Below are positions 1 to 64,000 of a stretch of 64,000 bases of DNA, one piece after another; position 1 is the stretch's first letter; each line of letters starts with the position of its first letter. A program made the position numbers and the translations under genes. Below the pieces are notes generated by a model. That model saw nothing but the letters and a program-made list of their open reading frames with translations, searched no databases and was not told the origin of the DNA. This DNA is from Deroplatys truncata. Its lineage: Eukaryota > Arthropoda > Insecta > Mantodea > Mantidae. The stretch is taken from the NCBI GenBank assembly GCA_030765065.1, contig CM060977.1, positions 156,684,052 through 156,748,051 of the forward strand. The letters are read 5' to 3'.

Positions 1-9
1 AATTTAAAT

Positions 10-360
10 ATGGGAATAAGAGAAATACAAAACTATAATTATATCTTAAGTGATTTGACACTTTCAAAATTTAATGAAAACTGCAATCCAGTACAGTTTA
101 TTGCAGACTTGTCAGGGTACTTTCAAATTAAAAAGATACCGGAAGCATTGAAAATGATAGTTGTTAGAAGGTGTTTGGACCAGAAGACTTTAGATTGGCT
201 ACAAATGGTATCAGGGGGCGAAATTTCATATGAATATTTTAAGAGACTATTCATAAATAGACTTTGGAACGTTACGATACAGTATAGAATACGAGCAATG
301 TTTAACCATGGACAATTTGATCCAGGAGAGGGAATAGCAATGACCGCCAAAAAAAAATAA
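10..360 (+). mobile_element. LTR-retrotransposon gag-like fossil fragment
   Basis: A short reading frame resembling part of a capsid-like gag protein of insect LTR retrotransposons (NPVQFIADLSGYF and FDPGEGIAM fit the usual pattern). No protease or polymerase was recognised beside it. It sits about 0.85 kb before an LTR-like block on the same strand, so the two may be remnants of one internally deleted element. Family not assigned; treated as a fossil. Confidence 0.4.
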
Positions 361-1204
361 AGCAAATCCAGGATAAGTAAAGCTAAACTGCAGAACAAAG
401 TATTGGAATGTAAGAGGGTTAACTACGTATATATGTCATAAGGAAGGATAAATAAATGCAGGACTGAAATAAATGTTTAAAAGGGAAAAAGAACATTTTC
501 TCAGTAACCTGTAGCCACATTTGAAATTAAGTATGTAAGAAGCATAAATTAATGTCACATAAAAGTAAAGGTATGTAGATATATTACAAAGGGTATTGTG
601 AACATTAAGTACAAAACGATATAAAAGGGTGAGGATAATTAAAGCCAAACATTTATGTAGCAAACAGATAATGTAAAATTATGTCTTAGAATTAAGGGAT
701 GTAAATATGATTGTGTAGAGGATGAATATTTTGTTAAATATGTTCAATAATTACAAAATGAACCAGGGTAAAAAACTTGAGTGTATAACTTTTTATGTTA
801 ATAATCTAAGAAAGTATAACCACTTTGTAACAGTGACCTAAATAGTTCAGGGTACAGTATTTGCTGTATGAAAGAAAACTTGTAAGGTCAGATGCAGGTA
901 TATGCACACATTAGACCCGAGTCAGTGAATAGTGGCGAGAAAAAGGCAAGAAGTATAACGTGTGTAAAATGCGTGTGCAGTGTTTCGTGCAAGTGATACA
1001 TACCGTGTGTTACAATATTCTGGAGACTAAAAACCCAATTATAAAATTTCCAAAAAAAAAAGGTTGTAAATATTTATAATTATGTTTCTAGTGGGGCATA
1101 TGAGACAATATTTTTATATCACAACACTGTGAATGCCAGAGTGATTGTAGTATAAATTAATATTATTGTATGTACAGGATTTTAGATGTTTGTTAGCCTT
1201 AAGC
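360..1204. other. AT-rich stretch, no gene recognised
   Basis: AT-rich sequence between the gag-like fragment and the LTR-like block. Short open stretches here have no recognisable motif. It may be decayed internal sequence of the LTR fossil. Confidence 0.3.
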
Positions 1205-1836
1205 ATTGTTATGAAATAAGTTTACACGCCCTCACTGAAACTGACAATAGAAGTGGGTAACAACAAACCGAGGGGGTGAGTTATTTATCACTAAGAAGAG
1301 ACAAACAAATGACGTCAGGGTAGCGTGCCTTTTTTAGAAACGGAAGAAATATCTTCCCTAGAGTATATGTGTTAGTAGCAGTGATTGGCTGACAAAGCAG
1401 ACGCTAAAGTGGGCGCCGATTTGGTAACCAATAGCAGCTCTATTATAATGTTTAGGTAATTCGGGGAGAAGGAGTATATATTCTCGTGCCATAAGCAAGT
1501 ATCGCGCAGTTTTGAAGAATTTCTCACGAGGTGCACGTCGCATAGTTACAAAAATGTGAAGTACGCGAAGTAATTGGTGCACGACACGTAGTTTTGAAGA
1601 ATCATTCACGAGGTGCACGTCGCAAAGTTAGTTACAAAATGTGACGTACGCGAAGTAATTGGTACGCGGCAACTAAAACGACTGCAGTTACATTCGGAAA
1701 TATCAAAGTTTAAGTCAGGCGTGTATAAGTTTAATATGTGAATTATTAATTGAGTGTGACGGCAATAAAAGTGTAGAAACAAATTATTTTATCAGTGTTA
1801 TCTTTTAGCAACAACTCCTTTCCGTTTACACGCCCT
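1205..1836 (+). mobile_element. LTR-like block (solo or 3' LTR fossil)
   Basis: An approximately 0.63-kb block with LTR-like composition: CCAAT-type boxes (attggctg near 1385, ccaatagc near 1428), a TATA-like GTATATATT near 1472, and AATAAAAG near 1765. The 13-mer GTTTACACGCCCT occurs near both ends (1222 and 1821). An internal direct duplication with an 82-bp period lies at 1508-1589 and 1590-1675. No adjacent polymerase was seen. Confidence 0.45.
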
Positions 1837-2096
1837 GCATAGAGACACTTGCTCGACTGGGTTATAATAGCTAGCCGGAGGATAAAGAACCCAAATTACA
1901 AAAAAATAATAAAACAAGAGGCGCTCAAAAAATAAGATAACACGAGCCTTGAGAACTGCGACAAGTATAACATTTATTGTTTTGTATAATTTTATGAGGC
2001 CGAATTTACCACTTAGAGAATTTTTCGCTCATTAATATTAATCTCATTAGGCTTATAGGAATATAAGGCAAAACGAGAGAGATAAAAATATAAAAA

Positions 2097-3060
2097 TCTG
2101 TATTCAGATGACTTTCTCTACTCACTCTCCTACAAACTATTCCTACAACAGCTTATTCTCTTATGTACTTCTTGTTAATGGAGATAATCATATAGAATGG
2201 AAATGGAATGAGAAGCGGTGGGAATGAGGCACTGACCCAGGGAGTACTGACGTTGTCTGCCCGGCGCACCGAGAGGAGGGGATGAGGTGAAGTGAGACTC
2301 GGGCGGCCAGAACCAGGAGTGATGGTACAGCAATGACAGGGTCCCTAAATTTTCCAGATATAAACAAGCCGGTAAACGGACAGGCAGACCGAGGATCCGC
2401 CCCATGTGTTGTCCAACGCCCCAGCCGTGGGCGGTCCTTTATTAAGCAACCAGTCGAAGGCGAGGAACGGAGAAGGCTCACGGAGAGCATCCTTTTCCCC
2501 TGTCACACTGCACCGAAACTCCATCGCTGACACTTCCAACCCCGAAACAGACCAAACGGGGTGAAGGATGGATGAAATGATGGAATGATATAGAGGGACA
2601 GGAAATTCGGAGGATGTAAGGATCCTTCCCAGGATTCGCCTAGCGACCCGGGGAAGCCCCGAAAAAACCCATAGGTCAGGAAGATCGGCCACGGAAGTGG
2701 AACCCATTGACCTCCCAAATGTGGGAGACAGACGCATATGCCTTAGCCATCCTGCTCGGTAATAAACATATACTTAAGCATTTCGTTGTAGGTGTAAGAA
2801 GGATACAGTAGGATAAAGCGACAGTCAATATTTTTATAAAACCGATCGCTATGTGATGGCTTTGAAATTCCATGTTCCTTGCAAGACCACAACAAAAAAC
2901 GAACAACTACTTACCGCTCGAAAAAGTATAAGTATTTGGAAATTCAAAGCAATAACAAAGAATTTTTCGGAAATGGACATACAATTATGTTTGTAATAAA
3001 TTGTGTGCTATACCGAGATGTACAGACCATTAAAAAAGCGTGCCAATGCTTTGGTTTCCT
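2097..3060 (-). repeat. HINE family copy A, split by a SINE
   Basis: The left part (2097-2198) matches the family's TCTGATG...ACTTTCTCTAC end. The right part (2763 to about 3060) matches the central segment (cgttgtaggtgtaag; aaaagtataagtatttgg). The distal end is missing. The SINE at 2199-2762 sits between the parts. Confidence 0.6.
2199..2762 (-). mobile_element. tRNA-headed SINE-like element, copy 1
   Basis: On the minus strand the element opens with a tRNA-like head (A-box-like GATGGCTAAGGC, B-box-like GGGTTCCACTTCC). It runs about 560 bp through a GC-richer body and ends in an (ATTCC)-type tail (revcomp of 2199-2215). A second copy lies at 58805-59327. It interrupts a Helentron-like repeat (2097 to about 3060). 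Flanking ATAATCATATA and AATAAACATATA may be an imperfect target duplication. Open frames inside are incidental. Confidence 0.6.
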
Positions 3061-3429
3061 ATAGTGTTTTTCTTTATTTAATGTTGGCAGAATTCCCTTA
3101 TCAGTTGTCTTCCACACTTATGTGTTTGTACTAATATATTATTGCTTTGAACAAAGTGAGCAGCGAAAGGGGTGGGAAAGAGAAGCATTTTACCTGAGTG
3201 GCTGGAAGGTACTCGCAAGACGCTCGCCAGATATTTCCGTCTCTTACTGGTTTGATGTCAAAAGTCTGGCACTCAAAATTTCATCAATTAACAGTGATGG
3301 ATGTTTTGTTCAGGGGCGAAGGAAGCCGGGTAAGGGAGTAAGAGAAACATTGTGTGGAGTGGTTGGATGAAATTGCTTATAAACAATGTCCTCTTTATTA
3401 TATACGTCATTTGAAAGGAAAACAAGATA

Positions 3430-3575
3430 TAGAAAACAAACCTTAATTATTGTTCTTAATGAGCAAGGTTATAGTGCTGCGAGAGCTGCGGAGCTAAATT
3501 GAGTATCTCTAAGTACAACGTCAAACTGGTGGGAGAAATACAACAACGGGATTACTGGACATACAAACAGGTAGA
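3430..3575 (+). pseudogene. Helix-turn-helix fragment of a Tc1/mariner-type transposase
   Basis: Reading 3449-3575 gives LIIVLNEQGYSAARAAELN, a stop, then VSLSTTSNWWEKYNNGITG. This is the pattern of the N-terminal DNA-binding helix-turn-helix of Tc1-like transposases. No catalytic domain follows, so it is a small relic. The subfamily cannot be told. Confidence 0.5.
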
Positions 3576-3712
3576 GTATTTAATTATAAATGTATAATGC
3601 AGTTCGGATGGCAGCAGAAACATAAAGAACATATCACAATGTGATACAAGGCAAAATTAAAGGATATGTGCAGAAAACGTTTAATAAATACAGTTTTAGG
3701 CTCTTTTGGGGC

Positions 3713-3779
<67 letters not shown>
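3713..3779. repeat. (ATT)n microsatellite
   Basis: About 22 perfect ATT units. They give long poly-isoleucine frames on both strands that are not genes. Confidence 0.95.
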
Positions 3780-4034
3780 TGTAAATCAGCAAGAACAATA
3801 TACGTATTGATTTTGAATAATGAAATATCACAAACAAGCATCATAAGGAAGTGAGTTCTACGAAATAAACTCGTAAAACGAAAAACCATTATAAAAAGTG
3901 AGATAACTCACCATTTTCGCATTACTTGAAAACGGCTGGAAAGTTTCTTTATATTCCTTTTCTTCCAACACTCTGCTAATAAAATTTAAGTTAATACTAA
4001 TTCCGAATTAACTATGGAGAGGTAAATCAGAATA

Positions 4035-4113
4035 AAAAAATTCAACGCCATGCGGGAAGTTCAAACCATCGATCTTCAGCTTCCCGTACTGCTGCTCTGC
4101 CGTCCGAGCTACG
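4035..4113 (-). other. tRNA-like / SINE-head relic
   Basis: The minus strand reads GTAGCTCGGACGGCAGAGC (A-box-like, D-arm GCTC...GAGC) and then GGTTTGAACTTCC (B-box-like). The acceptor stem does not pair well, so this is more likely a SINE head or tRNA pseudogene than a working tRNA. Confidence 0.35.
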
Positions 4114-4496
4114 ATGTCGATATGCCAACACGTCATGAAATTCTCCATGTGACTACATTTTCGTTGTAAAAACGCAAGGCATCCTCAACTTCTCTTGAGA
4201 TAAGATACCCCAATGTCGACTTACGTACCTTTTTATTCTACTTTTACCTTTCTATCCCACAGAAGAGCAACTCATAAAACCGAATTTATTTGTTTTCTCA
4301 ATGAACCCAAAACTGTCTTGGATCCTAGCCTCTGGTGCACATCCATCATCGCGAAAAAAGGGCATGCGAAAGCCGCCAATCAACTTGGGTTGCTAGAAAT
4401 AGGCAAAGGGTGGGGTTGAGTCATCAATGGGGAGGAGTCGCTTTACTAATAACTTACCAACTTAACACACAGCTCATTTTATCGGGACGTCTTTTT

Positions 4497-4901
4497 GCAC
4501 CCCAGTGTACATCTTTGTATAGTAAACTTTTGTCTATCTCTTACGGTTTAGCAGTTATAAAAAACATTCAGAATGAAAACGACTTCAGAGGCTATCACAT
4601 AAACGTCAAGATATGCATTTTATTTCACATGCAAATAGCTTGAACATGTATTTTAATCAAAATGGTTGGAGCCATTTTTGAGAAATTTCTTTAAAATTTT
4701 CATGTCGCATCCTTGGAGTTATGCCGTTCAATGACAGACACATGCTCACACACCCACGGACCTTTTTCTAGAAATGCATTTTTTGTGGGAGGGGGTCTTC
4801 AGGGAGTCTGAAAATGTGTATTTTCGGCGAAATCTCGATATCAAATTTTTGGGTGGAATGCAATACTTCGTTTTCTTACTATAGGTAAGTAGTACAGAAA
4901 G
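4497..4901 (-). repeat. HINE family copy B, truncated
   Basis: Matches the half of the family that carries the CA-rich tract and the terminus written on this strand as attttgggtggaatgcaatac...aggtaagtag. The hairpin end is missing. Confidence 0.65.
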
Positions 4902-5393
4902 CAGAAATATAACTAAAAGAACTTATTAATACACCATAACAGAATGATTGTTTATACAACAAATGATTATGTTACATTTAATTTATTAATTTGATAACAA
5001 AATTGAAATTCTTCCAGAACTTGATGCTAAAGGTTAAAAGTCCTAGAATACTCATAAATGTGCAGGAATCTAAATTTTTACCTGAAGAAACATAAATAAA
5101 TATATTGATCTCATTTCATCCAATTCACTTAAACGCATTTTCACTCCCAAAATATGCAACGATTTCTGCAACTGAAACAACCTCTGAGCCATTTTTAGAG
5201 AAAGTACTATCATACATGAAATCTGGCAAATTACAAACAGCGGTAATAAAATAAAACATACATTTCAATTTTGGATACTGATGCTAAAATGTAAAGCGTG
5301 TCATGTATCATATACCTTCTAGTGTCACATTAATTTTCTGCTAAATGTTCGATTAATAAAGAGAAGGAAATGCAATGTAACAAAAAACCTTAC

Positions 5394-5546
5394 CTCACTC
5401 AAATGACAATCCTTTCCGTAAATAAAGTCCATTGATCTCTTTACGAAGTCAAGCCCTTTCGGCATGTTGACCACCGCTGTTCCAATACTTCGTAGATGCT
5501 CGTAATTAGAAGGGAAATGAAACATGCTGGCATAGGTCAGTAGGTT
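5394..5546 (-). CDS. Acid/neutral lipase, coding exon 5
   Basis: A 153-nt exon between acceptor TTTCTACAG (5547-5555) and donor GAG/GTAAGG (5388-5393), in phase 0 at both ends. It adds 51 residues after FMPFLQ: NLLTYASMFHFPSNYEHL and onward, ending YGKDCHLSE. This region is the variable lid-side segment of acid lipases, so homology is weaker than for the earlier exons. The phases, good splice sites and uninterrupted frame support it. The C-terminal exons (catalytic D and H, usually another 130-150 residues) were not recognised in 1-5393 and are probably outside the window. Confidence 0.7.
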
Positions 5547-6877
5547 CTGTAGAAACAAATATCCAAAAACTACTGTAAAAGTATTTGAAATACGAAACAA
5601 CTGAAATACTTTCAAAAATATTTCAGAACTTTAGATACATTCTATACTATTATCTTTTATCTGACACTTACTAAATACACAGCCCAGCATTTGTACAACT
5701 CGTATAAAATACGTAGGAATCATACGGCTAAAAATTATCTTATATTAAAAAATAGGAGTTTTCTAAAAGATGAATTACGGAATTATCTTTCAGAAAACAA
5801 AGTCATAAATTAATTTATTAACACTTGATATGAGAGAAAGAGAGAGACGGCAAACTTTAGTTTTGTCCTAAGTTGAATTTCATTTGTAAAAATTCCTTCC
5901 TTGAGATAACGTTTAACTTGGTTATCTTTTAATTTTTATAGACCAACTTATTTTGCATTTTTGAAGGACTGCAACATTTTACCTGTGCCAAGGTAGCATA
6001 AACATTAGTCTTAATAAGACTAAGATTTACTATATCTTATTATTGGATTGCAATTAAGATCAAAATTAATATTCTGTTTCTTGAATTCACAACACAGGTA
6101 TTTCTTAACATTTTCCCACCGACTTGGGTGGTGACGTCGTTAAGGCACTGATGCGTGAACCTGAATATCAACAGTGACTATCATTTATGCAGTAATAAGC
6201 TGTGTTAACACTATTAACAAATTTGGAACAGCCTATAGACGATACCTTTGCACCTGAACATAAACAGAAGTATAATTTTTATAAAATGAAACGTTGCTGG
6301 GCGTTTTATCACCTTAGATATACCCACTTAAAACATCGAGTTACTAAGAATACTTTCCATAGAAACTCCCTAAAAGCATAAATTTCATTTTATATTTACA
6401 CAAATTATCATGTGTCTATGGGTCTGAATTGCCTAACATTTCAATAAGAACCCTGGCTGAAAATTAAAATAACATAGGTAGATACAGCATATTGAACTAG
6501 CAAAAATTACAAATATATAAAATTAATGAAATTGAGGTTAAATATTTCAAAATTAGTGCAACAATAAATTAAGGGAAATCAGTTAAATTCATGCCTGCTA
6601 CATATGCTTACTGTGGTATTAACAAATCGAATCAAGAAGATTTCAATGTTTCACTCGGTATATTTTTACTGGACAAATTATATTTTTAGTAGAGTCGATT
6701 AAAACATTTTATAGTATAAAGCAGTCAAAAGAGATCCTCCTAGTTATACTGTGAGAAATACTCAACAGTGATAAAGGGTAACATAAAATAGGGGTGACAA
6801 GTCAAAGCAAGCGTACTTCTATGAACTGCACTATTCATTCTTCGCTGTGTTGAAGTTATTAACAATTAATTTAAAAA
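5547..6877. other. Lipase intron, left part; nothing recognised
   Basis: AT-rich intronic sequence between lipase exon 5 and HINE copy C. I saw no coding, RNA or repeat signature. Confidence 0.4.
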
Positions 6878-7731
6878 TCTGATGTGTTACATTCACATGA
6901 CTTTCTCTACCTCTATCGCCTTTAAGTGTCTATACAAACTATTCTTACTGAAGTTTATTTTTCTATCTACTTCATTTTAATCCAAATAAACGTTTGCATA
7001 AATAATTACATTACTCTTACGTTATAGACACAATGGGAACAGCGACTGTCAAATGTTTAACAACTGGACGCTGTATTCTGGCTTTAAAATTCCGTACCGT
7101 TTCCATGCAATTGCGAGAAACAACTGAATGTTGACAGGACTTTAAAAGAATGGCCAAGTAAGGCACAACTCTAACCATGCCACATGTGCTTATGCCACAA
7201 AAAACGTTATTTTAAATAAATTTTAAAATGATCTTATTTCTTGTGTAGTAGACTTTCGTCTATCACTTAACGTTTACCAGTTATACAAGATTTTACAAAA
7301 TTCCTATGGAATGGAGAGAACTTGAAAAGCTATTTCTAGAAAGTTCAAGATATACATTTTTTCATGTAAATATAATTAATATGCGGAATTTTATTAAAGC
7401 CATTTTTTTAGAAAATCTAAGATTTCCAAAATCTTCCATCTAAAGGGAATTTGAGGTGGAGATATTTTCTTAAAATATTCGTGCCTTTAGAAGGTACTAA
7501 ACCTAAATGCTAAGTTTGGTTTTTATCAGACGCATAGTTTTCTCGGGATATACTGTCCACAGTCATACACACACACACATACACACACACACACCACGGA
7601 CAGTTTTCGAAAAATGGTTTACTGGATTCAGGTGCCCTCAAAAAATATATTTCCGGTAAAATCTAGGTATCATTTTTTGGGTGAAATGCAATAGCTTCTC
7701 TACCTACTAGGTACGTGATAGAGAAACTAGA
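6878..7731 (-). repeat. HINE family copy C, full length but diverged
   Basis: Both ends are present: TCTGATGTGTTACATTCACATG at 6878 and a terminus resembling ACGTAGTAGAGAAAGT at about 7718-7731. A CA microsatellite lies at about 7567-7594. Clearly more diverged than the copies in 35-52 kb. Confidence 0.8.
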
Positions 7732-8141
7732 AATGTGATAAGTAACAATCACGCGATTATCTATATTCATTTTCAGTTCATAGCGACTCTATAAAAATGT
7801 TGAAAAGTTGAATCAGACTTAAATTCAATACCGCGGAATAAAAATGGAGTACTAGATGAGTAATATATTAAGACATAATGCGATTAGCAGCATTTGAAGC
7901 CAATATTAACCCATTGATCGATGCAATAAACACACACTGATACAGAATTGCTATTACGCACTTTTAGTGGTTGTACAGCGACTTAATAGATCAAATTTTT
8001 GAACAGATGCCCGGAAACGCACCGTACTACACAGCTGACAAGATCACATAATCTTAAAACTCACTCTTCTAGGTAGACAACTCACATTGGCGGATGATGA
8101 CGTCTTCAGTCACCTGATGTCACATATGCTGCTCTTTTACA

Positions 8142-10135
8142 AGCCAGTGTGCTTGGAACTTCACGTAACTTGTTATTCAGACGTTTCCTAATAGTCCTCT
8201 GTTTACATTATGTTGTGTTTCGACCTTCACATCACTTGCCACTCAGTCTTGCTGCAGAAATTCCTCTGTTTACAATCTGTTGTGTTTCGACATTCATGTC
8301 AATTGCTAGTCCGTCGTTGCTGCAGAGAAGCCTATGTTTAAAACTCGGTGTGTTTCGACCTTCATGTCAATTCATACTCAGTCATTGCTGCAGAGACCCC
8401 CCTGTTTACAATCTGGTGTGCTTCGACCTTCATGTCAATTCATACTCAGTCATTGCTGCAGAAACCCCCCTGTTTACAATCTGGTGTGCTTCGACCTTCA
8501 TATCAATTCATACTCAGTCATTGCTGCAGAAACTCCTCTGTTTAAAATCTGGTGTGCTTCGACCTTCATGTCAATTCATACTCAGTCTTTGCTGCAGAAA
8601 CTCCTCTGTTTAAAATCTGGTGTGCTTCGACCTTCATGTCAATTCATACTCAGTCATTGCTGCAGAAACTCCTCTGTTTAAAATCTGGTGTGCTTCGACC
8701 TTCATGTCAATTCATACTCAGTCATTGCTGCAGAAACTCCTCTGTTTAAAATCTGGTGTGCTTCGATCTTCATATCAATTCATACTCAGTCATTGCTGCA
8801 GAAACTCCTCTGTTTAAAATCTGGTGTGCTTCGACCTTCATGTCAATTCATACTCAGTCATTGCTGCAGAGACCCCCCTGTTTACAATCTGGTGTGCTTC
8901 GACCTTCATGTCAATTCATACTCAGTCATTGCTGCAGAGACCCCCCTGTTTACAATCTGGTGTGCTTCGACCTTCATGTCAATTCATACTCAGTCATTGC
9001 TGCAGAAACTTCTCTGTTTAAAATCCGGTGTGCTTCGACCTTCATGTCAATTCATACTCAGTCATTGCTGCAGAAACTCCTCTGTTTAAAATCTGGTGTG
9101 CTTCTACCTTCATGTCAATTCATACTTAGTCATTGCTGCAGAAACTCCTCTGTTTAAAATCCGGTGTGTTCCGACCTTCACGTCTTTGCTATTGTGTAAT
9201 TGCAGGAGGGATTTCTCTGTTTAAAATTCAGTGTGTTTCGACATTCATGTCAATTGCTGGTCCGTCGTTGCTGCAGAGAAGCCTATGTTTAAAACTCGGT
9301 GTGTTTCGACCTTCATGTCAATTCATACTCAGTCATTGCTGCAGAAACTCCTCTGTTTAAAATCTGGTGTGCTTCGACCTTCATGTCAATTCATACTCAG
9401 TCATTGCTGCAGAAACACCTCTGTTTACAAGCTGTGTGCTTCGACCTTCATGTCAATTCATACTCAGTCATTGCTGCAGAAACTCCTCTGTTTACAAGCT
9501 GTGTGCTTTGACCTTCAGGTCACTTGCTACTCAGTCATTGCTGCAGAACACTCCTGTGTTTACAATCCTGGATGATTCTGCATTTGCATCACATGCTATT
9601 CAGTTCTTTGTTCACAATCTGGTGAGCTTCGGCTTCACATCATTGCTACTAAGTCGCTGCTGCAGAGATTCCTCTGTTTACAAACCGGGGTACTTCTGCC
9701 TTCACGTCATTTGCAATTGTGTCGTTGCTGCAGAAATTCCTCTGTTTACAATGTGGTGCTTCAACCTTCACGTTACTTGCCGTTCAGCTGTTCCTTTAGA
9801 GACACTTCTATTTATAATCTGGGCTGATTCCGCCTTCATTCACTTCACTTGCTACTCAGTCTTTGCTGCAGGGATTGTTCTGTTTTCAATCAGGCGTACT
9901 TCCACCTTAACTTCACTAGCTATTCAGTCATTGTTGCAACAGTCCTCTGTTTACAAGGTGGTCTGCTTCGATCTTCACGTCACTTACTATTCAGTCGTTG
10001 CCATAGACAATCCTCGGTTTACAATGTGGTTTGCTTCGATCTTCACGTCAGTTGCTATTTAGTCGTCGCCATAGACAATCCGCGGTTTACAATCTGGTGT
10101 GCTTCGAACTTCATGTAGTTGTCATTCAGTCGTTG
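8142..10135. repeat. 68-bp tandem minisatellite, about 29 units
   Basis: Head-to-tail array with a 68-bp period. The core unit reads GTGCTTCGACCTTCATGTCA...GTCATTGCTGCAGAAACTCC...CTGTTTAAAAT. Central units (8340-9170, 9300-9480) are almost identical, and units toward both edges are progressively diverged. Two variants alternate: gaaactcctctgtttaaaat and gagacccccctgtttacaat. A distinctive unit at 8288 recurs at 9239, 951 bp away (14 units minus 1 bp). Because 68 is not a multiple of 3, overlapping frames of about 65-130 codons appear in register shifts of 68; they are not genes. The array ends exactly where the transposase relic begins. Confidence 0.95.
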
Positions 10136-10148
10136 CGGAAGACAGTGT

Positions 10149-11060
10149 GTATGGTTGAATACACGTTCGCCGATAACACCGATATTGTTCATTTACGAAA
10201 AAATTTACGTAGTGGTAGAGCAGTGCAATGTCTGTATGCAGAGCGTTTCCCACATCTGTCACTATATCACACACCAATTTTTCCGATTAGAGCTATAGCT
10301 GCAGAAAACATATAGAGTTAACGGATGCTGCAAGGATATGTCTCATTCTCAGATTAAAGAAGAGGTCCTGTGAGGAACGGAAGAGAACCCATCGATTATA
10401 CTCGTACCACTGCAAGTATCATGAATGTGTTTCAGAGCAGCGTCTGTTGTATCCTTGATAACCTGTAGATTCACACGTACCACCCCTGAAGGTGACAATG
10501 GATCCGGCAGATCCTGTATCACCTGTCAGTTATTGTGCGTGGTTTCTACAGTGTTGTTTGGGATTTCCTGAGTTTCCTCGACTTGTTGTTTTTACGGATG
10601 AGGTGTACTTCACCAGAGGAAGTATTTCAGCAACTATTTGGAATTTGTGTCAGGGCTTATATTATCGATGATCGCTTGATTGGTCATTCTTGATCGTCTA
10701 CACATCCAAGGTATGTAGGCTACCTGCAAGGAGTATTAACACAGTTGTTAGACTATATATCGGTACACGTACATCAGCACATGTTGTTCAAACATGCACC
10801 AGCACACCTTTTCCATGGCATTCGACAACACAGCCTTGCTTATAATACTGCCGCAGAAGGAAGAATACCTGTTCTGGCTGCAGTAGAAGAGATTCAGCAC
10901 ACACAAAGTATTTTGTGAGCATGGGTACGAGAGTATCCTTCGGAGGCACACTTTTTGCAAGTAACATGAGTTCGCCACGTTGAGCAGCTCTTGGATGAAA
11001 CAGGTAAAGCATGAGATTTAAACACTGATGTTTTACCTTGTCATCTGTGCATTATGGACA
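10149..11060 (+). pseudogene. Decayed Tc1/mariner-superfamily transposase (DUF4817-type)
   Basis: The first ATG gives VEYTFADNTDIVHL, then GRAVQCLYAERFPHLS. This fits the helix-turn-helix seen in insect transposase-like proteins (YTxxExxDM...RLYxERFP). Downstream in shifted frames come FTDEVYFTRG (relatives: FTDEAxFTRDG), then DRLIGHS, then MLFKHAPAHL (relatives: HDGAPAHF). Motif order and spacing fit one gene with many indels and stops, so it is dead. Immediately upstream is the 68-bp array, which may derive from this element's flank. Confidence 0.6.
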
Positions 11061-11870
11061 CACACGTTTCCGCAAATGGGTCCACTATCAAAAATTTATT
11101 TACTAAGTCGCCTCTGCAATCCATAGAAGTGTGTAATAGGAATCCTTAATCACGTTGTATATCGTACTATTGGAGATACAGAGATAACCATTGACGCATA
11201 ATTTTTTCTGATTGCTCTTCATATACTTTCAAGTGCACTACATGCTCTTCCTTATAACAAAAATTACATTTAACCAGGTCAAGATCGAACAAAAATGCCA
11301 TCTCTGAGAGTACAAGATATAAAGTAACAGTGAAACGAAAGAAAAGAAATTGTAACGAAATAAAATATCAAGTTTAAAGCCACAGCAGACTTGGTTTTAA
11401 CAGTTCCAAACGTAATCTATAGGAGCATCACATTATAGCCACATATGGTGGTAGACTTCATAAGTACAGGCATGGAATCAGTGAAATACTGCCTCTTATC
11501 AGATGGTGAATATTAAAACAACGGTTGATTAAGTCTTTGATGGCACTATAGTCTGCTGAACTTCATTTCATAACACACCTTATTATAAGGGGAGAAGGAG
11601 ACATAAATGGTTTTTGGACTCAGTAATCTGTCTTTATCAATCCCGTAAAGCAACAATTGAACACTGGTGTTATCAGACGGTTATTGTTACTATATTTATA
11701 AATATTCAACATTCTTCAGCAGAAAAAGTATGAAGCTGTGTAGAAGCAATTCAAAAGTAAAAATTCATTATTTCACGCAGCCATTTTCTGCTTCTTAGCG
11801 TTGTAAAAGTAACATTCATAGTGACTTACGTATATAATTTTTATGGGCCGATACACGAAATTATCCGTAC
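11060..11870. other. Lipase intron; nothing recognised
   Basis: AT-rich sequence between the transposase relic and lipase exon 4, with no motif I could assign. Confidence 0.4.
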
Positions 11871-12114
11871 CTGCAGAAATGGCATAAATTCTCGTACGGC
11901 GATCAAAATGGGATCAGGATTGGTGATGAAAACCACGGGACTCAACAGTATGGCCATGCTGATCTTCTTAATGTATCCAGGAAGTTCTGCTAGTGTCATC
12001 ATGATTAAAGTAGTACCCACTGAATGACCAATGTAGTTTAGAGACTTCTGTCCGGTCTCAGTCAGCACCTCGTCCACTATGGCAGGTATGTCGTATTTGG
12101 ATACTTCATCAAGG
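11871..12114 (-). CDS. Acid/neutral lipase, coding exon 4 (catalytic Ser)
   Basis: A 244-nt exon beginning LDEVSKYDIPAIVDEVL after a TTACAG acceptor. It contains the nucleophile elbow YIGHSVGTT, i.e. GHSxG with the catalytic serine, as in the lysosomal acid/gastric lipase family. The following residues (MMTLAELPGYIKKISMAILLSPVVF) fit the helix and strand after the elbow, where relatives read LAPVAY. Donor CAG/GTACGG at 11869-11870, phase 0. The frame is open and the core motif is intact, so this looks like a functional gene rather than a pseudogene. Confidence 0.88.
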
Positions 12115-13149
12115 CTGTAACCATAAAATTATCGTGACAGACACGTTTAGCGTTATAAGTTTGGTATGGGTTTATAAATGATCCATTAAAAACTTTAATG
12201 CATGCGTCAGATACCAGCTTAAAGTATATACTTTAAGTTGATGGACAGATGTGATTTCTCATTACGGTCATTAATCATGTAGGCAACATAGCAGGGTTTT
12301 TCCCCATCTGTTATAACATATGAAACTGAGGTTTGCAGTTGTGTTGCAGTGGTCCAGAACTGGAATCTAAATAGCAAAGTGAGAAAATAAAGCTTTTTCT
12401 AAGTGAGTTTTAGTTACAATAACACCTAACATCAATGTAACAATATAAAATCTACGTGAATGATATATTATCACTAGCAGACGTTGGTATCAATAACAAA
12501 CAAAATCTTACCATCGCCACTTCATTTACTTGGAGATAGAGGTGGCCGTGGATAATGCATAATTATACAGAAGCAAATTCGCTCTAATACTAATTACGTT
12601 AAATTCTCTAACAAAAGCTCCTAAACTTTAAATTATACTTGAGAGGTATATTTTTTATTATTTTAAACATATTATCATAATATATTTAATTGTGTTGTGT
12701 TAAATATACTTACTAAATATGTCTAAAACGATAGCTTGCGGGATTATATTGGGTATAGACACAGATATAACTAGTTACTAACGCCGGCAATACTAAGCAA
12801 TTAATCAACTGTTCTCCATAACATTGGAGCACCTGAATATGGAAACAGTAGATAACGTAAATCCTCCTGTAAATGACGTGGTTATAAATAATTTCTCCAT
12901 TTCCAGCAGCAGAAATAAACACATGGAGTTGTAAAAAGAAACAAAGAGAAGCCGAACTAAAAGGCTAAGCATTCTAATTACACTCGGCAATCAACGTTTA
13001 GAATTAGCGTTCAACGTAAAAGTCGACCTTGACAATGCAAGTGCTTTCACGGTCTAATGCGTTATGTGAAAGACGAAATAGAAAAACTCCATCTTCACAC
13101 ATATCAGCAACATCTGGCGTTTGTTTTCCCTGGATTTCCATTTAGATTC

Positions 13150-14540
13150 CAGGGTCGCAGGTAAACAACACCACTATTACTGATCCCACTACGAAGTGTG
13201 AAGTATTTGCATCCCACTATGAAGATACTTTCAAACTAAATGCCAGCAAAAGTCCTCAGGGCACTATCATGCTGGAACATGAACTTCTGGAATAACAACT
13301 TCAACTTACGTTCCTGATAAAATCTCTTCCACCAGTCCTATAGAATTATCAGTTTACATCACTCACCCTCCTACAAGAAATCACCTAGACAAGAATTCAT
13401 ATTGTATTTAAAACGTTAACCAAAAAGGCTCTTGCCTATTTATCTAATATTATAAATGCAGCTTTCCTCATTGGATATTTTCCTACCGTTTGGAAAATTG
13501 CAGAAACCATAATATTCCATAAATCAAAACACCTTTCTTCTAGCTATAGACCTACAAGTGTATTGCCCAGCTATTAAGGCTTTTTTAAAACACCATTCAT
13601 CATCGACTGTATAAATATATTTACCATAATCAAATTATCCTGCCTTTCAGCTTGGATTACGCGCAAATCATTCTACTATTCACCCGATCATGTCTCCTAA
13701 TCCTTAATGCATGGCTTTGAAAATCGTCACTTTAAATTAGCAGTGTTTCTTGACATCGTTTCATAAATTGTGGCATAACGGGTTGATGTTACATCCTTAT
13801 GGCATTGGATTTCCCCACCACTTCATCTATTTAGCTGATAGCTTCCTCAAAGATCGGCATTTCACCGTCCGAATTGATAATACTATATAACCCCAACGAC
13901 CTATTGCCGTAGGAGTCCCTCAAGGATCGATATTAGCTGCGTCATTATTTTATATTTACCTACACTTATGATTCTCCGAACTTAGAACCTACCTGCGGCG
14001 TTATATGCTGATGATACAGATCTTTTTCAGATCTTAACGTCAGATCTCTTAGCAATATAGCCGACATTCAAACTTCTCAAATTAGAAAATGACAGGCTAT
14101 ATGGCGCATAGCTTTGAATAGTCATAAGAATGAGGCAAATATCTTCGTGTTACCTCCATTTCATAATATTCGTTCACCATAAGTCAGCGATGAGCTTATT
14201 TCTTGGCTGCCAGCTAGTGCCCAGTGATATTTCATGGTGTATTACTTGACACACGGCTCACCTTGTGCTCTCATATCGATATATGCTTACTCCGGCTTCT
14301 GCTAGACTTTCCAAACTCTACCCTCTTCTTAACCGATGTAATTCAATTAACTTATAATGTTCCTTACTGCTTTGTCCTTCATTGATAAGTCCAACGATGG
14401 TTTATGCTGCTCCTTGTATAAGGAAGTGCAACAGCCTCCCACATCCATCTTGCCACCAAATCTTCATCACACATTTAGTAACCTTTGGAAATTCATTGTA
14501 TATTGTACATATATGAAATGCAGATCCCTTGTGTCAATGA
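13150..14540 (+). pseudogene. Heavily decayed jockey-type LINE (reverse transcriptase)
   Basis: Recognised by translating across shifting frames. In order: ITDPTTKCEVFASHYEDTF-like segment (13160-13235), FPTVWKIAETIIFHKSK then SYRPTSVLP (13478-13565; jockey pattern FPxxWKxAxVIxIxKPGK...SYRPISLLP), ILPFQLGLRANHSTIHP-like (13640-13685), AVFLDI (about 13740), PQRPIAVGVPQGSIL (13890-13935), ALYADDTDLFQ with the catalytic YADD (13998-14030), and a YLGVxLDTRLTW-like block (14230-14265). It has many stops and frameshifts. It lies antisense to the lipase, inside the intron between lipase exons 3 and 4. Confidence 0.75.
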
Positions 14541-14544
14541 CAAA

Positions 14545-15488
14545 TAATTAATTAAAATATCTAATGGTTGCAACATATACTAAGAATAGACACAAAGAGA
14601 CTGTCAAAAACAAATTTGTCCTAGGAGTAAAAGGGCCTTAGAAAGCTTCATAGACCTGACAGAAATACTTTTATTGCTTTCCTTGTGCTCTTCTGGACGA
14701 GGTGGGACAGGAAAATTGACTTAACCCTTTCTGGTGGTCAAAATGATGATAATGATTATTTTCTATCATGCATATTTTTCTAACAGTTTTCCGTTCATCA
14801 TTCATTCCAGATCTTAAATACCACCTTTTTCTCATTCAAAGCCCTGATCGTTTTCAGCAGTGTGTTTATTTTTGCCGCTCTTTATGAAGGTGCTTCCTCA
14901 ACTAGTTTGCTTATCTACTTCACACCTCTATATTATTCTCAATATTTAGCCATGAAGGTATTTCAATTGGAATGTCATACTCTACATAAAACACTCTGTT
15001 GACTTCTTCCTTAGTTCTTAGTTCAAGATTCCACAGAAAATGTTTCTTTGCATATTACGATCTTAATTTCTTATACATCTGTTTGATTTCAATTCACAGT
15101 GCTGCTCATGAAGCACCTAAAATATTACACACCTGTGGTTCGCAAGGTTCATTAAGCAAAACGCTTTTGAAAGGAGAAGGTATAGAAAATATTTTCCAAT
15201 AAATATTTATATTCCAAAGGTAATTGTTAAACACGTTATAGAAAGTTACAGTATTTTGTTAAGATACCTGTGTAATATTTGGATAAAAATAATTTATTAA
15301 AGTTAGTTACAATAATTACTACATAGAAATATAGTAAATTACAGAAACTAGTTGAATATTAATAATATACACCTTTATTAATAAAATGTTTGTATGCAGA
15401 AACAAACTATTCAAACATACTGTCATTAACATGATAATAGATTGCTGGCGATATGTTTCTACTGCAGATCTATAAAAATGTGTTTATG
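14545..15488. other. Lipase intron; nothing recognised
   Basis: AT-rich, no coding motif, no clear repeat ends. Confidence 0.35.
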
Positions 15489-16345
15489 TTGAGGTAGTAT
15501 TTTTAACACTTAAATGATATCAGTCTAATTATAAAATATAAAATATAATAACAACCCGCCTTAAAGCAATATGTGTATAATATAATATAAAATTATGTAA
15601 CAGCCACTGTATTATGTTTATATTAATATGTACATGTATAATAATGTTATGTGAATGTATTACGAAGTGAGAATAAAAGAAGCTGTCTTCTGCAGCAAAT
15701 AGAATTATAAAGTAGAAGCCGAAAGTTGCTAACAATGAGTTAACCTTAAGGCAATAATGAATTGGAAAGTTTAATAAAGGTTACTAATAATTCCTGGAAC
15801 AATAGTATAATATTTAAAATAGTTTATAAATAGCCAATCAACAACTAGAAAAGCTTTAAGTTAAATAAAAGTATTCTATTGGAGTAGACTTAGCCAATCA
15901 GAAACTGAAATAAAGTAAATGTACGAATTTAAGCGGTAGAAGCTAGACGCTAGAAGGCAGCGTTCCCGAGCAGTTCGATACGTATTCAGTGTGAGACATG
16001 AAAATTCATTACGGCGAGAATAATATAAAGCTTACGTGTTAAAAAGTGCATTTAAGAGTAATCCCACAGCTCTACAGAAGGATACATCTGTGAAGTGTTA
16101 TTTAATCGTGTGAAGGATTAATAAACAAAGTACAATACAATTAAAATTTGTGTAAGCCTTCATTCTTTAGCCGTACTACCCCTGCTAAGAGATACGTGTT
16201 TCTGCAAATTACTACTGACGCAGCCGAGGCATACATATATAATATTCAAATAAACATTAACAAATACATAGTTGATTTTTTTAAGAGCGGGGCGAAGGCC
16301 ACCGGAAAGTATACCTGGGGCGAAGGCCACCGGAAACTTTGTAGG
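15489..16345 (+). mobile_element. LTR-like repeat family, copy 1 with leader
   Basis: Shares its whole length with copies at 28500-29380 (minus), 33790-34742 and 63768-64000. Features: start (TG)A-GTATTTTTAACACTTAAATG, paired CCAAT boxes (agccaatcaacaac and agccaatcagaaac), a TTATAAAT box between CCAAT motifs, AATAAA sites, and after these a conserved GGGCGAAGGCCACCGGAAA that is doubled here (16290 and 16319). No coding region follows. Interpreted as LTR plus leader fossil; family unassigned. Confidence 0.45.
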
Positions 16346-16551
16346 ATACCTTGGGCTGTAAAAACCCTCTCAATGTCACCATGTAATCTAAAACTGCTGC
16401 GTGCATGGACAATCCTAATAAACGCTTGATCATGTTGCATTAGCACAGTGATGGCGAAGCTTTTAAAAACAGTGCGTCATTTAAATTCAAGTTTTAAAAT
16501 TGTTATTTCACACCGATTGTATGTAGGCAGTAAGCCGGAAAGTTGAAAAAT

Positions 16552-16625
16552 TAAATTCGGGGAATCGAACCACAAATCCTTGGCTTTATGCCGATGCTCT
16601 ACTACTGATCTACTATGGCGAGAAG
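16552..16625 (-). other. tRNA-like / SINE-head relic
   Basis: The minus strand shows TAGATCAGTAGTAGAGCATCGG and GTGGTTCGATTCCC, i.e. A- and B-box-like elements at tRNA spacing. The arms pair imperfectly and there is no terminal T-run context. Probably a tRNA pseudogene or SINE head. Confidence 0.4.
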
Positions 16626-16639
16626 CCCGTATTATTCCA

Positions 16640-18880
16640 AGCCTAGTGAACACTTACATAAAAGAAGTATGCATTGTTTTACTTTGAGAGAGACATAACT
16701 TTGGCAAAGATCCCTACGCAAGTTCAAGTGCAAGGCCATTAGCAAATAACAAGCAAGTAATAATACGAATAATGATAATATGGCATGAAACCGAAAATGA
16801 GTGGGCGTGCCGTCCAGACACGCGTGTTATACGTTCGTCATACATGTTTACTTTAACTCGTAATAGTAGGGTTAAAGTTTGTAGTGGTTCTTGGATCTAC
16901 CACTACTGATCGCCCTCTGCTAGCGCGGTGAAATAATCGTGGCATGTTCAATATGGCTGTGTCACCGTTTCACCGCTACAAATCACTCCCCAAATATGGC
17001 GGTGCATGATATTTCAGTATAACTGTTGCAACACGTGGGTCACTTGGCTGGCGGCCAACTCTCCTCTGCCTCGCTTCACCTCCGCATGGGGGTATATAAT
17101 CGTCCACCCAAAGTCTGATTGGGAACATTTGACGGGGCATGCAGGAGGAACAACTCAGATAAGCAAGTCTACTCTGAACCAGCAAGCATCCGAATGGGGA
17201 GAATTGTTGGTACATTAGGGAAACTTGAACATCGCCGTACACAAAAGGAAGCATCACAGCCAGGGTCACGGTGTAGTATGCCACTGTTATATTATGCTTG
17301 GCAGGTTTGCATACTTTAAAATTAATTGCTGCCAGTAGTTTGAACTAAACGGTATTTGTTCGCGGGCAAAAAAAAAAAAAAAAGTAACGTGAACTTTGAA
17401 GAGATTGCCTTTGGACTTAAGAGTATTAGTTTACAGAAAAACCAAGTTTGTTTGATGCCATTAAATAATGCTTGTTTACAGAGCATAAGTAACGGTTGAC
17501 CAAATTGTTAAAGGAAAAGCATTTAACTTGATATTCAGTAGATTGGTAAAAGTTCCTGTTTAACGAGTTTGGAGAAAACTGATTAAAACTTGATGGTCAT
17601 AAATTTTGCAACAGTACTTTAATTTTATTTTTATCGCATTGTTTGTTGGTTTGGATATTGGACAACTTTATTGGTTAATGGATAAAGAACCCTTTTGCTA
17701 ACCCAGACTTTTGATTTATACTTTATACACGTTTTGGTTTCCCCCTTCGATCTACTACCTTTCATGTTATTGTTACAATGATTTTAGTGGGAAGGGGCTA
17801 TTATTGAGAAAAGCTAAAAGAAAATCAACACCACTTAACAAGTTATAAATATCCTAAGAAACAACATATTCATTTTAAGACAATTGTAAAAGGCGGCCTA
17901 CGATCTATAAAAATGTAAAAAGCGTTATAAAAACAACCCAATTCTGTTGTTATTACTAATATGCCAGGGACTTGGTTGCAGAAATATTGTGAAAAAATAT
18001 TTCTAAAACTGTTTGTTAGAAAAGCAAATGAGTTAAGTACAACAGAAACGTTTCTTCTTAAATAATGTCTGAAGTTGGCCTGAGCAATTAAATAAGCACA
18101 CAAATATATATTCCTTTCATCAACTCCATAGCTGTTACGACGTGGATAAAACTTTTAAGCAAAAGGTTGCAAACTCAGCAATGCTCTAAACTCCTGAACG
18201 TTTTCTTTTGTTTCGCAATATTAAGATTATTCCCAAATCACGCCTAATCCCATTAGAGGATCAAAACATAATGGAGATTAACCAAGAGTAACCTATGAAT
18301 AGAGCTAGTGTTACTTTGAATTGACGAGTCACTTTTGACTTATTTTTGTTGTAGATATTCCTCTTCAGATGCAGTGTGTCATATACGACACACAAAATTG
18401 GCTATTTATGATAGCTTACAGATCCATTGTGGAATCAACGACACATTTTGTAGTAGTTTAGGCAGTGTCCGGTAGATCACAGCATGTACTGAGGCCAGTT
18501 ACAAAGTGAACAAATGCAATCTCTATCTGGCAGCCATTAGTGTTTGAAGTTCTGCACCAAAGAAAGGCGTAAATCATGCCCAGGGGATGTAAGTAAACGT
18601 TTTTACTAATATATTTATTACCTATCATAATAAAACATATACTAACATAATCATAGTAATACGTACCTTAAATATATGCATTAATATTTCAAGGAGTAGC
18701 TCTGCAGACACATTTAGGAGTTAATTTACACACATGTGTCACCTACGACACACGGTTTTCAGTCCAGTAAAAGTAGTTGAGGTTAGGAGACAATTTCATA
18801 TTTTTTACCTTCTTTCTATAAGAATTTCTTAGTAAATGATGGTCATAATGGGGTAAATTTCTTAAAATTCAAATTAATCC
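16640..18880. other. Lipase intron; short oligo-A run, otherwise little recognised
   Basis: Contains a 15-16 nt A run near 17368 and two near-identical 20-bp palindromes of form GTGTGTC-N6-GACACAC (18376 and 18735). These may be terminal or subterminal sites of the piggyBac relic that follows. No other feature was supported. Confidence 0.35.
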
Positions 18881-18919
18881 TTTTAATGTTAATTAATGGT
18901 ACTAAAATAATAATTTCTC

Positions 18920-19515
18920 TTTTAGTGTCAGAAGCAGAAATACTTGCCAAGCTGGAGAAGCCTTTTGACTTTGATGGCAATATATCTGAAATTGAAGGAG
19001 AATCAGATGATGAAGGACAAGACGAGCCATTTGTTATTCAAACACATTCGATAAGTGAGCACTCTTCAGATGACGAACAAGAGAATCAGCCAAGTATTTT
19101 GCACGAAGAGGGACAAATAATGCAACAGCCAAGAGTAATCCCTTGGTGGCATACAGATGATTTTGAGCCATTGCCTCCTGTACCTGCTTTTGAAGAAGCA
19201 GCATGGAAAGGTGTAAATGCTGAAGTGCAGGAGTATCTTTAAAATACATCCCTAATGATATTTTTAAACTAATATCCTCCTGTACTAACCGATCAACATT
19301 TGCTCGCACAGGCAAATCAATATTTACTTCTCCTGAAGAGATAAAGCTCTTTTTTGGCATTTCATTAAAAATGTCGTACCTGGGTTATCCAAGATTACAC
19401 ATGTACTGGGCTGTGGGTACCAGAATAGTCGAAATTGCTGAAAAGATGTCACGAAAGCGCTTCTTTTCAATTAGATGTTTACTGAAGTTGGTGGTGGATG
19501 ATGAACGAGTATGAG
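18920..19515 (+). pseudogene. piggyBac-type transposase, N-terminal relic
   Basis: Opens with an acidic leader (ESDDEGQDEP, SSDDEQENQ), as in piggyBac-derived proteins, after a possible acceptor TTTTAG at 18921-18926. It continues PAFEEAAWKGVNAEVQEYL to a stop at 19240. In another frame come IPNDIFKLISSC, FTSPEEIKLFFGISLKMSYL and RLHMYWAVGTRIVEIAEKMS, then RFFSIRCLL. This is the piggyBac order: IF..., EI..FLGI.I.M, YW, MSR.RF. It is cut off near 19515 before the catalytic core, so it is non-functional. The chief lesion is a frameshift near 19240. Confidence 0.7.
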
Positions 19516-19659
19516 TATCTATATTAATAATGTCATTATAGTGATAGATACTGTCAAGTACCAAGGGTAATATACCATTACATGTGGCTTGCTCACTTTC
19601 TTGGTGTTTCAGTAGCCTGTTTGTATTTCATTCCGAACGGCCTCATTTGGAATCTCAGT

Positions 19660-19795
19660 TGAGATGAGTTGTCTGGATAAGATTTTCCATGGTTTTCCTT
19701 ATCCTCGTAAAACAAATTCTCAGCTCCCTGGTCACCGGCCTGATATAAAGTCACCCCATTCGTTTAATTCACCGTCTGCTCAGACCTGACCTGTT
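19660..19795. repeat. SINE-like fragment
   Basis: Contains tccatggttttccttatcctcgtaaaac and a following block resembling the body of the SINE-like copy at 29985-30135. Ends not defined. Confidence 0.3.
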
Positions 19796-19799
19796 AAAG

Positions 19800-20567
19800 G
19801 GGACATTAAGATGGGTGCCGCATTTACTCATAATGGAACAAAAACAGCACCGTGAAGATGTTTCAGTCTAGTGTTTGGCAATGTTTTGCCGCAATAAAGC
19901 CGCGTTTTTGTGTCGATTCATAACCGTGGATGAAAAATGGGTCCATCACTTCACACCTGAGACGAAGGAACAATCAAAACAGTAGATTGAAAGGGGAAAA
20001 TCGGCTTCAGAAGGTGAAGACAGTTCCATCTACAGGCAAGATCATGGCGTCAGTTTTTTGCGATGCACGTGGGATAATTTTTATTGATTATCTTCAAAAA
20101 CGAATCGCAATCAATGGTGAGCATTATGCGAACTTATTGCAACGTTTGAATCACGAAATCAAGAAAAAAACAGCAGCATTTAGTAAAAAATAAGGTTTTG
20201 TTTCATCAAGACAATGCGCCGTTCACACATCCATTATCGCCATGGCCAAAATCAATGAGTTAAAGCTTGAATTGCTTCCTTATGCACCCAATTCGCCAGA
20301 TTTAGCTCCCTCTGATTATTTTCTGTTTCCAAAGTTGAAGAAATGGTTTGGTGGTAAAAGATTTGCGAACAATGAAGAACTGGTCTGCAGTTGATGGCTA
20401 TTTTGCAGAACTCGGCGGTTCTCACTATAAACAGGGTATCGAAGCTATTGAACATCGCTGGGAAAACTGTATCGAGCTGCAAGGAGACTATGTAGAGAAA
20501 TAAAGATGTTTTTCCCAAAATTTTTGTGTTTTCTTTGTTAGGTCGGGCACTTCTAGGACAGCCCTCG
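19800..20567 (+). pseudogene. 5'-truncated mariner element
   Basis: Transposase from about WVPHLL (19813) to the C-terminus EGDYVEK-like end (20500). Catalytic DD34D motifs are seen: TVDEKWVHHF (about 19929), HQDNAPF (20204-20225) and NSPDLAPSDYFLFPKLKKW (20290-20345). The right end is AGGACAGCCCTCG at 20567 followed by TA. The left TIR and helix-turn-helix are missing, and several indels shift the frame. It lies antisense within a lipase intron. Confidence 0.85.
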
Positions 20568-20615
20568 TAAATGTAACGAACTGAGGTTATGTACATCTTT
20601 TGTGATGTTAGGCAG

Positions 20616-22989
20616 TAGTGATGGGTCGAGTGCGTTACTTTACCGGAACTACTTCCAACACTTCCACTCCGCAGTCGGAGTCGTTTCAAGGAAGTAGTTC
20701 CAGTTCCTCTCCGAGGAAGTAGTTCCGGCCTCTGGTGGAACTAGTTCCATTGGAAGTACTTCCACTTCCTCATTCCGGAGTATTGGTGAAAATACTTCCA
20801 CTGTTTTACTCCGGAATGACTTCCCCTAGTCTATGAAGAGGAAACTTTTCAAATATATTCAACGGGATACCACACATGTCTTTAACAATTAATGTCTCCT
20901 GTCACATGAGCAAGTGTTTGTGATTTAATGGCTTGTAGTTCTACGCTAGTATGTTGTGTTTTTATCCCCGTTGTGTAATGAACTACAAAGTAATATTGGT
21001 AATATCATATGTAGTGATGTAGACCCAACGTACTTGAATAATTTGTAATTCCATTTGCTGTAAAGCAAATATAATTAACGGAACGCTACACTGGCTTTAA
21101 GACTGAAACTTATGCCTAGATACTTAGTAAAATATTGTTGTATTGCGTGTTAAACATTTAGGTTATGAACAGTGTGGAGGTAAATTCTTTTGCAATAAAT
21201 GTAGTTTCAGCAAATATAAAACATTACTTTTGGGAAATTAATTTAAATATACTCATAATCTTTAGGGGCTGCTTTTTATGTTATTGTGAAGCGGAACATT
21301 TTGAGAATTTAATAAAAAGTGGTATGCTCCGATTTACATTTATTTTATTTATCCTTCTGAACCGTAAGTCTGCGGGACAAAGTTTACTGCCTTAAGGCAG
21401 TTTAATAGTTTAAATTCTTAAGATATTACTCTAACTTTGTGATGAAAAAAACTAGGTTATCAAATACAGAATAATGCAAATTACAAATTGGAATTAATGT
21501 TCTTTCACACAAGCCGTGTGTTGGACAGGGTTGGAAAGGTAGAATCAGATGACTGAAACATTCAATGCCAAGCCGGGATTTGAACCACGGATCTCCCGGT
21601 CTCCGTCCGGTTAAATTAAAAATTGTTTGTCTTAGCTACAGCTGTATATGCAGAATTATCAGCTATTTTGCTGTTAGTGTTAGCGACTACTAACTACGTC
21701 ATGGCACACAGCCAACAACGAAGCGGATAAGGAAAATGCGCAATGTAGAGTACCAACATTTTCAACAGAAATGAGGTTGGCGAAACTGGAAGTAATTTAT
21801 CAGCTGATTTAAAATGAGGTTATGTGACGTATGGCAATTCATAATTAAATACTATTGTAGCTTTGTCCTAATTATGGTGCTTTCAAGTTTTTTCTTGTTT
21901 CAAAAAGTTATTTTGCTCACAAGGACAATGTAACAAATGAAAAATATGTTTTAAATGGCTAATTAAGCATAATTCGTGCTGTTCACGTAAAGGGCTCACT
22001 ATTAATTTTAAGGCTAAAACTAGCAATCAACATAAAATGTTGCTTTAGGGAGTTAAAATGCAATATTTGACTACAGACATACTGCAAAATTATATTATTA
22101 TAACTGCTACATACGTGCGAAGTAGTAAGCGCACATGTAACTAGAAATTGGAATTCTCTCATAGAAGCATAATCGGAATTAAATGATTACACCAGAAAAA
22201 AAAACAGGCTTCTGCGTGCTTTTGAAATTCTGTACATAACGTTCAACTTACTGCAATATTCCCTTATTAAAATCACGACTACATGACGTGGAAAGTACGA
22301 GCAGATGAAATATAACTAAAAAAAATGTTTTTTCTCGTGGAAGCATAATTGGTATTGAACCATACATCGGGGGAGGGGAGAAAGTTTATGCGTATTTTAT
22401 AGAAGTCTGTATTAACGTTCAACTAAAAAGGTTCATTGCATTTGTCATATTCAATAGGGCATTTAACATCAATTTTGCATAAATGACACAAACCCGAATT
22501 CATCAATACTTGAGTCAGAATTGACTTAATTTACTTAAACATTTTTTCTCAAATTGCAACGTGACGCAGGCTGCATTAATACCATCTCATTTACCATAAA
22601 GGAAATGATATCCAATGTCATGGCGACTTCTAAATAATACCTACGCATAACGCAATACTGGTTAGGTATTGTACTGCCAATGGAATTGATGGAATGATGC
22701 AATTGGAAGTGGAAGTAACTCCGACGGAGTTGGAAGTAAATGTCTTGGAAGTACTCCGGCGGAATGGAAGTAAAACTGTTGTGGAAGTAACTCCGACGGA
22801 GATGGAAGTAAATGCCTTGGAAGTACTCTGGCGGAGTGGAAGTAAAACTGTTCTGGAAGTAACTCCGACGGAGTTGGAAGTGATTGGAAGTAAGGAAGTG
22901 CCAGTTCCGAATAGTGGAATGGTTACTTCACACTTCCAAAGGAGGAACCGTTCCTTTGAAACGACTCCGACTCCTTCGACCCATCACTA
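20616..22989. mobile_element. Complete non-autonomous hAT element with 8-bp TSD
   Basis: The ends are inverted: TAGTGATGGGTCGA at 20616 and TCGACCCATCACTA ending at 22989. The 8-bp sequence TTAGGCAG flanks both sides (20608-20615, 22990-22997). A TAGTG start and 8-bp duplication are hAT hallmarks. Both subterminal regions (20640-20825, 22694-22960) are packed with ACTTCC/GGAAGTA motifs and CTCCGNCGGAG palindromes, including a roughly 72-bp tandem unit on the right. They are probably transposase-binding arrays. The 2.4-kb interior has no transposase; the 100-codon frame at 22694-22993 is an artefact of the repeats. Confidence 0.88.
21548..21612 (-). repeat. tRNA-derived SINE fragment inside the hAT element
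   Basis: The minus strand reads GGGAGATCCGTGGTTCAAATCCCGGC, with a good B box, followed by a unique body and no A box. Likely a 5'-truncated SINE. Confidence 0.35.
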
Positions 22990-23489
22990 TTAGGCAGTAA
23001 TGTGTGCTTGGGCGTTAATGTTTCTCTTCTCTAGCAACATCGCCTTTCAAAATATTGTTACCATGTTTTATCCAACATCCTACGAGAATATTTAAATTGG
23101 TATATACTTAACTTCAGCCGTATTGATGTGGTGTTTTTTCTTTTGCTATATCTGCGTCACGTGATGTTTATATTTAGGCTTCTATATAGTACAGTTCACC
23201 TGTACGAACACTGTATGTAGGAATGTAGAGGCAAGTTTTGTGATTATAAACCACCGTAGTGATCAAAGTGTTGACACAGCTAGAGAAACTTCTGTTTAGG
23301 TTGCCTCTATTAACAAAGTCTGTATCAACATCGTTCATATTGACACGTAGTTACAACTAATCTTTATTGGTAACAATTAATGTAATGTAACTGCGAAAGT
23401 GATTAATCATGAAAACAACATAATCGTTACTGGTAACCGTTACAAGTAAACGTTAACGCACTGTGACTGTGACCGTTATAACTGTTTGT

Positions 23490-23760
23490 CACATACCTAG
23501 TGGTTAGCATGCTAGCCTCCAGATCCCGCCTGGAGGAGAGGAATTTTTGTTAGGCAGGGTCATTCCTCGTTCTTCCTAGGGTCTGAGGTGTGCGTGAGAG
23601 AGTAAACCTGGTGGATTTTCAGGGCGATAATGCGCCAGTTCCTCACTGACGTGTATACTTGGAATTGACCCGTTGAATTTTGCAACTCTTTTAACGCACG
23701 AAAGATTATCTGCACACGTCAAATACGGCGCGGTTGACCTCCTGGTATATGTAGTTTTAA
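23490..23760 (+). repeat. Probable tRNA-headed SINE
   Basis: Starts with CTAGTGGTTAGCATGCTAGCC, a typical SINE A-box head. It is followed by a GC-richer body than its surroundings. A clean B box was not found. Confidence 0.4.
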
Positions 23761-24539
23761 TTTCAACTGATTGTACTGTTATACTTCAACTGAAGTACAT
23801 TTACATTAGTGAGTAGAGCTTGAATAACGCCGATTTTCGTATGTTTTAACTTGTTCTTTGGAAGCAGGATGTAAACATAGATTAGGTAACACTTTCTAAC
23901 GGCGCAGTGACGCTGAATTAGAAATTAATTTTGTTCTCTATTACTTCGAAGTCTGAATTTTCGTTTTTGTGCAAATTATAAGCAAAATAAGTAGATTAGT
24001 ATTTCGTATATTAAATTTCATATGCCAACTGTAAGCAAAATTCTTTTAAAACTGGAAGTTAGATTTCGAATTTTGCGAATCTTTTATACTCATCTATGTT
24101 TTTGTGGAAGACAGAAGCATTGTTGTAAACTCAAGGTTAGGGGCTGATACTATTATTGAGCTTTCGTTTTTATTCATTTTTAGCTGTTTTTGAAAGATCC
24201 TAATGTGCTTTTTGTTGCTAATTTAACTGAAAGAGCGAATAAGAAAGAGACCAGCAAGTGTTCAGATAAAATATTTTGCCAAGTTTACCAAACGAGAACA
24301 AATCGTTTTATCACCTTTAGGTTAACTCTGACTGATAAAAACAGGAAGAAGAGAAAGAAAACAAGTGACCATCTGGGGTTTCAGCCAACGGTGTTGCAGA
24401 GCAGCAAAACATACAAGTGATACATATTTAAGAAAAAATTCTATCTTAAACAGCACATTATTACTAACAGAGTATATACCTACTTATTTAGTTTGAAACT
24501 TCAAAATCACAAGGTGCAGTTTGCACGACTTACCTTTTT

Positions 24540-25378
24540 ACTTTCTCTACTACGTATAGTAAGTAGGGGAAGTATTGTATTCCACCCAAAAATTCGATAC
24601 CGAGATTTCACCGGAAATATACGTTTTGAGGCCCCCTGAATCCAAAGGATTTTTGGAAACATGTCCATGTGTGTGTCTGTGTGTCTGTGAACAGCATAAC
24701 TCAGAAACGAACACTCGGATAAACACCAAACTTCGTATTTACGTTCAGTATCTTCCAGAGATGCGACACGAAGGTTCTCAAGAAAATCCCCCCACCCCAG
24801 ATTACCCTTTACATGGAATATTTCTCGAAAATTTTAATTTCCTCTAAAATGGCTCTAACGATTTTGATTAAAATATCATATGTTTAAGATATTTTCATGA
24901 CAAATGAAATGTATATCTTGAATTTTCTGAGAATTTTCCATAAGTATTCTTCATTGTGAACAACTTTTGCATAACTAGTAAACCATAAGAGGTAGACAAA
25001 ATTTTACTACACAAAAAATGTAGACCGCGTTAAAATACACAATTTATGTCATATACATTATTTTGTTGAGTGAACCATTTTCGAGATATTGCTTGTTATT
25101 CCCTTGAATTTTCCAATGCTTTTTTCTCAAATGGGAATTCGTTATTCATTTTTGTAATGTCCTGGACATGCAAAGAGAATGGAATGCACTACATAGCAAC
25201 CAGTTCTTAAAAGATTTGACTATCGCTTAAAGCCTACCATATTCCCCTTGCACCTACAAGAGAATTAGCAATAAGATTAACATCTCGATTAACATGAAAC
25301 TTATGGAGAATAAGCGTTTGTAAAAATAGTTTGTACAAGTGTAGAGAAAGTCATGTGAGTGTAACACATCAGATTTTT
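24540..25378 (+). repeat. HINE family copy D, full length
   Basis: Starts ACTTTCTCTACTACG, has a GT tract at about 24668-24690, ends GTAGAGAAAGTCATGTGAGT...CACATCAGATTTTT. The only well-preserved copy within the lipase gene. Confidence 0.88.
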
Positions 25379-25873
25379 GTTTACGCAACCAGTTCCTTTT
25401 TCATTTCATGACGGACAGTGGCGAGAAACTGGTTAAGATACGGATAGATTATTGTCGGATGTTTATAGGCGTTAGCTCTTCTTTTAAGGATATTCGAGTG
25501 TCTTTACAGCTCTGAACTGCACAGGGGAAAAAACCTACGGCATGTGTTAGGTTCGAAAAAACAAATAAAAATGAAAGTTGGGAATAACGTTAATGATGCA
25601 GAACAGGGTGTGAGTGTACTTATACTAGCCCAAATCCCATCCTGAGATATACTAGGTTTTACGATCAATGAGACAGCAGCCGCCCACGCAATCCAGCAAT
25701 CCAGCAATCCAGCAATCGAGAACGATCGCCCAGGTTTACCTGGGCGGGATGTAAGCGCCACAGTACCTAGCCGCGCATGCGGCTTTACCTGTGCGATAAA
25801 GAAGGTTGAAAGAATATACACAAGCTTTTTATTTTTGTCATGGGTGGGGTTTAGCCTTCTGCGCTACCATTGG

Positions 25874-26109
25874 CTGGGTCTCGGTGTTCCCTCATGGACA
25901 AACTGGCGACCATGTGGTGACCAAGCCCAATGCTGCTTAACTTGGGCGACCGCTTGTGTGGTCGTCAAGTTAAGCAGGCCGGCATGGCAGCAAAGCAAGA
26001 TGGGATACTAGGTAATGGGAAGTGGGTATTCAAGTTGGTAGCAGGGCGGGTTACTGCTAGATGGTCACTCGTCCAGCCAGCGACCGGGCCCAATGCTGCT
26101 TAACTTGGG
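25874..26109 (-). repeat. LINE 3' tail with 5S-rRNA-like modules
   Basis: The minus strand carries two partial 5S-like segments. One runs from 26109: AAGTTAAGCAGCATTGGGCC, then TGACCATCT. The other runs from 25946: the same start, GGGCTTGGTC, ending GGGAACACCGAG at about 25880. Both match the 3' half of eukaryotic 5S rRNA. A third piece lies in inverse orientation (25966-25980), so 25935-25975 forms a hairpin with a GCTTAACTTG/CAAGTTAAGC stem. Too incomplete for a 5S gene. It directly follows the LINE coding region. Confidence 0.6.
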
Positions 26110-26139
26110 GAAGTTTGCGGAGTGAGGGATTGGCAGACT

Positions 26140-27093
26140 TCAACCTCGGGGGCCCAAGCCGTCTTTCGGCAACCGGTAGCTCTTCCTCCGCCTTGGCGCC
26201 TTGTGGTCGTAGCGGCCCAAAGAGTTCACCAGCTGGTTGGTATGGTAAATGAGCTTGGAGTACATGGTACGGGTTCTCTCCCGCACCACGTCCACGATGT
26301 ATGGGAGACCAGAATGGGTGTGTAGGATGTGTGACGGGAATCTACGCTCGGTATCATAGATCATCCGAAGCGCCCTGTTCTGGACGGTTTGCAGCCTGCG
26401 GACCTCGCAGCCATACAGAATCAGGGGCGGGATAATCGCCTGATATAGGCGTAGTTTGAGGCGTATGAGCATTGTGGAGCGGAATACAGGCTACAGCTGC
26501 CTGAGCGCGGAGTGGCCGAGGCCGACCTTTGCCCTGACATGTGGCGCGAAAGTGAGGCCGCGGTCCAGCGTGACTCCGAGGTATTTGGCTGAGGTAACCC
26601 AGGGGATTCTCCTCCGCCGCAACCTCAGAGGCCGCTCGGGCCGCCACCGACGGACCTTCGCCAGGAGAAATGCAGAGCTCTTCCCCGGGCTGATGGCCAT
26701 CCTCCATTTTTCGCTCCACCTGCCAATGGCTCGGAGCTGTCGCTGTAGTGGAGGGAAACAGAATCGGGCATTCTTGTTCTGTGCCATTATGAGGACATCG
26801 TCGGCATATTGGCACGTAACAGTCCTGGGTTCCGTGGGGAAGTCCGACATGTAGGCCGCGAAGAGAAGCGGGGACAGTACACTGCCTTCCGGGACTCCAG
26901 CGGCTATGGGACGGACTGATGAATCCTTCCCCTCCACTCTCACCCTGAATGTGCGGTTCCGGAGGAAACTGCTTATCAGGGCAAGATAGGCGGGAGGGAT
27001 GTCTGACTCCTTGAGTTTGTACAAAAGGCCTTGATGCCACGTGGTGGCAAAGGTCTTCTCTACGTCCAGCAGAAATTGACACATCTGCAGCAC
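26140..27093 (-). pseudogene. 5'-truncated jockey-type LINE, reverse transcriptase and C-terminus
   Basis: One reading frame, broken by a single in-frame stop at 26491-26493, covers both halves. The first half has FLLDVEKTFATTWHQGLLYK, AGVPEGSVLSPLLFAAYM and CQYADDVLIMAQ (catalytic YADD), then TSAKYLGVTLDRGLTF. After the stop come RLKLRLYQAIIPPLILYGCEV and VQNRALRMI, the usual C-terminal region of jockey-clade ORF2. The endonuclease and ORF1 are absent (5' truncation near 27095, typical of LINE insertion). The single stop and GC-rich codons suggest a fairly young copy. It lies on the same strand as the lipase, within an intron. Confidence 0.88.
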
Positions 27094-27458
27094 ATGTCAC
27101 AATACCACGTGTTCATTCAGTATCTCAATTATGAACCTGAACAAAGTCATTGAAAACACACTTAAGAATGAATATCCAGTTGAGCATGCAGTTTGTTCTG
27201 TTAGGATAGGAGAGAAGCAATGGTATTATGATTGGTATCCTCAAATAATATGTTTGTAAAAACCAATACAGTATAGAGTAATTCTGCTTAAGATAAGAAT
27301 ATGGATTCGCCTGCCAAATAACTCCAAGCATACCCTTGAGTTGACAGTTAAAATTCTGTGCTTCTTATGGGAATTTCATTTACTCTTTCCTATGATGGAG
27401 GCTGTGGCTGTTGATGACAAGTACACACGAGATTCAGCTTAAAATGGAGTGTTTATAC

Positions 27459-27573
27459 CTGAAATCCCAATAGTTGGTGGCATTTACAGCTTTGTTCATA
27501 TGCCCTGTGGATCCCGGAATGCCCCTTACGCTTCCCAACCAGACATCGTAGCCGGCAGCAGAAAGCAGGAAGC
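27459..27573 (-). CDS. Acid/neutral lipase, coding exon 3
   Basis: A 115-nt exon carrying the GYDVWLG block followed by an RG and H pair (family pattern GYDVWLGNxRGNxYSRxH; here SVRGIPGSTGH, so the usual N and YSR residues are changed) and NYWDF. Acceptor TTCTACAG at 27574-27581; donor CAG/GTATAA at 27458. It ends in phase 2 with the codon start AG. The far exon at 12114 supplies the C, giving WDFSLDE, which matches the WDFSxDE motif of acid lipases. That motif spans the junction exactly, which strongly supports a 15.3-kb intron. An intron of only 78 nt separates it from the previous exon. Confidence 0.82.
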
Positions 27574-27651
27574 CTGTAGAATCAAGGAGACTGTTTGAAA
27601 CCTGGACAATGTAAATCGATATTCTCTTGTCAATTCTGAGTCCTGAGTTAC

Positions 27652-27841
27652 CTAAGGCTCGTCCTGGTCCCAAAACAAGAAAGTCCACGCCGCTCGAAAA
27701 CAGCCCATGCATTAGCAAAACAGGAGTTTTCTGCGGTCCCGGTTCTCTGGGAAGAATTCTGTGTATACTCAGTTCGTAACCGTCCTTAGTTACTACGTCA
27801 TACTTCTCTACTTGGTACCTAAACTGACTTGCCATTTCCAT
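27652..27841 (-). CDS. Acid/neutral lipase, coding exon 2
   Basis: Encodes the N-terminal part of an alpha/beta-hydrolase of the gastric/lysosomal acid lipase family (triacylglycerol or sterol-ester hydrolysis, normally secreted or lysosomal). Visible motifs: FRYQVEKYDVVTKDGYEL (family pattern GYxVExHxVxTxDGY), then PVLLMHGLFSSGVDFLVLGP, which contains the oxyanion-hole HG and the GPGxAL segment. The acceptor is TTAACAG just before 27841; the donor is GTAACTC at 27651. The exon is 190 nt and ends in phase 1. Spliced to 27573, it gives RALG-FLLSAAGYDVWLG, as in relatives. The long intron separating it from exon 1 holds an LTR-like repeat. Confidence 0.85.
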
Positions 27842-28499
27842 CTGTTAACATAACCAAATAATAAATTAGTGTCTCATTAATTTATGTTAACACTAAATTA
27901 GATGCTTCATCTAATATTCATGTACCCTACAAAACTCTCCAATAAAGGAGGAGATATGGTATATGTCCCTAATGACGAATGCTATTATTGCGTTGGACTT
28001 TGTTTAATTTTTCATACCTCCATTGTTATCTAAATATTCGAGAGAATTAATGATCCAAATTAGTTTGGTAGGAGAGACTGGAATAATGCAACAAGCTCCA
28101 CAATTGCGACGTTGGTATGGTTAGCATAATACACAGGATTTTAGGAGAATTTAATTACAATCGTCTACCTCATGTAAAGGGTACTGAGTAATCAGTATTT
28201 TAATAGGTGCCAATGACTGTGCCGCGGCTGTGAAGATTTCAAATAAATTGTTTAAATCGCCACTTTCTGTCCAGATCGCCTGGAGTATCTTCAACAATAC
28301 GTGTACTGCCATGCAATCGCTTTACGAGGTATGTCATTATAGCGGACTATTGCTTGATGTCACGTGATATCTAACCTGTTTAGCTTAACCCACCGTTGTC
28401 AGCACTACGTTACTAAGATTGAATTTTAACGTTATTGTGTTAATATGGCCCAAGTTATATAGGTTATTGTTTCACATATGGAAAAGCCGATTGGAGAAG

Positions 28500-29380
28500 G
28501 TTAGTAGTTGTATTGTATTTCAACTGTTGGGGAGCCGAGCTTGTAGTAGTTGCAACGGCACGTATAGTAAACAGTTTCCGGTAGCCTTCGCCCTAAGTTT
28601 AAAAATATTAACTTTGTAATTTGACTGTTTCTTTAAATATTTTATATTTATGTTTGCATCGGCTGCGTCAGTATTATTGTTAGAGACACGTTTCTCTTAG
28701 CAGGGTTGTGGCGTGACTAAGAATGTAGGCTCACACAGATTATAATTTTACTTCACTCCTTTTATTAATGCTTGACACGATTTAAAAACACTTCACTGAT
28801 ATAGAGAGAGAGCTGTGAGAGGTTTTTATTAAATACTTGCACTTTTTAATACGTAAACTATTTTTCGTCTCACACGAATGCGTATTATATCTCTCGAGGA
28901 CACTTTTTGCGTCTGGTTAGTAACGCTGTCTGCAACCAACTGAATTGATTTCAACCGTCTAAACTTGTAAATTTCTGTATTTCAAGTCTCTGATTGGCTA
29001 ATCCTACTCCAATAGAATACCTTCATTTAACTAAAGCTTTTTCTGGTTGTTGATTGGCTATTTTTAAACTGTCTCAAAATTTACATTATTGTTGCTCCAA
29101 TAATGAGTGGTAGCATTTAAGCTTTCAAATTCATTATTGCCTCAAGGTTACCTCATTGTTAGAAACTTTTAACTCATTCTCACAGCTCCTACATTATTAA
29201 ATTACGTAATACATTCACATTACATTATTACACATGGATACAATAATACAAACATATACTATGACTGTAATATACACTTTTTATATATTGTTAAACACAC
29301 ATATTACTTAAAGGCGGGCTGTTATTGAATTTATATTTTATATAGTTAGACTGAAATCATTTAAGTGTTAAAAATAGTTT
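28500..29380 (-). mobile_element. LTR-like repeat family, copy 2 with leader
   Basis: Minus-strand copy of the family at 15489. The conserved TAGCCTTCGCCC leader motif is at 28584-28595, and the GGCTCCCCAACAGTTGAAATAC block is at about 28510-28540. Lies in lipase intron 1. Fossil; no coding part. Confidence 0.45.
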
Positions 29381-29703
29381 ACCTAAAAGCTGTCCATTTT
29401 GAGAGTCTACTAAAATTGTACAATAATTAGAATAATTTCATAAAATGTGTGCTAAATATCAGAATGCAAGACACAGAACCCTACGTAACATACCTGAAAT
29501 GTAAATCTTTGTGTATATTTACGTATAATCTCGTTTCGTTTAAATAAATGTACACGAAGCGTACTGTTTCCAATTGAAAGTGAAACTCAAATTTAATCTT
29601 GTACTATGTACGTATAGATAAAAAATTCGCTTACTGAGATCTTTTTTTTCAAACATGATATTGTTAACCATAATAGCGGTTAACCATAGCTAAGTATACT
29701 TAC

Positions 29704-29772
29704 TATAGAAACCTCAGTTTTCACAACACTAAAGATGAAAGCATACACACAAATTGGAAGTATTCCGATCAT
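29704..29772 (-). CDS. Acid/neutral lipase, coding exon 1 (signal peptide)
   Basis: Predicted first coding exon of the lipase that continues at 27841. On the minus strand an ATG opens 23 codons rich in I, V, F and C (begins MIGILPICVYAFIF), which look like a secretory signal peptide. The exon ends at a textbook donor, GTAAGTATAC (29694-29703). It joins in phase 0 to exon 2, which starts right after an AG at 27842-27843. Secreted insect lipases of this family start with such a leader followed by the GYxVExHxVxTxDGY region, and exon 2 supplies that region. The call rests on reading frame, splice signals and position; the short exon alone has no family motif. Alternative: an unrelated ORF. Confidence 0.55.
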
Positions 29773-29780
29773 TGTTTTAA

Positions 29781-29812
29781 CACTGGAGTGTTTCACTGCA
29801 GATGCTATTATA
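29781..29812 (-). promoter_or_regulatory. Possible lipase core promoter (TATA and initiator-like)
   Basis: Upstream of the predicted lipase ATG, the minus strand reads TATAATA (29806-29812). About 28 nt later comes TCCAGTG (29781-29787), close to the arthropod initiator TCAGT. Spacing fits a TATA/Inr pair and would give a very short leader of about 12 nt. Short motifs in AT-rich DNA arise by chance. Confidence 0.25.
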
Positions 29813-29984
29813 ATGAGAGAAACGCATACGTATGATAAGCGCTGTTTATGGAGCATTAAAACTCTTTGGCAGTGTTTTATGGTTTCCAAGAAGGAAGCAG
29901 ATTACAGCTGCCTATTGCAACACTTTCACCTGTCTAGTTTAACTAAGTAAGAATTCAAGAAGTATGATAGGTGGCGCGAATGTG

Positions 29985-30135
29985 TAATAATTCGGAGGTG
30001 ACAGTTCGAATGTCGGTGAGATGAGAGGTTCCATAAGGACGTTTCCTCCTTTCCCTTATCCTACAAAGACAGCACGTCGGGCAGCTCTCGCCTCATAGGA
30101 CCATGGGCTGATTGGAGCACATTTATCATCACTGG
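29985..30135 (+). repeat. SINE-like element
   Basis: A B-box-like GACAGTTCGAATGTC (29999) precedes a body with CTTATCCTACAAAGACAGCACG and GGGCAGCTCTCGCCTCATAG. This resembles tRNA-derived SINE bodies. Confidence 0.4.
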
Positions 30136-31004
30136 AGCTGGATTTGTATGCATAATGAAATAGTAAAATATGCATGCAAATATGCAAAAAAATGTAAAAC
30201 ACATGCACCATAAATAAAATAAATAATCAGTATTGTGGATAATCTCTTACCAATACGAATAAAGGCTCTCGTACTTCACCATTAGCGCACATCCGTCAGG
30301 CCGTAGCGAGCCGCAATGAAACTACAGGATTTAACCGCGAGACTCGACGGTAGGCAGAGAAAGCTATGCGAATTTAACAGATGAGATCCTTTCTGATTAG
30401 ATTTTGCGCTGATATGAAATCTGTATACTACTTTTATTATGTTATTTTTTATTTTTCATATTAGAAAACTTAGAAACTGAATTTTCAAATTTGATGTGAT
30501 ACGTTCACACGACTTTCTCTACATCTATCTTTATTAGTGGGTATGCAAACTATTTTTACTAAAGCTTATTTTTTTATCTACTGCGTTTTAATCCAAATCA
30601 AACTTTGCAAAAAACACATTTCGCTATAGATACAGAGAGAACAGCGATAATGAAATGTTTAAGAACTGTACGCTATATGCTGGCATTACGTGCCATATTG
30701 TTTCCATGACATCGCGAGAAGAAACTGAAAATCGCTGAAAGTTTAAAGAATAACAAATATTTAACAATTCAAACCTTTAATACAGGATACCTCAGAAACG
30801 ACTTATACAACAACAAAATTTATTTTAAGTAAATTGTGTGTTTTAAATAGATCTATATTTTTTGTATTGCACGTTTTCGTCTATCGCTTAACGTTTACCA
30901 GTTGTATAAGATTACACAAAATTCCTTCCGAACGAAGAGGACTTCACAAGTTATTCCCAGAAAATTCAAGATATACATTTTTCATCTATAAAATCTTTAA
31001 TATA

Positions 31005-32206
31005 CACTATGTGATCAAAAGTATCCGGTCACCCCCACAAACATACGTTTTTCATCTTAGGTGCATTGCGCTACCACCTACTGCTTGGTACTCATTATCC
31101 GCGACTTCAGTAGTCATTAGACATCGTGAATCAGCAGAATGGGACGCTCCGTGGAACTCACGGACTTCGAACGTGGTCAGCTGATTGGATGTAACTTGTA
31201 TCATAAGTCTGTATGCGAGATTTCCACACTCCTAAACATCCCTAGGTCCACTGTTTCTGATGTGATAGTGAAGTGGAAACGTGAAAGCGTACAGGCCGAC
31301 CTCGTCTGTTGACTGTCAGAGACCGCCGACATTTGAAGAGGATCGTAAAGAGTAATAGGCAGATATCTATCCGGACCATCACATATGAATTTCAAACTGC
31401 ATCAGGATCCACTCCAAGTACTATGACAGTTAGGCGTGATGTGAGAAACCTTGAATATCATGGTCGAGCGGCTGCTCATAAGCCACACATCACGCAGGAA
31501 AATACCAAACGACACCTCGCTTGGTGTAAGGAGCGTCAACATTACACGATTGAACAGTGGCAAAACGTGTGGAGTGACGAATCACGGTACATAATGTGGC
31601 GATCCGATGGCAGGGTGTGGGTATGGCGAATGCGCGGTGAACGTCATCTGCCAGCTTGTGTAGTGCCAACAGTGAAATTCGGAGGTGGTGGTGTTATGAT
31701 GTAGTCGTGTTTTTCCTGGAGTGGGCTTGCACTCGTTGTTTTGCGTAGCACGATCACAGCGCAGACCTACATTGATATTTTAAGCACCTTCTTGCTTCCC
31801 ACTGTTGAACAGCATTTCGGGGACGGCGATTGCATCTTTCAACACGATCGAGCACCTGTTCATACTGCACGGCCTGTGGCGGACAATAACATCCCTGTAA
31901 TGGACTGGCCTGCACAGAGTCCTGACTTGAATCCTATAGAACACCTTTGGGAACGCCGACTTCGTGCCAGGCCGCACCGACCTTCATCGATACCTCTTCT
32001 CAGTTCCGTACTCCGTGAAGAATGGGCTGCCACTCCCCAAGAAACCTTCCAGCACCTGATTGAAAGTATGCCTGCGAGAGTGAACGCTGTCATCAAGGCT
32101 AAGGGCGGGCTAACACCATATTGACTTCCAGCATTACCGATGGAGGGCGCCACGAACTTGTATGTCATTTTCAAGCAGGTGTCCGGATACTTTTGTTCAC
32201 GTAGTG
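31005..32206 (+). mobile_element. Tc1-like transposon, nearly whole
   Basis: The ends are inverted: CACTATGTGATCAAAAGTAT at the left and (reverse complement) CACTACGTGAACAAAAGTAT at the right. The TA target is at 31003-31004 on the left; on the right it is mutated to AA (32207-32208). Length 1202 bp, usual for Tc1. Transposase from ATG 31139 to TGA 32124. Confidence 0.92.
31139..32124 (+). pseudogene. Tc1-like transposase (DD34E), two main lesions
   Basis: Cut-and-paste transposase. The N-terminus MGRSVELTDFERGQLIGC and SVCEISTLLNIPRSTVSDVI form the first helix-turn-helix. A frameshift near 31295 separates this from the rest, which reads HLKRIVKSNRQISIRTI (second helix-turn-helix region), WQNVWSDESRY (first D), an in-frame TAG at 31702, IFQHDRAPVHTARP (second D), and SPDLNPIEHLWE (E). 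Small in-frame losses near ARPVADNNIP and HLWERRLR are likely by comparison with usual Tc1 spacing. The catalytic triad is preserved, so the element is relatively young but not autonomous. Confidence 0.9.
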
Positions 32207-32559
32207 AATGATATTTAAACCAAAATCTTTTGAGCCATTATTTTAGAAAAAGCAAAATTTTCGAGAAATGTTCTACGTAAAGGGTAGTTGGGGCTGGGGG
32301 GATTTTCTTGAACGTCTTCGTGTCGCATCTTTGGAAGATACTGAACCTAAATAGCAAGTGTGGTATTTACCCACTTTTCGTTTTTGAGTTATGCTGTCCA
32401 CACACAACACATGGACCGTTTTCTAAAAAGATTTCTTTTTGGATTAAGGGTGCCTCAAAACATGTATTTGGGGTGAAATCTCGGTATCGAATTCTTGGGT
32501 GGAATGCAATACCTTCTACCTACTAGGTACGTAGTAGAGAAAGTAAAAATAGGAATTAA

Positions 32560-33785
32560 ACTTTCACTTTCAGTCTATAGCTGCAGATAGATCTAAGTCA
32601 GATAAATACATAGGTGTTTGAGGCAGAATTTAGCTATGGCACCCAAATCTATTCTATAGTGTCATTTTTTGCCCCATCATTTTGATATATAGATTGTATA
32701 TGTAGGTAATCTGGATCAAGTGTAATTGTTCGTTTTCGTACCGCGTAATATCTAGTCTGTGTATAATGGTTCCTGGTCCACTAGATGATAGATGCCTTAA
32801 ATCCTACAGTTCCATCGAAAAAAATTCCGTCCACTAGCGCTGCAATGTGGGAACCCTGTTTCTGTTAGGGTTAAGAATTTCTTCAAGGGTCTTCTATCCA
32901 GACACATGGCGGAGTAGATTTTGACTTGGAACGGGGAAGACACATGTGCCCCGAGGTAAAAGTTACATGATGAATAAGTAGCCAATGAGATGTTAGAGAA
33001 ATTACGAAATGTTAGACTGATGCTTACTATCTTCAAAAAATGCTCCAATAATCTAGCAGAAACTTAAAGTATTGAGTGGGGTATAGAATTGTATAAATAT
33101 CCCATGTGCATCCCAGAAATTTGGCAGCCGATATGTAATCCCTGACGCAGACTCCACGTGAATTGTGAGCAGAAGCTGGCGCGCAAATAGGGCCCGTGGA
33201 AAGCATAGTAGTTTCTTCAAAGTGCGGAAGTACGTTCCAGATTGAAGGTATACATCGTCGCATGCTATAGTTCTGTGTCAAAAAATAAGTGATGCCGGCG
33301 CGCAGCGAGTTGACAAAGACGCGCGAAAAATTTGTAGCTCCCAGTGACCAGGAACGTCATCTAGTGTCTTTATTAGTGGCACTAAAATTCAGTCACGTGA
33401 ACTTTGTGGTGCTTCTTCAATTTGCTCTGAAATTTCCTTTATCCCACAACCTGGATCGCCGAAGCTTATCCTTTTCTGATAGGCAGAGTCCATGCACAGA
33501 TCTCCACTGAGAATCAACCTAGCCAGGGTAAACAAACCAAATTATAAAAAGCATATCAATGTCGACGAAAGGAACTACAGAAGAAGAAGTCCCGACGAAA
33601 GGACTTCAAAACAGATACGGTAACTTCGAAACGTCTCATTACCTCTACCGTGCCTGCAGCGACCCGTACCCGTGCGAGGTACGAACCACGGACCGAAGCG
33701 TGCAGAGCCAGCCGTATCCCTCTCAGATTTAGGCTTCTAAGTGAGGCGTCAGAGAACCAGCCTCATACGCATTATTTACATTATG
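32560..33785. other. No gene recognised
   Basis: Mixed-composition intergenic DNA, slightly more GC around 33600-33720. No motif assignable. Confidence 0.35.
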
Positions 33786-33789
33786 AGGG

Positions 33790-34742
33790 TGAAGCAGTAT
33801 TTTTAACACTTAAATGATTTCAGTCAAATTATGTAATATAAAATATAACAGACCGCCTTAAAGCAATATGTGTATGTAACAATATATAAAAAGTGTATAT
33901 TACAATCATTGTAAATGTTTATATTATTGTATACATGTAATAATGTTATCTGGATGTATTACGTAATTTAATAAGGTAGGAGCTGTAAGAATAATAGGTT
34001 AAAAGTTGTTAACAATGAGGTAATCTTGGGGCAATAATGAGTAAGAAAGTGTAATAAAGCTACTAGTCATTCTTGGAGCAACAATAATGTAATTTTTGCG
34101 ACAGTTTATAAAATAGCCAATCAACAACCAGAAAAAAAGCTTAAGTTAAATACAAGTATTCCTTTGGATTAGGAATAGCCAATCAGAGACTTGAAATACA
34201 GAAATTTACAAATTTTAGGCGGTAGAAGAAGTCAGTTGCTTGTAGGTAGTGCTCATAACTGGACGCTTTGGTTGTAGACAGTGTTCCTAATCGGACACGC
34301 GATGTGTCCTCGAGAAATTTAATACGTATTCGTGTGAGACGAAAATAGTTTACGTGTTAAAAAGTGCAAGTAATTAATAAAAGAATCTCACAGCTCTCTA
34401 TATCAGTGAAGTGTTATTAAAATCGTGTCAATAATTAATAAAAAGAATGAATTAAAAAATATAATCTGTGCAAGCCTACATTCTTCAGCATCATCACGCC
34501 CTGTTAAGAAACTCATGTCTCTAAAAAATAATACTGACGCAGCCGAGGCAAAAATAAATATATAATACTTAAAGAAACAGTCAAAATTACAAGGTTAATA
34601 TTTTTTTAAAAACATTTTTGGGGGGCAAAGCTCATCGGTAAGTACATTTGGGGCGAAGGCTACCGAAAACTTTTTACCATACGTGCGGTTGCAACTACTT
34701 CAAGTTCGGCTCCCCAACAGTTGAAATACGATACAACTTTTT
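33790..34742 (+). mobile_element. LTR-like repeat family, copy 3 with leader
   Basis: Best-preserved complete copy: TGAAGCAGTATTTTTAACAC start, paired CCAAT motifs (34108 and 34187), a TTTATAAAATAG box at 34105, GGGGCGAAGGCTACCG at 34650, then GGCTCCCCAACAGTTGAAATAC at 34709. No coding region. Fossil. Confidence 0.5.
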
Positions 34743-35264
34743 CTAAAAATACTCCTTTCTCAAGGGGAAGAGAAATAATAAGCAACTCTGTTGTATTGTA
34801 CACATTGTATAAGTTGTATGTAAAGTTTAAAGTAGATAAATCATTAATTCATTCAACATACCTAATGTACCACAGCCACATTGCTCTTCTGATGGTGAAA
34901 CACGTACATATCGCGTACCCTAGGGTAACATTTGCCCTCTTGTTCAGTCCCGCATGAAAACACCACATGACTGTGAAGGTCACTTTTATCTGTGCGGCAG
35001 AACACAAAGAAACAAAAATCACAAGCCAATGATTATAGCCGATATGTTATCCTTATACAGACGCATTATGTAACCAAGGAGATCTGCATCAGGAGCTGCA
35101 GCTCGTACTTGCTAAAGAAGATCTGTGTAAAGCTTCGAAATAATTTTCGAGTCTGACCTAAGTTTCACCAACATGCATACCAAGTTGCATTGTTTAACTT
35201 GTAGTTTCAAAACAATGTTGTTAGAAAAACACACAGATGGCTTTCTCTTTCCACTATCATTTAT

Positions 35265-36559
35265 TACTCTCTCTCTACTACATATTGTAGGTAGAAATAT
35301 TGCACTCCACCCAAAAATTCATTATGAAATTTCACCGAAAATACACATTTTTAGGTGCTGAATTCAAATAAAGCATTTTTACTTTCTCTACTACGTATAC
35401 TAAGTAGGTAAAGTATTGTATTCCACCCAAAAATTTGATACCGAGATTTCACCGGAAATATGTTTTGAGACCCCTGAATAAGAAAATTTTTTTTTTGGAA
35501 ACATGTCCGTGTGTGTGTCTGTCTGTGTGTCTGTATGAGAACAGCATAACTCAGAAACGAACAGTCGGATAAACACCAAACTTGGTATTTAGGTTCTGTA
35601 TCTTCCAGAGATGCGACACAAAGGTATTCAAGAAAATCCCCCCACCCCAGATTACCCTCTACATGGAACATTTTTCGAAAATTTTAATTTTCTCAAAAAC
35701 GGCAGTAACGATTTTAATTAAAATATCATATGTTTAAGATATTTTCATGACAAATGGAATGTATATCTTGAATTTTCTGGGAATGTCTCCAAAAGTATTC
35801 TTCATTGTGAACGACTTTTGCATAACTGGTAAACCATAAGAGATAGACAAAATTTTACTACACAAAAAATGTAGATCGCGTTACAATACACAATTTATGT
35901 CATATACATTATTTTGTTGTTGAGTGAAACATTTTTGAGATATTGCTTGTTATTCCCTTAAATTTTCCAATAGTTATACTTTTTCTCAAATGGGAATTCG
36001 TTATTCATTTTTTTTATCCTGGTAATGCAAAGAGAATGGAATACTCCACATAGCAACCATCGCTTAAAATATTCAACTATCGCTTAAAACCTACCAATTC
36101 CCCTTGCATCTACAAGAAAATTAGTAATAAATTTAACATCTCGATATCTCGATTAACTTGAAGCATATGGAGAATAAGCGTTTGTAAAAATAGTTTGTAC
36201 AAGAGTAGAGAAAGTCATGTGAGTGTAACACATCAGATTTTTTGAAGCATGTCTGCGTATGTATCTATCTGTGTGTCTGTGAAAAGCATAAGTAAAAAAA
36301 TAGTCGGATAAATACCAAACTTGGTACTTGTGTTTAGTATCTTCCAGGGAATGTGACAGGAACATTTTCAAGAAATACGCTTTGTATGGAGCATTATTCG
36401 AACATTTTGATTTTCTCAAAAATGGCTCTAACTATTTTGATTAAAAATATCACATGTTTAAGATATTTTCAGGACAAATGAAATGTATACCGTGAATTTT
36501 CTGGTAATGTCCCCAAAAATCCTCTTCATTCTGAATAACTTTTGCTTAATTGGTAAAGC

Positions 36560-36604
<45 letters not shown>

Positions 36605-36972
36605 AATATTACTGCACAAAAATTTAGAACACGTTAAAATACACAATATATGTCATATAATTTTTTTGTTTGCTTTTTTTTGTGAGGTGAACCATTTCCG
36701 AGATATTCCTTGTTATGTATTTGAATTTTCAACTCTTATACTTTTTCTCAAATGGGAATTTGTTATTCATTGTTTTTATGTCCTGGACATGCAAGACAAT
36801 GGAATGCTCTACATAGCAACCAGCGCTTAAAAGATTTGAGTATCCTTAAAGCCTATCATATTCTGTAAATGTTTATCTCGATTAATATGAAATAGATGGA
36901 GAATAATCGTTTGTAAAAATAGTTTGTACAAGAGTAGAAAAAGTCATGTGAGTGCAACACATCAGATTTTTT
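35265..36972 (+). repeat. HINE family copy F (host), split by copy G
   Basis: Left part 35265-35380 (ACTCTCTCTCTACTACAT to aaagcattttt). Right part 36244-36972 (gaagcatgtctgcg to ACACATCAGATTTT). The two flank copy G exactly at the family's internal GCATTTTT/GGAAACATG position. It carries an (AG)n run at 36562-36601. Confidence 0.88.
35381..36243 (+). repeat. HINE family copy G, full-length reference copy
   Basis: Reference description of the family, about 860 bp, non-coding. Left end ACTTTCTCTACTACGTATAC directly after a T-run. A short GT tract at 35507-35535. Right side GTAGAGAAAGT (inverse of the left 11-mer), then ATGTG-AGTGTAA-CACAT able to form a hairpin, then CAGATTTTT. A left terminal repeat, an inverted partner lying about 25 nt inside the right end, a 3' hairpin, an internal microsatellite and insertion in T-runs without target duplication match Helentron-associated elements (HINE/DINE-1 type). 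Rolling-circle mobilisation is inferred from this architecture; no Rep/helicase gene is in the window. Confidence 0.8.
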
Positions 36973-37014
36973 TGTTTATATACCCTCTACAAACTAGTCT
37001 TAAGGAAGCTTCCT

Positions 37015-37145
37015 GCTTTCTCTGCTATGTATAGTAGGTAAGCAGGGGAAGCATTCATTCCACCCAAAAATTCGATACGGAAATTTCACCGGAAATACAT
37101 GATTTGAGGCCACCTGAATCCAAATAAAATATTTTTGAAAACATG

Positions 37146-37181
<36 letters not shown>

Positions 37182-37885
37182 TGTGTGTGTGTGTGTGTCT
37201 GAACACCATACCTCAAAAACGAAAAGTCAGATAAATGCCAAACCCTGTATTTGGGGTTAGTACCTTCCAAAGATGCGACACGAAGATTTTAAATAAAATC
37301 CCCCCACCCCACACTACCCTTTACACGGAAGAGTTTTCGAAATTTGTGATTTTTTAAAAAATGGCCCTAACAATTTTGATAAAAAGCCATATATTAAAGA
37401 TATGTATATTACAAACAAAATGAATATCAATCTTGAATTTTCTGGGAATAGCCTGTGATGTCCACTTCATTTGGAAGAAATTTTGTATAATGTTATAACT
37501 GGTAAACTTTAAGCGAAAGACGAAAACATACTACACAAAAAGTGTACTTCTCTTAAAAACACACAATTTATTTCAAATAAGCTTTTTTTTCCTGTGGCAT
37601 AAGAAATTTCTGCGATATCTGTTATTTAACGTTCGAAATGTTAGTTTCTTGGTTATTCTCTTAAGTTTTGTCAGCATTCAGTTCTTTCTCGCGATTGCGT
37701 GAAAACAGTATGGAATTAAAAGGCCAGCGTATAGTGTCCAGTTCTTAAACATTTGACTATTGCTGTGCTCTTTGTACCTATAACGAAATCTGTAATGAAG
37801 CTATTTTTACAAAGGCTTATTTGAATTAAAGTGTAGTAGGCAAAAAATGAGCTTTGGTAATAATAGTTTGTAGTAAAGTAATCAA
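37015..37885 (+). repeat. HINE family copy H
   Basis: Left end GCTTTCTCTGCTATGTATAG; (GT)n at 37149-37198; right part diverged and lacking a clean hairpin. Confidence 0.75.
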
Positions 37886-37889
37886 TATA

Positions 37890-39110
37890 AAGCTTCTCGG
37901 AGTTCTGCAAGACCTGATAGATGGCAGAATTGTCTTCAACTATGATGTACTGTGCTGCCATCTCTCCACTTCCGCATGAAACTCATCTCCTTGACCTTCA
38001 GACGTCGCTTCTTTAACCAGTGGATTTTTTATTTAATAAGCTTATTGGCCAGATAAATCAGTATATACAGCTAGATAATTACACGGTTACAAGATTCTAA
38101 ATTGTATAAATTTCTAAGTAATACATTTCAAGGATTACAAAATTTCAAATATTCCAACATCTAGATTTTGTTCTGTGATTGATACTATATATGGAAGTTC
38201 CATTTAACTTTGCCCCGTATCTCTTAACGGTCACGTGCAGTCCTTCCATTAGCTGCTGACGTTGAATAGATTATGTGATGCAAAATGTGTAGTTGCTTAT
38301 TTAATATGATCATTTTATATCAATAGCGGGAGGAAGCACTTTTGGTTGTGGCTAATGAAGTGCTGCTTGCCATAATTATAATGATTTGTGTGAGCTGATA
38401 CCTGCTTTCGTACATCGCAGTTGTGCCATATTCCTGCATGTATATTATGGAAAACGGATTATGAATATTGATATCTGTGGAATCATTTAAATTATATATT
38501 ATATCACATGCAAATGTTATTTTATAACATAATTAATGAAAAATTTAACGACAATATAGTAGCAATAAAGAACACAATAACCTCGAAAATCGCCATTAGA
38601 GAGAACTTTTGTCGAACCTCTTGGAAACTTTCGCCCTAGTTTAGAAACCCATGGCACAGGTCACCCAAAACTTATGCATGTTCATTTCATCACCAAACAT
38701 GAAACTTCTAAATGTTACTTAAACAATAATACACATAGCAACAAGATAACTAATTTAACTGACACCAAGATTAAAAACTACAGAATACCCAGAACTCCAC
38801 AGAACAATAGAAAATACGTAGGTTTTTTTTTAAAAATTGACTACATTCCTCAGCAAACGACTCATTCAACTAACTCTAGTGTACTATATCTTATTTCTAC
38901 ACTAAACTTTTGTACTAAACATGTCAAATACCTCCTCATATATTAATAAATTCAGTACACATTACTTATCGATTTAACTAACAAATTATTGCTAATTTGC
39001 TCAACAGAAATTATTAGAGTTTCATATGATATTACATGCTCCATAGTGTATTGTTTTATCTAAGTCACTATAAGATCTAGGCTCTCTTAGGTACTATAAA
39101 TAAATATATT
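37890..39110. other. No gene recognised
   Basis: AT-rich DNA between HINE copies, with no assignable motif. Confidence 0.35.
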
Positions 39111-39116
39111 TAAAGA

Positions 39117-39483
39117 AATTTTAAAGGATTTCAGCTTCTAATTGCAGAAAATTTAGGATATAAATTTATTTTATGTCTGCTTAGTAATTTAAATGAATAT
39201 TTTAATGAACATATTTAGAACGATTTAGACAAAATAAAAAGAACACAAGAACTTTCATGTAAAGAGTTGCTTTAGAGTGGGAGAATTTCGGTGAAAATAT
39301 TTCCTTATATCCTTAGTAGATGCTCGGCAACTTAATATGCACCCCATTTCTACTTTCTCTACTACTTCCAATAAGAAGGGGAAGTATTGTACTCCACCCA
39401 AATATCCGATGTCAAGATTTCACCGGAAATACACGTTTTGAGGCTCCTTGAGCAAAGAAAAAAAAGCATTTTTAGAAAAAGGT

Positions 39484-39523
<40 letters not shown>

Positions 39524-40270
39524 AGCATAATTCTAAAAAAAAAATTGAATAAATACCAAACTTGGTATTTACTTTCTCTATCTTCCAAAGATGCGACACA
39601 AAGATTTTCAAGAAAATACTCCCACAACAAACTACCCTTTACATGGAACATTTTTGAAACTTCGGATTTTCTGAAAAATGGTTATGATTGTTATTAAAAT
39701 ACATGCATTAAATATATTTACATTACAAAGAAATGTATATATTTTCAATTCTTTGGGAATAGTTTATAAAAACCTCTTGGTTCGGAAGGAAATTTATATA
39801 ATCTTGCATAACCGGGAAACAAGCGATAGACGAAAACGTACTACACAAAAATGCATTCTCTTTAAAACACAATTCATTTCAAATAACTTTTTTTGTAGCA
39901 TTTCCGAGACATCCGTTATTAATGGTTTGAATTGTTCAATACTGAGCCATTCTTTTAATTCCTTGTCACTTTTCAAATGTTTCTCGCGATATCAGTAAAG
40001 AATTTGGCATTTTAAGGCTAGGGTATAGCGTCCAGTTCTTAAACATTTGACTACTGCTATTCCCTTTGCACCTGTAACGAAATGTGCAACGCAGATATTC
40101 CCGAATATTTCTCGATTAAAATGAAGTAGATAGGGAAATAAACTTTCGTAAGAATAATTTGTATATACACTAATAAGGAAAGAGCGCGGAGAAAGTTATG
40201 TGAATGCAATACATCAGATTTTTCGTTTTTCAGTTATACTGCTATCCCTTACATATTGAGACACAATATC

Positions 40271-40313
<43 letters not shown>

Positions 40314-40440
40314 ACACACAAGCCTTTTGTAAATGTGTTTTTATTCGAAGGGCCTGAAAACGTGTATATCCAGTAAAATCAGGTATCAAAATTTTGGGTG
40401 GAATACAGCACCTCTACTATAGGTAAATGGAAGAGCAGGG
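39117..40440 (-). repeat. HINE family copy I (host), split by copy J
   Basis: Left part about 39117-39351 (catgtaaagagttgctttag..., up to caccccatttc). Right part 40224-40440 (cgtttttcagttatactg..., CT and CA runs at 40261-40318, to aggtaaatggaagagcag). Together they read as one reverse-oriented, end-truncated copy. Confidence 0.75.
39352..40223 (+). repeat. HINE family copy J, nested in copy I
   Basis: ACTTTCTCTACTACTTCC start, (GT)n at 39488-39520, right end ACATCAGATTTTT. Full length. Confidence 0.85.
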
Positions 40441-41088
40441 AAAACTGGTTAAGTATTAGAACCTAGGGAAGAGAATCTCTAAATACGATCCCGTTCTATG
40501 TGCTTTCAACCCCAAATAAATTATTATTACCAACTTGTCTTTATAGGTGTGCTAAGTTACTGGTTACCTCAACTTGAAGCAGGCTGCAAATCAAGGTCTT
40601 CCGGTATATTCATGGAAAACGCCAAATGCCAAATAATTGGCGGTAGCCAGTCCACTATGCAAGAAAGAATTTGTTACAAAATGCGAAACATTGTTACTAA
40701 TATAATGCAGAGCTGGAGAAAACTCGCATTACAGATTGCTTAGTTAGTATTTTCCTGGGGAATCGAATATATCATTTTGCAATCGAATGTACATCGACAT
40801 AAACCTAAATTATCAGCAAGCAGGCATATTGTGGCGACCTCTTACGCCGGACGAACTCGTTATCTTGTTGTAGTGGTAGACTCTGCAGTTATCCGACCGA
40901 CAGGCATCATGACGAAAGACAGTATTGAAGAAGGAGTACACAAGCTGCAGTTCTGTAAAGTACATCTGGACCTCAGCTTCACGGATATTTCTTACCATGT
41001 TCCACTCAACAAAGGTATGTACCATTGTATTTTATCTCGGCTCTCCTAGACGAGAGCGAAAAATTTACGAAATGTTTTATCTTTTTAG

Positions 41089-41890
41089 CTTCCCTACCAC
41101 GTGCATTGTGTTTGTATACATAGGTATTGCATTCCACCCAAAACTTCGATACCCAGATTTCACCGGAAACACGTTTTGAGACTCATTGAAACTAAAAGAA
41201 GTATTTTTAGAAAAAGCTTTGCATGTGTGTGAAAAAAACATAACTCAAAAACGAAAAGTCGCATAAATATCAAACTTGGTACTTAGTTCAGTATCTTCCA
41301 TAGATGTAATATGAAGGTTTTCAAGAAAATCCCCACCATTAACTACCCTTTAGATGAAATATTTTTCAACATTTTGATTTTCTAAAAATGTTTCTAACGA
41401 TTTTGATTAAAATACATGTTGATATTTCCATGACAAATACAATGTATATCTTGAATTTTCTGGGAATAGCCTGTGAAGTCCTCTTTATTTGTAAGGAATT
41501 TTATATTATCCTGTATAGTGTAGTAAACGTTAGCGATAGACGAAAACGCACTGTATAAAAAATGCAGATCTTTTTAAAACATACAGTTTATTTAAAATAT
41601 TTTTTTAGCATCAGCCATTTCAGAGATATCCGTTATTAATGGTTCGAATTGTTAAATACTTTATCATTCTTTTAAAGTCCTGTGGATTTTCATTTATTTC
41701 TAAAACATTTGACTATCGCTGTTCCCTTCGTACCGTAACGAAATGTGTAATATAGCTATTTCTGCAGATGTTTATCTCGATTAAACTGAAGTAGATAGAA
41801 AAATAAACTTTCGTAAGAATAATTTGTACATGTATTAATAAACGATAGGAGGTAAAGAAAGTTATGTGAATGTAACACATGAGATTTTTT
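41089..41890 (+). repeat. HINE family copy K
   Basis: Diverged left end (CTTCCCTACCACGTG). Central sequence is typical. Right end GTAACACATGAGATTTTT. Confidence 0.8.
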
Positions 41891-42119
41891 TATTTTGTGT
41901 TAATTTCCTTAAAATTCCGCGATCCATTTAGAAAATTAACTAATGCATATTTTTTTAAAATTTAGGAAAGCTTTTCACACTTATATAATTACAGAACAAC
42001 TATAAAAAGTGCGAACGTTAATAAACTAATTTCATACAAAACTTAAATTCCCTTCATAATAAATGCATTATTATTATTGTTATTATTATTATCATCATTA
42101 TTAATGTATCTAGAAGATT

Positions 42120-42800
42120 TCGTTCTTCTTCCTTTAAAGTATTAGGGCCCTATGGCCTGTTACGTCCACACAGTTGAATTTTCAACCCAATGACCTGAAG
42201 ATCTTCCCATTTGGACGATAGTGAAGCATGGCGTTTGGAATTCTATTTGCACGCATTCGATGCAGGTGATTTAAAGCCTTTTTTCTAGTAAAGGTTCTAA
42301 TTGTGTTTTTCCATTGTTTCCTCGTTATGTTTATGATCCCAATTGGCAGGTATATCCTGCTGTGTATTTCATAAATTTTATTTCATTAGAAGTTATTCTG
42401 CCTTCATTTGTCTTTCTTAATGCTCATAACAAAGTACATACAGCGAATTCTACTATGCCTTTGTACGAAGGAAGGTTTCACAACGTTATTAATTTATGTT
42501 TTTATCTATTTATGAGCTTTCTGTGAAGTTTTTACTTCATTGAAAAAGCATAATGTGCATCCGAAATATGTAAATGAATTTAAGGCAAGATTTTTGAATC
42601 CAAACATATTTTGCTAGTACAGGGTATTTTCTTGAGAAAGTGAACTTCTGTTTTTATTTATTGATTTTCATATCATACTTAAGACCAATTTTGTTAAAAT
42701 TATGTACAGAACGTTCTAAATCCTCTTCTAAGGAATCTATCATACCTAAATCATCTACAAAGAGTAGAGGGTTTTATAAAGCAAATATGTGAAAACTAAA
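42120..42800 (-). pseudogene. Decayed LINE, reverse-transcriptase C-terminal part
   Basis: The minus strand, across frames, reads LFVDDLGMIDSLEEDLERSV and NFNKIGLKYDMKIN. This is the FADD...NNxxxKYNMxI pattern of RTE-like or related insect LINEs. Further on comes DHKHNEETMEKHN, similar to their C-terminal DHKRNEEIxEEL. Many stops. The clade assignment is tentative. Confidence 0.55.
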
Positions 42801-42953
42801 ATGAGTATCCCATTGAACAAATTATGAAATGAACTATAATATGTGTAATATGTATAGAAAGCTGGTGCTGTTTATGAGACATTTTCTCAGAATTTCTATT
42901 GTTTTCACTTTAATGCTTATCAATATTTTCAAATACTTTTTTAAAATAAAAAA

Positions 42954-43183
42954 TCTGATGTGTTACACTGACATGAATTTCTCTACTCTTTTACAAACTA
43001 TTTTTACAAATGCTTATTCTCCATATACTTCATGTTAATCGAGATATCGAGATGTTAATCTTATTGCCAATTTTCTTGTAGATGCAAAGGAAATTGCTAG
43101 GCTTTAAGCTATAGTCAAATATTTTAAGTGGTGGTTGCTATGTGGAGTATTCCATTCTCTTTGCATTACCAGGACAAAAAAAA
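42954..43183 (-). repeat. HINE family copy L, fragment
   Basis: Only the hairpin-end third (TCTGATGTGTTACACTGACATG to gcattaccaggacaaaaa). It abuts copy M in the same orientation. No continuation after M was found, so this may be a tandem or truncated insertion. Confidence 0.75.
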
Positions 43184-43985
43184 TCTGATGTGTTACACTC
43201 GCTGACTTTCACTACTCTTGTACAAACTATTTTTACAAACGCTTATTCTCCATATGCCTCACATTAATCGAGATATCGAGATATTAATCTTATTGCTAAT
43301 TTTCTTGTAGGGGAATATGGTAGCTTTTAAGCGATAGTCAAATCTTTTAACCGCTGATTGCTATGTGGCGCATTCCATTCTCTTTGCATGTCCAGGACAT
43401 AAAAATGAATAACGAATTTGAGAAAAAGTACAAGTATTGGAAAATTTAAGGGAATAACAAACAATATCTCGAAAATGGTTCACTCAACAAAAAAATGTAT
43501 ATGACATAAATTGGTATTTTAGCGCGATCTACATTTTTTGTGTAGTAAAATTATGTCTATCTCTTATGATTTACCAGTTATTCAAAAGTCGTTCACAATA
43601 AAGAATACTTTTGGAGACATTCCCAGAAAATTCAAGATATATATTTTATTTGTCATGAAAGTATCTTCAATTAAAATTTTCTAAAAATGTTCCATGTAAA
43701 GGGTAATCTGGGGTGAGGGAATTTTCTTGAAAACCTTCGTGTCGCATCTCTAGAAGATACTGAACCTAAATACCAAGTTTGGCGTTTATCTGACTGTTCG
43801 TTTCTGAGTTATGCTGTTCACAGACACACACACACACACACAGACACACAGACGGACATGTTTCCAAAAATGCTTTTTTTGGATTCAGAGGGTATCAAAA
43901 CATATATTTCCGGTGAAATCTCGGTATCGAATTTTTGGGTGGAATACAATACTTCTCCTACTTACTATACATAGTAGAGAAAGTA
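43184..43985 (-). repeat. HINE family copy M, full length
   Basis: TCTGATGTGTTACACTC start, CA tract at 43822-43850, ends CATAGTAGAGAAAGT. Confidence 0.85.
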
Positions 43986-44299
43986 AAAAGAATAATTGTT
44001 TCCGCGCATAATGACATTTTAACCAAGTAATGCTATCTTGGGTATTTATAACAAACTTTCCTATCTTTGTATGAAATATTTCTTACCTTGGTTTTCTTGT
44101 TCTGGGTGAAGGGAAGAACCTTCTAACAAAATAATCCCTTTTCAGAGTGTGACACGTATAATTGATCAGTGATCACTATATTAGAAATTCAGTGTAACTT
44201 TGGGGATATTGGAAGTAACTTTAAAGACATATTCCAAAACACCGTTGAAAGTCTGTTGCAGTAGATATAATTCTTGGCTTGTAACGAACACAAAGTAAA

Positions 44300-44700
44300 T
44301 GTTCGTTAAACTGAAGTAAGGAAGCATCTTACTACAAATTCGATCGGGAGATTTCAAAGGAAATTTATATTTTGAGGCGCCAAATCAAACATATTACGAA
44401 GAAAATTAGTGTAACTCAAATAAATCTCAGATAATACATATAAGTTAGAAACCCAAACAAAACCTAGAAAACCATTAGAAAATTGCTTCCAACCCAGACA
44501 AATTTAGAAATATTTTCATTATCTTTTCCTATTCTGAAAATAATTAACGATTCTAATTAAAATATCCAAAGTATCAGATTTTGGCTATAGAACAAAACCT
44601 GTATTTTTAATTTCCTGTAAATTTGGAATGAAATTATTTTTATTTTCGTTGAACCTTCTGGTATATCTCGTGTCACGTGTATCTAGGAACCAATATTGGT
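44300..44700 (+). repeat. HINE family copy N, very diverged
   Basis: Weak but collinear match: ttcgatcgggagatttcaaaggaaatttatattttgaggcgcc corresponds to the family segment after the left end, and later blocks follow in order. The oldest-looking copy. Confidence 0.45.
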
Positions 44701-45087
44701 CATTTCCGAATGTTCACAGAAGACGACCAAAGTAGAGAAACCAGGCTCAAATTCTCGAATAAGTCATTGATCGTAAAAAGTAGTAGGCATATTAATGAAC
44801 TCTGTATTTTCCTACAGTGAGTTTTTGTTTATGGTATCCCAGATGTATAAAACTAATGCAAAGGGTTTCTCAGACTCTTTAGATACAGAAAATTGAAAGC
44901 AAACCTTTAGTTTGTCATGTCAATATATCAAAGATATGATATTTTAATAAAAATAAAGATTTTTTGGGGGGAATGAAAATAACGACGTTTTTCTTTAATT
45001 GTGGTAAGAATTTAATTAAAACCGTAGCCTTTTATCTTTAAAATATGCCTTGCCAAAGTACTGCGTAATTTGGTACGTATCGCTTTT

Positions 45088-45208
45088 ACTTTCTCTACCG
45101 GTACGTAGTACGAGGTAGGTAGAGAAGTATTGTATTCTATCCAAAAATACCAAATCGAAATTTCACAGAAATATGTGAATCAAAGAAAGCATTTTCTAGA
45201 AAAAAGGT

Positions 45209-45257
<49 letters not shown>

Positions 45258-45904
45258 GGAGTGTGTCCATGAACAGCATAATTTAAAAAAAGTCATTAAT
45301 ACCAAAATTGATACTTATGTTCACTATCTTCAAAAGATACGACACGGAGATTTTCAAGAAAATTCCCTAACTCCAAACTATCCATTATATAAAACAGTTT
45401 TCGAAGATTTCGATTTTCTCAAAAATGGCTCCAATATATGGTATTTTAATAAAAATCGTTAAAACTATTTACATGATAAATAAAACATATTTTTAATTTT
45501 CTGGAAAGCCTGTGAAGTCCTCTTTATTCAAGAATTTTGTATAATCTTGTATAGCAGGTAAAGTTTTCGAAATCGATGAAAAGTGCTACATAAAAAATGT
45601 AGAACTTTTTAAACATATAATTTATTTCAAATAACGTTGGCACCAGCATTTCAGAGATATACTTTATTAATGGTTCGAATTATTCAAAACTAGGTCATTC
45701 TTTAAAAGGCTATCGACATGCACTTGTTCCTCCGATTGCATACAAAGGGTATGGAATTTTATGGCCTGCTGCATATAGCGTCCAGTTCTTAAACGTTTCT
45801 GATTAAAATGAAGTAGATAGAAAAATAAGATTTCGAAGAACAGTTCGTATACCGCTATACACTAGAGGGCAGAGAAAGTTATGTGAGTGCAACATATAAC
45901 ATTT
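45088..45904 (+). repeat. HINE family copy O
   Basis: ACTTTCTCTACCGGTACGTAG start; long (GT)n at 45210-45256; right end AGAGAAAGTTATGTGAGTGC. Confidence 0.82.
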
Positions 45905-46148
45905 GTCAATTATGCGTTTCACGCGCGCGCTCTCACCCCCAAATATATTAACACATTTTAGAAAAGCTACCCTCTTTGTAATTAGAGGAACTCAAACCTT
46001 GCATTTCCAATGAAATCTTAATAAAGTTCTTATTTGCGTGCAATGTAACCTCTGCATATAAAATTAAGGAATAAAGAACATGTGATAAAACTCAAAGTTT
46101 GAAAATTGATATATTATTGTGTATTTATCTGATGATAAAGGCTAAAAA

Positions 46149-46950
46149 TCTGATGTGTTACACTTACATGACTTTCTCTACTCTTGTACAAACACTTATT
46201 CTCCATATGCCTCATGTTAATCGAGATGTTAATCTTATTGCTAGTTTTCTTGTAGATGCAAGGGGAATATGGTAGGCTTTAAGCGATAGTCAAATAATTT
46301 AAGAGATGGTTGCTATGTGCAGTATTCCATTCTTTTTGCATTACCAGGACAAAAAATGAATAACCAATTCCCATTTGAGAAAAAGTATTAAGTATTGGAA
46401 AATTAAAGGAATAACAAGCAATATCTCGAAAATGGTTCACTCAACAAAAAAATGTATATGACATAAATTGCGTATTTTAAACGCGATCTACATTTTTTGG
46501 GTAGTAAACTTTGTCTATCTCTTATGGTTTACCGGTTATGCAATACTTTTGGAGACATTCCCAGAAAATTCAAGGTATACGTTTTATTTGTCATGAAAGT
46601 ATCTTAAATATATGATATTTTAATCAAAATCGTTAGAGCCATTTTTGAGAAAATTAAAACTTTCGAAAAATGTTCCATGTAAAGGGTAATCTGGGGTGGG
46701 GGGATTTTCTTGAAAATCTTCGTGTCGCATCTCAGGAAGGTACTGAATCTAAAAATCAAGTTTGGTGTTTATCCGACTGTTCGTTTCTGAGTTATGATGT
46801 TCACACAGACACACACACGGACATGTTTCCAAAAATACTTTTTTTGGATTCAGGAGGCCTCAAAACATGTATTTCCTGTGAAATCTCCGAATCGAATTTT
46901 TGCGCGGAATTCAATGCTTCACCTACTTACTATACATAGTAGAGAAAGTA
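46149..46950 (-). repeat. HINE family copy P, full length
   Basis: TCTGATGTGTTACACTTACATG start; CA tract at 46801-46819; ends TATACATAGTAGAGAAAGT. Confidence 0.87.
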
Positions 46951-47362
46951 AAACCAACAACAACAACAACAACAAAACTGAGTGTATAAATCAAACTCGA
47001 ACGTTTACGGCTATAAATTGTGAAACATTTTATTTATTTCATAGTTTCTATTTATTGTTATAATTAGAAAGTGTAAATGACGCAGAAATTGTATTGTGCA
47101 AGTTGGAGGTAATGAGCAACATGACCTTAGAAAAACTGGTTCCAATTGCAACATGTAATTATCTTGCAGAAATTATTTCAGTCTATGTAGAATGTTAACC
47201 ACTACTAACAAAAGATAATTACTTTTGATAGACGTGAGTCATACAATAAGAAGCACCTTCAGCCACTGTAGGAAGTCATTTATGCAGTAGTAATTATCTT
47301 GGAGTGCAGCAAGGTTACAGTGAGCTCTGGAATATACTGGATGAAAGTATCCACTCATTTAA

Positions 47363-48800
47363 AAGTAGGGGAAGTATTGCATTCCACTGAGATTTCACCA
47401 GAAATATATGTTTCGCGGTGCCTAAATCCAAATAAATCATTTTTGAAAATGCTTTCACCTATGGCTCTAACGATTTTGATAAATACCATACATAAAAGAT
47501 ATATGCATGACAAACAAAACGTATATGTTTTATTTTCTGAGAATAGACAAGGAAATTCACTTCATTCGGAAGGAGTTTTATATAACCTTGTATAACTTGT
47601 AAACGTTAAGCGATAGACAAAAAGGTACCACACAAAAAATTGTAGATCTCTTAAAAACACACAATTTACTTTCATTAAATTTTTTGTGGCATAAACCGTT
47701 TCTGAGATATCCATTATTGAAGGTTCGAATTGTTCATTAGTTTTTACTTTCTCTACTACGTATAGTAAGTAGGGGAAGTATTGTATTCCACCCAAAAATT
47801 CAATACCGAGATCTCACTGAAATCCAAAAAAAGCATTTTTGGAAACATATTCGTGTGTGTGTGTGTCTTTGTGTGTTTGTGTCTAACTGTCTGTGAACAA
47901 CATAACTCAGAAACGAACAGTCGGATAAACACCAAACTTGGTTTTTAGAATTTTTACCTTCCTGAGATGCGACAGAAGGTTTTCATGAAAATCCCCACAC
48001 CCCAGATTACCCTTTACATGGAACATTTTTCGAAAATTTTAATTTTCTCAAAAACGGCTCTAACGATTTTGTTTAAAATATCATATGTTTAAGAGACTTT
48101 CATGAAAAATGAAATGTATATCTCGAATTTTCTGGGATTGTCTCCAAAAGTATTCTTCATTGTGAACGACTTTTGCATAACTGGTAAACCATAAGAGATA
48201 GACAACATTTTACTACACCAAAAATGTAGATGGCATTAAAATCATATACATTTTTTTGTTGAGTGAACCATTTTCGAGATATTGCTTGTTATTCCCTTAA
48301 ATTTTCCAATACATATACCTTTTCTCAAATTCGGTATTCAATTTTTTTGTCCTGGTAATGCAAAGAAAATGGAATACTCCACACAGGAACCAGCTCTTAA
48401 AATATTTGACTATAGCTTAAAGCCTCCAATTCCCCTTGCATCTATTAGCGATAAGATTAATATCTCGATATCTCGATTAACATGAAGCATATGGAGAATA
48501 AGCGTTTGTAAAAATAGTTTGTACAAGAATATAGAAAGTCATGTGAGTGTAACACATCAGATTTTTCGTTTAGTCCCATCGATTTTCAGTTGTTTCTCGT
48601 GATTGCATGGAAACAGTATGGAATTTTAAGGCCAGCATATAGAGTCCAGCTCTTAAACAATTGACTATCGCTGTTCTCTTTGTATCTATAACGAAATGTG
48701 TAACGTAGTTATTTTTGCACAGGTTTATTTAGATTAAATGTAGTAGCTAGAAAATAAGCTTTACTAAGGTTAGTTTGTATATTCACTTCTCGCTGCTGTC
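47363..48800 (+). repeat. HINE family copy Q (host), split by copy R
   Basis: Left part 47363-47745 (aagtaggggaagtattgc to ttcgaattgttcattagttttt). Right part 48567 to about 48800 (cgtttagtcccatcgattttcagttg onward). The break falls in the family's gttcgaattgttca...tttt segment. Confidence 0.78.
47746..48566 (+). repeat. HINE family copy R, nested in copy Q
   Basis: ACTTTCTCTACTACGTATAG start after a T-run; GT tract about 47851-47880; ends ACACATCAGATTTTT. Very close to copy G, so probably a recent insertion. Confidence 0.88.
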
Positions 48801-49009
48801 GTATGAACAACATAATAAGTTGCGATTCATACTCACTCCTCCTCTTTACATTTAAATAATTCCTATACAGTCCTACCAAATATATAAGAAACATTAAATT
48901 GAGCGTTATTTATGGACGCTCTTTAGCTGCTGTGGTACTTGGCGTCCCATTCTATATTTGGAGTGAAAGACCAGTAATTTTGCTCGGAGGCCACTTTATC
49001 AGGCTTTAT

Positions 49010-49115
49010 CCCTTCAGAAGGAAGCCATGGTAAGGGTTTTTACGCCCGGAAAAATACATCGCCTTCCCCCGGGTAGGAACCTACGACCTTGGGAACCGGA
49101 AGACGACCAACCAAA
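49010..49115 (-). repeat. tRNA-derived SINE fragment
   Basis: The minus strand has GTCGTCTTCCGGTTCCCAAGG and GTCGTAGGTTCCTACCCG, resembling the anticodon-arm side and B box of a tRNA-headed SINE. Boundaries uncertain. Confidence 0.35.
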
Positions 49116-49665
49116 TGTATAAAAATATTCCCCATGAACTAATATGTTCGTACTGACATAATCCATGCTTGTACTATTCTGCAATATTCCACACATGCTG
49201 CGCAGCGCCTTATTAGGCGGTAATGTTGAGGTTACCCAAAAACCATTTTGTCTTCTACATTTATTCATAACTAATTTATTTTCGTGCGGAAAATCCTTCT
49301 TTGGCTATAGCCATGACACTTTGCAGTATGACATATACCATCTCACAATCACTACAGATAACTCTGCTCCTACCACTACAAAGAGATAAGGGCTTATTTC
49401 GCCCCTAAGGCTGTTAAGGGCGATGCTCCACTTTAGCTACCCGGAATTGATTTGGGCTCTTATTTTCGTGTTAATTTTGGTCGGTCACATTTGTAGTAAG
49501 GATTGACGCCATCGTTGCTTTCTCTACTACGTAGCGGAAGTATTGTATTCCACACAAATTCCGTGTCGAGATTTCATGGAAAATATGCTTTGATGTCCCC
49601 TAAACCCAAGAAAAAGCATTTTTAGGAAACGTTCGTGTGTATCTATGAATAGCATAACTAAAAAA

Positions 49666-50516
49666 TCTTATGTTACACTCACATGACTTTGTCTACTCTT
49701 GTCCAAACTATTTTTACAAAACGTTTGTTCTCCATATGCTTCATGTTAATCGAGATGTTAATCTTATTGCTAATTTTCTTGTAGATGCAAGGGAAATTGG
49801 TAGGCTTTAAGCTATAGTCAAATATTTTAAGAGCTGGTTGCGTGTGGAGCATTCCATATTCTTTGCATCACCAGGACAAAAAAATTAAATAACGAATTTG
49901 AGAAAAAGTATAAGTATTGGAAAAATTAAGGGAATAACAAGCAATATCTCGAAAATGGTTCACTCAACAAAAAAATGTGTATGACATAAATCGTGTATTT
50001 TAACGCGATATACATTTTTTGTGTAGTAAAATGTTGTCTATCTCTTATGGTTTACCAGTTATGCAAAAGTTGTTCACAATGAAGAATACTTTTGGAGACA
50101 TTCCCAGAAAATTCGAGATGTACATTTCATTTTTCATGGAAATATTTTAAACATATGATATCTTAATCAAAATCGTTAGAGCCATTTTTGAGAAAATTAA
50201 AATTTTCGAAAAATGCTCCATGTAAAGAGTAATCTGGGGTGGGGAGATTTTCTTGAAAACCTTCGTGTCACATCTCTGTAAGATACTGAACCTAAATATC
50301 AAGTTTGGTGTTTATCCGACTGTTCGTTTCTGAGTTATGCTGTTCACAGAAACACACACACACACACTCACACAGACACACACACGGACATGTTTCCAAA
50401 AATGCTTTTTTTGGATTCAGGGGGTCTCAAAACATGTATTTCCGGTGAAATCTCGGTATCGAATTTTTCGTGGAATGCAATACTTCCCCTACTTACTATA
50501 CGTAGTAGAGGAAGTA
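49666..50516 (-). repeat. HINE family copy T, nested in copy S
   Basis: TCTTATGTTACACTCACATG start directly after an A-run; CA tract 50350-50385; ends TATACGTAGTAGAGGAAGT. Confidence 0.88.
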
Positions 50517-51130
50517 ATAAACGCCAAACTTCGTATTTAAGTTCAGTATTTTTCAAAGATGCAACACCAGGATTTTCAGGAATATCCGCCCTCCACAAAC
50601 TACCCTTTACATGGAGATTTTACGAAATTGTTTTTTTTTCCCAAAAAAATGTCTCCAACAATTTTGATTAAAATACCATATATTAAAGATATTTACATGA
50701 CAAATAAAATTTATATCTTGAGTTTTCTGGGAATAGCCTATGAAGTCCTTTTTATTCGGAAGGAATTTTGTATATTTTGTATTACTCGTAAAAGTTAAGC
50801 GATAGACGAAAACGCACTACACAAAAAAATGTATATCTCTTTAAAACACAATTTATTCACAATAAAGTTTTTTGTTGCACAAGCCATTTCTGAGATATCT
50901 GTTATTAATGGTTCGAGTTGTTCATTTCTTTGTCATTCTTTCAAAGACTTGTCAACATTCAGTTGTTTTTCGCGCTTGCATGGAAACATTATGTAATGTT
51001 GAGGCCAGCGTATAGCGTCCAGTTCTTAAACATTTGGCTATCGCCATTCCGTTTGTATCTACAACGAAAAATGTAATACATTTTCTTTAATGCTTGAATT
51101 GGATTAAAATGAAGCAGATAATAAAAAAAG

Positions 51131-52029
51131 TCTGATGTGTTACACTCACATGACTTTCTCTAACCTTATACAAACTATTTATACAAACGCTTATTCTCCA
51201 TCTACTTCATGTTAATCGAGATAAACATTTGCAGAGTCTATCTTATTGCTAATTTTCTTGTAGATGTAAGGGGAATATATATTTACACGGGCAATATAGA
51301 AATACAGTAGCCTTTAAGCACATACATATCTCTTAATAGCTGGTTGCTAGGTGCAGCACCATTCCCTTTCCCACAGATTAATACTCTTTGCATATCCAAG
51401 ACAAAAAAAATTGAATAAGGAATTCCCATTTGAGAAAATTATTGAAAAATTTAAGGGAATAACAAGCAATATCTCGAAAATGGTTCACTCAACAACAAAA
51501 AATGTATATGACATAAATTGTGTATTTTAACGCGATCTACATTTTTTGTGTAGTAAAATTTTGTCTATCTCTTATGGTTTACCAGTTATGCAAAAGTCGT
51601 TCACAATGAAGAATAATTTTGGAGACATTCCCAGGAAATTCAAGATATACATTTTATTTGTCATAAAAATATCTTAAACATATGATATTTTAATCAAAAT
51701 CGTTAGAGCCATTTTTCAGAAAATTAAACTTTTCGAAAAATCTTCCATGTAAAGGATAATCTGGGGTGGGGGATTTTCTTGAAAACCTTCGTGTCGCATC
51801 CTTGGAAGATACTGAACCTAAATACCAAGTTTGGTGTTTATCCGACTGTTCGTTTCTGAGTTATACTGTTCACAGACAGACACACAGACACGCACACGGA
51901 CATGTTTCCAAAAATGCTTTTTTTGGATTCGGGGGGTCTCAAAACATATATTTCCGGTGAAATATCGGTATCGAATTTTTGGGTGGAATACAATACTTCC
52001 CCTACTTACTATACGTAGTAGAGAAAGTA
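51131..52029 (-). repeat. HINE family copy U, nested in copy S
   Basis: TCTGATGTGTTACACTCACA start after ataaaaaaag; ends TATACGTAGTAGAGAAAGT. Slightly longer than the norm because of an extra block near 51275-51390. Confidence 0.88.
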
Positions 52030-52299
52030 AGAAGCTTTAGTAAGAATAGTTTATACGCCCACTAATTAACTATAGAGGGTAGAGAAACTAGTTTTAATAT
52101 ACATCAGATTTTTCTTTAGTATTTTTATTTGTTTACAGACCTAAATTTCAACATACGTTTGAATTTAGATTTCTATGGAAATGTGTTCTGATTTCGCGAT
52201 AGTGTGCTACTGCAGTCAATGTAACTAACTTCCTTTGATGGATTCTTGTGGCATTTGGTTTTCTTGTTCACCGATGATTAAGTTGTGGTATGCGCAGCC

Positions 52300-52810
52300 G
52301 ATGTCACTGACGAAGCTTTTATGTGCGGTTATAACTTTCTTGCTGTTGGTGTGCTTTTCCTTTCCAATAATTGGTTGAAGCGTCTGGCTTGCATGGCTGT
52401 TATGCTTTTGTTTGGAAGGTCTGTTGCTTGTTTCGGACAGATTCTTCGTGCCAGTTCAGTGATGGTCGAGTTGTGTTGTTGGCTTGTGTGGTGAGGGGCG
52501 TTGTCGTCATTATCTGCAGTGTTGAGTGTGGGTTGACGAGGTCTCGGTTGATCCAACGGAATGGGCGCGATTGACGGAGGTTGTGTTGGCACTAGAGCCC
52601 TCTTCGTTTAGGCTTACCCATAAGTTTTGGGCTCAGAGGCAGCGCAGAGAACACTGGTCTGTCGAATCCGGGTTTATCAGGCTCGGTCCAAGCATGGTAG
52701 AGCACAAACACCGGCAAAGCAGAAGGCTCGCGAAAGTAAAGATTGGGTTACGTGACCCATTCACCCCTCGTTTTACAAGACTAATCCACACACCTGTGTG
52801 CTCATAATAT
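52300..52810. other. GC-richer island, unidentified
   Basis: A 0.5-kb block clearly richer in G+C than its neighbours, with an 87-codon frame on the minus strand (52329-52592) rich in P, Q, T and N. Codon content is low-complexity and there is no family motif. Probably part of an unrecognised repeat. Confidence 0.3.
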
Positions 52811-53104
52811 GTGCATTAGTATACGTCTGTCTACACGGCCTAAGATGGGACACTGGTTCGGAACCTAGGTTTGTTGTCTACTTATTGCTAAATTACACGT
52901 TATTTTCCTAATTAAAGCAACATTTTTACAGCTTATTGGATCAGCAAAATCACAATTAGTTATTTTATTTTCCTATGTAATGTATCACACTCAACATAGT
53001 ACAAACAGGTTTAACATTTTAAGAAACGAAAGAATTTAAATGAAACGAAATGAAATATAACAAAATCGTGGAAATGCACTCAAGTAATACGAATATCAGT
53101 ATCC

Positions 53105-53185
53105 TTTATAGATATATTCATATTATATATCATTATTATATATATTATATATATTATTATATATTATATATCATATATATTTCAC
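53105..53185. repeat. AT-rich simple sequence
   Basis: Imperfect (AT)n/(ATT)n tract just downstream of the hAT fossil's coding end. Confidence 0.8.
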
Positions 53186-54028
53186 ATTATTAATAACAGT
53201 TATCTGCAGAACTTAATTTATAATCTTCTAAATGTAATACCAGGTTATAAGGAAAACCTTTTTTCGTTAAAAACAATATACATTAAGTTTCTATTGTTAG
53301 CATGGATTAATTTACATGGTACTAATACCAATATATAAATAATAGCAACCCCTCTAAACTTTAAACCTCATTAAGAAAAAAGAAAACGAAAACCATCCAT
53401 TTAACACGTCTTCGTGAGGTTGTTAATTGTTACAAGATCATTTACAATATCAGGTGACAAATTACTTCTCCTTTCAGTAATGAGACCTGTTAAACTGAAA
53501 GCCCGCTCACTAAGGGCGTTTGTTGTAGGAATACATAACACATTTGCTAGTGAAGGAAATTGAGGTAATGTACCTGCATGATCTTTCCACAATGTTAATA
53601 TATCTTTATTATTCTCTGCAATCCCCATAATAAGATACAATGATATTTCATCGAATTGCTTATTCTTGTGTCTCCAATCTGCAAATCGTTCTCTTTTGAG
53701 AGGAGACTGGAGCCTCTTGTTAGTTCATGGACGGTTCATCGGACATTACAAGTGCCTGAAGAAGGCCATATGAAACGTTGCTAAGTGATGAACTGGGTAT
53801 ATGCAAAGTCTATATTCAAGGAACTCGTTAGCTCGTTGTTTAACTCGTTTCATTTCCTCGGAATCTGCATCAGTTCACACTTCCAAGGCAGCACAAATTG
53901 TATCGTTTGGAACATCTTCCGCCTCATTCTTCTCTGACGCCTCTTTAAAAGGTGATAAAAACTCAAGTTTCCAACTATTTCTCTATTGTACCTCGCCATT
54001 CTTTGATCAGCATTCACTTGCGACAGTA

Positions 54029-54726
54029 GAAGGAGTATCCAATAAGTAAGTTTCCCTATTTTATAAAAAAACGTTACACACAATTGAGCATGTTGAATTA
54101 ATTTTATTTATATTGTATAATCCTTCTGATATTTCACTACACAGTCAACATGTTTTTCCAAGCATTTTTGGGAACGTGACATAAGTTTTTCCAAGCCAGT
54201 GTTGTACCAGGTCGGGTCCTGTGCTCACACCGAGCTATTCACTGATTTGACTCATCATTGGTGTTAAAAGTGCTTACCTTTAAGTTGGAGGAACACGTGA
54301 AAATCACTTGAGGCAGGGTCCGGTGAATACGGAGGATACTAGAAACCTTCCAAGCTGAATCTTGACCAGGTGAAGCTCAGAAGATTCAACTGGGAAGTTT
54401 TCTCGCATATTCCATATTCACCAGATCCTTTCCCAAGTGATTTTCACATGTTCCCCTGACTCAAAGGTCATCATGGAGTAAGCACTTTAACTCCATGACG
54501 AAGATCAATCAGAAGTAAACAGCTGGTTGCGAGCACAGGACCCGACCTGGTACAACACTGGCTGGAAAAACTTGTGTCACGTTCCCAAAATGTTTGGAAA
54601 AACATGTTGACTATGTAGAAAAGTAAAAGAGGGATTGTACAATATAAATAAAATTAACTCAACATGATCAATTGTGTGCAACGTTTTTTCATAAAATAGG
54701 GAAGCTGACTTATTGGACGACCCTCG
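54029..54726. mobile_element. Long-TIR palindromic element (mariner-type MITE or foldback)
   Basis: The outer about 200 bp on each side are inverted copies. The right end reads inward ACGAGGGTCGTCCAATAAGT; the left end is GAAGGAGTATCCAATAAGT. The TA dinucleotide flanks both ends (54027-54028, 54727-54728). The interior holds no transposase. TA targets and a GAGGGTCGTCC-like end suit the Tc1/mariner superfamily. It interrupts the hAT frame after YTQDEDVRQ. Confidence 0.78.
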
Positions 54727-55109
54727 TACCTGTCTCACATCTTCATCTTGAGTATACAGGGACTTAAGACGCGAATTCCAGCGCATATTGCCCTTCTGTA
54801 ATAATGTTTTGGAGATCTTGTTTACTAATCCTGATCGTTTCATATAAGCGGTTATATCTTTGCATACAGTCACAGCTGTTAATATTGTGTATAACCCCTT
54901 TGTTATATCATCTTCCTTAAAGGTACTCCTTAACACATTGTTTAAAACGTGAGCTGTGCACGGTATACATTTATAGGTATGAAGGTTTTTTTTATGTTAC
55001 TGCCTTGGTTAGACACAAAATTGATCTTCATAACGTCATCTAAGGAAACTCTCAGTGTCATTAATCTGTCCTCAGTTTCACATTTTATATTGTCGCCAGT
55101 TTTTATATA

Positions 55110-56167
55110 CAAGTTGAGCAAAAAGACTCCGAACCGCCTGCGCGGTGTTTTTCCTTTCCGCGTCCTCTGCTCTCGTTGCCGTCTGCTGCTATCATAGTTA
55201 GGCGCAGATGAAACCATACAACTTTTTTAAAAGTACTTTTAAAGGCTTTACTTATCTACCAGTTTTATGAAAGGAGATGCTGAAACTGGCCACCGTCGTT
55301 GTCCATACATTTTTGGCACGTCTTTAGGAAACTAACATCATCGAATTTTGGGGGGAAATTTTCCAAACGATGACCGATATCGTCTAATGTTTCTTCGGTA
55401 AGAACCGAACTCCGTCCTTTAGATTTCTTAGCCCGAATACCTCCTGTGGCCTGAAATTTACTGTAAAGTCCATGGATTGCTGTACGGCCAGGAACATTTA
55501 CACCTGGAAATCTTTCTGTAAATCGTACTTTCACTTGGCGAGCTGACCAAGTTAACACATACGAATCATAAATAAATACACGCTGTGCAATAGAAAACAT
55601 ATACTGAGCCAGAATATACTTTGTGACTAAGTACCGAACAAAATAATAAATAACTCGTAATAAGTGAACCACATCGCATCACCGTCAACTCAAAGCTGCA
55701 CTTCACACTGCACAGCAAAACCACAACAGCTTGACTTTATTTATAGCAGCAGTGCGTTATCATGTTTTTATCATATTTCCACACGCTAAGTGGAAAAACA
55801 CCGCGCAGCCGGTAATATTGTTCATAAAATACCCCTCCGGGATAACTTAAAGCATAAGGTGTATAAGACAAATCCACACACTCTGGAAGCCTTAAAACAA
55901 AATATCCGCCAGGAAATTTCTCAACGTGAACTACGGCGAGTGATGGATAGTTTCCTAAAGAGGTGCCAAAAATGTATGGACAACGACGGTGGCCAGTTTC
56001 AGCATCTCCTTTCGTGAAGTTGGTAAGTAAAGCCTTTAAAAGTAGTTTTAAAATGCTGTATGGTTTCATCCACACCTTTCTATGATAGCGGCAGACGGCA
56101 ACGAGCGCCGAGGACTCGGACAGAAAAAACACCGCGCAGGCGGTTCGGAGTCTTTTGGCTCACTATG
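55110..56167. mobile_element. Rearranged two-part mariner-like element with TA flanks
   Basis: Ends CAAGTTGAGCAAAAAGACTC (left) and the inverse CATAGTGAGCCAAAAGACTC (right), with TA on both sides. The left portion on the minus strand encodes a helix-turn-helix (TERFPGVNVPGRTAIHGLYS, then SVLTEETLDDIGHRL) fused to the tail CMDNDGGQFQHLLS. The right portion on the plus strand encodes the C-terminal half ending in the same tail (LRRVMDSFLKRCQKC, then the tail). A third TIR-like piece, GGAAAAACACCGCGCAGCC, lies internally at about 55791-55811. So two defective copies of one element sit back-to-back, both lacking the DDE core. It interrupts the hAT fossil. Confidence 0.75.
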
Positions 56168-56333
56168 TATAAGAAATCTTGTTTTAACGTGACACAAGAC
56201 TGAAGAAGCCATTCCTTTGAAATATAGCGACCTGTAATTGTGGTGTAAGCAATTCTTTTCTAGTTGTCACTCCACATATCAGTTGTGGAAGCAAGCTGAC
56301 CTATTTTGGCTGCTTGGTGCAGTATAGGAAATA

Positions 56334-57650
56334 CGAGGTGTGAATAAAAAGGTTCCCGAATGTCTTCACAATAATGCTGACGCTGAGATTTCTTTAATTC
56401 TTACCCTGTACATGCAGCGTTCCTTCACGATAAAAATGAGAGGTCACGTGACTTCCTGTGACAATGCAGTGACGAGATAGACGCTCTGAACTGAACACGT
56501 GTTTTGCATGTGCTGTGATTTTTCCGTGTAGCAAAAAATGTCTGATTACGAAGCACAAAGAACGAACATCAAATTTTACTTTAAACTCGGTTAAACTGCA
56601 ACAGAAGTCTATGAAATGCTAAGAACAGCTTATGGTGAGGACGTTATGTGCAAAACTCAAGCATTTGAGTGGTTTTAGAAATTTAAAAGTGGTGTGACAT
56701 CAGCTAAAAATGCAGATCGTTCGGGGCGAACCTGTTCCAGCAAAACTGATGAAAATATCAATCAGGTGAGGGCAATGGTCTTAAATTATAGGCGTATTAC
56801 AATAAGAGAACTTTCTGACTCATTAGGACTCTCCTTTGGAAGTGTTCACAGTATTTTGAAAGACAATTTAGACATGAGAAGAATTGTCGCCAAGTTCGTC
56901 CCCGCCTGCTTTCAAATGGCCAAAAGAAAAGCCGTGTGATTGCCTGCACAGATATTAAAGAACAGCTACAAAATGACCCACAGTTTATGGAGAAAATTAT
57001 TACTGGTGAGGAAACATGGAATTATGGGTACGATTAAGAAACGAAGCCACAATCTTCACAATGGAAGAGTCCTTCATCTCCACGCCCGAAAAAAGGCCAG
57101 ACAAGTTCGATCCAAAGTGAAGCCAATGATAATTGTGTTTTTTGACAATAAAGGCATTGTATATAAGGAATTTGTGCCGCAGGGTCAAACAGTGAATCAA
57201 GTGTTCTACAAACAAGTGCTGCAAAGATTAAGGGAGAATGTGCGAAGCAAACGGCCGAAGAAATGCAGGAGTCACTGACTGGTTCTGCATTATGACAATG
57301 CGCCCATGCACAAAGCCCTTTCTGTTCGCCAATTTTTGGATAAAAATAGGATGAATACTGTTCCCCATCCCACCTATTCTCCAGATTTGGCACCAACGGA
57401 CTTTTCTCTATTCCCGCGACTTAAAATGCGGCTCCGAGGGCACCGTTTTGAGGACATTGATGTCATCCATCGCGAATCGCAGAAGGCTCGAACTTGTTGA
57501 AAGAAGAGGACTTCCAGAGGTGCTTCCAGCAGTGGCATAAGCGCTGGGACAAGTGTATCAACTCCCAAGGAGACTACTTCGAGGGTGACGGTGCAGATTA
57601 GATAAAACAAACTGTTGTGTAGTATTTATGAAACTTTTTGATCACACCTG
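56334..57650 (+). mobile_element. Mariner transposon with both ends
   Basis: Ends: CGAGGTGTGAATAAAAAGGT at the left and (reverse complement) CAGGTGTGATCAAAAAGTTT at the right. TA flanks are at 56332-56333 and 57651-57652. Length 1317 bp, typical of mariner. Inserted in the hAT fossil, between its TVSRNV segment and the following domain. Confidence 0.92.
56538..57601 (+). pseudogene. Mariner transposase, full extent but broken
   Basis: Starts MSDYEAQRTNIKFYFKLG, with the paired helix-turn-helix (AYGEDVMCKTQAFEWF; ITIRELSDSLGLSFGSVHSI) as in mellifera-like mariners. The catalytic motifs are ITGEETWNYGYD near 56998 (relatives TGDExW, so the first Asp is Glu here), HYDNAPMHKA near 57291 (second D), and SPDLAPTDFSLFPRLK near 57380 (third D). 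In-frame stops follow FKLG and FEWF, with frameshifts near 56935, 57040, 57275 and 57497. Non-functional. Ends with TAG at 57599-57601. Confidence 0.9.
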
Positions 57651-57879
57651 TATGTCACATATTAAGCATTGCTTTCTCCCTCACATTACGTGATACTGTA
57701 GGTGGATGTGGCAGTATTCTATTAACAACTATGTCTCCTTACTTAGCACCCATTCTAATCAATTCTTGGTTTAGATCTTTAAGGCCTGAACAGCCTATTG
57801 CTTCGATCACACAGCATTCCGCGATTCTTTCCTGTCTTCCTTCGTAATTTCTTGTTCTTGAATTTGTGGTACGGATTAT

Positions 57880-58240
57880 GTGTGTCTTGTGGCTCATGCC
57901 ACATGGTCGTGGCTCATGCAACCAGCACGTCACGATGCCAGGGTGATGCCGTCTACATATCCAGAGAAAGTCAAGTCCAAAGCTTTGAACAAGTTACAGC
58001 CAGGAGTGACGTAAGACATCACCTCATCATGTAATACATCAGGCACGATTGGCTGGGTTGCGACACGCCACTAATGCCAGCGCCATCATCTTCTCCGACG
58101 GGGCCACGAACTCCCGGGCAGGCAGAGAAGAGGAGACATTTTTTTCGCCGGGGACCGAGGCGGAACAGCTAGCCATCGTGACAGCGAGTTTCGGCATATT
58201 TCACCAAGGGTTATTTCGGCCTTTCCTAAATTATCTTTAA
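57880..58240. other. GC-rich block of unknown origin within the hAT fossil
   Basis: Open on the plus strand for about 60 codons (58049-58240) and GC-richer than its surroundings. The hAT frame is not recognisable across it, so it may be another insertion. No terminal repeats or family motif seen. Confidence 0.3.
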
Positions 58241-58804
58241 AACCTTGTTTGGTAAGCTTTTTTAAAATGTAATCTTTAACTCTTGGTGCTATTCAAAATG
58301 GCTGTACGCGAGAAGTATTGACGTTGCGTTTCGTTACTTTCTTGAACTCGTTACTTTGTCATATATTCTTTAAATGCACATGGCAAAACCAGTGCAGTCC
58401 AAGTAAACTGGATGTACCTGATTTGAATGACAGAATGCTTTCACACTTCGTACACTGTGAATATTGCACTTTTTCTTCCTCCTTAGCAGTAACAACTTCC
58501 TTAAAACATGTCCACACCTACTTTTCCTTTTCTGCGTCTGGTAATGTAAACAGCGTTGATTGTAATGCAATTGATGTTTATTATGCAACTATTAGTAACA
58601 GTTTGGTGCAAGTCGACGGGCCACTAGTCCTCTCGGGTTACTAATAGAACTAGTGACGCTGCCTGCTTGTCTGCATGTGAGTGAAGGTTACAAGTTCAGC
58701 AATCGTTGCCCTGCATAAACCAATCACGAAAGTAAACAGTTATAGGCAGGCCTGAACGAGCATTTTCCGGGCTCTAGCTGGCACTGACGTTTGCTTGAGG
58801 TATG

Positions 58805-59327
58805 GGGTATTTACTGGAGGGGGACACCTCGCCACTGCGACCAACTAGGTGTATTGTGGCTACACCCCCCGGGAGGCAGGGATGAAGTGAAAGAGCCAAA
58901 GCAGGTCGCAGGTCCTCAGGCAGAGAGTATTACAGAAACGCACGGAAGTCCCTATCATTTCCAGTGCGAAACACCCGCACTCGACCAATAGAAGCTGAGT
59001 CCCGCGAGAGGGTGACGAAGCGGCCCTTGCAGGCAGACCAAAGCGCCCTATCGTGGGCGGGGAGAAATCTTAGCGACCATGTTCTTTGTCTACCATCAGA
59101 CGTACTACGGAACCTAGAGATACTGCCTGAAAGGGAGAAAGGTGAAATGACAGGAAAAGAAGGAAAGGAGAAATCGTGGTGGAACACAACATCCAGCATT
59201 CGATTAGGTGACCAGAGGAAAACCACGTAAAACCACATGGTCAGAGTGGGAGGCCAACGGGAATCGAACACGAGACCTCCCGAATGCGGGCCACGACGTT
59301 ACCGCCTGAGCCATTCCGCTCGGTTAG
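58805..59327 (-). mobile_element. tRNA-headed SINE-like element, copy 2
   Basis: Homologous to 2199-2762 over most of its length (e.g. gggatgaagtgaaag / gggatgaggtgaagtg; cgtgggcggggag / cgtgggcggtcct). The minus-strand head has CCGAGCGGAATGGCTCAGGC (A box) and GTGTTCGATTCCC (B box), better preserved than in copy 1. Confidence 0.62.
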
Positions 59328-59339
59328 CATTTGCTTACT

Positions 59340-60225
59340 TCAGCTTGTCTTAAAAATCCTCATTTTTTGCATAACTGGCTACCAATAACAGTCTTTCATC
59401 TTAAAACACCTTTGGGGTTGGTGAGTTGAAACCTAAATTTACATTTACCTTGATTTCACCTTCCCTCACATTATGTCAATTACCAGAATTGCAAGTTCGT
59501 TTACCTTAATAGCGTTATCTTTATGCGATTATCTACAGGCTGTTATTTCTGTTTACCTTCATTTCCACTGACCAAACTGATAAAACTCTTCATGCCACCT
59601 TTCAGAGTATGTATTGAAGCATTCGTCTGCCTTCATTCATTAAAATTTTATTAATTGTTATTAATTAAACAAAAACTCGACTGGAAATTACTTCACTTTT
59701 TCAAATCCCTTGAACCCATAGACACAGCTGTAGAGAACAGTCTGTGCATTGCATATTCCGTATTTGTGAAAGAAAGGCAGAAAAAACAATCAAGAGCTAG
59801 ACGTGAACGTTAGTTAAACCCTGGATAAAGCTTGAGCGTGGGGCTGAGGCTAATGTGCTCAAGAGGGATTTCCCCCTCTCATTAAATGTTTTCCCTGGCT
59901 CGTCAAAGAAAAAATCCTTCTCTGCCAGCGAAGTACTTTTTCTTTTTATTATAAGCACTATTACTGCTCTCTTTGAAAATACAGGAAGACACGGAATATT
60001 TTCGATGCAGATTGTACAAGGTACGAGTGCGAGCTGAAGGTCAGCAAAAGTGCTGTGTCGCTAATACCAAGTAAGCTAAACAATAAACAATAGAAGAGAG
60101 TCAACGGAAATTTAACACATCAAAGCAAAATCTTTATGTAAATTTGGTGACTGGATTGTTCTTAATATTTACATCTAATAGGATAGATACTTCTTGATTG
60201 CTCCTACGTCCTATGTATTCTGAAT
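59340..60225. other. No gene recognised
   Basis: AT-rich, no assignable motif. Confidence 0.35.
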
Positions 60226-60227
60226 GG

Positions 60228-60298
<71 letters not shown>

Positions 60299-60299
60299 T
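60228..60299. repeat. (TAC)n microsatellite
   Basis: About 23 units, nearly perfect. Confidence 0.95.
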
Positions 60300-60357
60300 T
60301 ATGCTTTATGTCTATAATACACCAATACTACTAATTTTGGTATTACTGGTACAAATA

Positions 60358-61552
60358 CAGTAAAACCTGTCTTCAGCGGAATTGAACGGGACTCTCGAAC
60401 ATTTCCGATAAAGATAGATTTCGGTTTAACGAAGGTAGGCCTAGGCTATTAACAAAATTAAACATAAACATGTACATATTCTCACGTTTGAAACGCAATG
60501 ATTTATTCGGTAACACGCGGAATTCAGTCCCATCTCGTCGTCGTTTGCTATGTTTTCAGGCTCGTATCCTTCAATTATTGAAGGTAGTTTAGCAATCCAA
60601 TCAGCGATGGTTTCAATATTAACGTCATTCGATTCACCACAAAGTTCGTTAAAAATTATTTGATGTCTTTTGCGGAAACTCTCCAAACAACCATTAGATG
60701 CTTTGAATTCAGTCTTACCCAGTTTTTCAGCTACCTTTTTAGCATATTCCTGTAACATAGGCCCCGATATGTGGTGATGTTTTGCCCTAACACTTACGAA
60801 CCACCCCCCACACTATTTCATTAATGTCCTGGTTTTCAGTTTTCGTAAGTTCTCTCTTTGGTTTTCCATTAGCACAATTTTCCCACCGCTTCAGAATTTC
60901 TGTTTTCTTCTTTAGAATCTCGTAAACTTGAGTTTTACTTACGTTGAACACCTACATGGTCTGCTTTACACTCAATTTATCACGTTCACTAGCACAAATC
61001 ACTTTCACTCTCGTGTTAAGATTTAGCACAACTCTTGTTTTCGAAGCCATGGTAGCTATTGCTGAACTAGATCATCGTCACGTATGCAAGTTTAGAGGTG
61101 TACTGCTTAGAGCTTACAAGTCATTAGAGCAGGAAATGGAAAGGAAAGAGACAACAATAAAAGACAATCAGCCGTGCTTAATGTTAACTTAACTATACAG
61201 TGAAGGATGAATGTGACATGTTTCTCAATATTCAGACCGCCATTAGCGCAACCCCCTCCTAGTCTGGTCAGGTAGCAGCAAAATGGTTATGTTTCAACTT
61301 AAACATCACGTACTTAGAACAGAGAACACAGACTTTCACAGAGTGCCTGAAAAGTTTCTAAACTCTGCACTCCGGACCTGGAAAGTTTCCGTTAAAAGGC
61401 CTACTTTGATTTCATTGTCCGCATAAGGCAGTTTCCGCTTAATAAAGGGAATTTAGCATGTTTTGCACTGCAAAATTCATGGAACCATGAAATATTTCCG
61501 TTTAAGACAGATTTCCGTTTAACAGGGGTTCCGATGAAGGCAGGTTTTACTG
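60358..61552 (-). mobile_element. Tigger/pogo element, internally deleted, with TIRs
   Basis: Ends are inverted: CAGTAAAACCTGTCTTCAGC at the left and (reverse complement) CAGTAAAACCTGCCTTCATC at the right. TA flanks are at 60356-60357 and 61553-61554. Length 1195 bp; an autonomous Tigger is about twice that. Subterminal TTTCCG(T/A)TTAA-type motifs recur near the right end. Clear CAGT...ACTG pogo-superfamily ends. Confidence 0.92.
60441..61051 (-). pseudogene. Tigger transposase, N-terminal half
   Basis: Begins MASKTRVVLNLNTRVKVICA at 61051, with the CENP-B-type first helix-turn-helix (VFNVSKTQVYEILKKKTEIL). The second DNA-binding domain follows at 60758 (LQEYAKKVAEKLGKTEFKAS, then CLESFRKRH), then LPSIIEGYEPENIANDDEMGL, where the D of NDDE is the first catalytic Asp position. 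Coding stops soon after; the remaining DDE core is deleted. Two in-frame stops lie before the 60758 block (after KQTM and after VVRKC). Dead. Confidence 0.88.
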
Positions 61553-61629
61553 TATAACACAAATATGATTCTTAAATTTTCTCCCTTCACGTCAGAAAGT
61601 CTGATTGAACACTGATGCCGGATTTCACC

Positions 61630-62240
61630 AACTTTCGGCTGGAGGGATGGCAAACTAACACTTTCTCAGTTTTTGTCGTATCGTTCAATGACAATCATAT
61701 CAAAATGACGGTTCGTTAAGTATGACGACTCGTCACATAATTTTGTGAAAGTTAACAATGAATGTTTGCTACGTCTATTTTCATTGGCTGAGATCGTGGC
61801 TTGGACAACAAAACATAAGCGCAACGCATATGCTTAAACTACGCTACGCCCCCTCGATAACGACTGTCACCAAGTACAAAATGCCATCCACCTGTCTCGA
61901 ACAGCATTCCCAACCGGTTGTTGTCAAATATAAGATGTCATGAACAGAACCTGGCCTGCGTACCACAATGTTGGTAATTAGAAAACCTGCACTGCAATCC
62001 GTCTGAATATACTGTATACTACTTCGGCATTGTGCCCACTGAGTGACAAAATGGGCACATGAGTTCAGTCAATTGTGTCTACAACGCTAGGAAAATTAAC
62101 AATTGCATAAAATTCTTGATTGTTTCCGTTTCTTTCTCCATGTATATGCACAATGGATTTCGAAACTCCGATGCAGTCACCATTAATACGGAATGACCAC
62201 CTGGAGAAATAGTGTTACCAATAACTGCTGAATCGGTAAA
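61630..62240 (-). pseudogene. PIF/Harbinger nuclease (HARBI1-like) relic
   Basis: Read across frames on the minus strand: EFYAIVNFPSVVDTID then THVPI (HARBI1 pattern FPNVIGxIDGTHIPI, first D of the DDE), NIVVRRPGSVHDILYL (pattern NVVARWPGSxHDSxIL, second D), FVLGDSRYRGG (pattern LLGDSGYP), and MIVIERYDKN with following SVSLPSLQ (pattern VIERxFGxxKxRFPCL). Order and spacing are right. Stops and shifts occur throughout. The MADF partner was not seen. Confidence 0.65.
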
Positions 62241-62479
62241 AGTAATCGATTTCTGTCCTGGTTCAGTGTCTTACAATATTTTCAACACTCCCATTTTGAT
62301 AATCTGTAAGGAGTCACAAATGTTACGTCATTTGCTTCGTAGTTATGGTTATTTCTATCTCGTATAACAGGTTCTGGCCCATATTTTCAATAAATTCGTT
62401 GAACAACATTTAAATACCGAAAGTATTCATATTCATGGCATGAAAGTGAATGCGATGCCATTTCTTAATAGCCAGAGTA

Positions 62480-62945
62480 CGTACATAACCTTTAAACTAG
62501 AATTGACGGAAGTCAATTATTTGAAGGCAGGAAAATTGAGCCTCCAAAGTTGGTAGGAACTTCGGCTGTCAAAAGGATGACGCACATTGGTGAAACGGAA
62601 CTTCCGCTTTTAACGAGCCGTCAGCAGTTTGACGATGTTGAAATGCCTTGACGACGGTTGCTGAAACCCGGCATGAATGATAGTGTATTTTACACGAGAG
62701 TTGCACCTAAGACTGGGGTCAAGCATAGCTCCAAGATACCCCACCGGTTTTGAAGGTAACCAGGTTAGGATTTCGTAGAATGGAATTTATACAAGGACAA
62801 AGGAAGAAAATGGCCTCAGTCTTGTGGGCCTTAAGTGATATCAGGCGGCGTATTGATGTCTATAGATCGGAATGGGAATTAAAGAGAACCGTGTCGTCGG
62901 CATACATGGTGACAGATGTGGGCATTAGATTTTGGAGATAAATGG
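62480..62945 (-). pseudogene. Decayed LINE reverse-transcriptase fragment
   Basis: The minus strand gives TSVTMYADDTVLFNSHSDL (catalytic YADD), SIRRLISLKAHKTEAIFF and, in another frame, VGYLGAMLDPSLRC (pattern KYLGVxLDxxL). Typical of jockey-like LINE ORF2. 5' and 3' truncated. Confidence 0.6.
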
Positions 62946-62962
62946 GAATATATTGAAAATAA

Positions 62963-63734
62963 TCTTATGTATTACATTCACCCGACTTTCTTTACCCTCT
63001 ATCACTTATTAGAGAGTATATAAATTATCCATATGAAAATTTATTGTCCTATGTACTTCATTTTAATCTAGATAAACTTTGGCAAAAATTGCTGCATTAC
63101 GCATTTCGTTGTGGATATAATGGGAATGGCGATAGTCAAATGTTTTAAACTGGTGCTATATGCTGGCCTTAAAAGAAGTATTGAAGAACTGGAACTGTTA
63201 CTAACGGATATCTCGGAAATGGCTGATGCCACAAAAAAGAGTTATTTGAAATAAATTGTGTGCTTTAAAGAGATTTACATTTTTCGTCTATCGCTTAACG
63301 TTTACCAGTTATACAGGATTATACCTACAAAATTCCTTCCGAAGGAAGAGGACTTCACAGGATATTCCCAAAAATTCGGGATATACATTTTATTTTTCAT
63401 GTAAATATCTTTAATATATGATATTTTAATCACAATCGTTAGAAGTATTTGTTTTTAGAACATAAAAAATCTTGGAAAATGTTTCATGTAACGGAAGGTT
63501 GGAGTGGGGGGGATTTTCTTTAAAATCTTCATGTCACATCTTTGGAAGGTACTGACCTTAAATATCAAGTTGGGTGTTTTCCGACTTTTCATTTTTTAGT
63601 TACGCTGTTCACACACACACCACAGACCTTTTTATAAAAATCCTTTTCTTTTTGATTCAAGGTGCCTAAAAATCCCGATATAAAAATGTTGAGTGGAATG
63701 CAATAACTTCTCTACCTGCTAAGTAGAGAGAGTA
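62963..63734 (-). repeat. HINE family copy V
   Basis: TCTTATGTATTACATTCACC start; short CA tract at 63610-63625; right terminus eroded (ctaagtagagagagt). Belongs with the diverged copies C and E rather than the 35-52 kb group. Confidence 0.78.
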
Positions 63735-63767
63735 AAAAGAGGTGCAAGAATTGAGTCTTCAAAAATA

Positions 63768-63806
63768 TGAAGCAGTATTTTAACACTTAAATAACTTCAG
63801 TCTAAT

Positions 63807-63871
<65 letters not shown>

Positions 63872-64000
63872 AACAGCCCGCCTTAAAGCAATATGTGTAT
63901 GTAACAATATATAAAAAGTGTATATTACAGTCATTGTATATGTTTATATTATTGTATACATGTTCAATAATGTTATGTGAATGTATTACGTAATTTAATA
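63768..64000 (+). mobile_element. LTR-like repeat family, copy 4, cut by the window end
   Basis: First 230 bp of the family (TGAAGCAGTATTTTAACACT). The segment that reads taattatataatataaaat elsewhere has expanded to an (AT)n run at 63809-63867. Continues past the edge. Fossil. Confidence 0.5.

What the first reader, a model, noticed from the sequence alone, without database searches (positions are those of the whole stretch)
35265..52113. Dense self-nesting cluster of one Helentron-like (HINE) family
About 22 copies of an approximately 860-bp non-coding family lie in the window, about 16 of them between 35.2 and 52.1 kb. Each full copy has ACTTTCTCTAC at one end and its inverse GTAGAGAAAGT about 25 nt inside the other. 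A small hairpin (ATGTG...CACAT), a T-run end and an internal GT microsatellite complete the plan. This is the plan of Helentron-associated elements (DINE-1 type). The pile-up suggests a preferred target or a local burst.
Basis: partly seen in the sequence, partly recalled or inferred. Interest (0 to 1): 0.75.

Follow-up and report, generated by a model that had tools for sequence, protein, structure and literature searches.

The report
Mantis jumping-DNA family nesting in itself
The cluster is a pile of copies of one small rolling-circle jumping element (a helper-dependent Helentron) that, judged from a small random sample, fills about a fifth of what looks like a praying mantis genome, very often inserts into its own copies, and was not found in the small samples taken from the largest chromosome, probably the X.

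Summary
A profile of the ~860-bp family finds 34 pieces in the window, 25 of them in 35,265-52,113, where it covers 67.6% of bases. The HINE/Helentron reading is supported: the genome holds elements with the same ends and open frames up to 2,543 aa; the one frame scanned has Rep, Pif1 helicase and a weak C-terminal endonuclease match.

The cluster is not a special locus. In 20 random 3-kb samples the family covers 19.6% of bases (bootstrap 11.5-28.5%), two of them above 50%. The assembly matches Deroplatys truncata. The exact 38-bp 3' end occurs 98,329 times.

Self-nesting favours an internal T-run: 7,686 filled against 32,727 empty, versus 217 against 106,324 at another T-run. Nests yield composites with extra ends; two were seen moved as units, and five of five autonomous copies whose 5' end was read carry a captured 5' half.

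Unexpectedly, 707-Mb C16, probably the X, has none in 13 kb sampled and none of the 40 copies scored.

The parts
24539..25377 (+). HINE copy, profile 2-859, 93% to consensus
35269..35380 (+). 5' piece (profile 4-121) of an older HINE split by the next copy
35380..36241 (+). full HINE (94% to consensus) inserted in the T-run GCATTTTT|GGAAACATG of the older copy; 5' sub-terminal repeat 35381-35391, 3' inverse 36205-36215
36237..36970 (+). remainder (profile 116-859) of the split older HINE
37016..37880 (+). old HINE copy, profile 4-825
39351..40222 (+). old full-length HINE copy
41089..41888 (+). old HINE copy, profile 5-859
43180..43985 (-). full HINE, 5' part of a composite [full copy][extra 3' half]
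42950..43184 (-). extra 3' half (profile 625-859) abutting the 3' end of the copy above; no 5' half found on its other side
45087..45797 (+). old HINE pieces, profile 2-160 and 133-690
46145..46950 (-). full HINE copy
47745..48565 (+). full HINE copy
49517..49665 (+). 5' piece (3-178) of an older HINE interrupted by the next, opposite copy
49664..50516 (-). full HINE (92%) inside the older opposite copy
50517..51119 (+). continuation (190-786) of the interrupted older HINE
51127..52029 (-). full HINE copy
6874..7728 (-). old full-length HINE outside the cluster
30488..31020 (-). HINE piece 333-857; a Tc1/mariner-like frame (name from recall) lies between it and the piece below
32208..32545 (-). 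HINE piece 2-350
62961..63734 (-). old HINE outside the cluster

Best explanation
The repeats are one HINE family: non-coding Helentron derivatives that copy themselves by rolling-circle transposition using the Rep/helicase/endonuclease of Helentrons with the same ends. The HINE is in effect the first ~740 bp plus the last ~40-120 bp of a Helentron relative. Shown by sequence: shared ends, long open frames in near-identical copies, insertion at T-runs without a consistent target duplication, and frequent insertion into a T-run inside the element itself. The autonomous Helentrons read also carry a HINE 5' half, best explained by such a self-insertion. Inferred: the endonuclease or Rep chooses T-runs; the transposase starts at any 5' end and stops at any 3' end within a nest, so that composites with two 5' or two 3' ends move as units; and repetition of this, in a genome already about one fifth HINE, makes pile-ups like the one in the window.
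For: Rep family PF14214: 152 matches in the own genome (291 candidates, 150 scored, not all matches listed); 18 listed rows have open frames of 2,108-2,543 aa without stops. In the one copy read in full (C4) the 2,441-aa frame holds DUF6570, Pif1 and a weak endonuclease match (PF14529, E 4e-5, 23.9 bits, below Pfam's cut-off of 27.4), with Rep motif GSPHEH and endonuclease-like motifs found by eye. Five copies match the 3' end of a sixth at 99.4-100% over 507-550 bp. Five of five readable 5' ends begin TTTTTACTTTCTCTAC and hold [HINE 1-638][HINE 4-664], alike at 96-100% per 200-column window, gaps left out, with different left flanks. Counted by hand from the listings, at least 22 of the 100 listed Helentron-type 3' ends lie 4.3-5.0 kb downstream of a Rep match (measured from its lower coordinate). 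Whole-genome exact counts: HINE-type 3' end 98,329, Helentron-type 175. Hot T-run: right junctions 7,686, left junctions 15,246, empty 32,727; second T-run 217 against 106,324. Of 12 right-junction loci read, 5 have a 5' half on the left (nests), and in 2 others (L062, L065) the unit [full][3' half] interrupts an opposite HINE whose joined flanks align to the consensus at 89% and 69%.
Against: The last 60 bp of HINE and Helentron align at 48 of 54 paired positions but over 66 columns, so the 80% subfamily rule is not clearly met; the last 100 bp at 73 of 93 paired, 107 columns. The 3' hairpin is not more stable than shuffles. No second, non-overlapping frame of 200 aa or more (an RPA gene) was seen in the one 18-kb Helentron stretch read. 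The PDB sequence search of the last 433 aa found Pif1 helicases and Helraiser but no endonuclease. The joined flanks of L062 and L065 are not letter-perfect empty sites. The HINE 3' halves that follow Helentrons C10, C8 and C13 are only 91-96% alike, so they were not simply carried along with the 99.4-100% alike Helentron ends; C10 has such a half on the right but no HINE in the ~250 bp on its left. The two T-run patterns differ in stringency (N{0,6} allowed at one only). Composites could also arise by slippage or recombination between T-runs; only 2 of 12 loci show a unit insertion directly. Flanks were paired by distance only.
Confidence: 0.93

Rival explanations
1. A MITE: a deletion derivative of a cut-and-paste DDE transposon with terminal inverted repeats and target duplications.
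For: The two sub-terminal repeats are exact inverses, and DINE-1 was itself described as a MITE (PMC2374699, abstract in the listing). T-runs at either side could look like a 5-T duplication: 12 of 17 paired flanks agree.
Against: The 3' repeat lies 27 nt inside the end; 5 of 17 paired flanks differ, including TTATT against TTTTT; Helentrons with the same ends exist. A mirrored ~9-kb structure that might have been a TIR element showed HINE pieces and repetitive frames in the 4.0 kb read, no transposase recognised by eye; no profile search was run on it.
Confidence: 0.03
2. A canonical (Helitron1-type) non-autonomous Helitron.
For: Other Rep-bearing elements of higher Pfam score but mostly broken frames occur in this genome.
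Against: Two such loci (9 kb each) held no pair of HINE-like ends around the Rep frame; one has a short HINE piece near its edge. Insertion is in T-runs, not A|T; the partner has an endonuclease-like C-terminus and the GSP Rep signature of Helentrons.
Confidence: 0.02
3. The cluster is a local burst or a special target locus (for example heterochromatin).
For: 67.6% cover against 9.3% to the left and 6.5% to the right within the window.
Against: Two of 20 random 3-kb samples exceed 50% (L073 67%, L085 55%); aligned stretches in the cluster range from 61% to 95% identity to consensus, so they are of many ages. No stretch as long as 17 kb was sampled elsewhere.
Confidence: 0.1
4. Extra 5' and 3' halves arise by replication slippage or unequal exchange between T-runs rather than by insertion into self.
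For: 3' halves occur in tandem at ~231-bp spacing and 5' halves at ~620-670 bp; the element's 3' end and the internal site are both T-runs.
Against: Symmetrical nests [5' half][full][3' half] exist (L006, L060); Helentron C13 sits between HINE halves; within a locus 3' halves are 0.85-0.98 alike, between loci 0.85-1.0 with mean 0.93, so extra halves are not clearly closest to their own neighbour.
Confidence: 0.25

Closest known systems
HINEs and Helentrons (Thomas, Vadnagara and Pritham 2014, PMC4067079; sections 6 and 7 and passages read)
   Same: Sub-terminal inverted repeats, 3' palindrome, microsatellite, T-rich target without duplication, a Rep/Pif1/endonuclease partner with a GSP motif, variable Ts at the ends.
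   Different: Repeat of 11 bp here rather than 12-15; no RPA frame seen in the copy read; larger genome share in the sample; strong targeting of one internal T-run; partner with a captured HINE half.
DINE-1/INE-1 of Drosophila (from the description in PMC4067079)
   Same: Overall plan, including a short inverted repeat nested in the 5' sub-terminal repeat (5' fold).
   Different: Sequences were not compared here.
Composite FoHelis with several 5' ends in Fusarium (PMC5148889, passages read)
   Same: Self-insertion, then transposition from the outer 5' end to the first 3' end, was proposed there as the source of double 5' ends.
   Different: Here the junctions run to thousands, double 3' ends occur too, the site is a fixed T-run, and the autonomous copies read carry a captured half.
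Oyster HINEs carrying satellite-like arrays (PMC7492417, passages read)
   Same: HINEs linked to tandem repeats; no target duplication, oligo-T targets.
   Different: There the arrays lie inside HINEs; here a whole HINE lies inside each of the two 3,409-bp tandem units read near the start of C1.

Membership tests
Helentron-associated element (HINE) | Sub-terminal inverted repeats, a few nt from the 5' end and inside the 3' end | tested here: met
   ACTTTCTCTAC / GTAGAGAAAGT, the latter 27 nt from the end
Helentron-associated element (HINE) | Palindrome near the 3' end | tested here: met
   ATGTG...CACAT present, kept in Helentron and HINE ends; folding energy no better than shuffles
Helentron-associated element (HINE) | Insertion in T-rich/TT targets without target-site duplication | tested here: met
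   First 100 listed left flanks of 53,845 (pattern asks for T at -14): 81 end in TTTTT, 15 in TTATT, ATATT, GTATT or TAATT, 4 other; 17 flanks paired by distance, 5 differ
Helentron-associated element (HINE) | Internal microsatellite and no coding capacity | tested here: met
   GT/CTGT tracts; no frame >=120 aa in the window spans a copy
Helentron-associated element (HINE) | Autonomous partner with the same ends (at least 11 bp identical sub-terminal repeat) | tested here: met
   11 of 11 identical in 6 of 6 3' ends and 5 of 5 5' ends seen
Helentron-associated element (HINE) | Subfamily rule: at least 80% over the last 60 bp | tested here: inconclusive
   48 of 54 paired positions, 66 alignment columns
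Helentron (the partner) | Rep + Pif1-type helicase | tested here: met
   PF14214 above cut-off; PF05970 E 6.6e-29; PDB hits to PIF1 and Helraiser
Helentron (the partner) | C-terminal AP-type endonuclease | tested here: met
   Weakly: PF14529 E 4e-5, 23.9 bits, below Pfam's own cut-off of 27.4; motifs MGDFN and SDHKPI at residues 2362 and 2422 of 2441 (motif reading from recall); no endonuclease hit in the PDB search
Helentron (the partner) | Rep motif with S between G and P (GSPH) | tested here: met
   QMRGSPHEH in the C4 copy against the rule in PMC4067079
Helentron (the partner) | RPA frame (typical of the mite Helentrons) | tested here: inconclusive
   No other non-overlapping frame >=200 aa in the one copy read; no profile search for RPA was run
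Canonical Helitron | 5' TC, 3' CTRR after a hairpin, A|T insertion (ends recalled; A|T also in PMC5148889) | tested here: not met
   Ends TTTTTACTTTC and CAGATTTTT, T-run targets
MITE of a DDE transposon | Terminal inverted repeats plus target duplication | tested here: not met

The most novel reading that the evidence does not exclude
One HINE family makes up roughly a quarter of the autosomes of a dead-leaf mantis yet is essentially absent from its 707-Mb X chromosome. It grew by self-insertion at one internal T-run, which keeps building new mobile composites, including the autonomous element itself. The X exclusion would mean that this rolling-circle transposition happens where or when the X is closed, for example in the male germ line with a silenced X.
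Probability: 0.4. Interest if true: 0.75.

Novelty: new member of a known kind. Interest (0 to 1): 0.58.

Why it matters
If the sample holds, a single non-coding Helentron family fills about a fifth of a 4.3-Gb insect genome, about three times the Helitron shares of 6% and 6.62% quoted in PMC4067079 for a bat and a butterfly. That gives a rich natural data set on rolling-circle insertion: tens of thousands of exact empty and filled sites. It makes the self-insertion model of composite Helitrons testable by counting, and if C16 is the X it offers an unusually sharp case of a transposon sparing a sex chromosome.

Tried and rejected
Viral contigs were scanned for the 27-bp 3' end: 0 exact matches. 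The other Rep group (higher Pfam score, broken frames) was checked as a possible partner in two loci and gave no pair of HINE-like ends. A 5-T target duplication was considered because left T-runs are exactly five long in 61 of 100 flanks; it was set aside on the 5 of 17 unlike pairs and the TTATT-type ends. A reversed-sequence control of the random sample gave 0 matches. ARAGORN (bacterial code) found no tRNA genes in the window. Papers: nine searches. The one that asked for Deroplatys with Helitron found a single paper, PMC12908712; its text reports Helitron bursts in D. truncata (section 6) and has no occurrence of 'Helentron' (counts). Its supplementary tables, which would give the Helitron share, were not seen. 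I found no report of Helitron depletion on a mantis X, of which I saw only the listing. An earlier count said 14 of 20 random samples were hit, and that says 14 of 17 autosomal; the right figures are 13 of 20 and 13 of 17. The Fisher test used the wrong 14 of 17 and is not relied on.

Rows dropped or limits: the random draws leave out C11, C12 and small contigs, whose sizes I did not have; of the first draw 20 of 20 places were fetched, of the second 0 of 20, of the C16 draw 4 of 6. Hot-site counts are exact-match only. The 12 loci are every eighth row of a listing of 100, all on C1 between 14 and 44 Mb. One search scored only 40 of 6,586 candidates and has none on C12 or C15 either, so its chromosome spread may be biased.
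Full report
Observation. The 11-mer ACTTTCTCTAC occurs 29 times in the window with at most one mismatch, against 1.27 expected. Copy 35,374-36,243 matches dozens of other stretches in the window. Ten aligned copies, one of them truncated at the 5' side, show one plan: T-run, ACTTTCTCTACTACGTATAG..., a GT/CTGT tract, and a 3' end near GTAGAGAAAGTCATGTGAGTGTAACACATCAGATTTTT. A profile made from 14 copies gives an 860-bp consensus and 34 pieces in the window, 25 of them in the reported interval, which they cover to 67.6%.

Where it is. The window lies at C3:156,684,052-156,748,051 of a 4.29-Gb genome. I take the genome to be this dead-leaf mantis. The paper states that D. [quoted passage not shown]

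Abundance. The exact 38-bp 3' end occurs 49,066 + 49,263 = 98,329 times, the reversed control 0; some of these are units of tandem arrays. In 20 random 3-kb samples the family covers 11,762 of 60,000 bp (19.6%; bootstrap 11.5-28.5%) and 13 of 20 samples are hit; the reversed sequences give none. Of about 11,700 aligned bp, 48% lie in alignments below 70% identity and 18% above 90%, so copies are of many ages. As an inference, this is near a million full-length equivalents. For comparison, PMC4067079 quotes Helitron shares of 6% and 6.62% for a bat and a butterfly (passage).

Partner. Pfam's Helitron_like_N finds 152 matches. One group has long open frames: 30 listed rows of at least 1,000 aa and 18 of 2,108 aa or more. 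In the copy read in full (C4; L039+L040) the 2,441-aa frame carries a PF04843-like N-terminal domain, charged repeats, DUF6570, Rep with GSPHEH, Pif1 helicase and an endonuclease-like C-terminus that stays below Pfam's cut-off. Five copies match the 3' end of a sixth at 99.4-100% over 507-550 bp and end GTAGAGAAAGTTATGTGAATGTAACACATCAGATTTT; copies C10, C8 and C13 are followed directly by a HINE 3' half, and these halves are only 91-96% alike. The Helentron-type end occurs 175 times exactly. First 120 bp against HINE: 115 identical; last 38: 36 identical. The profile of the HINE matches the inner 5' region of Helentrons up to position 738 and their last ~40 bp, with weak similarity over the last ~100 bp, so the HINE looks like a deletion derivative of a Helentron relative.

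Captured half. In five of five copies whose 5' end is in view (C9, C1, C13, C10, C4; the sixth stretch was too short) the element starts with [HINE 1-638][HINE 4-664]. The stretch is 96-100% alike between copies per 200-column window, gaps left out, while the left flanks differ. The simplest history is that a Helentron landed at the T-run of a HINE, and the outer 5' end became the element's own.

Target. Among the first 100 listed left flanks (of 53,845, pattern with T at -14, all on C1) the T-run is exactly five long in 61; 15 have TTATT or similar. At the right, TTTTT follows CAGA in 79 of the first 100 listed (of 72,068). Of 17 copies whose two flanks were paired by distance, 12 show TTTTT on both sides and 5 differ, so the Ts are not a strict duplication. 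At the internal site near position 630 the listed empty runs are mostly T7-T8, the listed right junctions likewise, and left junctions were searched as T5.

Hot site. Right junctions 7,686, empty sites 32,727 (19.0% of the two together); left junctions 15,246. At the T5 run near position 120 the figures are 217 and 106,324 (0.2%). The patterns are not of equal stringency, but the gap is about ninety-fold; part of it may be multiplication of composites rather than fresh insertions. Direct head-to-tail junctions number 3,154.

Composites. Of 12 right-junction loci (every eighth row of the first 100 listed), L057, L059, L060 and L061 have a 5' half on the left, as nests should, and L055 a slightly shorter one (to 593); the other 7 do not within the ~1.75 kb read. 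In two of these 7, L062 and L065, the unit [full][3' half] interrupts an opposite HINE whose joined flanks align to the consensus (89% over 276 columns, 69% over 193), so an inner 5' end and an outer 3' end seem to have moved together. In the window, 43,180-43,985 with 42,950-43,184 has this shape. PMC5148889 had proposed self-insertion as the source of double 5' ends (passages); the present counts fit that model and extend it to 3' ends. Slippage between T-runs remains possible for part of them.

Window cluster. The pile-up needs no special locus: older copies offer T-runs, younger ones land in them, and comparable density turns up in 2 of 20 random 3-kb samples. No other stretch of 17 kb was examined for density.

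The X. All 13 kb of random sequence from C16 (707 Mb; 7 places) lack the family, against 11,762 of 51,000 bp (23.1%, bootstrap 14.5-32.4%) from autosomes, 13 of 17 samples hit; the chance of this under equal density is about 7.5e-4, treating samples as independent. None of the 40 copies scored (which also has none on C12 or C15) and none of the 30 long Rep frames listed is on C16, though 16 shorter listed Rep matches are (chances 7e-4 and 4.5e-3 if spread by length). The 3.3-3.6-kb loci of four C16 Rep matches also lack HINEs, but so do 14 of 16 autosomal ones, so these add little. In PMC12908712 the X of H. coronatus is described as the largest chromosome and the two X chromosomes of T. sinensis as the largest two (passages); that C16 is the X of this genome is my inference.

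Other forms. Between about 20 and 123 kb of C1 the hot site recurs every ~3.4 kb; two units read are 3,409 bp, 99% alike, each with one whole HINE. Mirrored pairs of left junctions about 5-9 kb apart recur on C1; 4.0 kb of one of them held HINE pieces and repetitive frames, no transposase recognised by eye.

Verdict. A HINE family with a known kind of partner; the class is ordinary. What is not ordinary is its share of the sampled genome, the single hot site inside itself, the captured half in the autonomous copies, and the apparent absence from the largest chromosome.

Noticed in passing
G000 C16 (L070, L077, L079, L088-L091): No HINE in 13 kb of random sequence from the 707-Mb chromosome, presumably X, against 23% of 51 kb from autosomes; none of the 40 copies scored and none of 30 long Rep frames listed lies there.
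   Followed up: partly
G000 C1:~20,000-123,000 (L053): Tandem array with a ~3.4-kb period near the start of chromosome C1; the two 3,409-bp units read each hold one complete HINE.
   Followed up: partly
G000 C1 near 13.83, 22.03, 26.12 and 32.88 Mb (L086, L087): Mirrored structures about 5-9 kb long with HINE 5' halves facing outwards; one, read in part, has repetitive frames in its centre.
   Followed up: partly
L039/L040, N-terminal part of the 2,441-aa frame: The Helentron protein begins with a match to PF04843 (herpesvirus tegument N-terminal domain, E 7e-10, above cut-off) and has long charged tandem repeats; frame lengths differ between copies.
   Followed up: no
window 31285-32124: Two adjacent frames that look like a Tc1/mariner transposase (from recall, no profile search) between two HINE pieces (30,488-31,020 and 32,208-32,545), which may be one copy split by it.
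   Followed up: no
window 8195-10136: Tandem array of a 68-bp unit, 20 copies at 90% (8195-9567) going on less regularly to 10136, open in several frames.
   Followed up: no
G000 C1:76,053,557-76,063,862: Nine head-to-tail HINE junctions at 1.2-1.4 kb steps: a local HINE tandem array.
   Followed up: no
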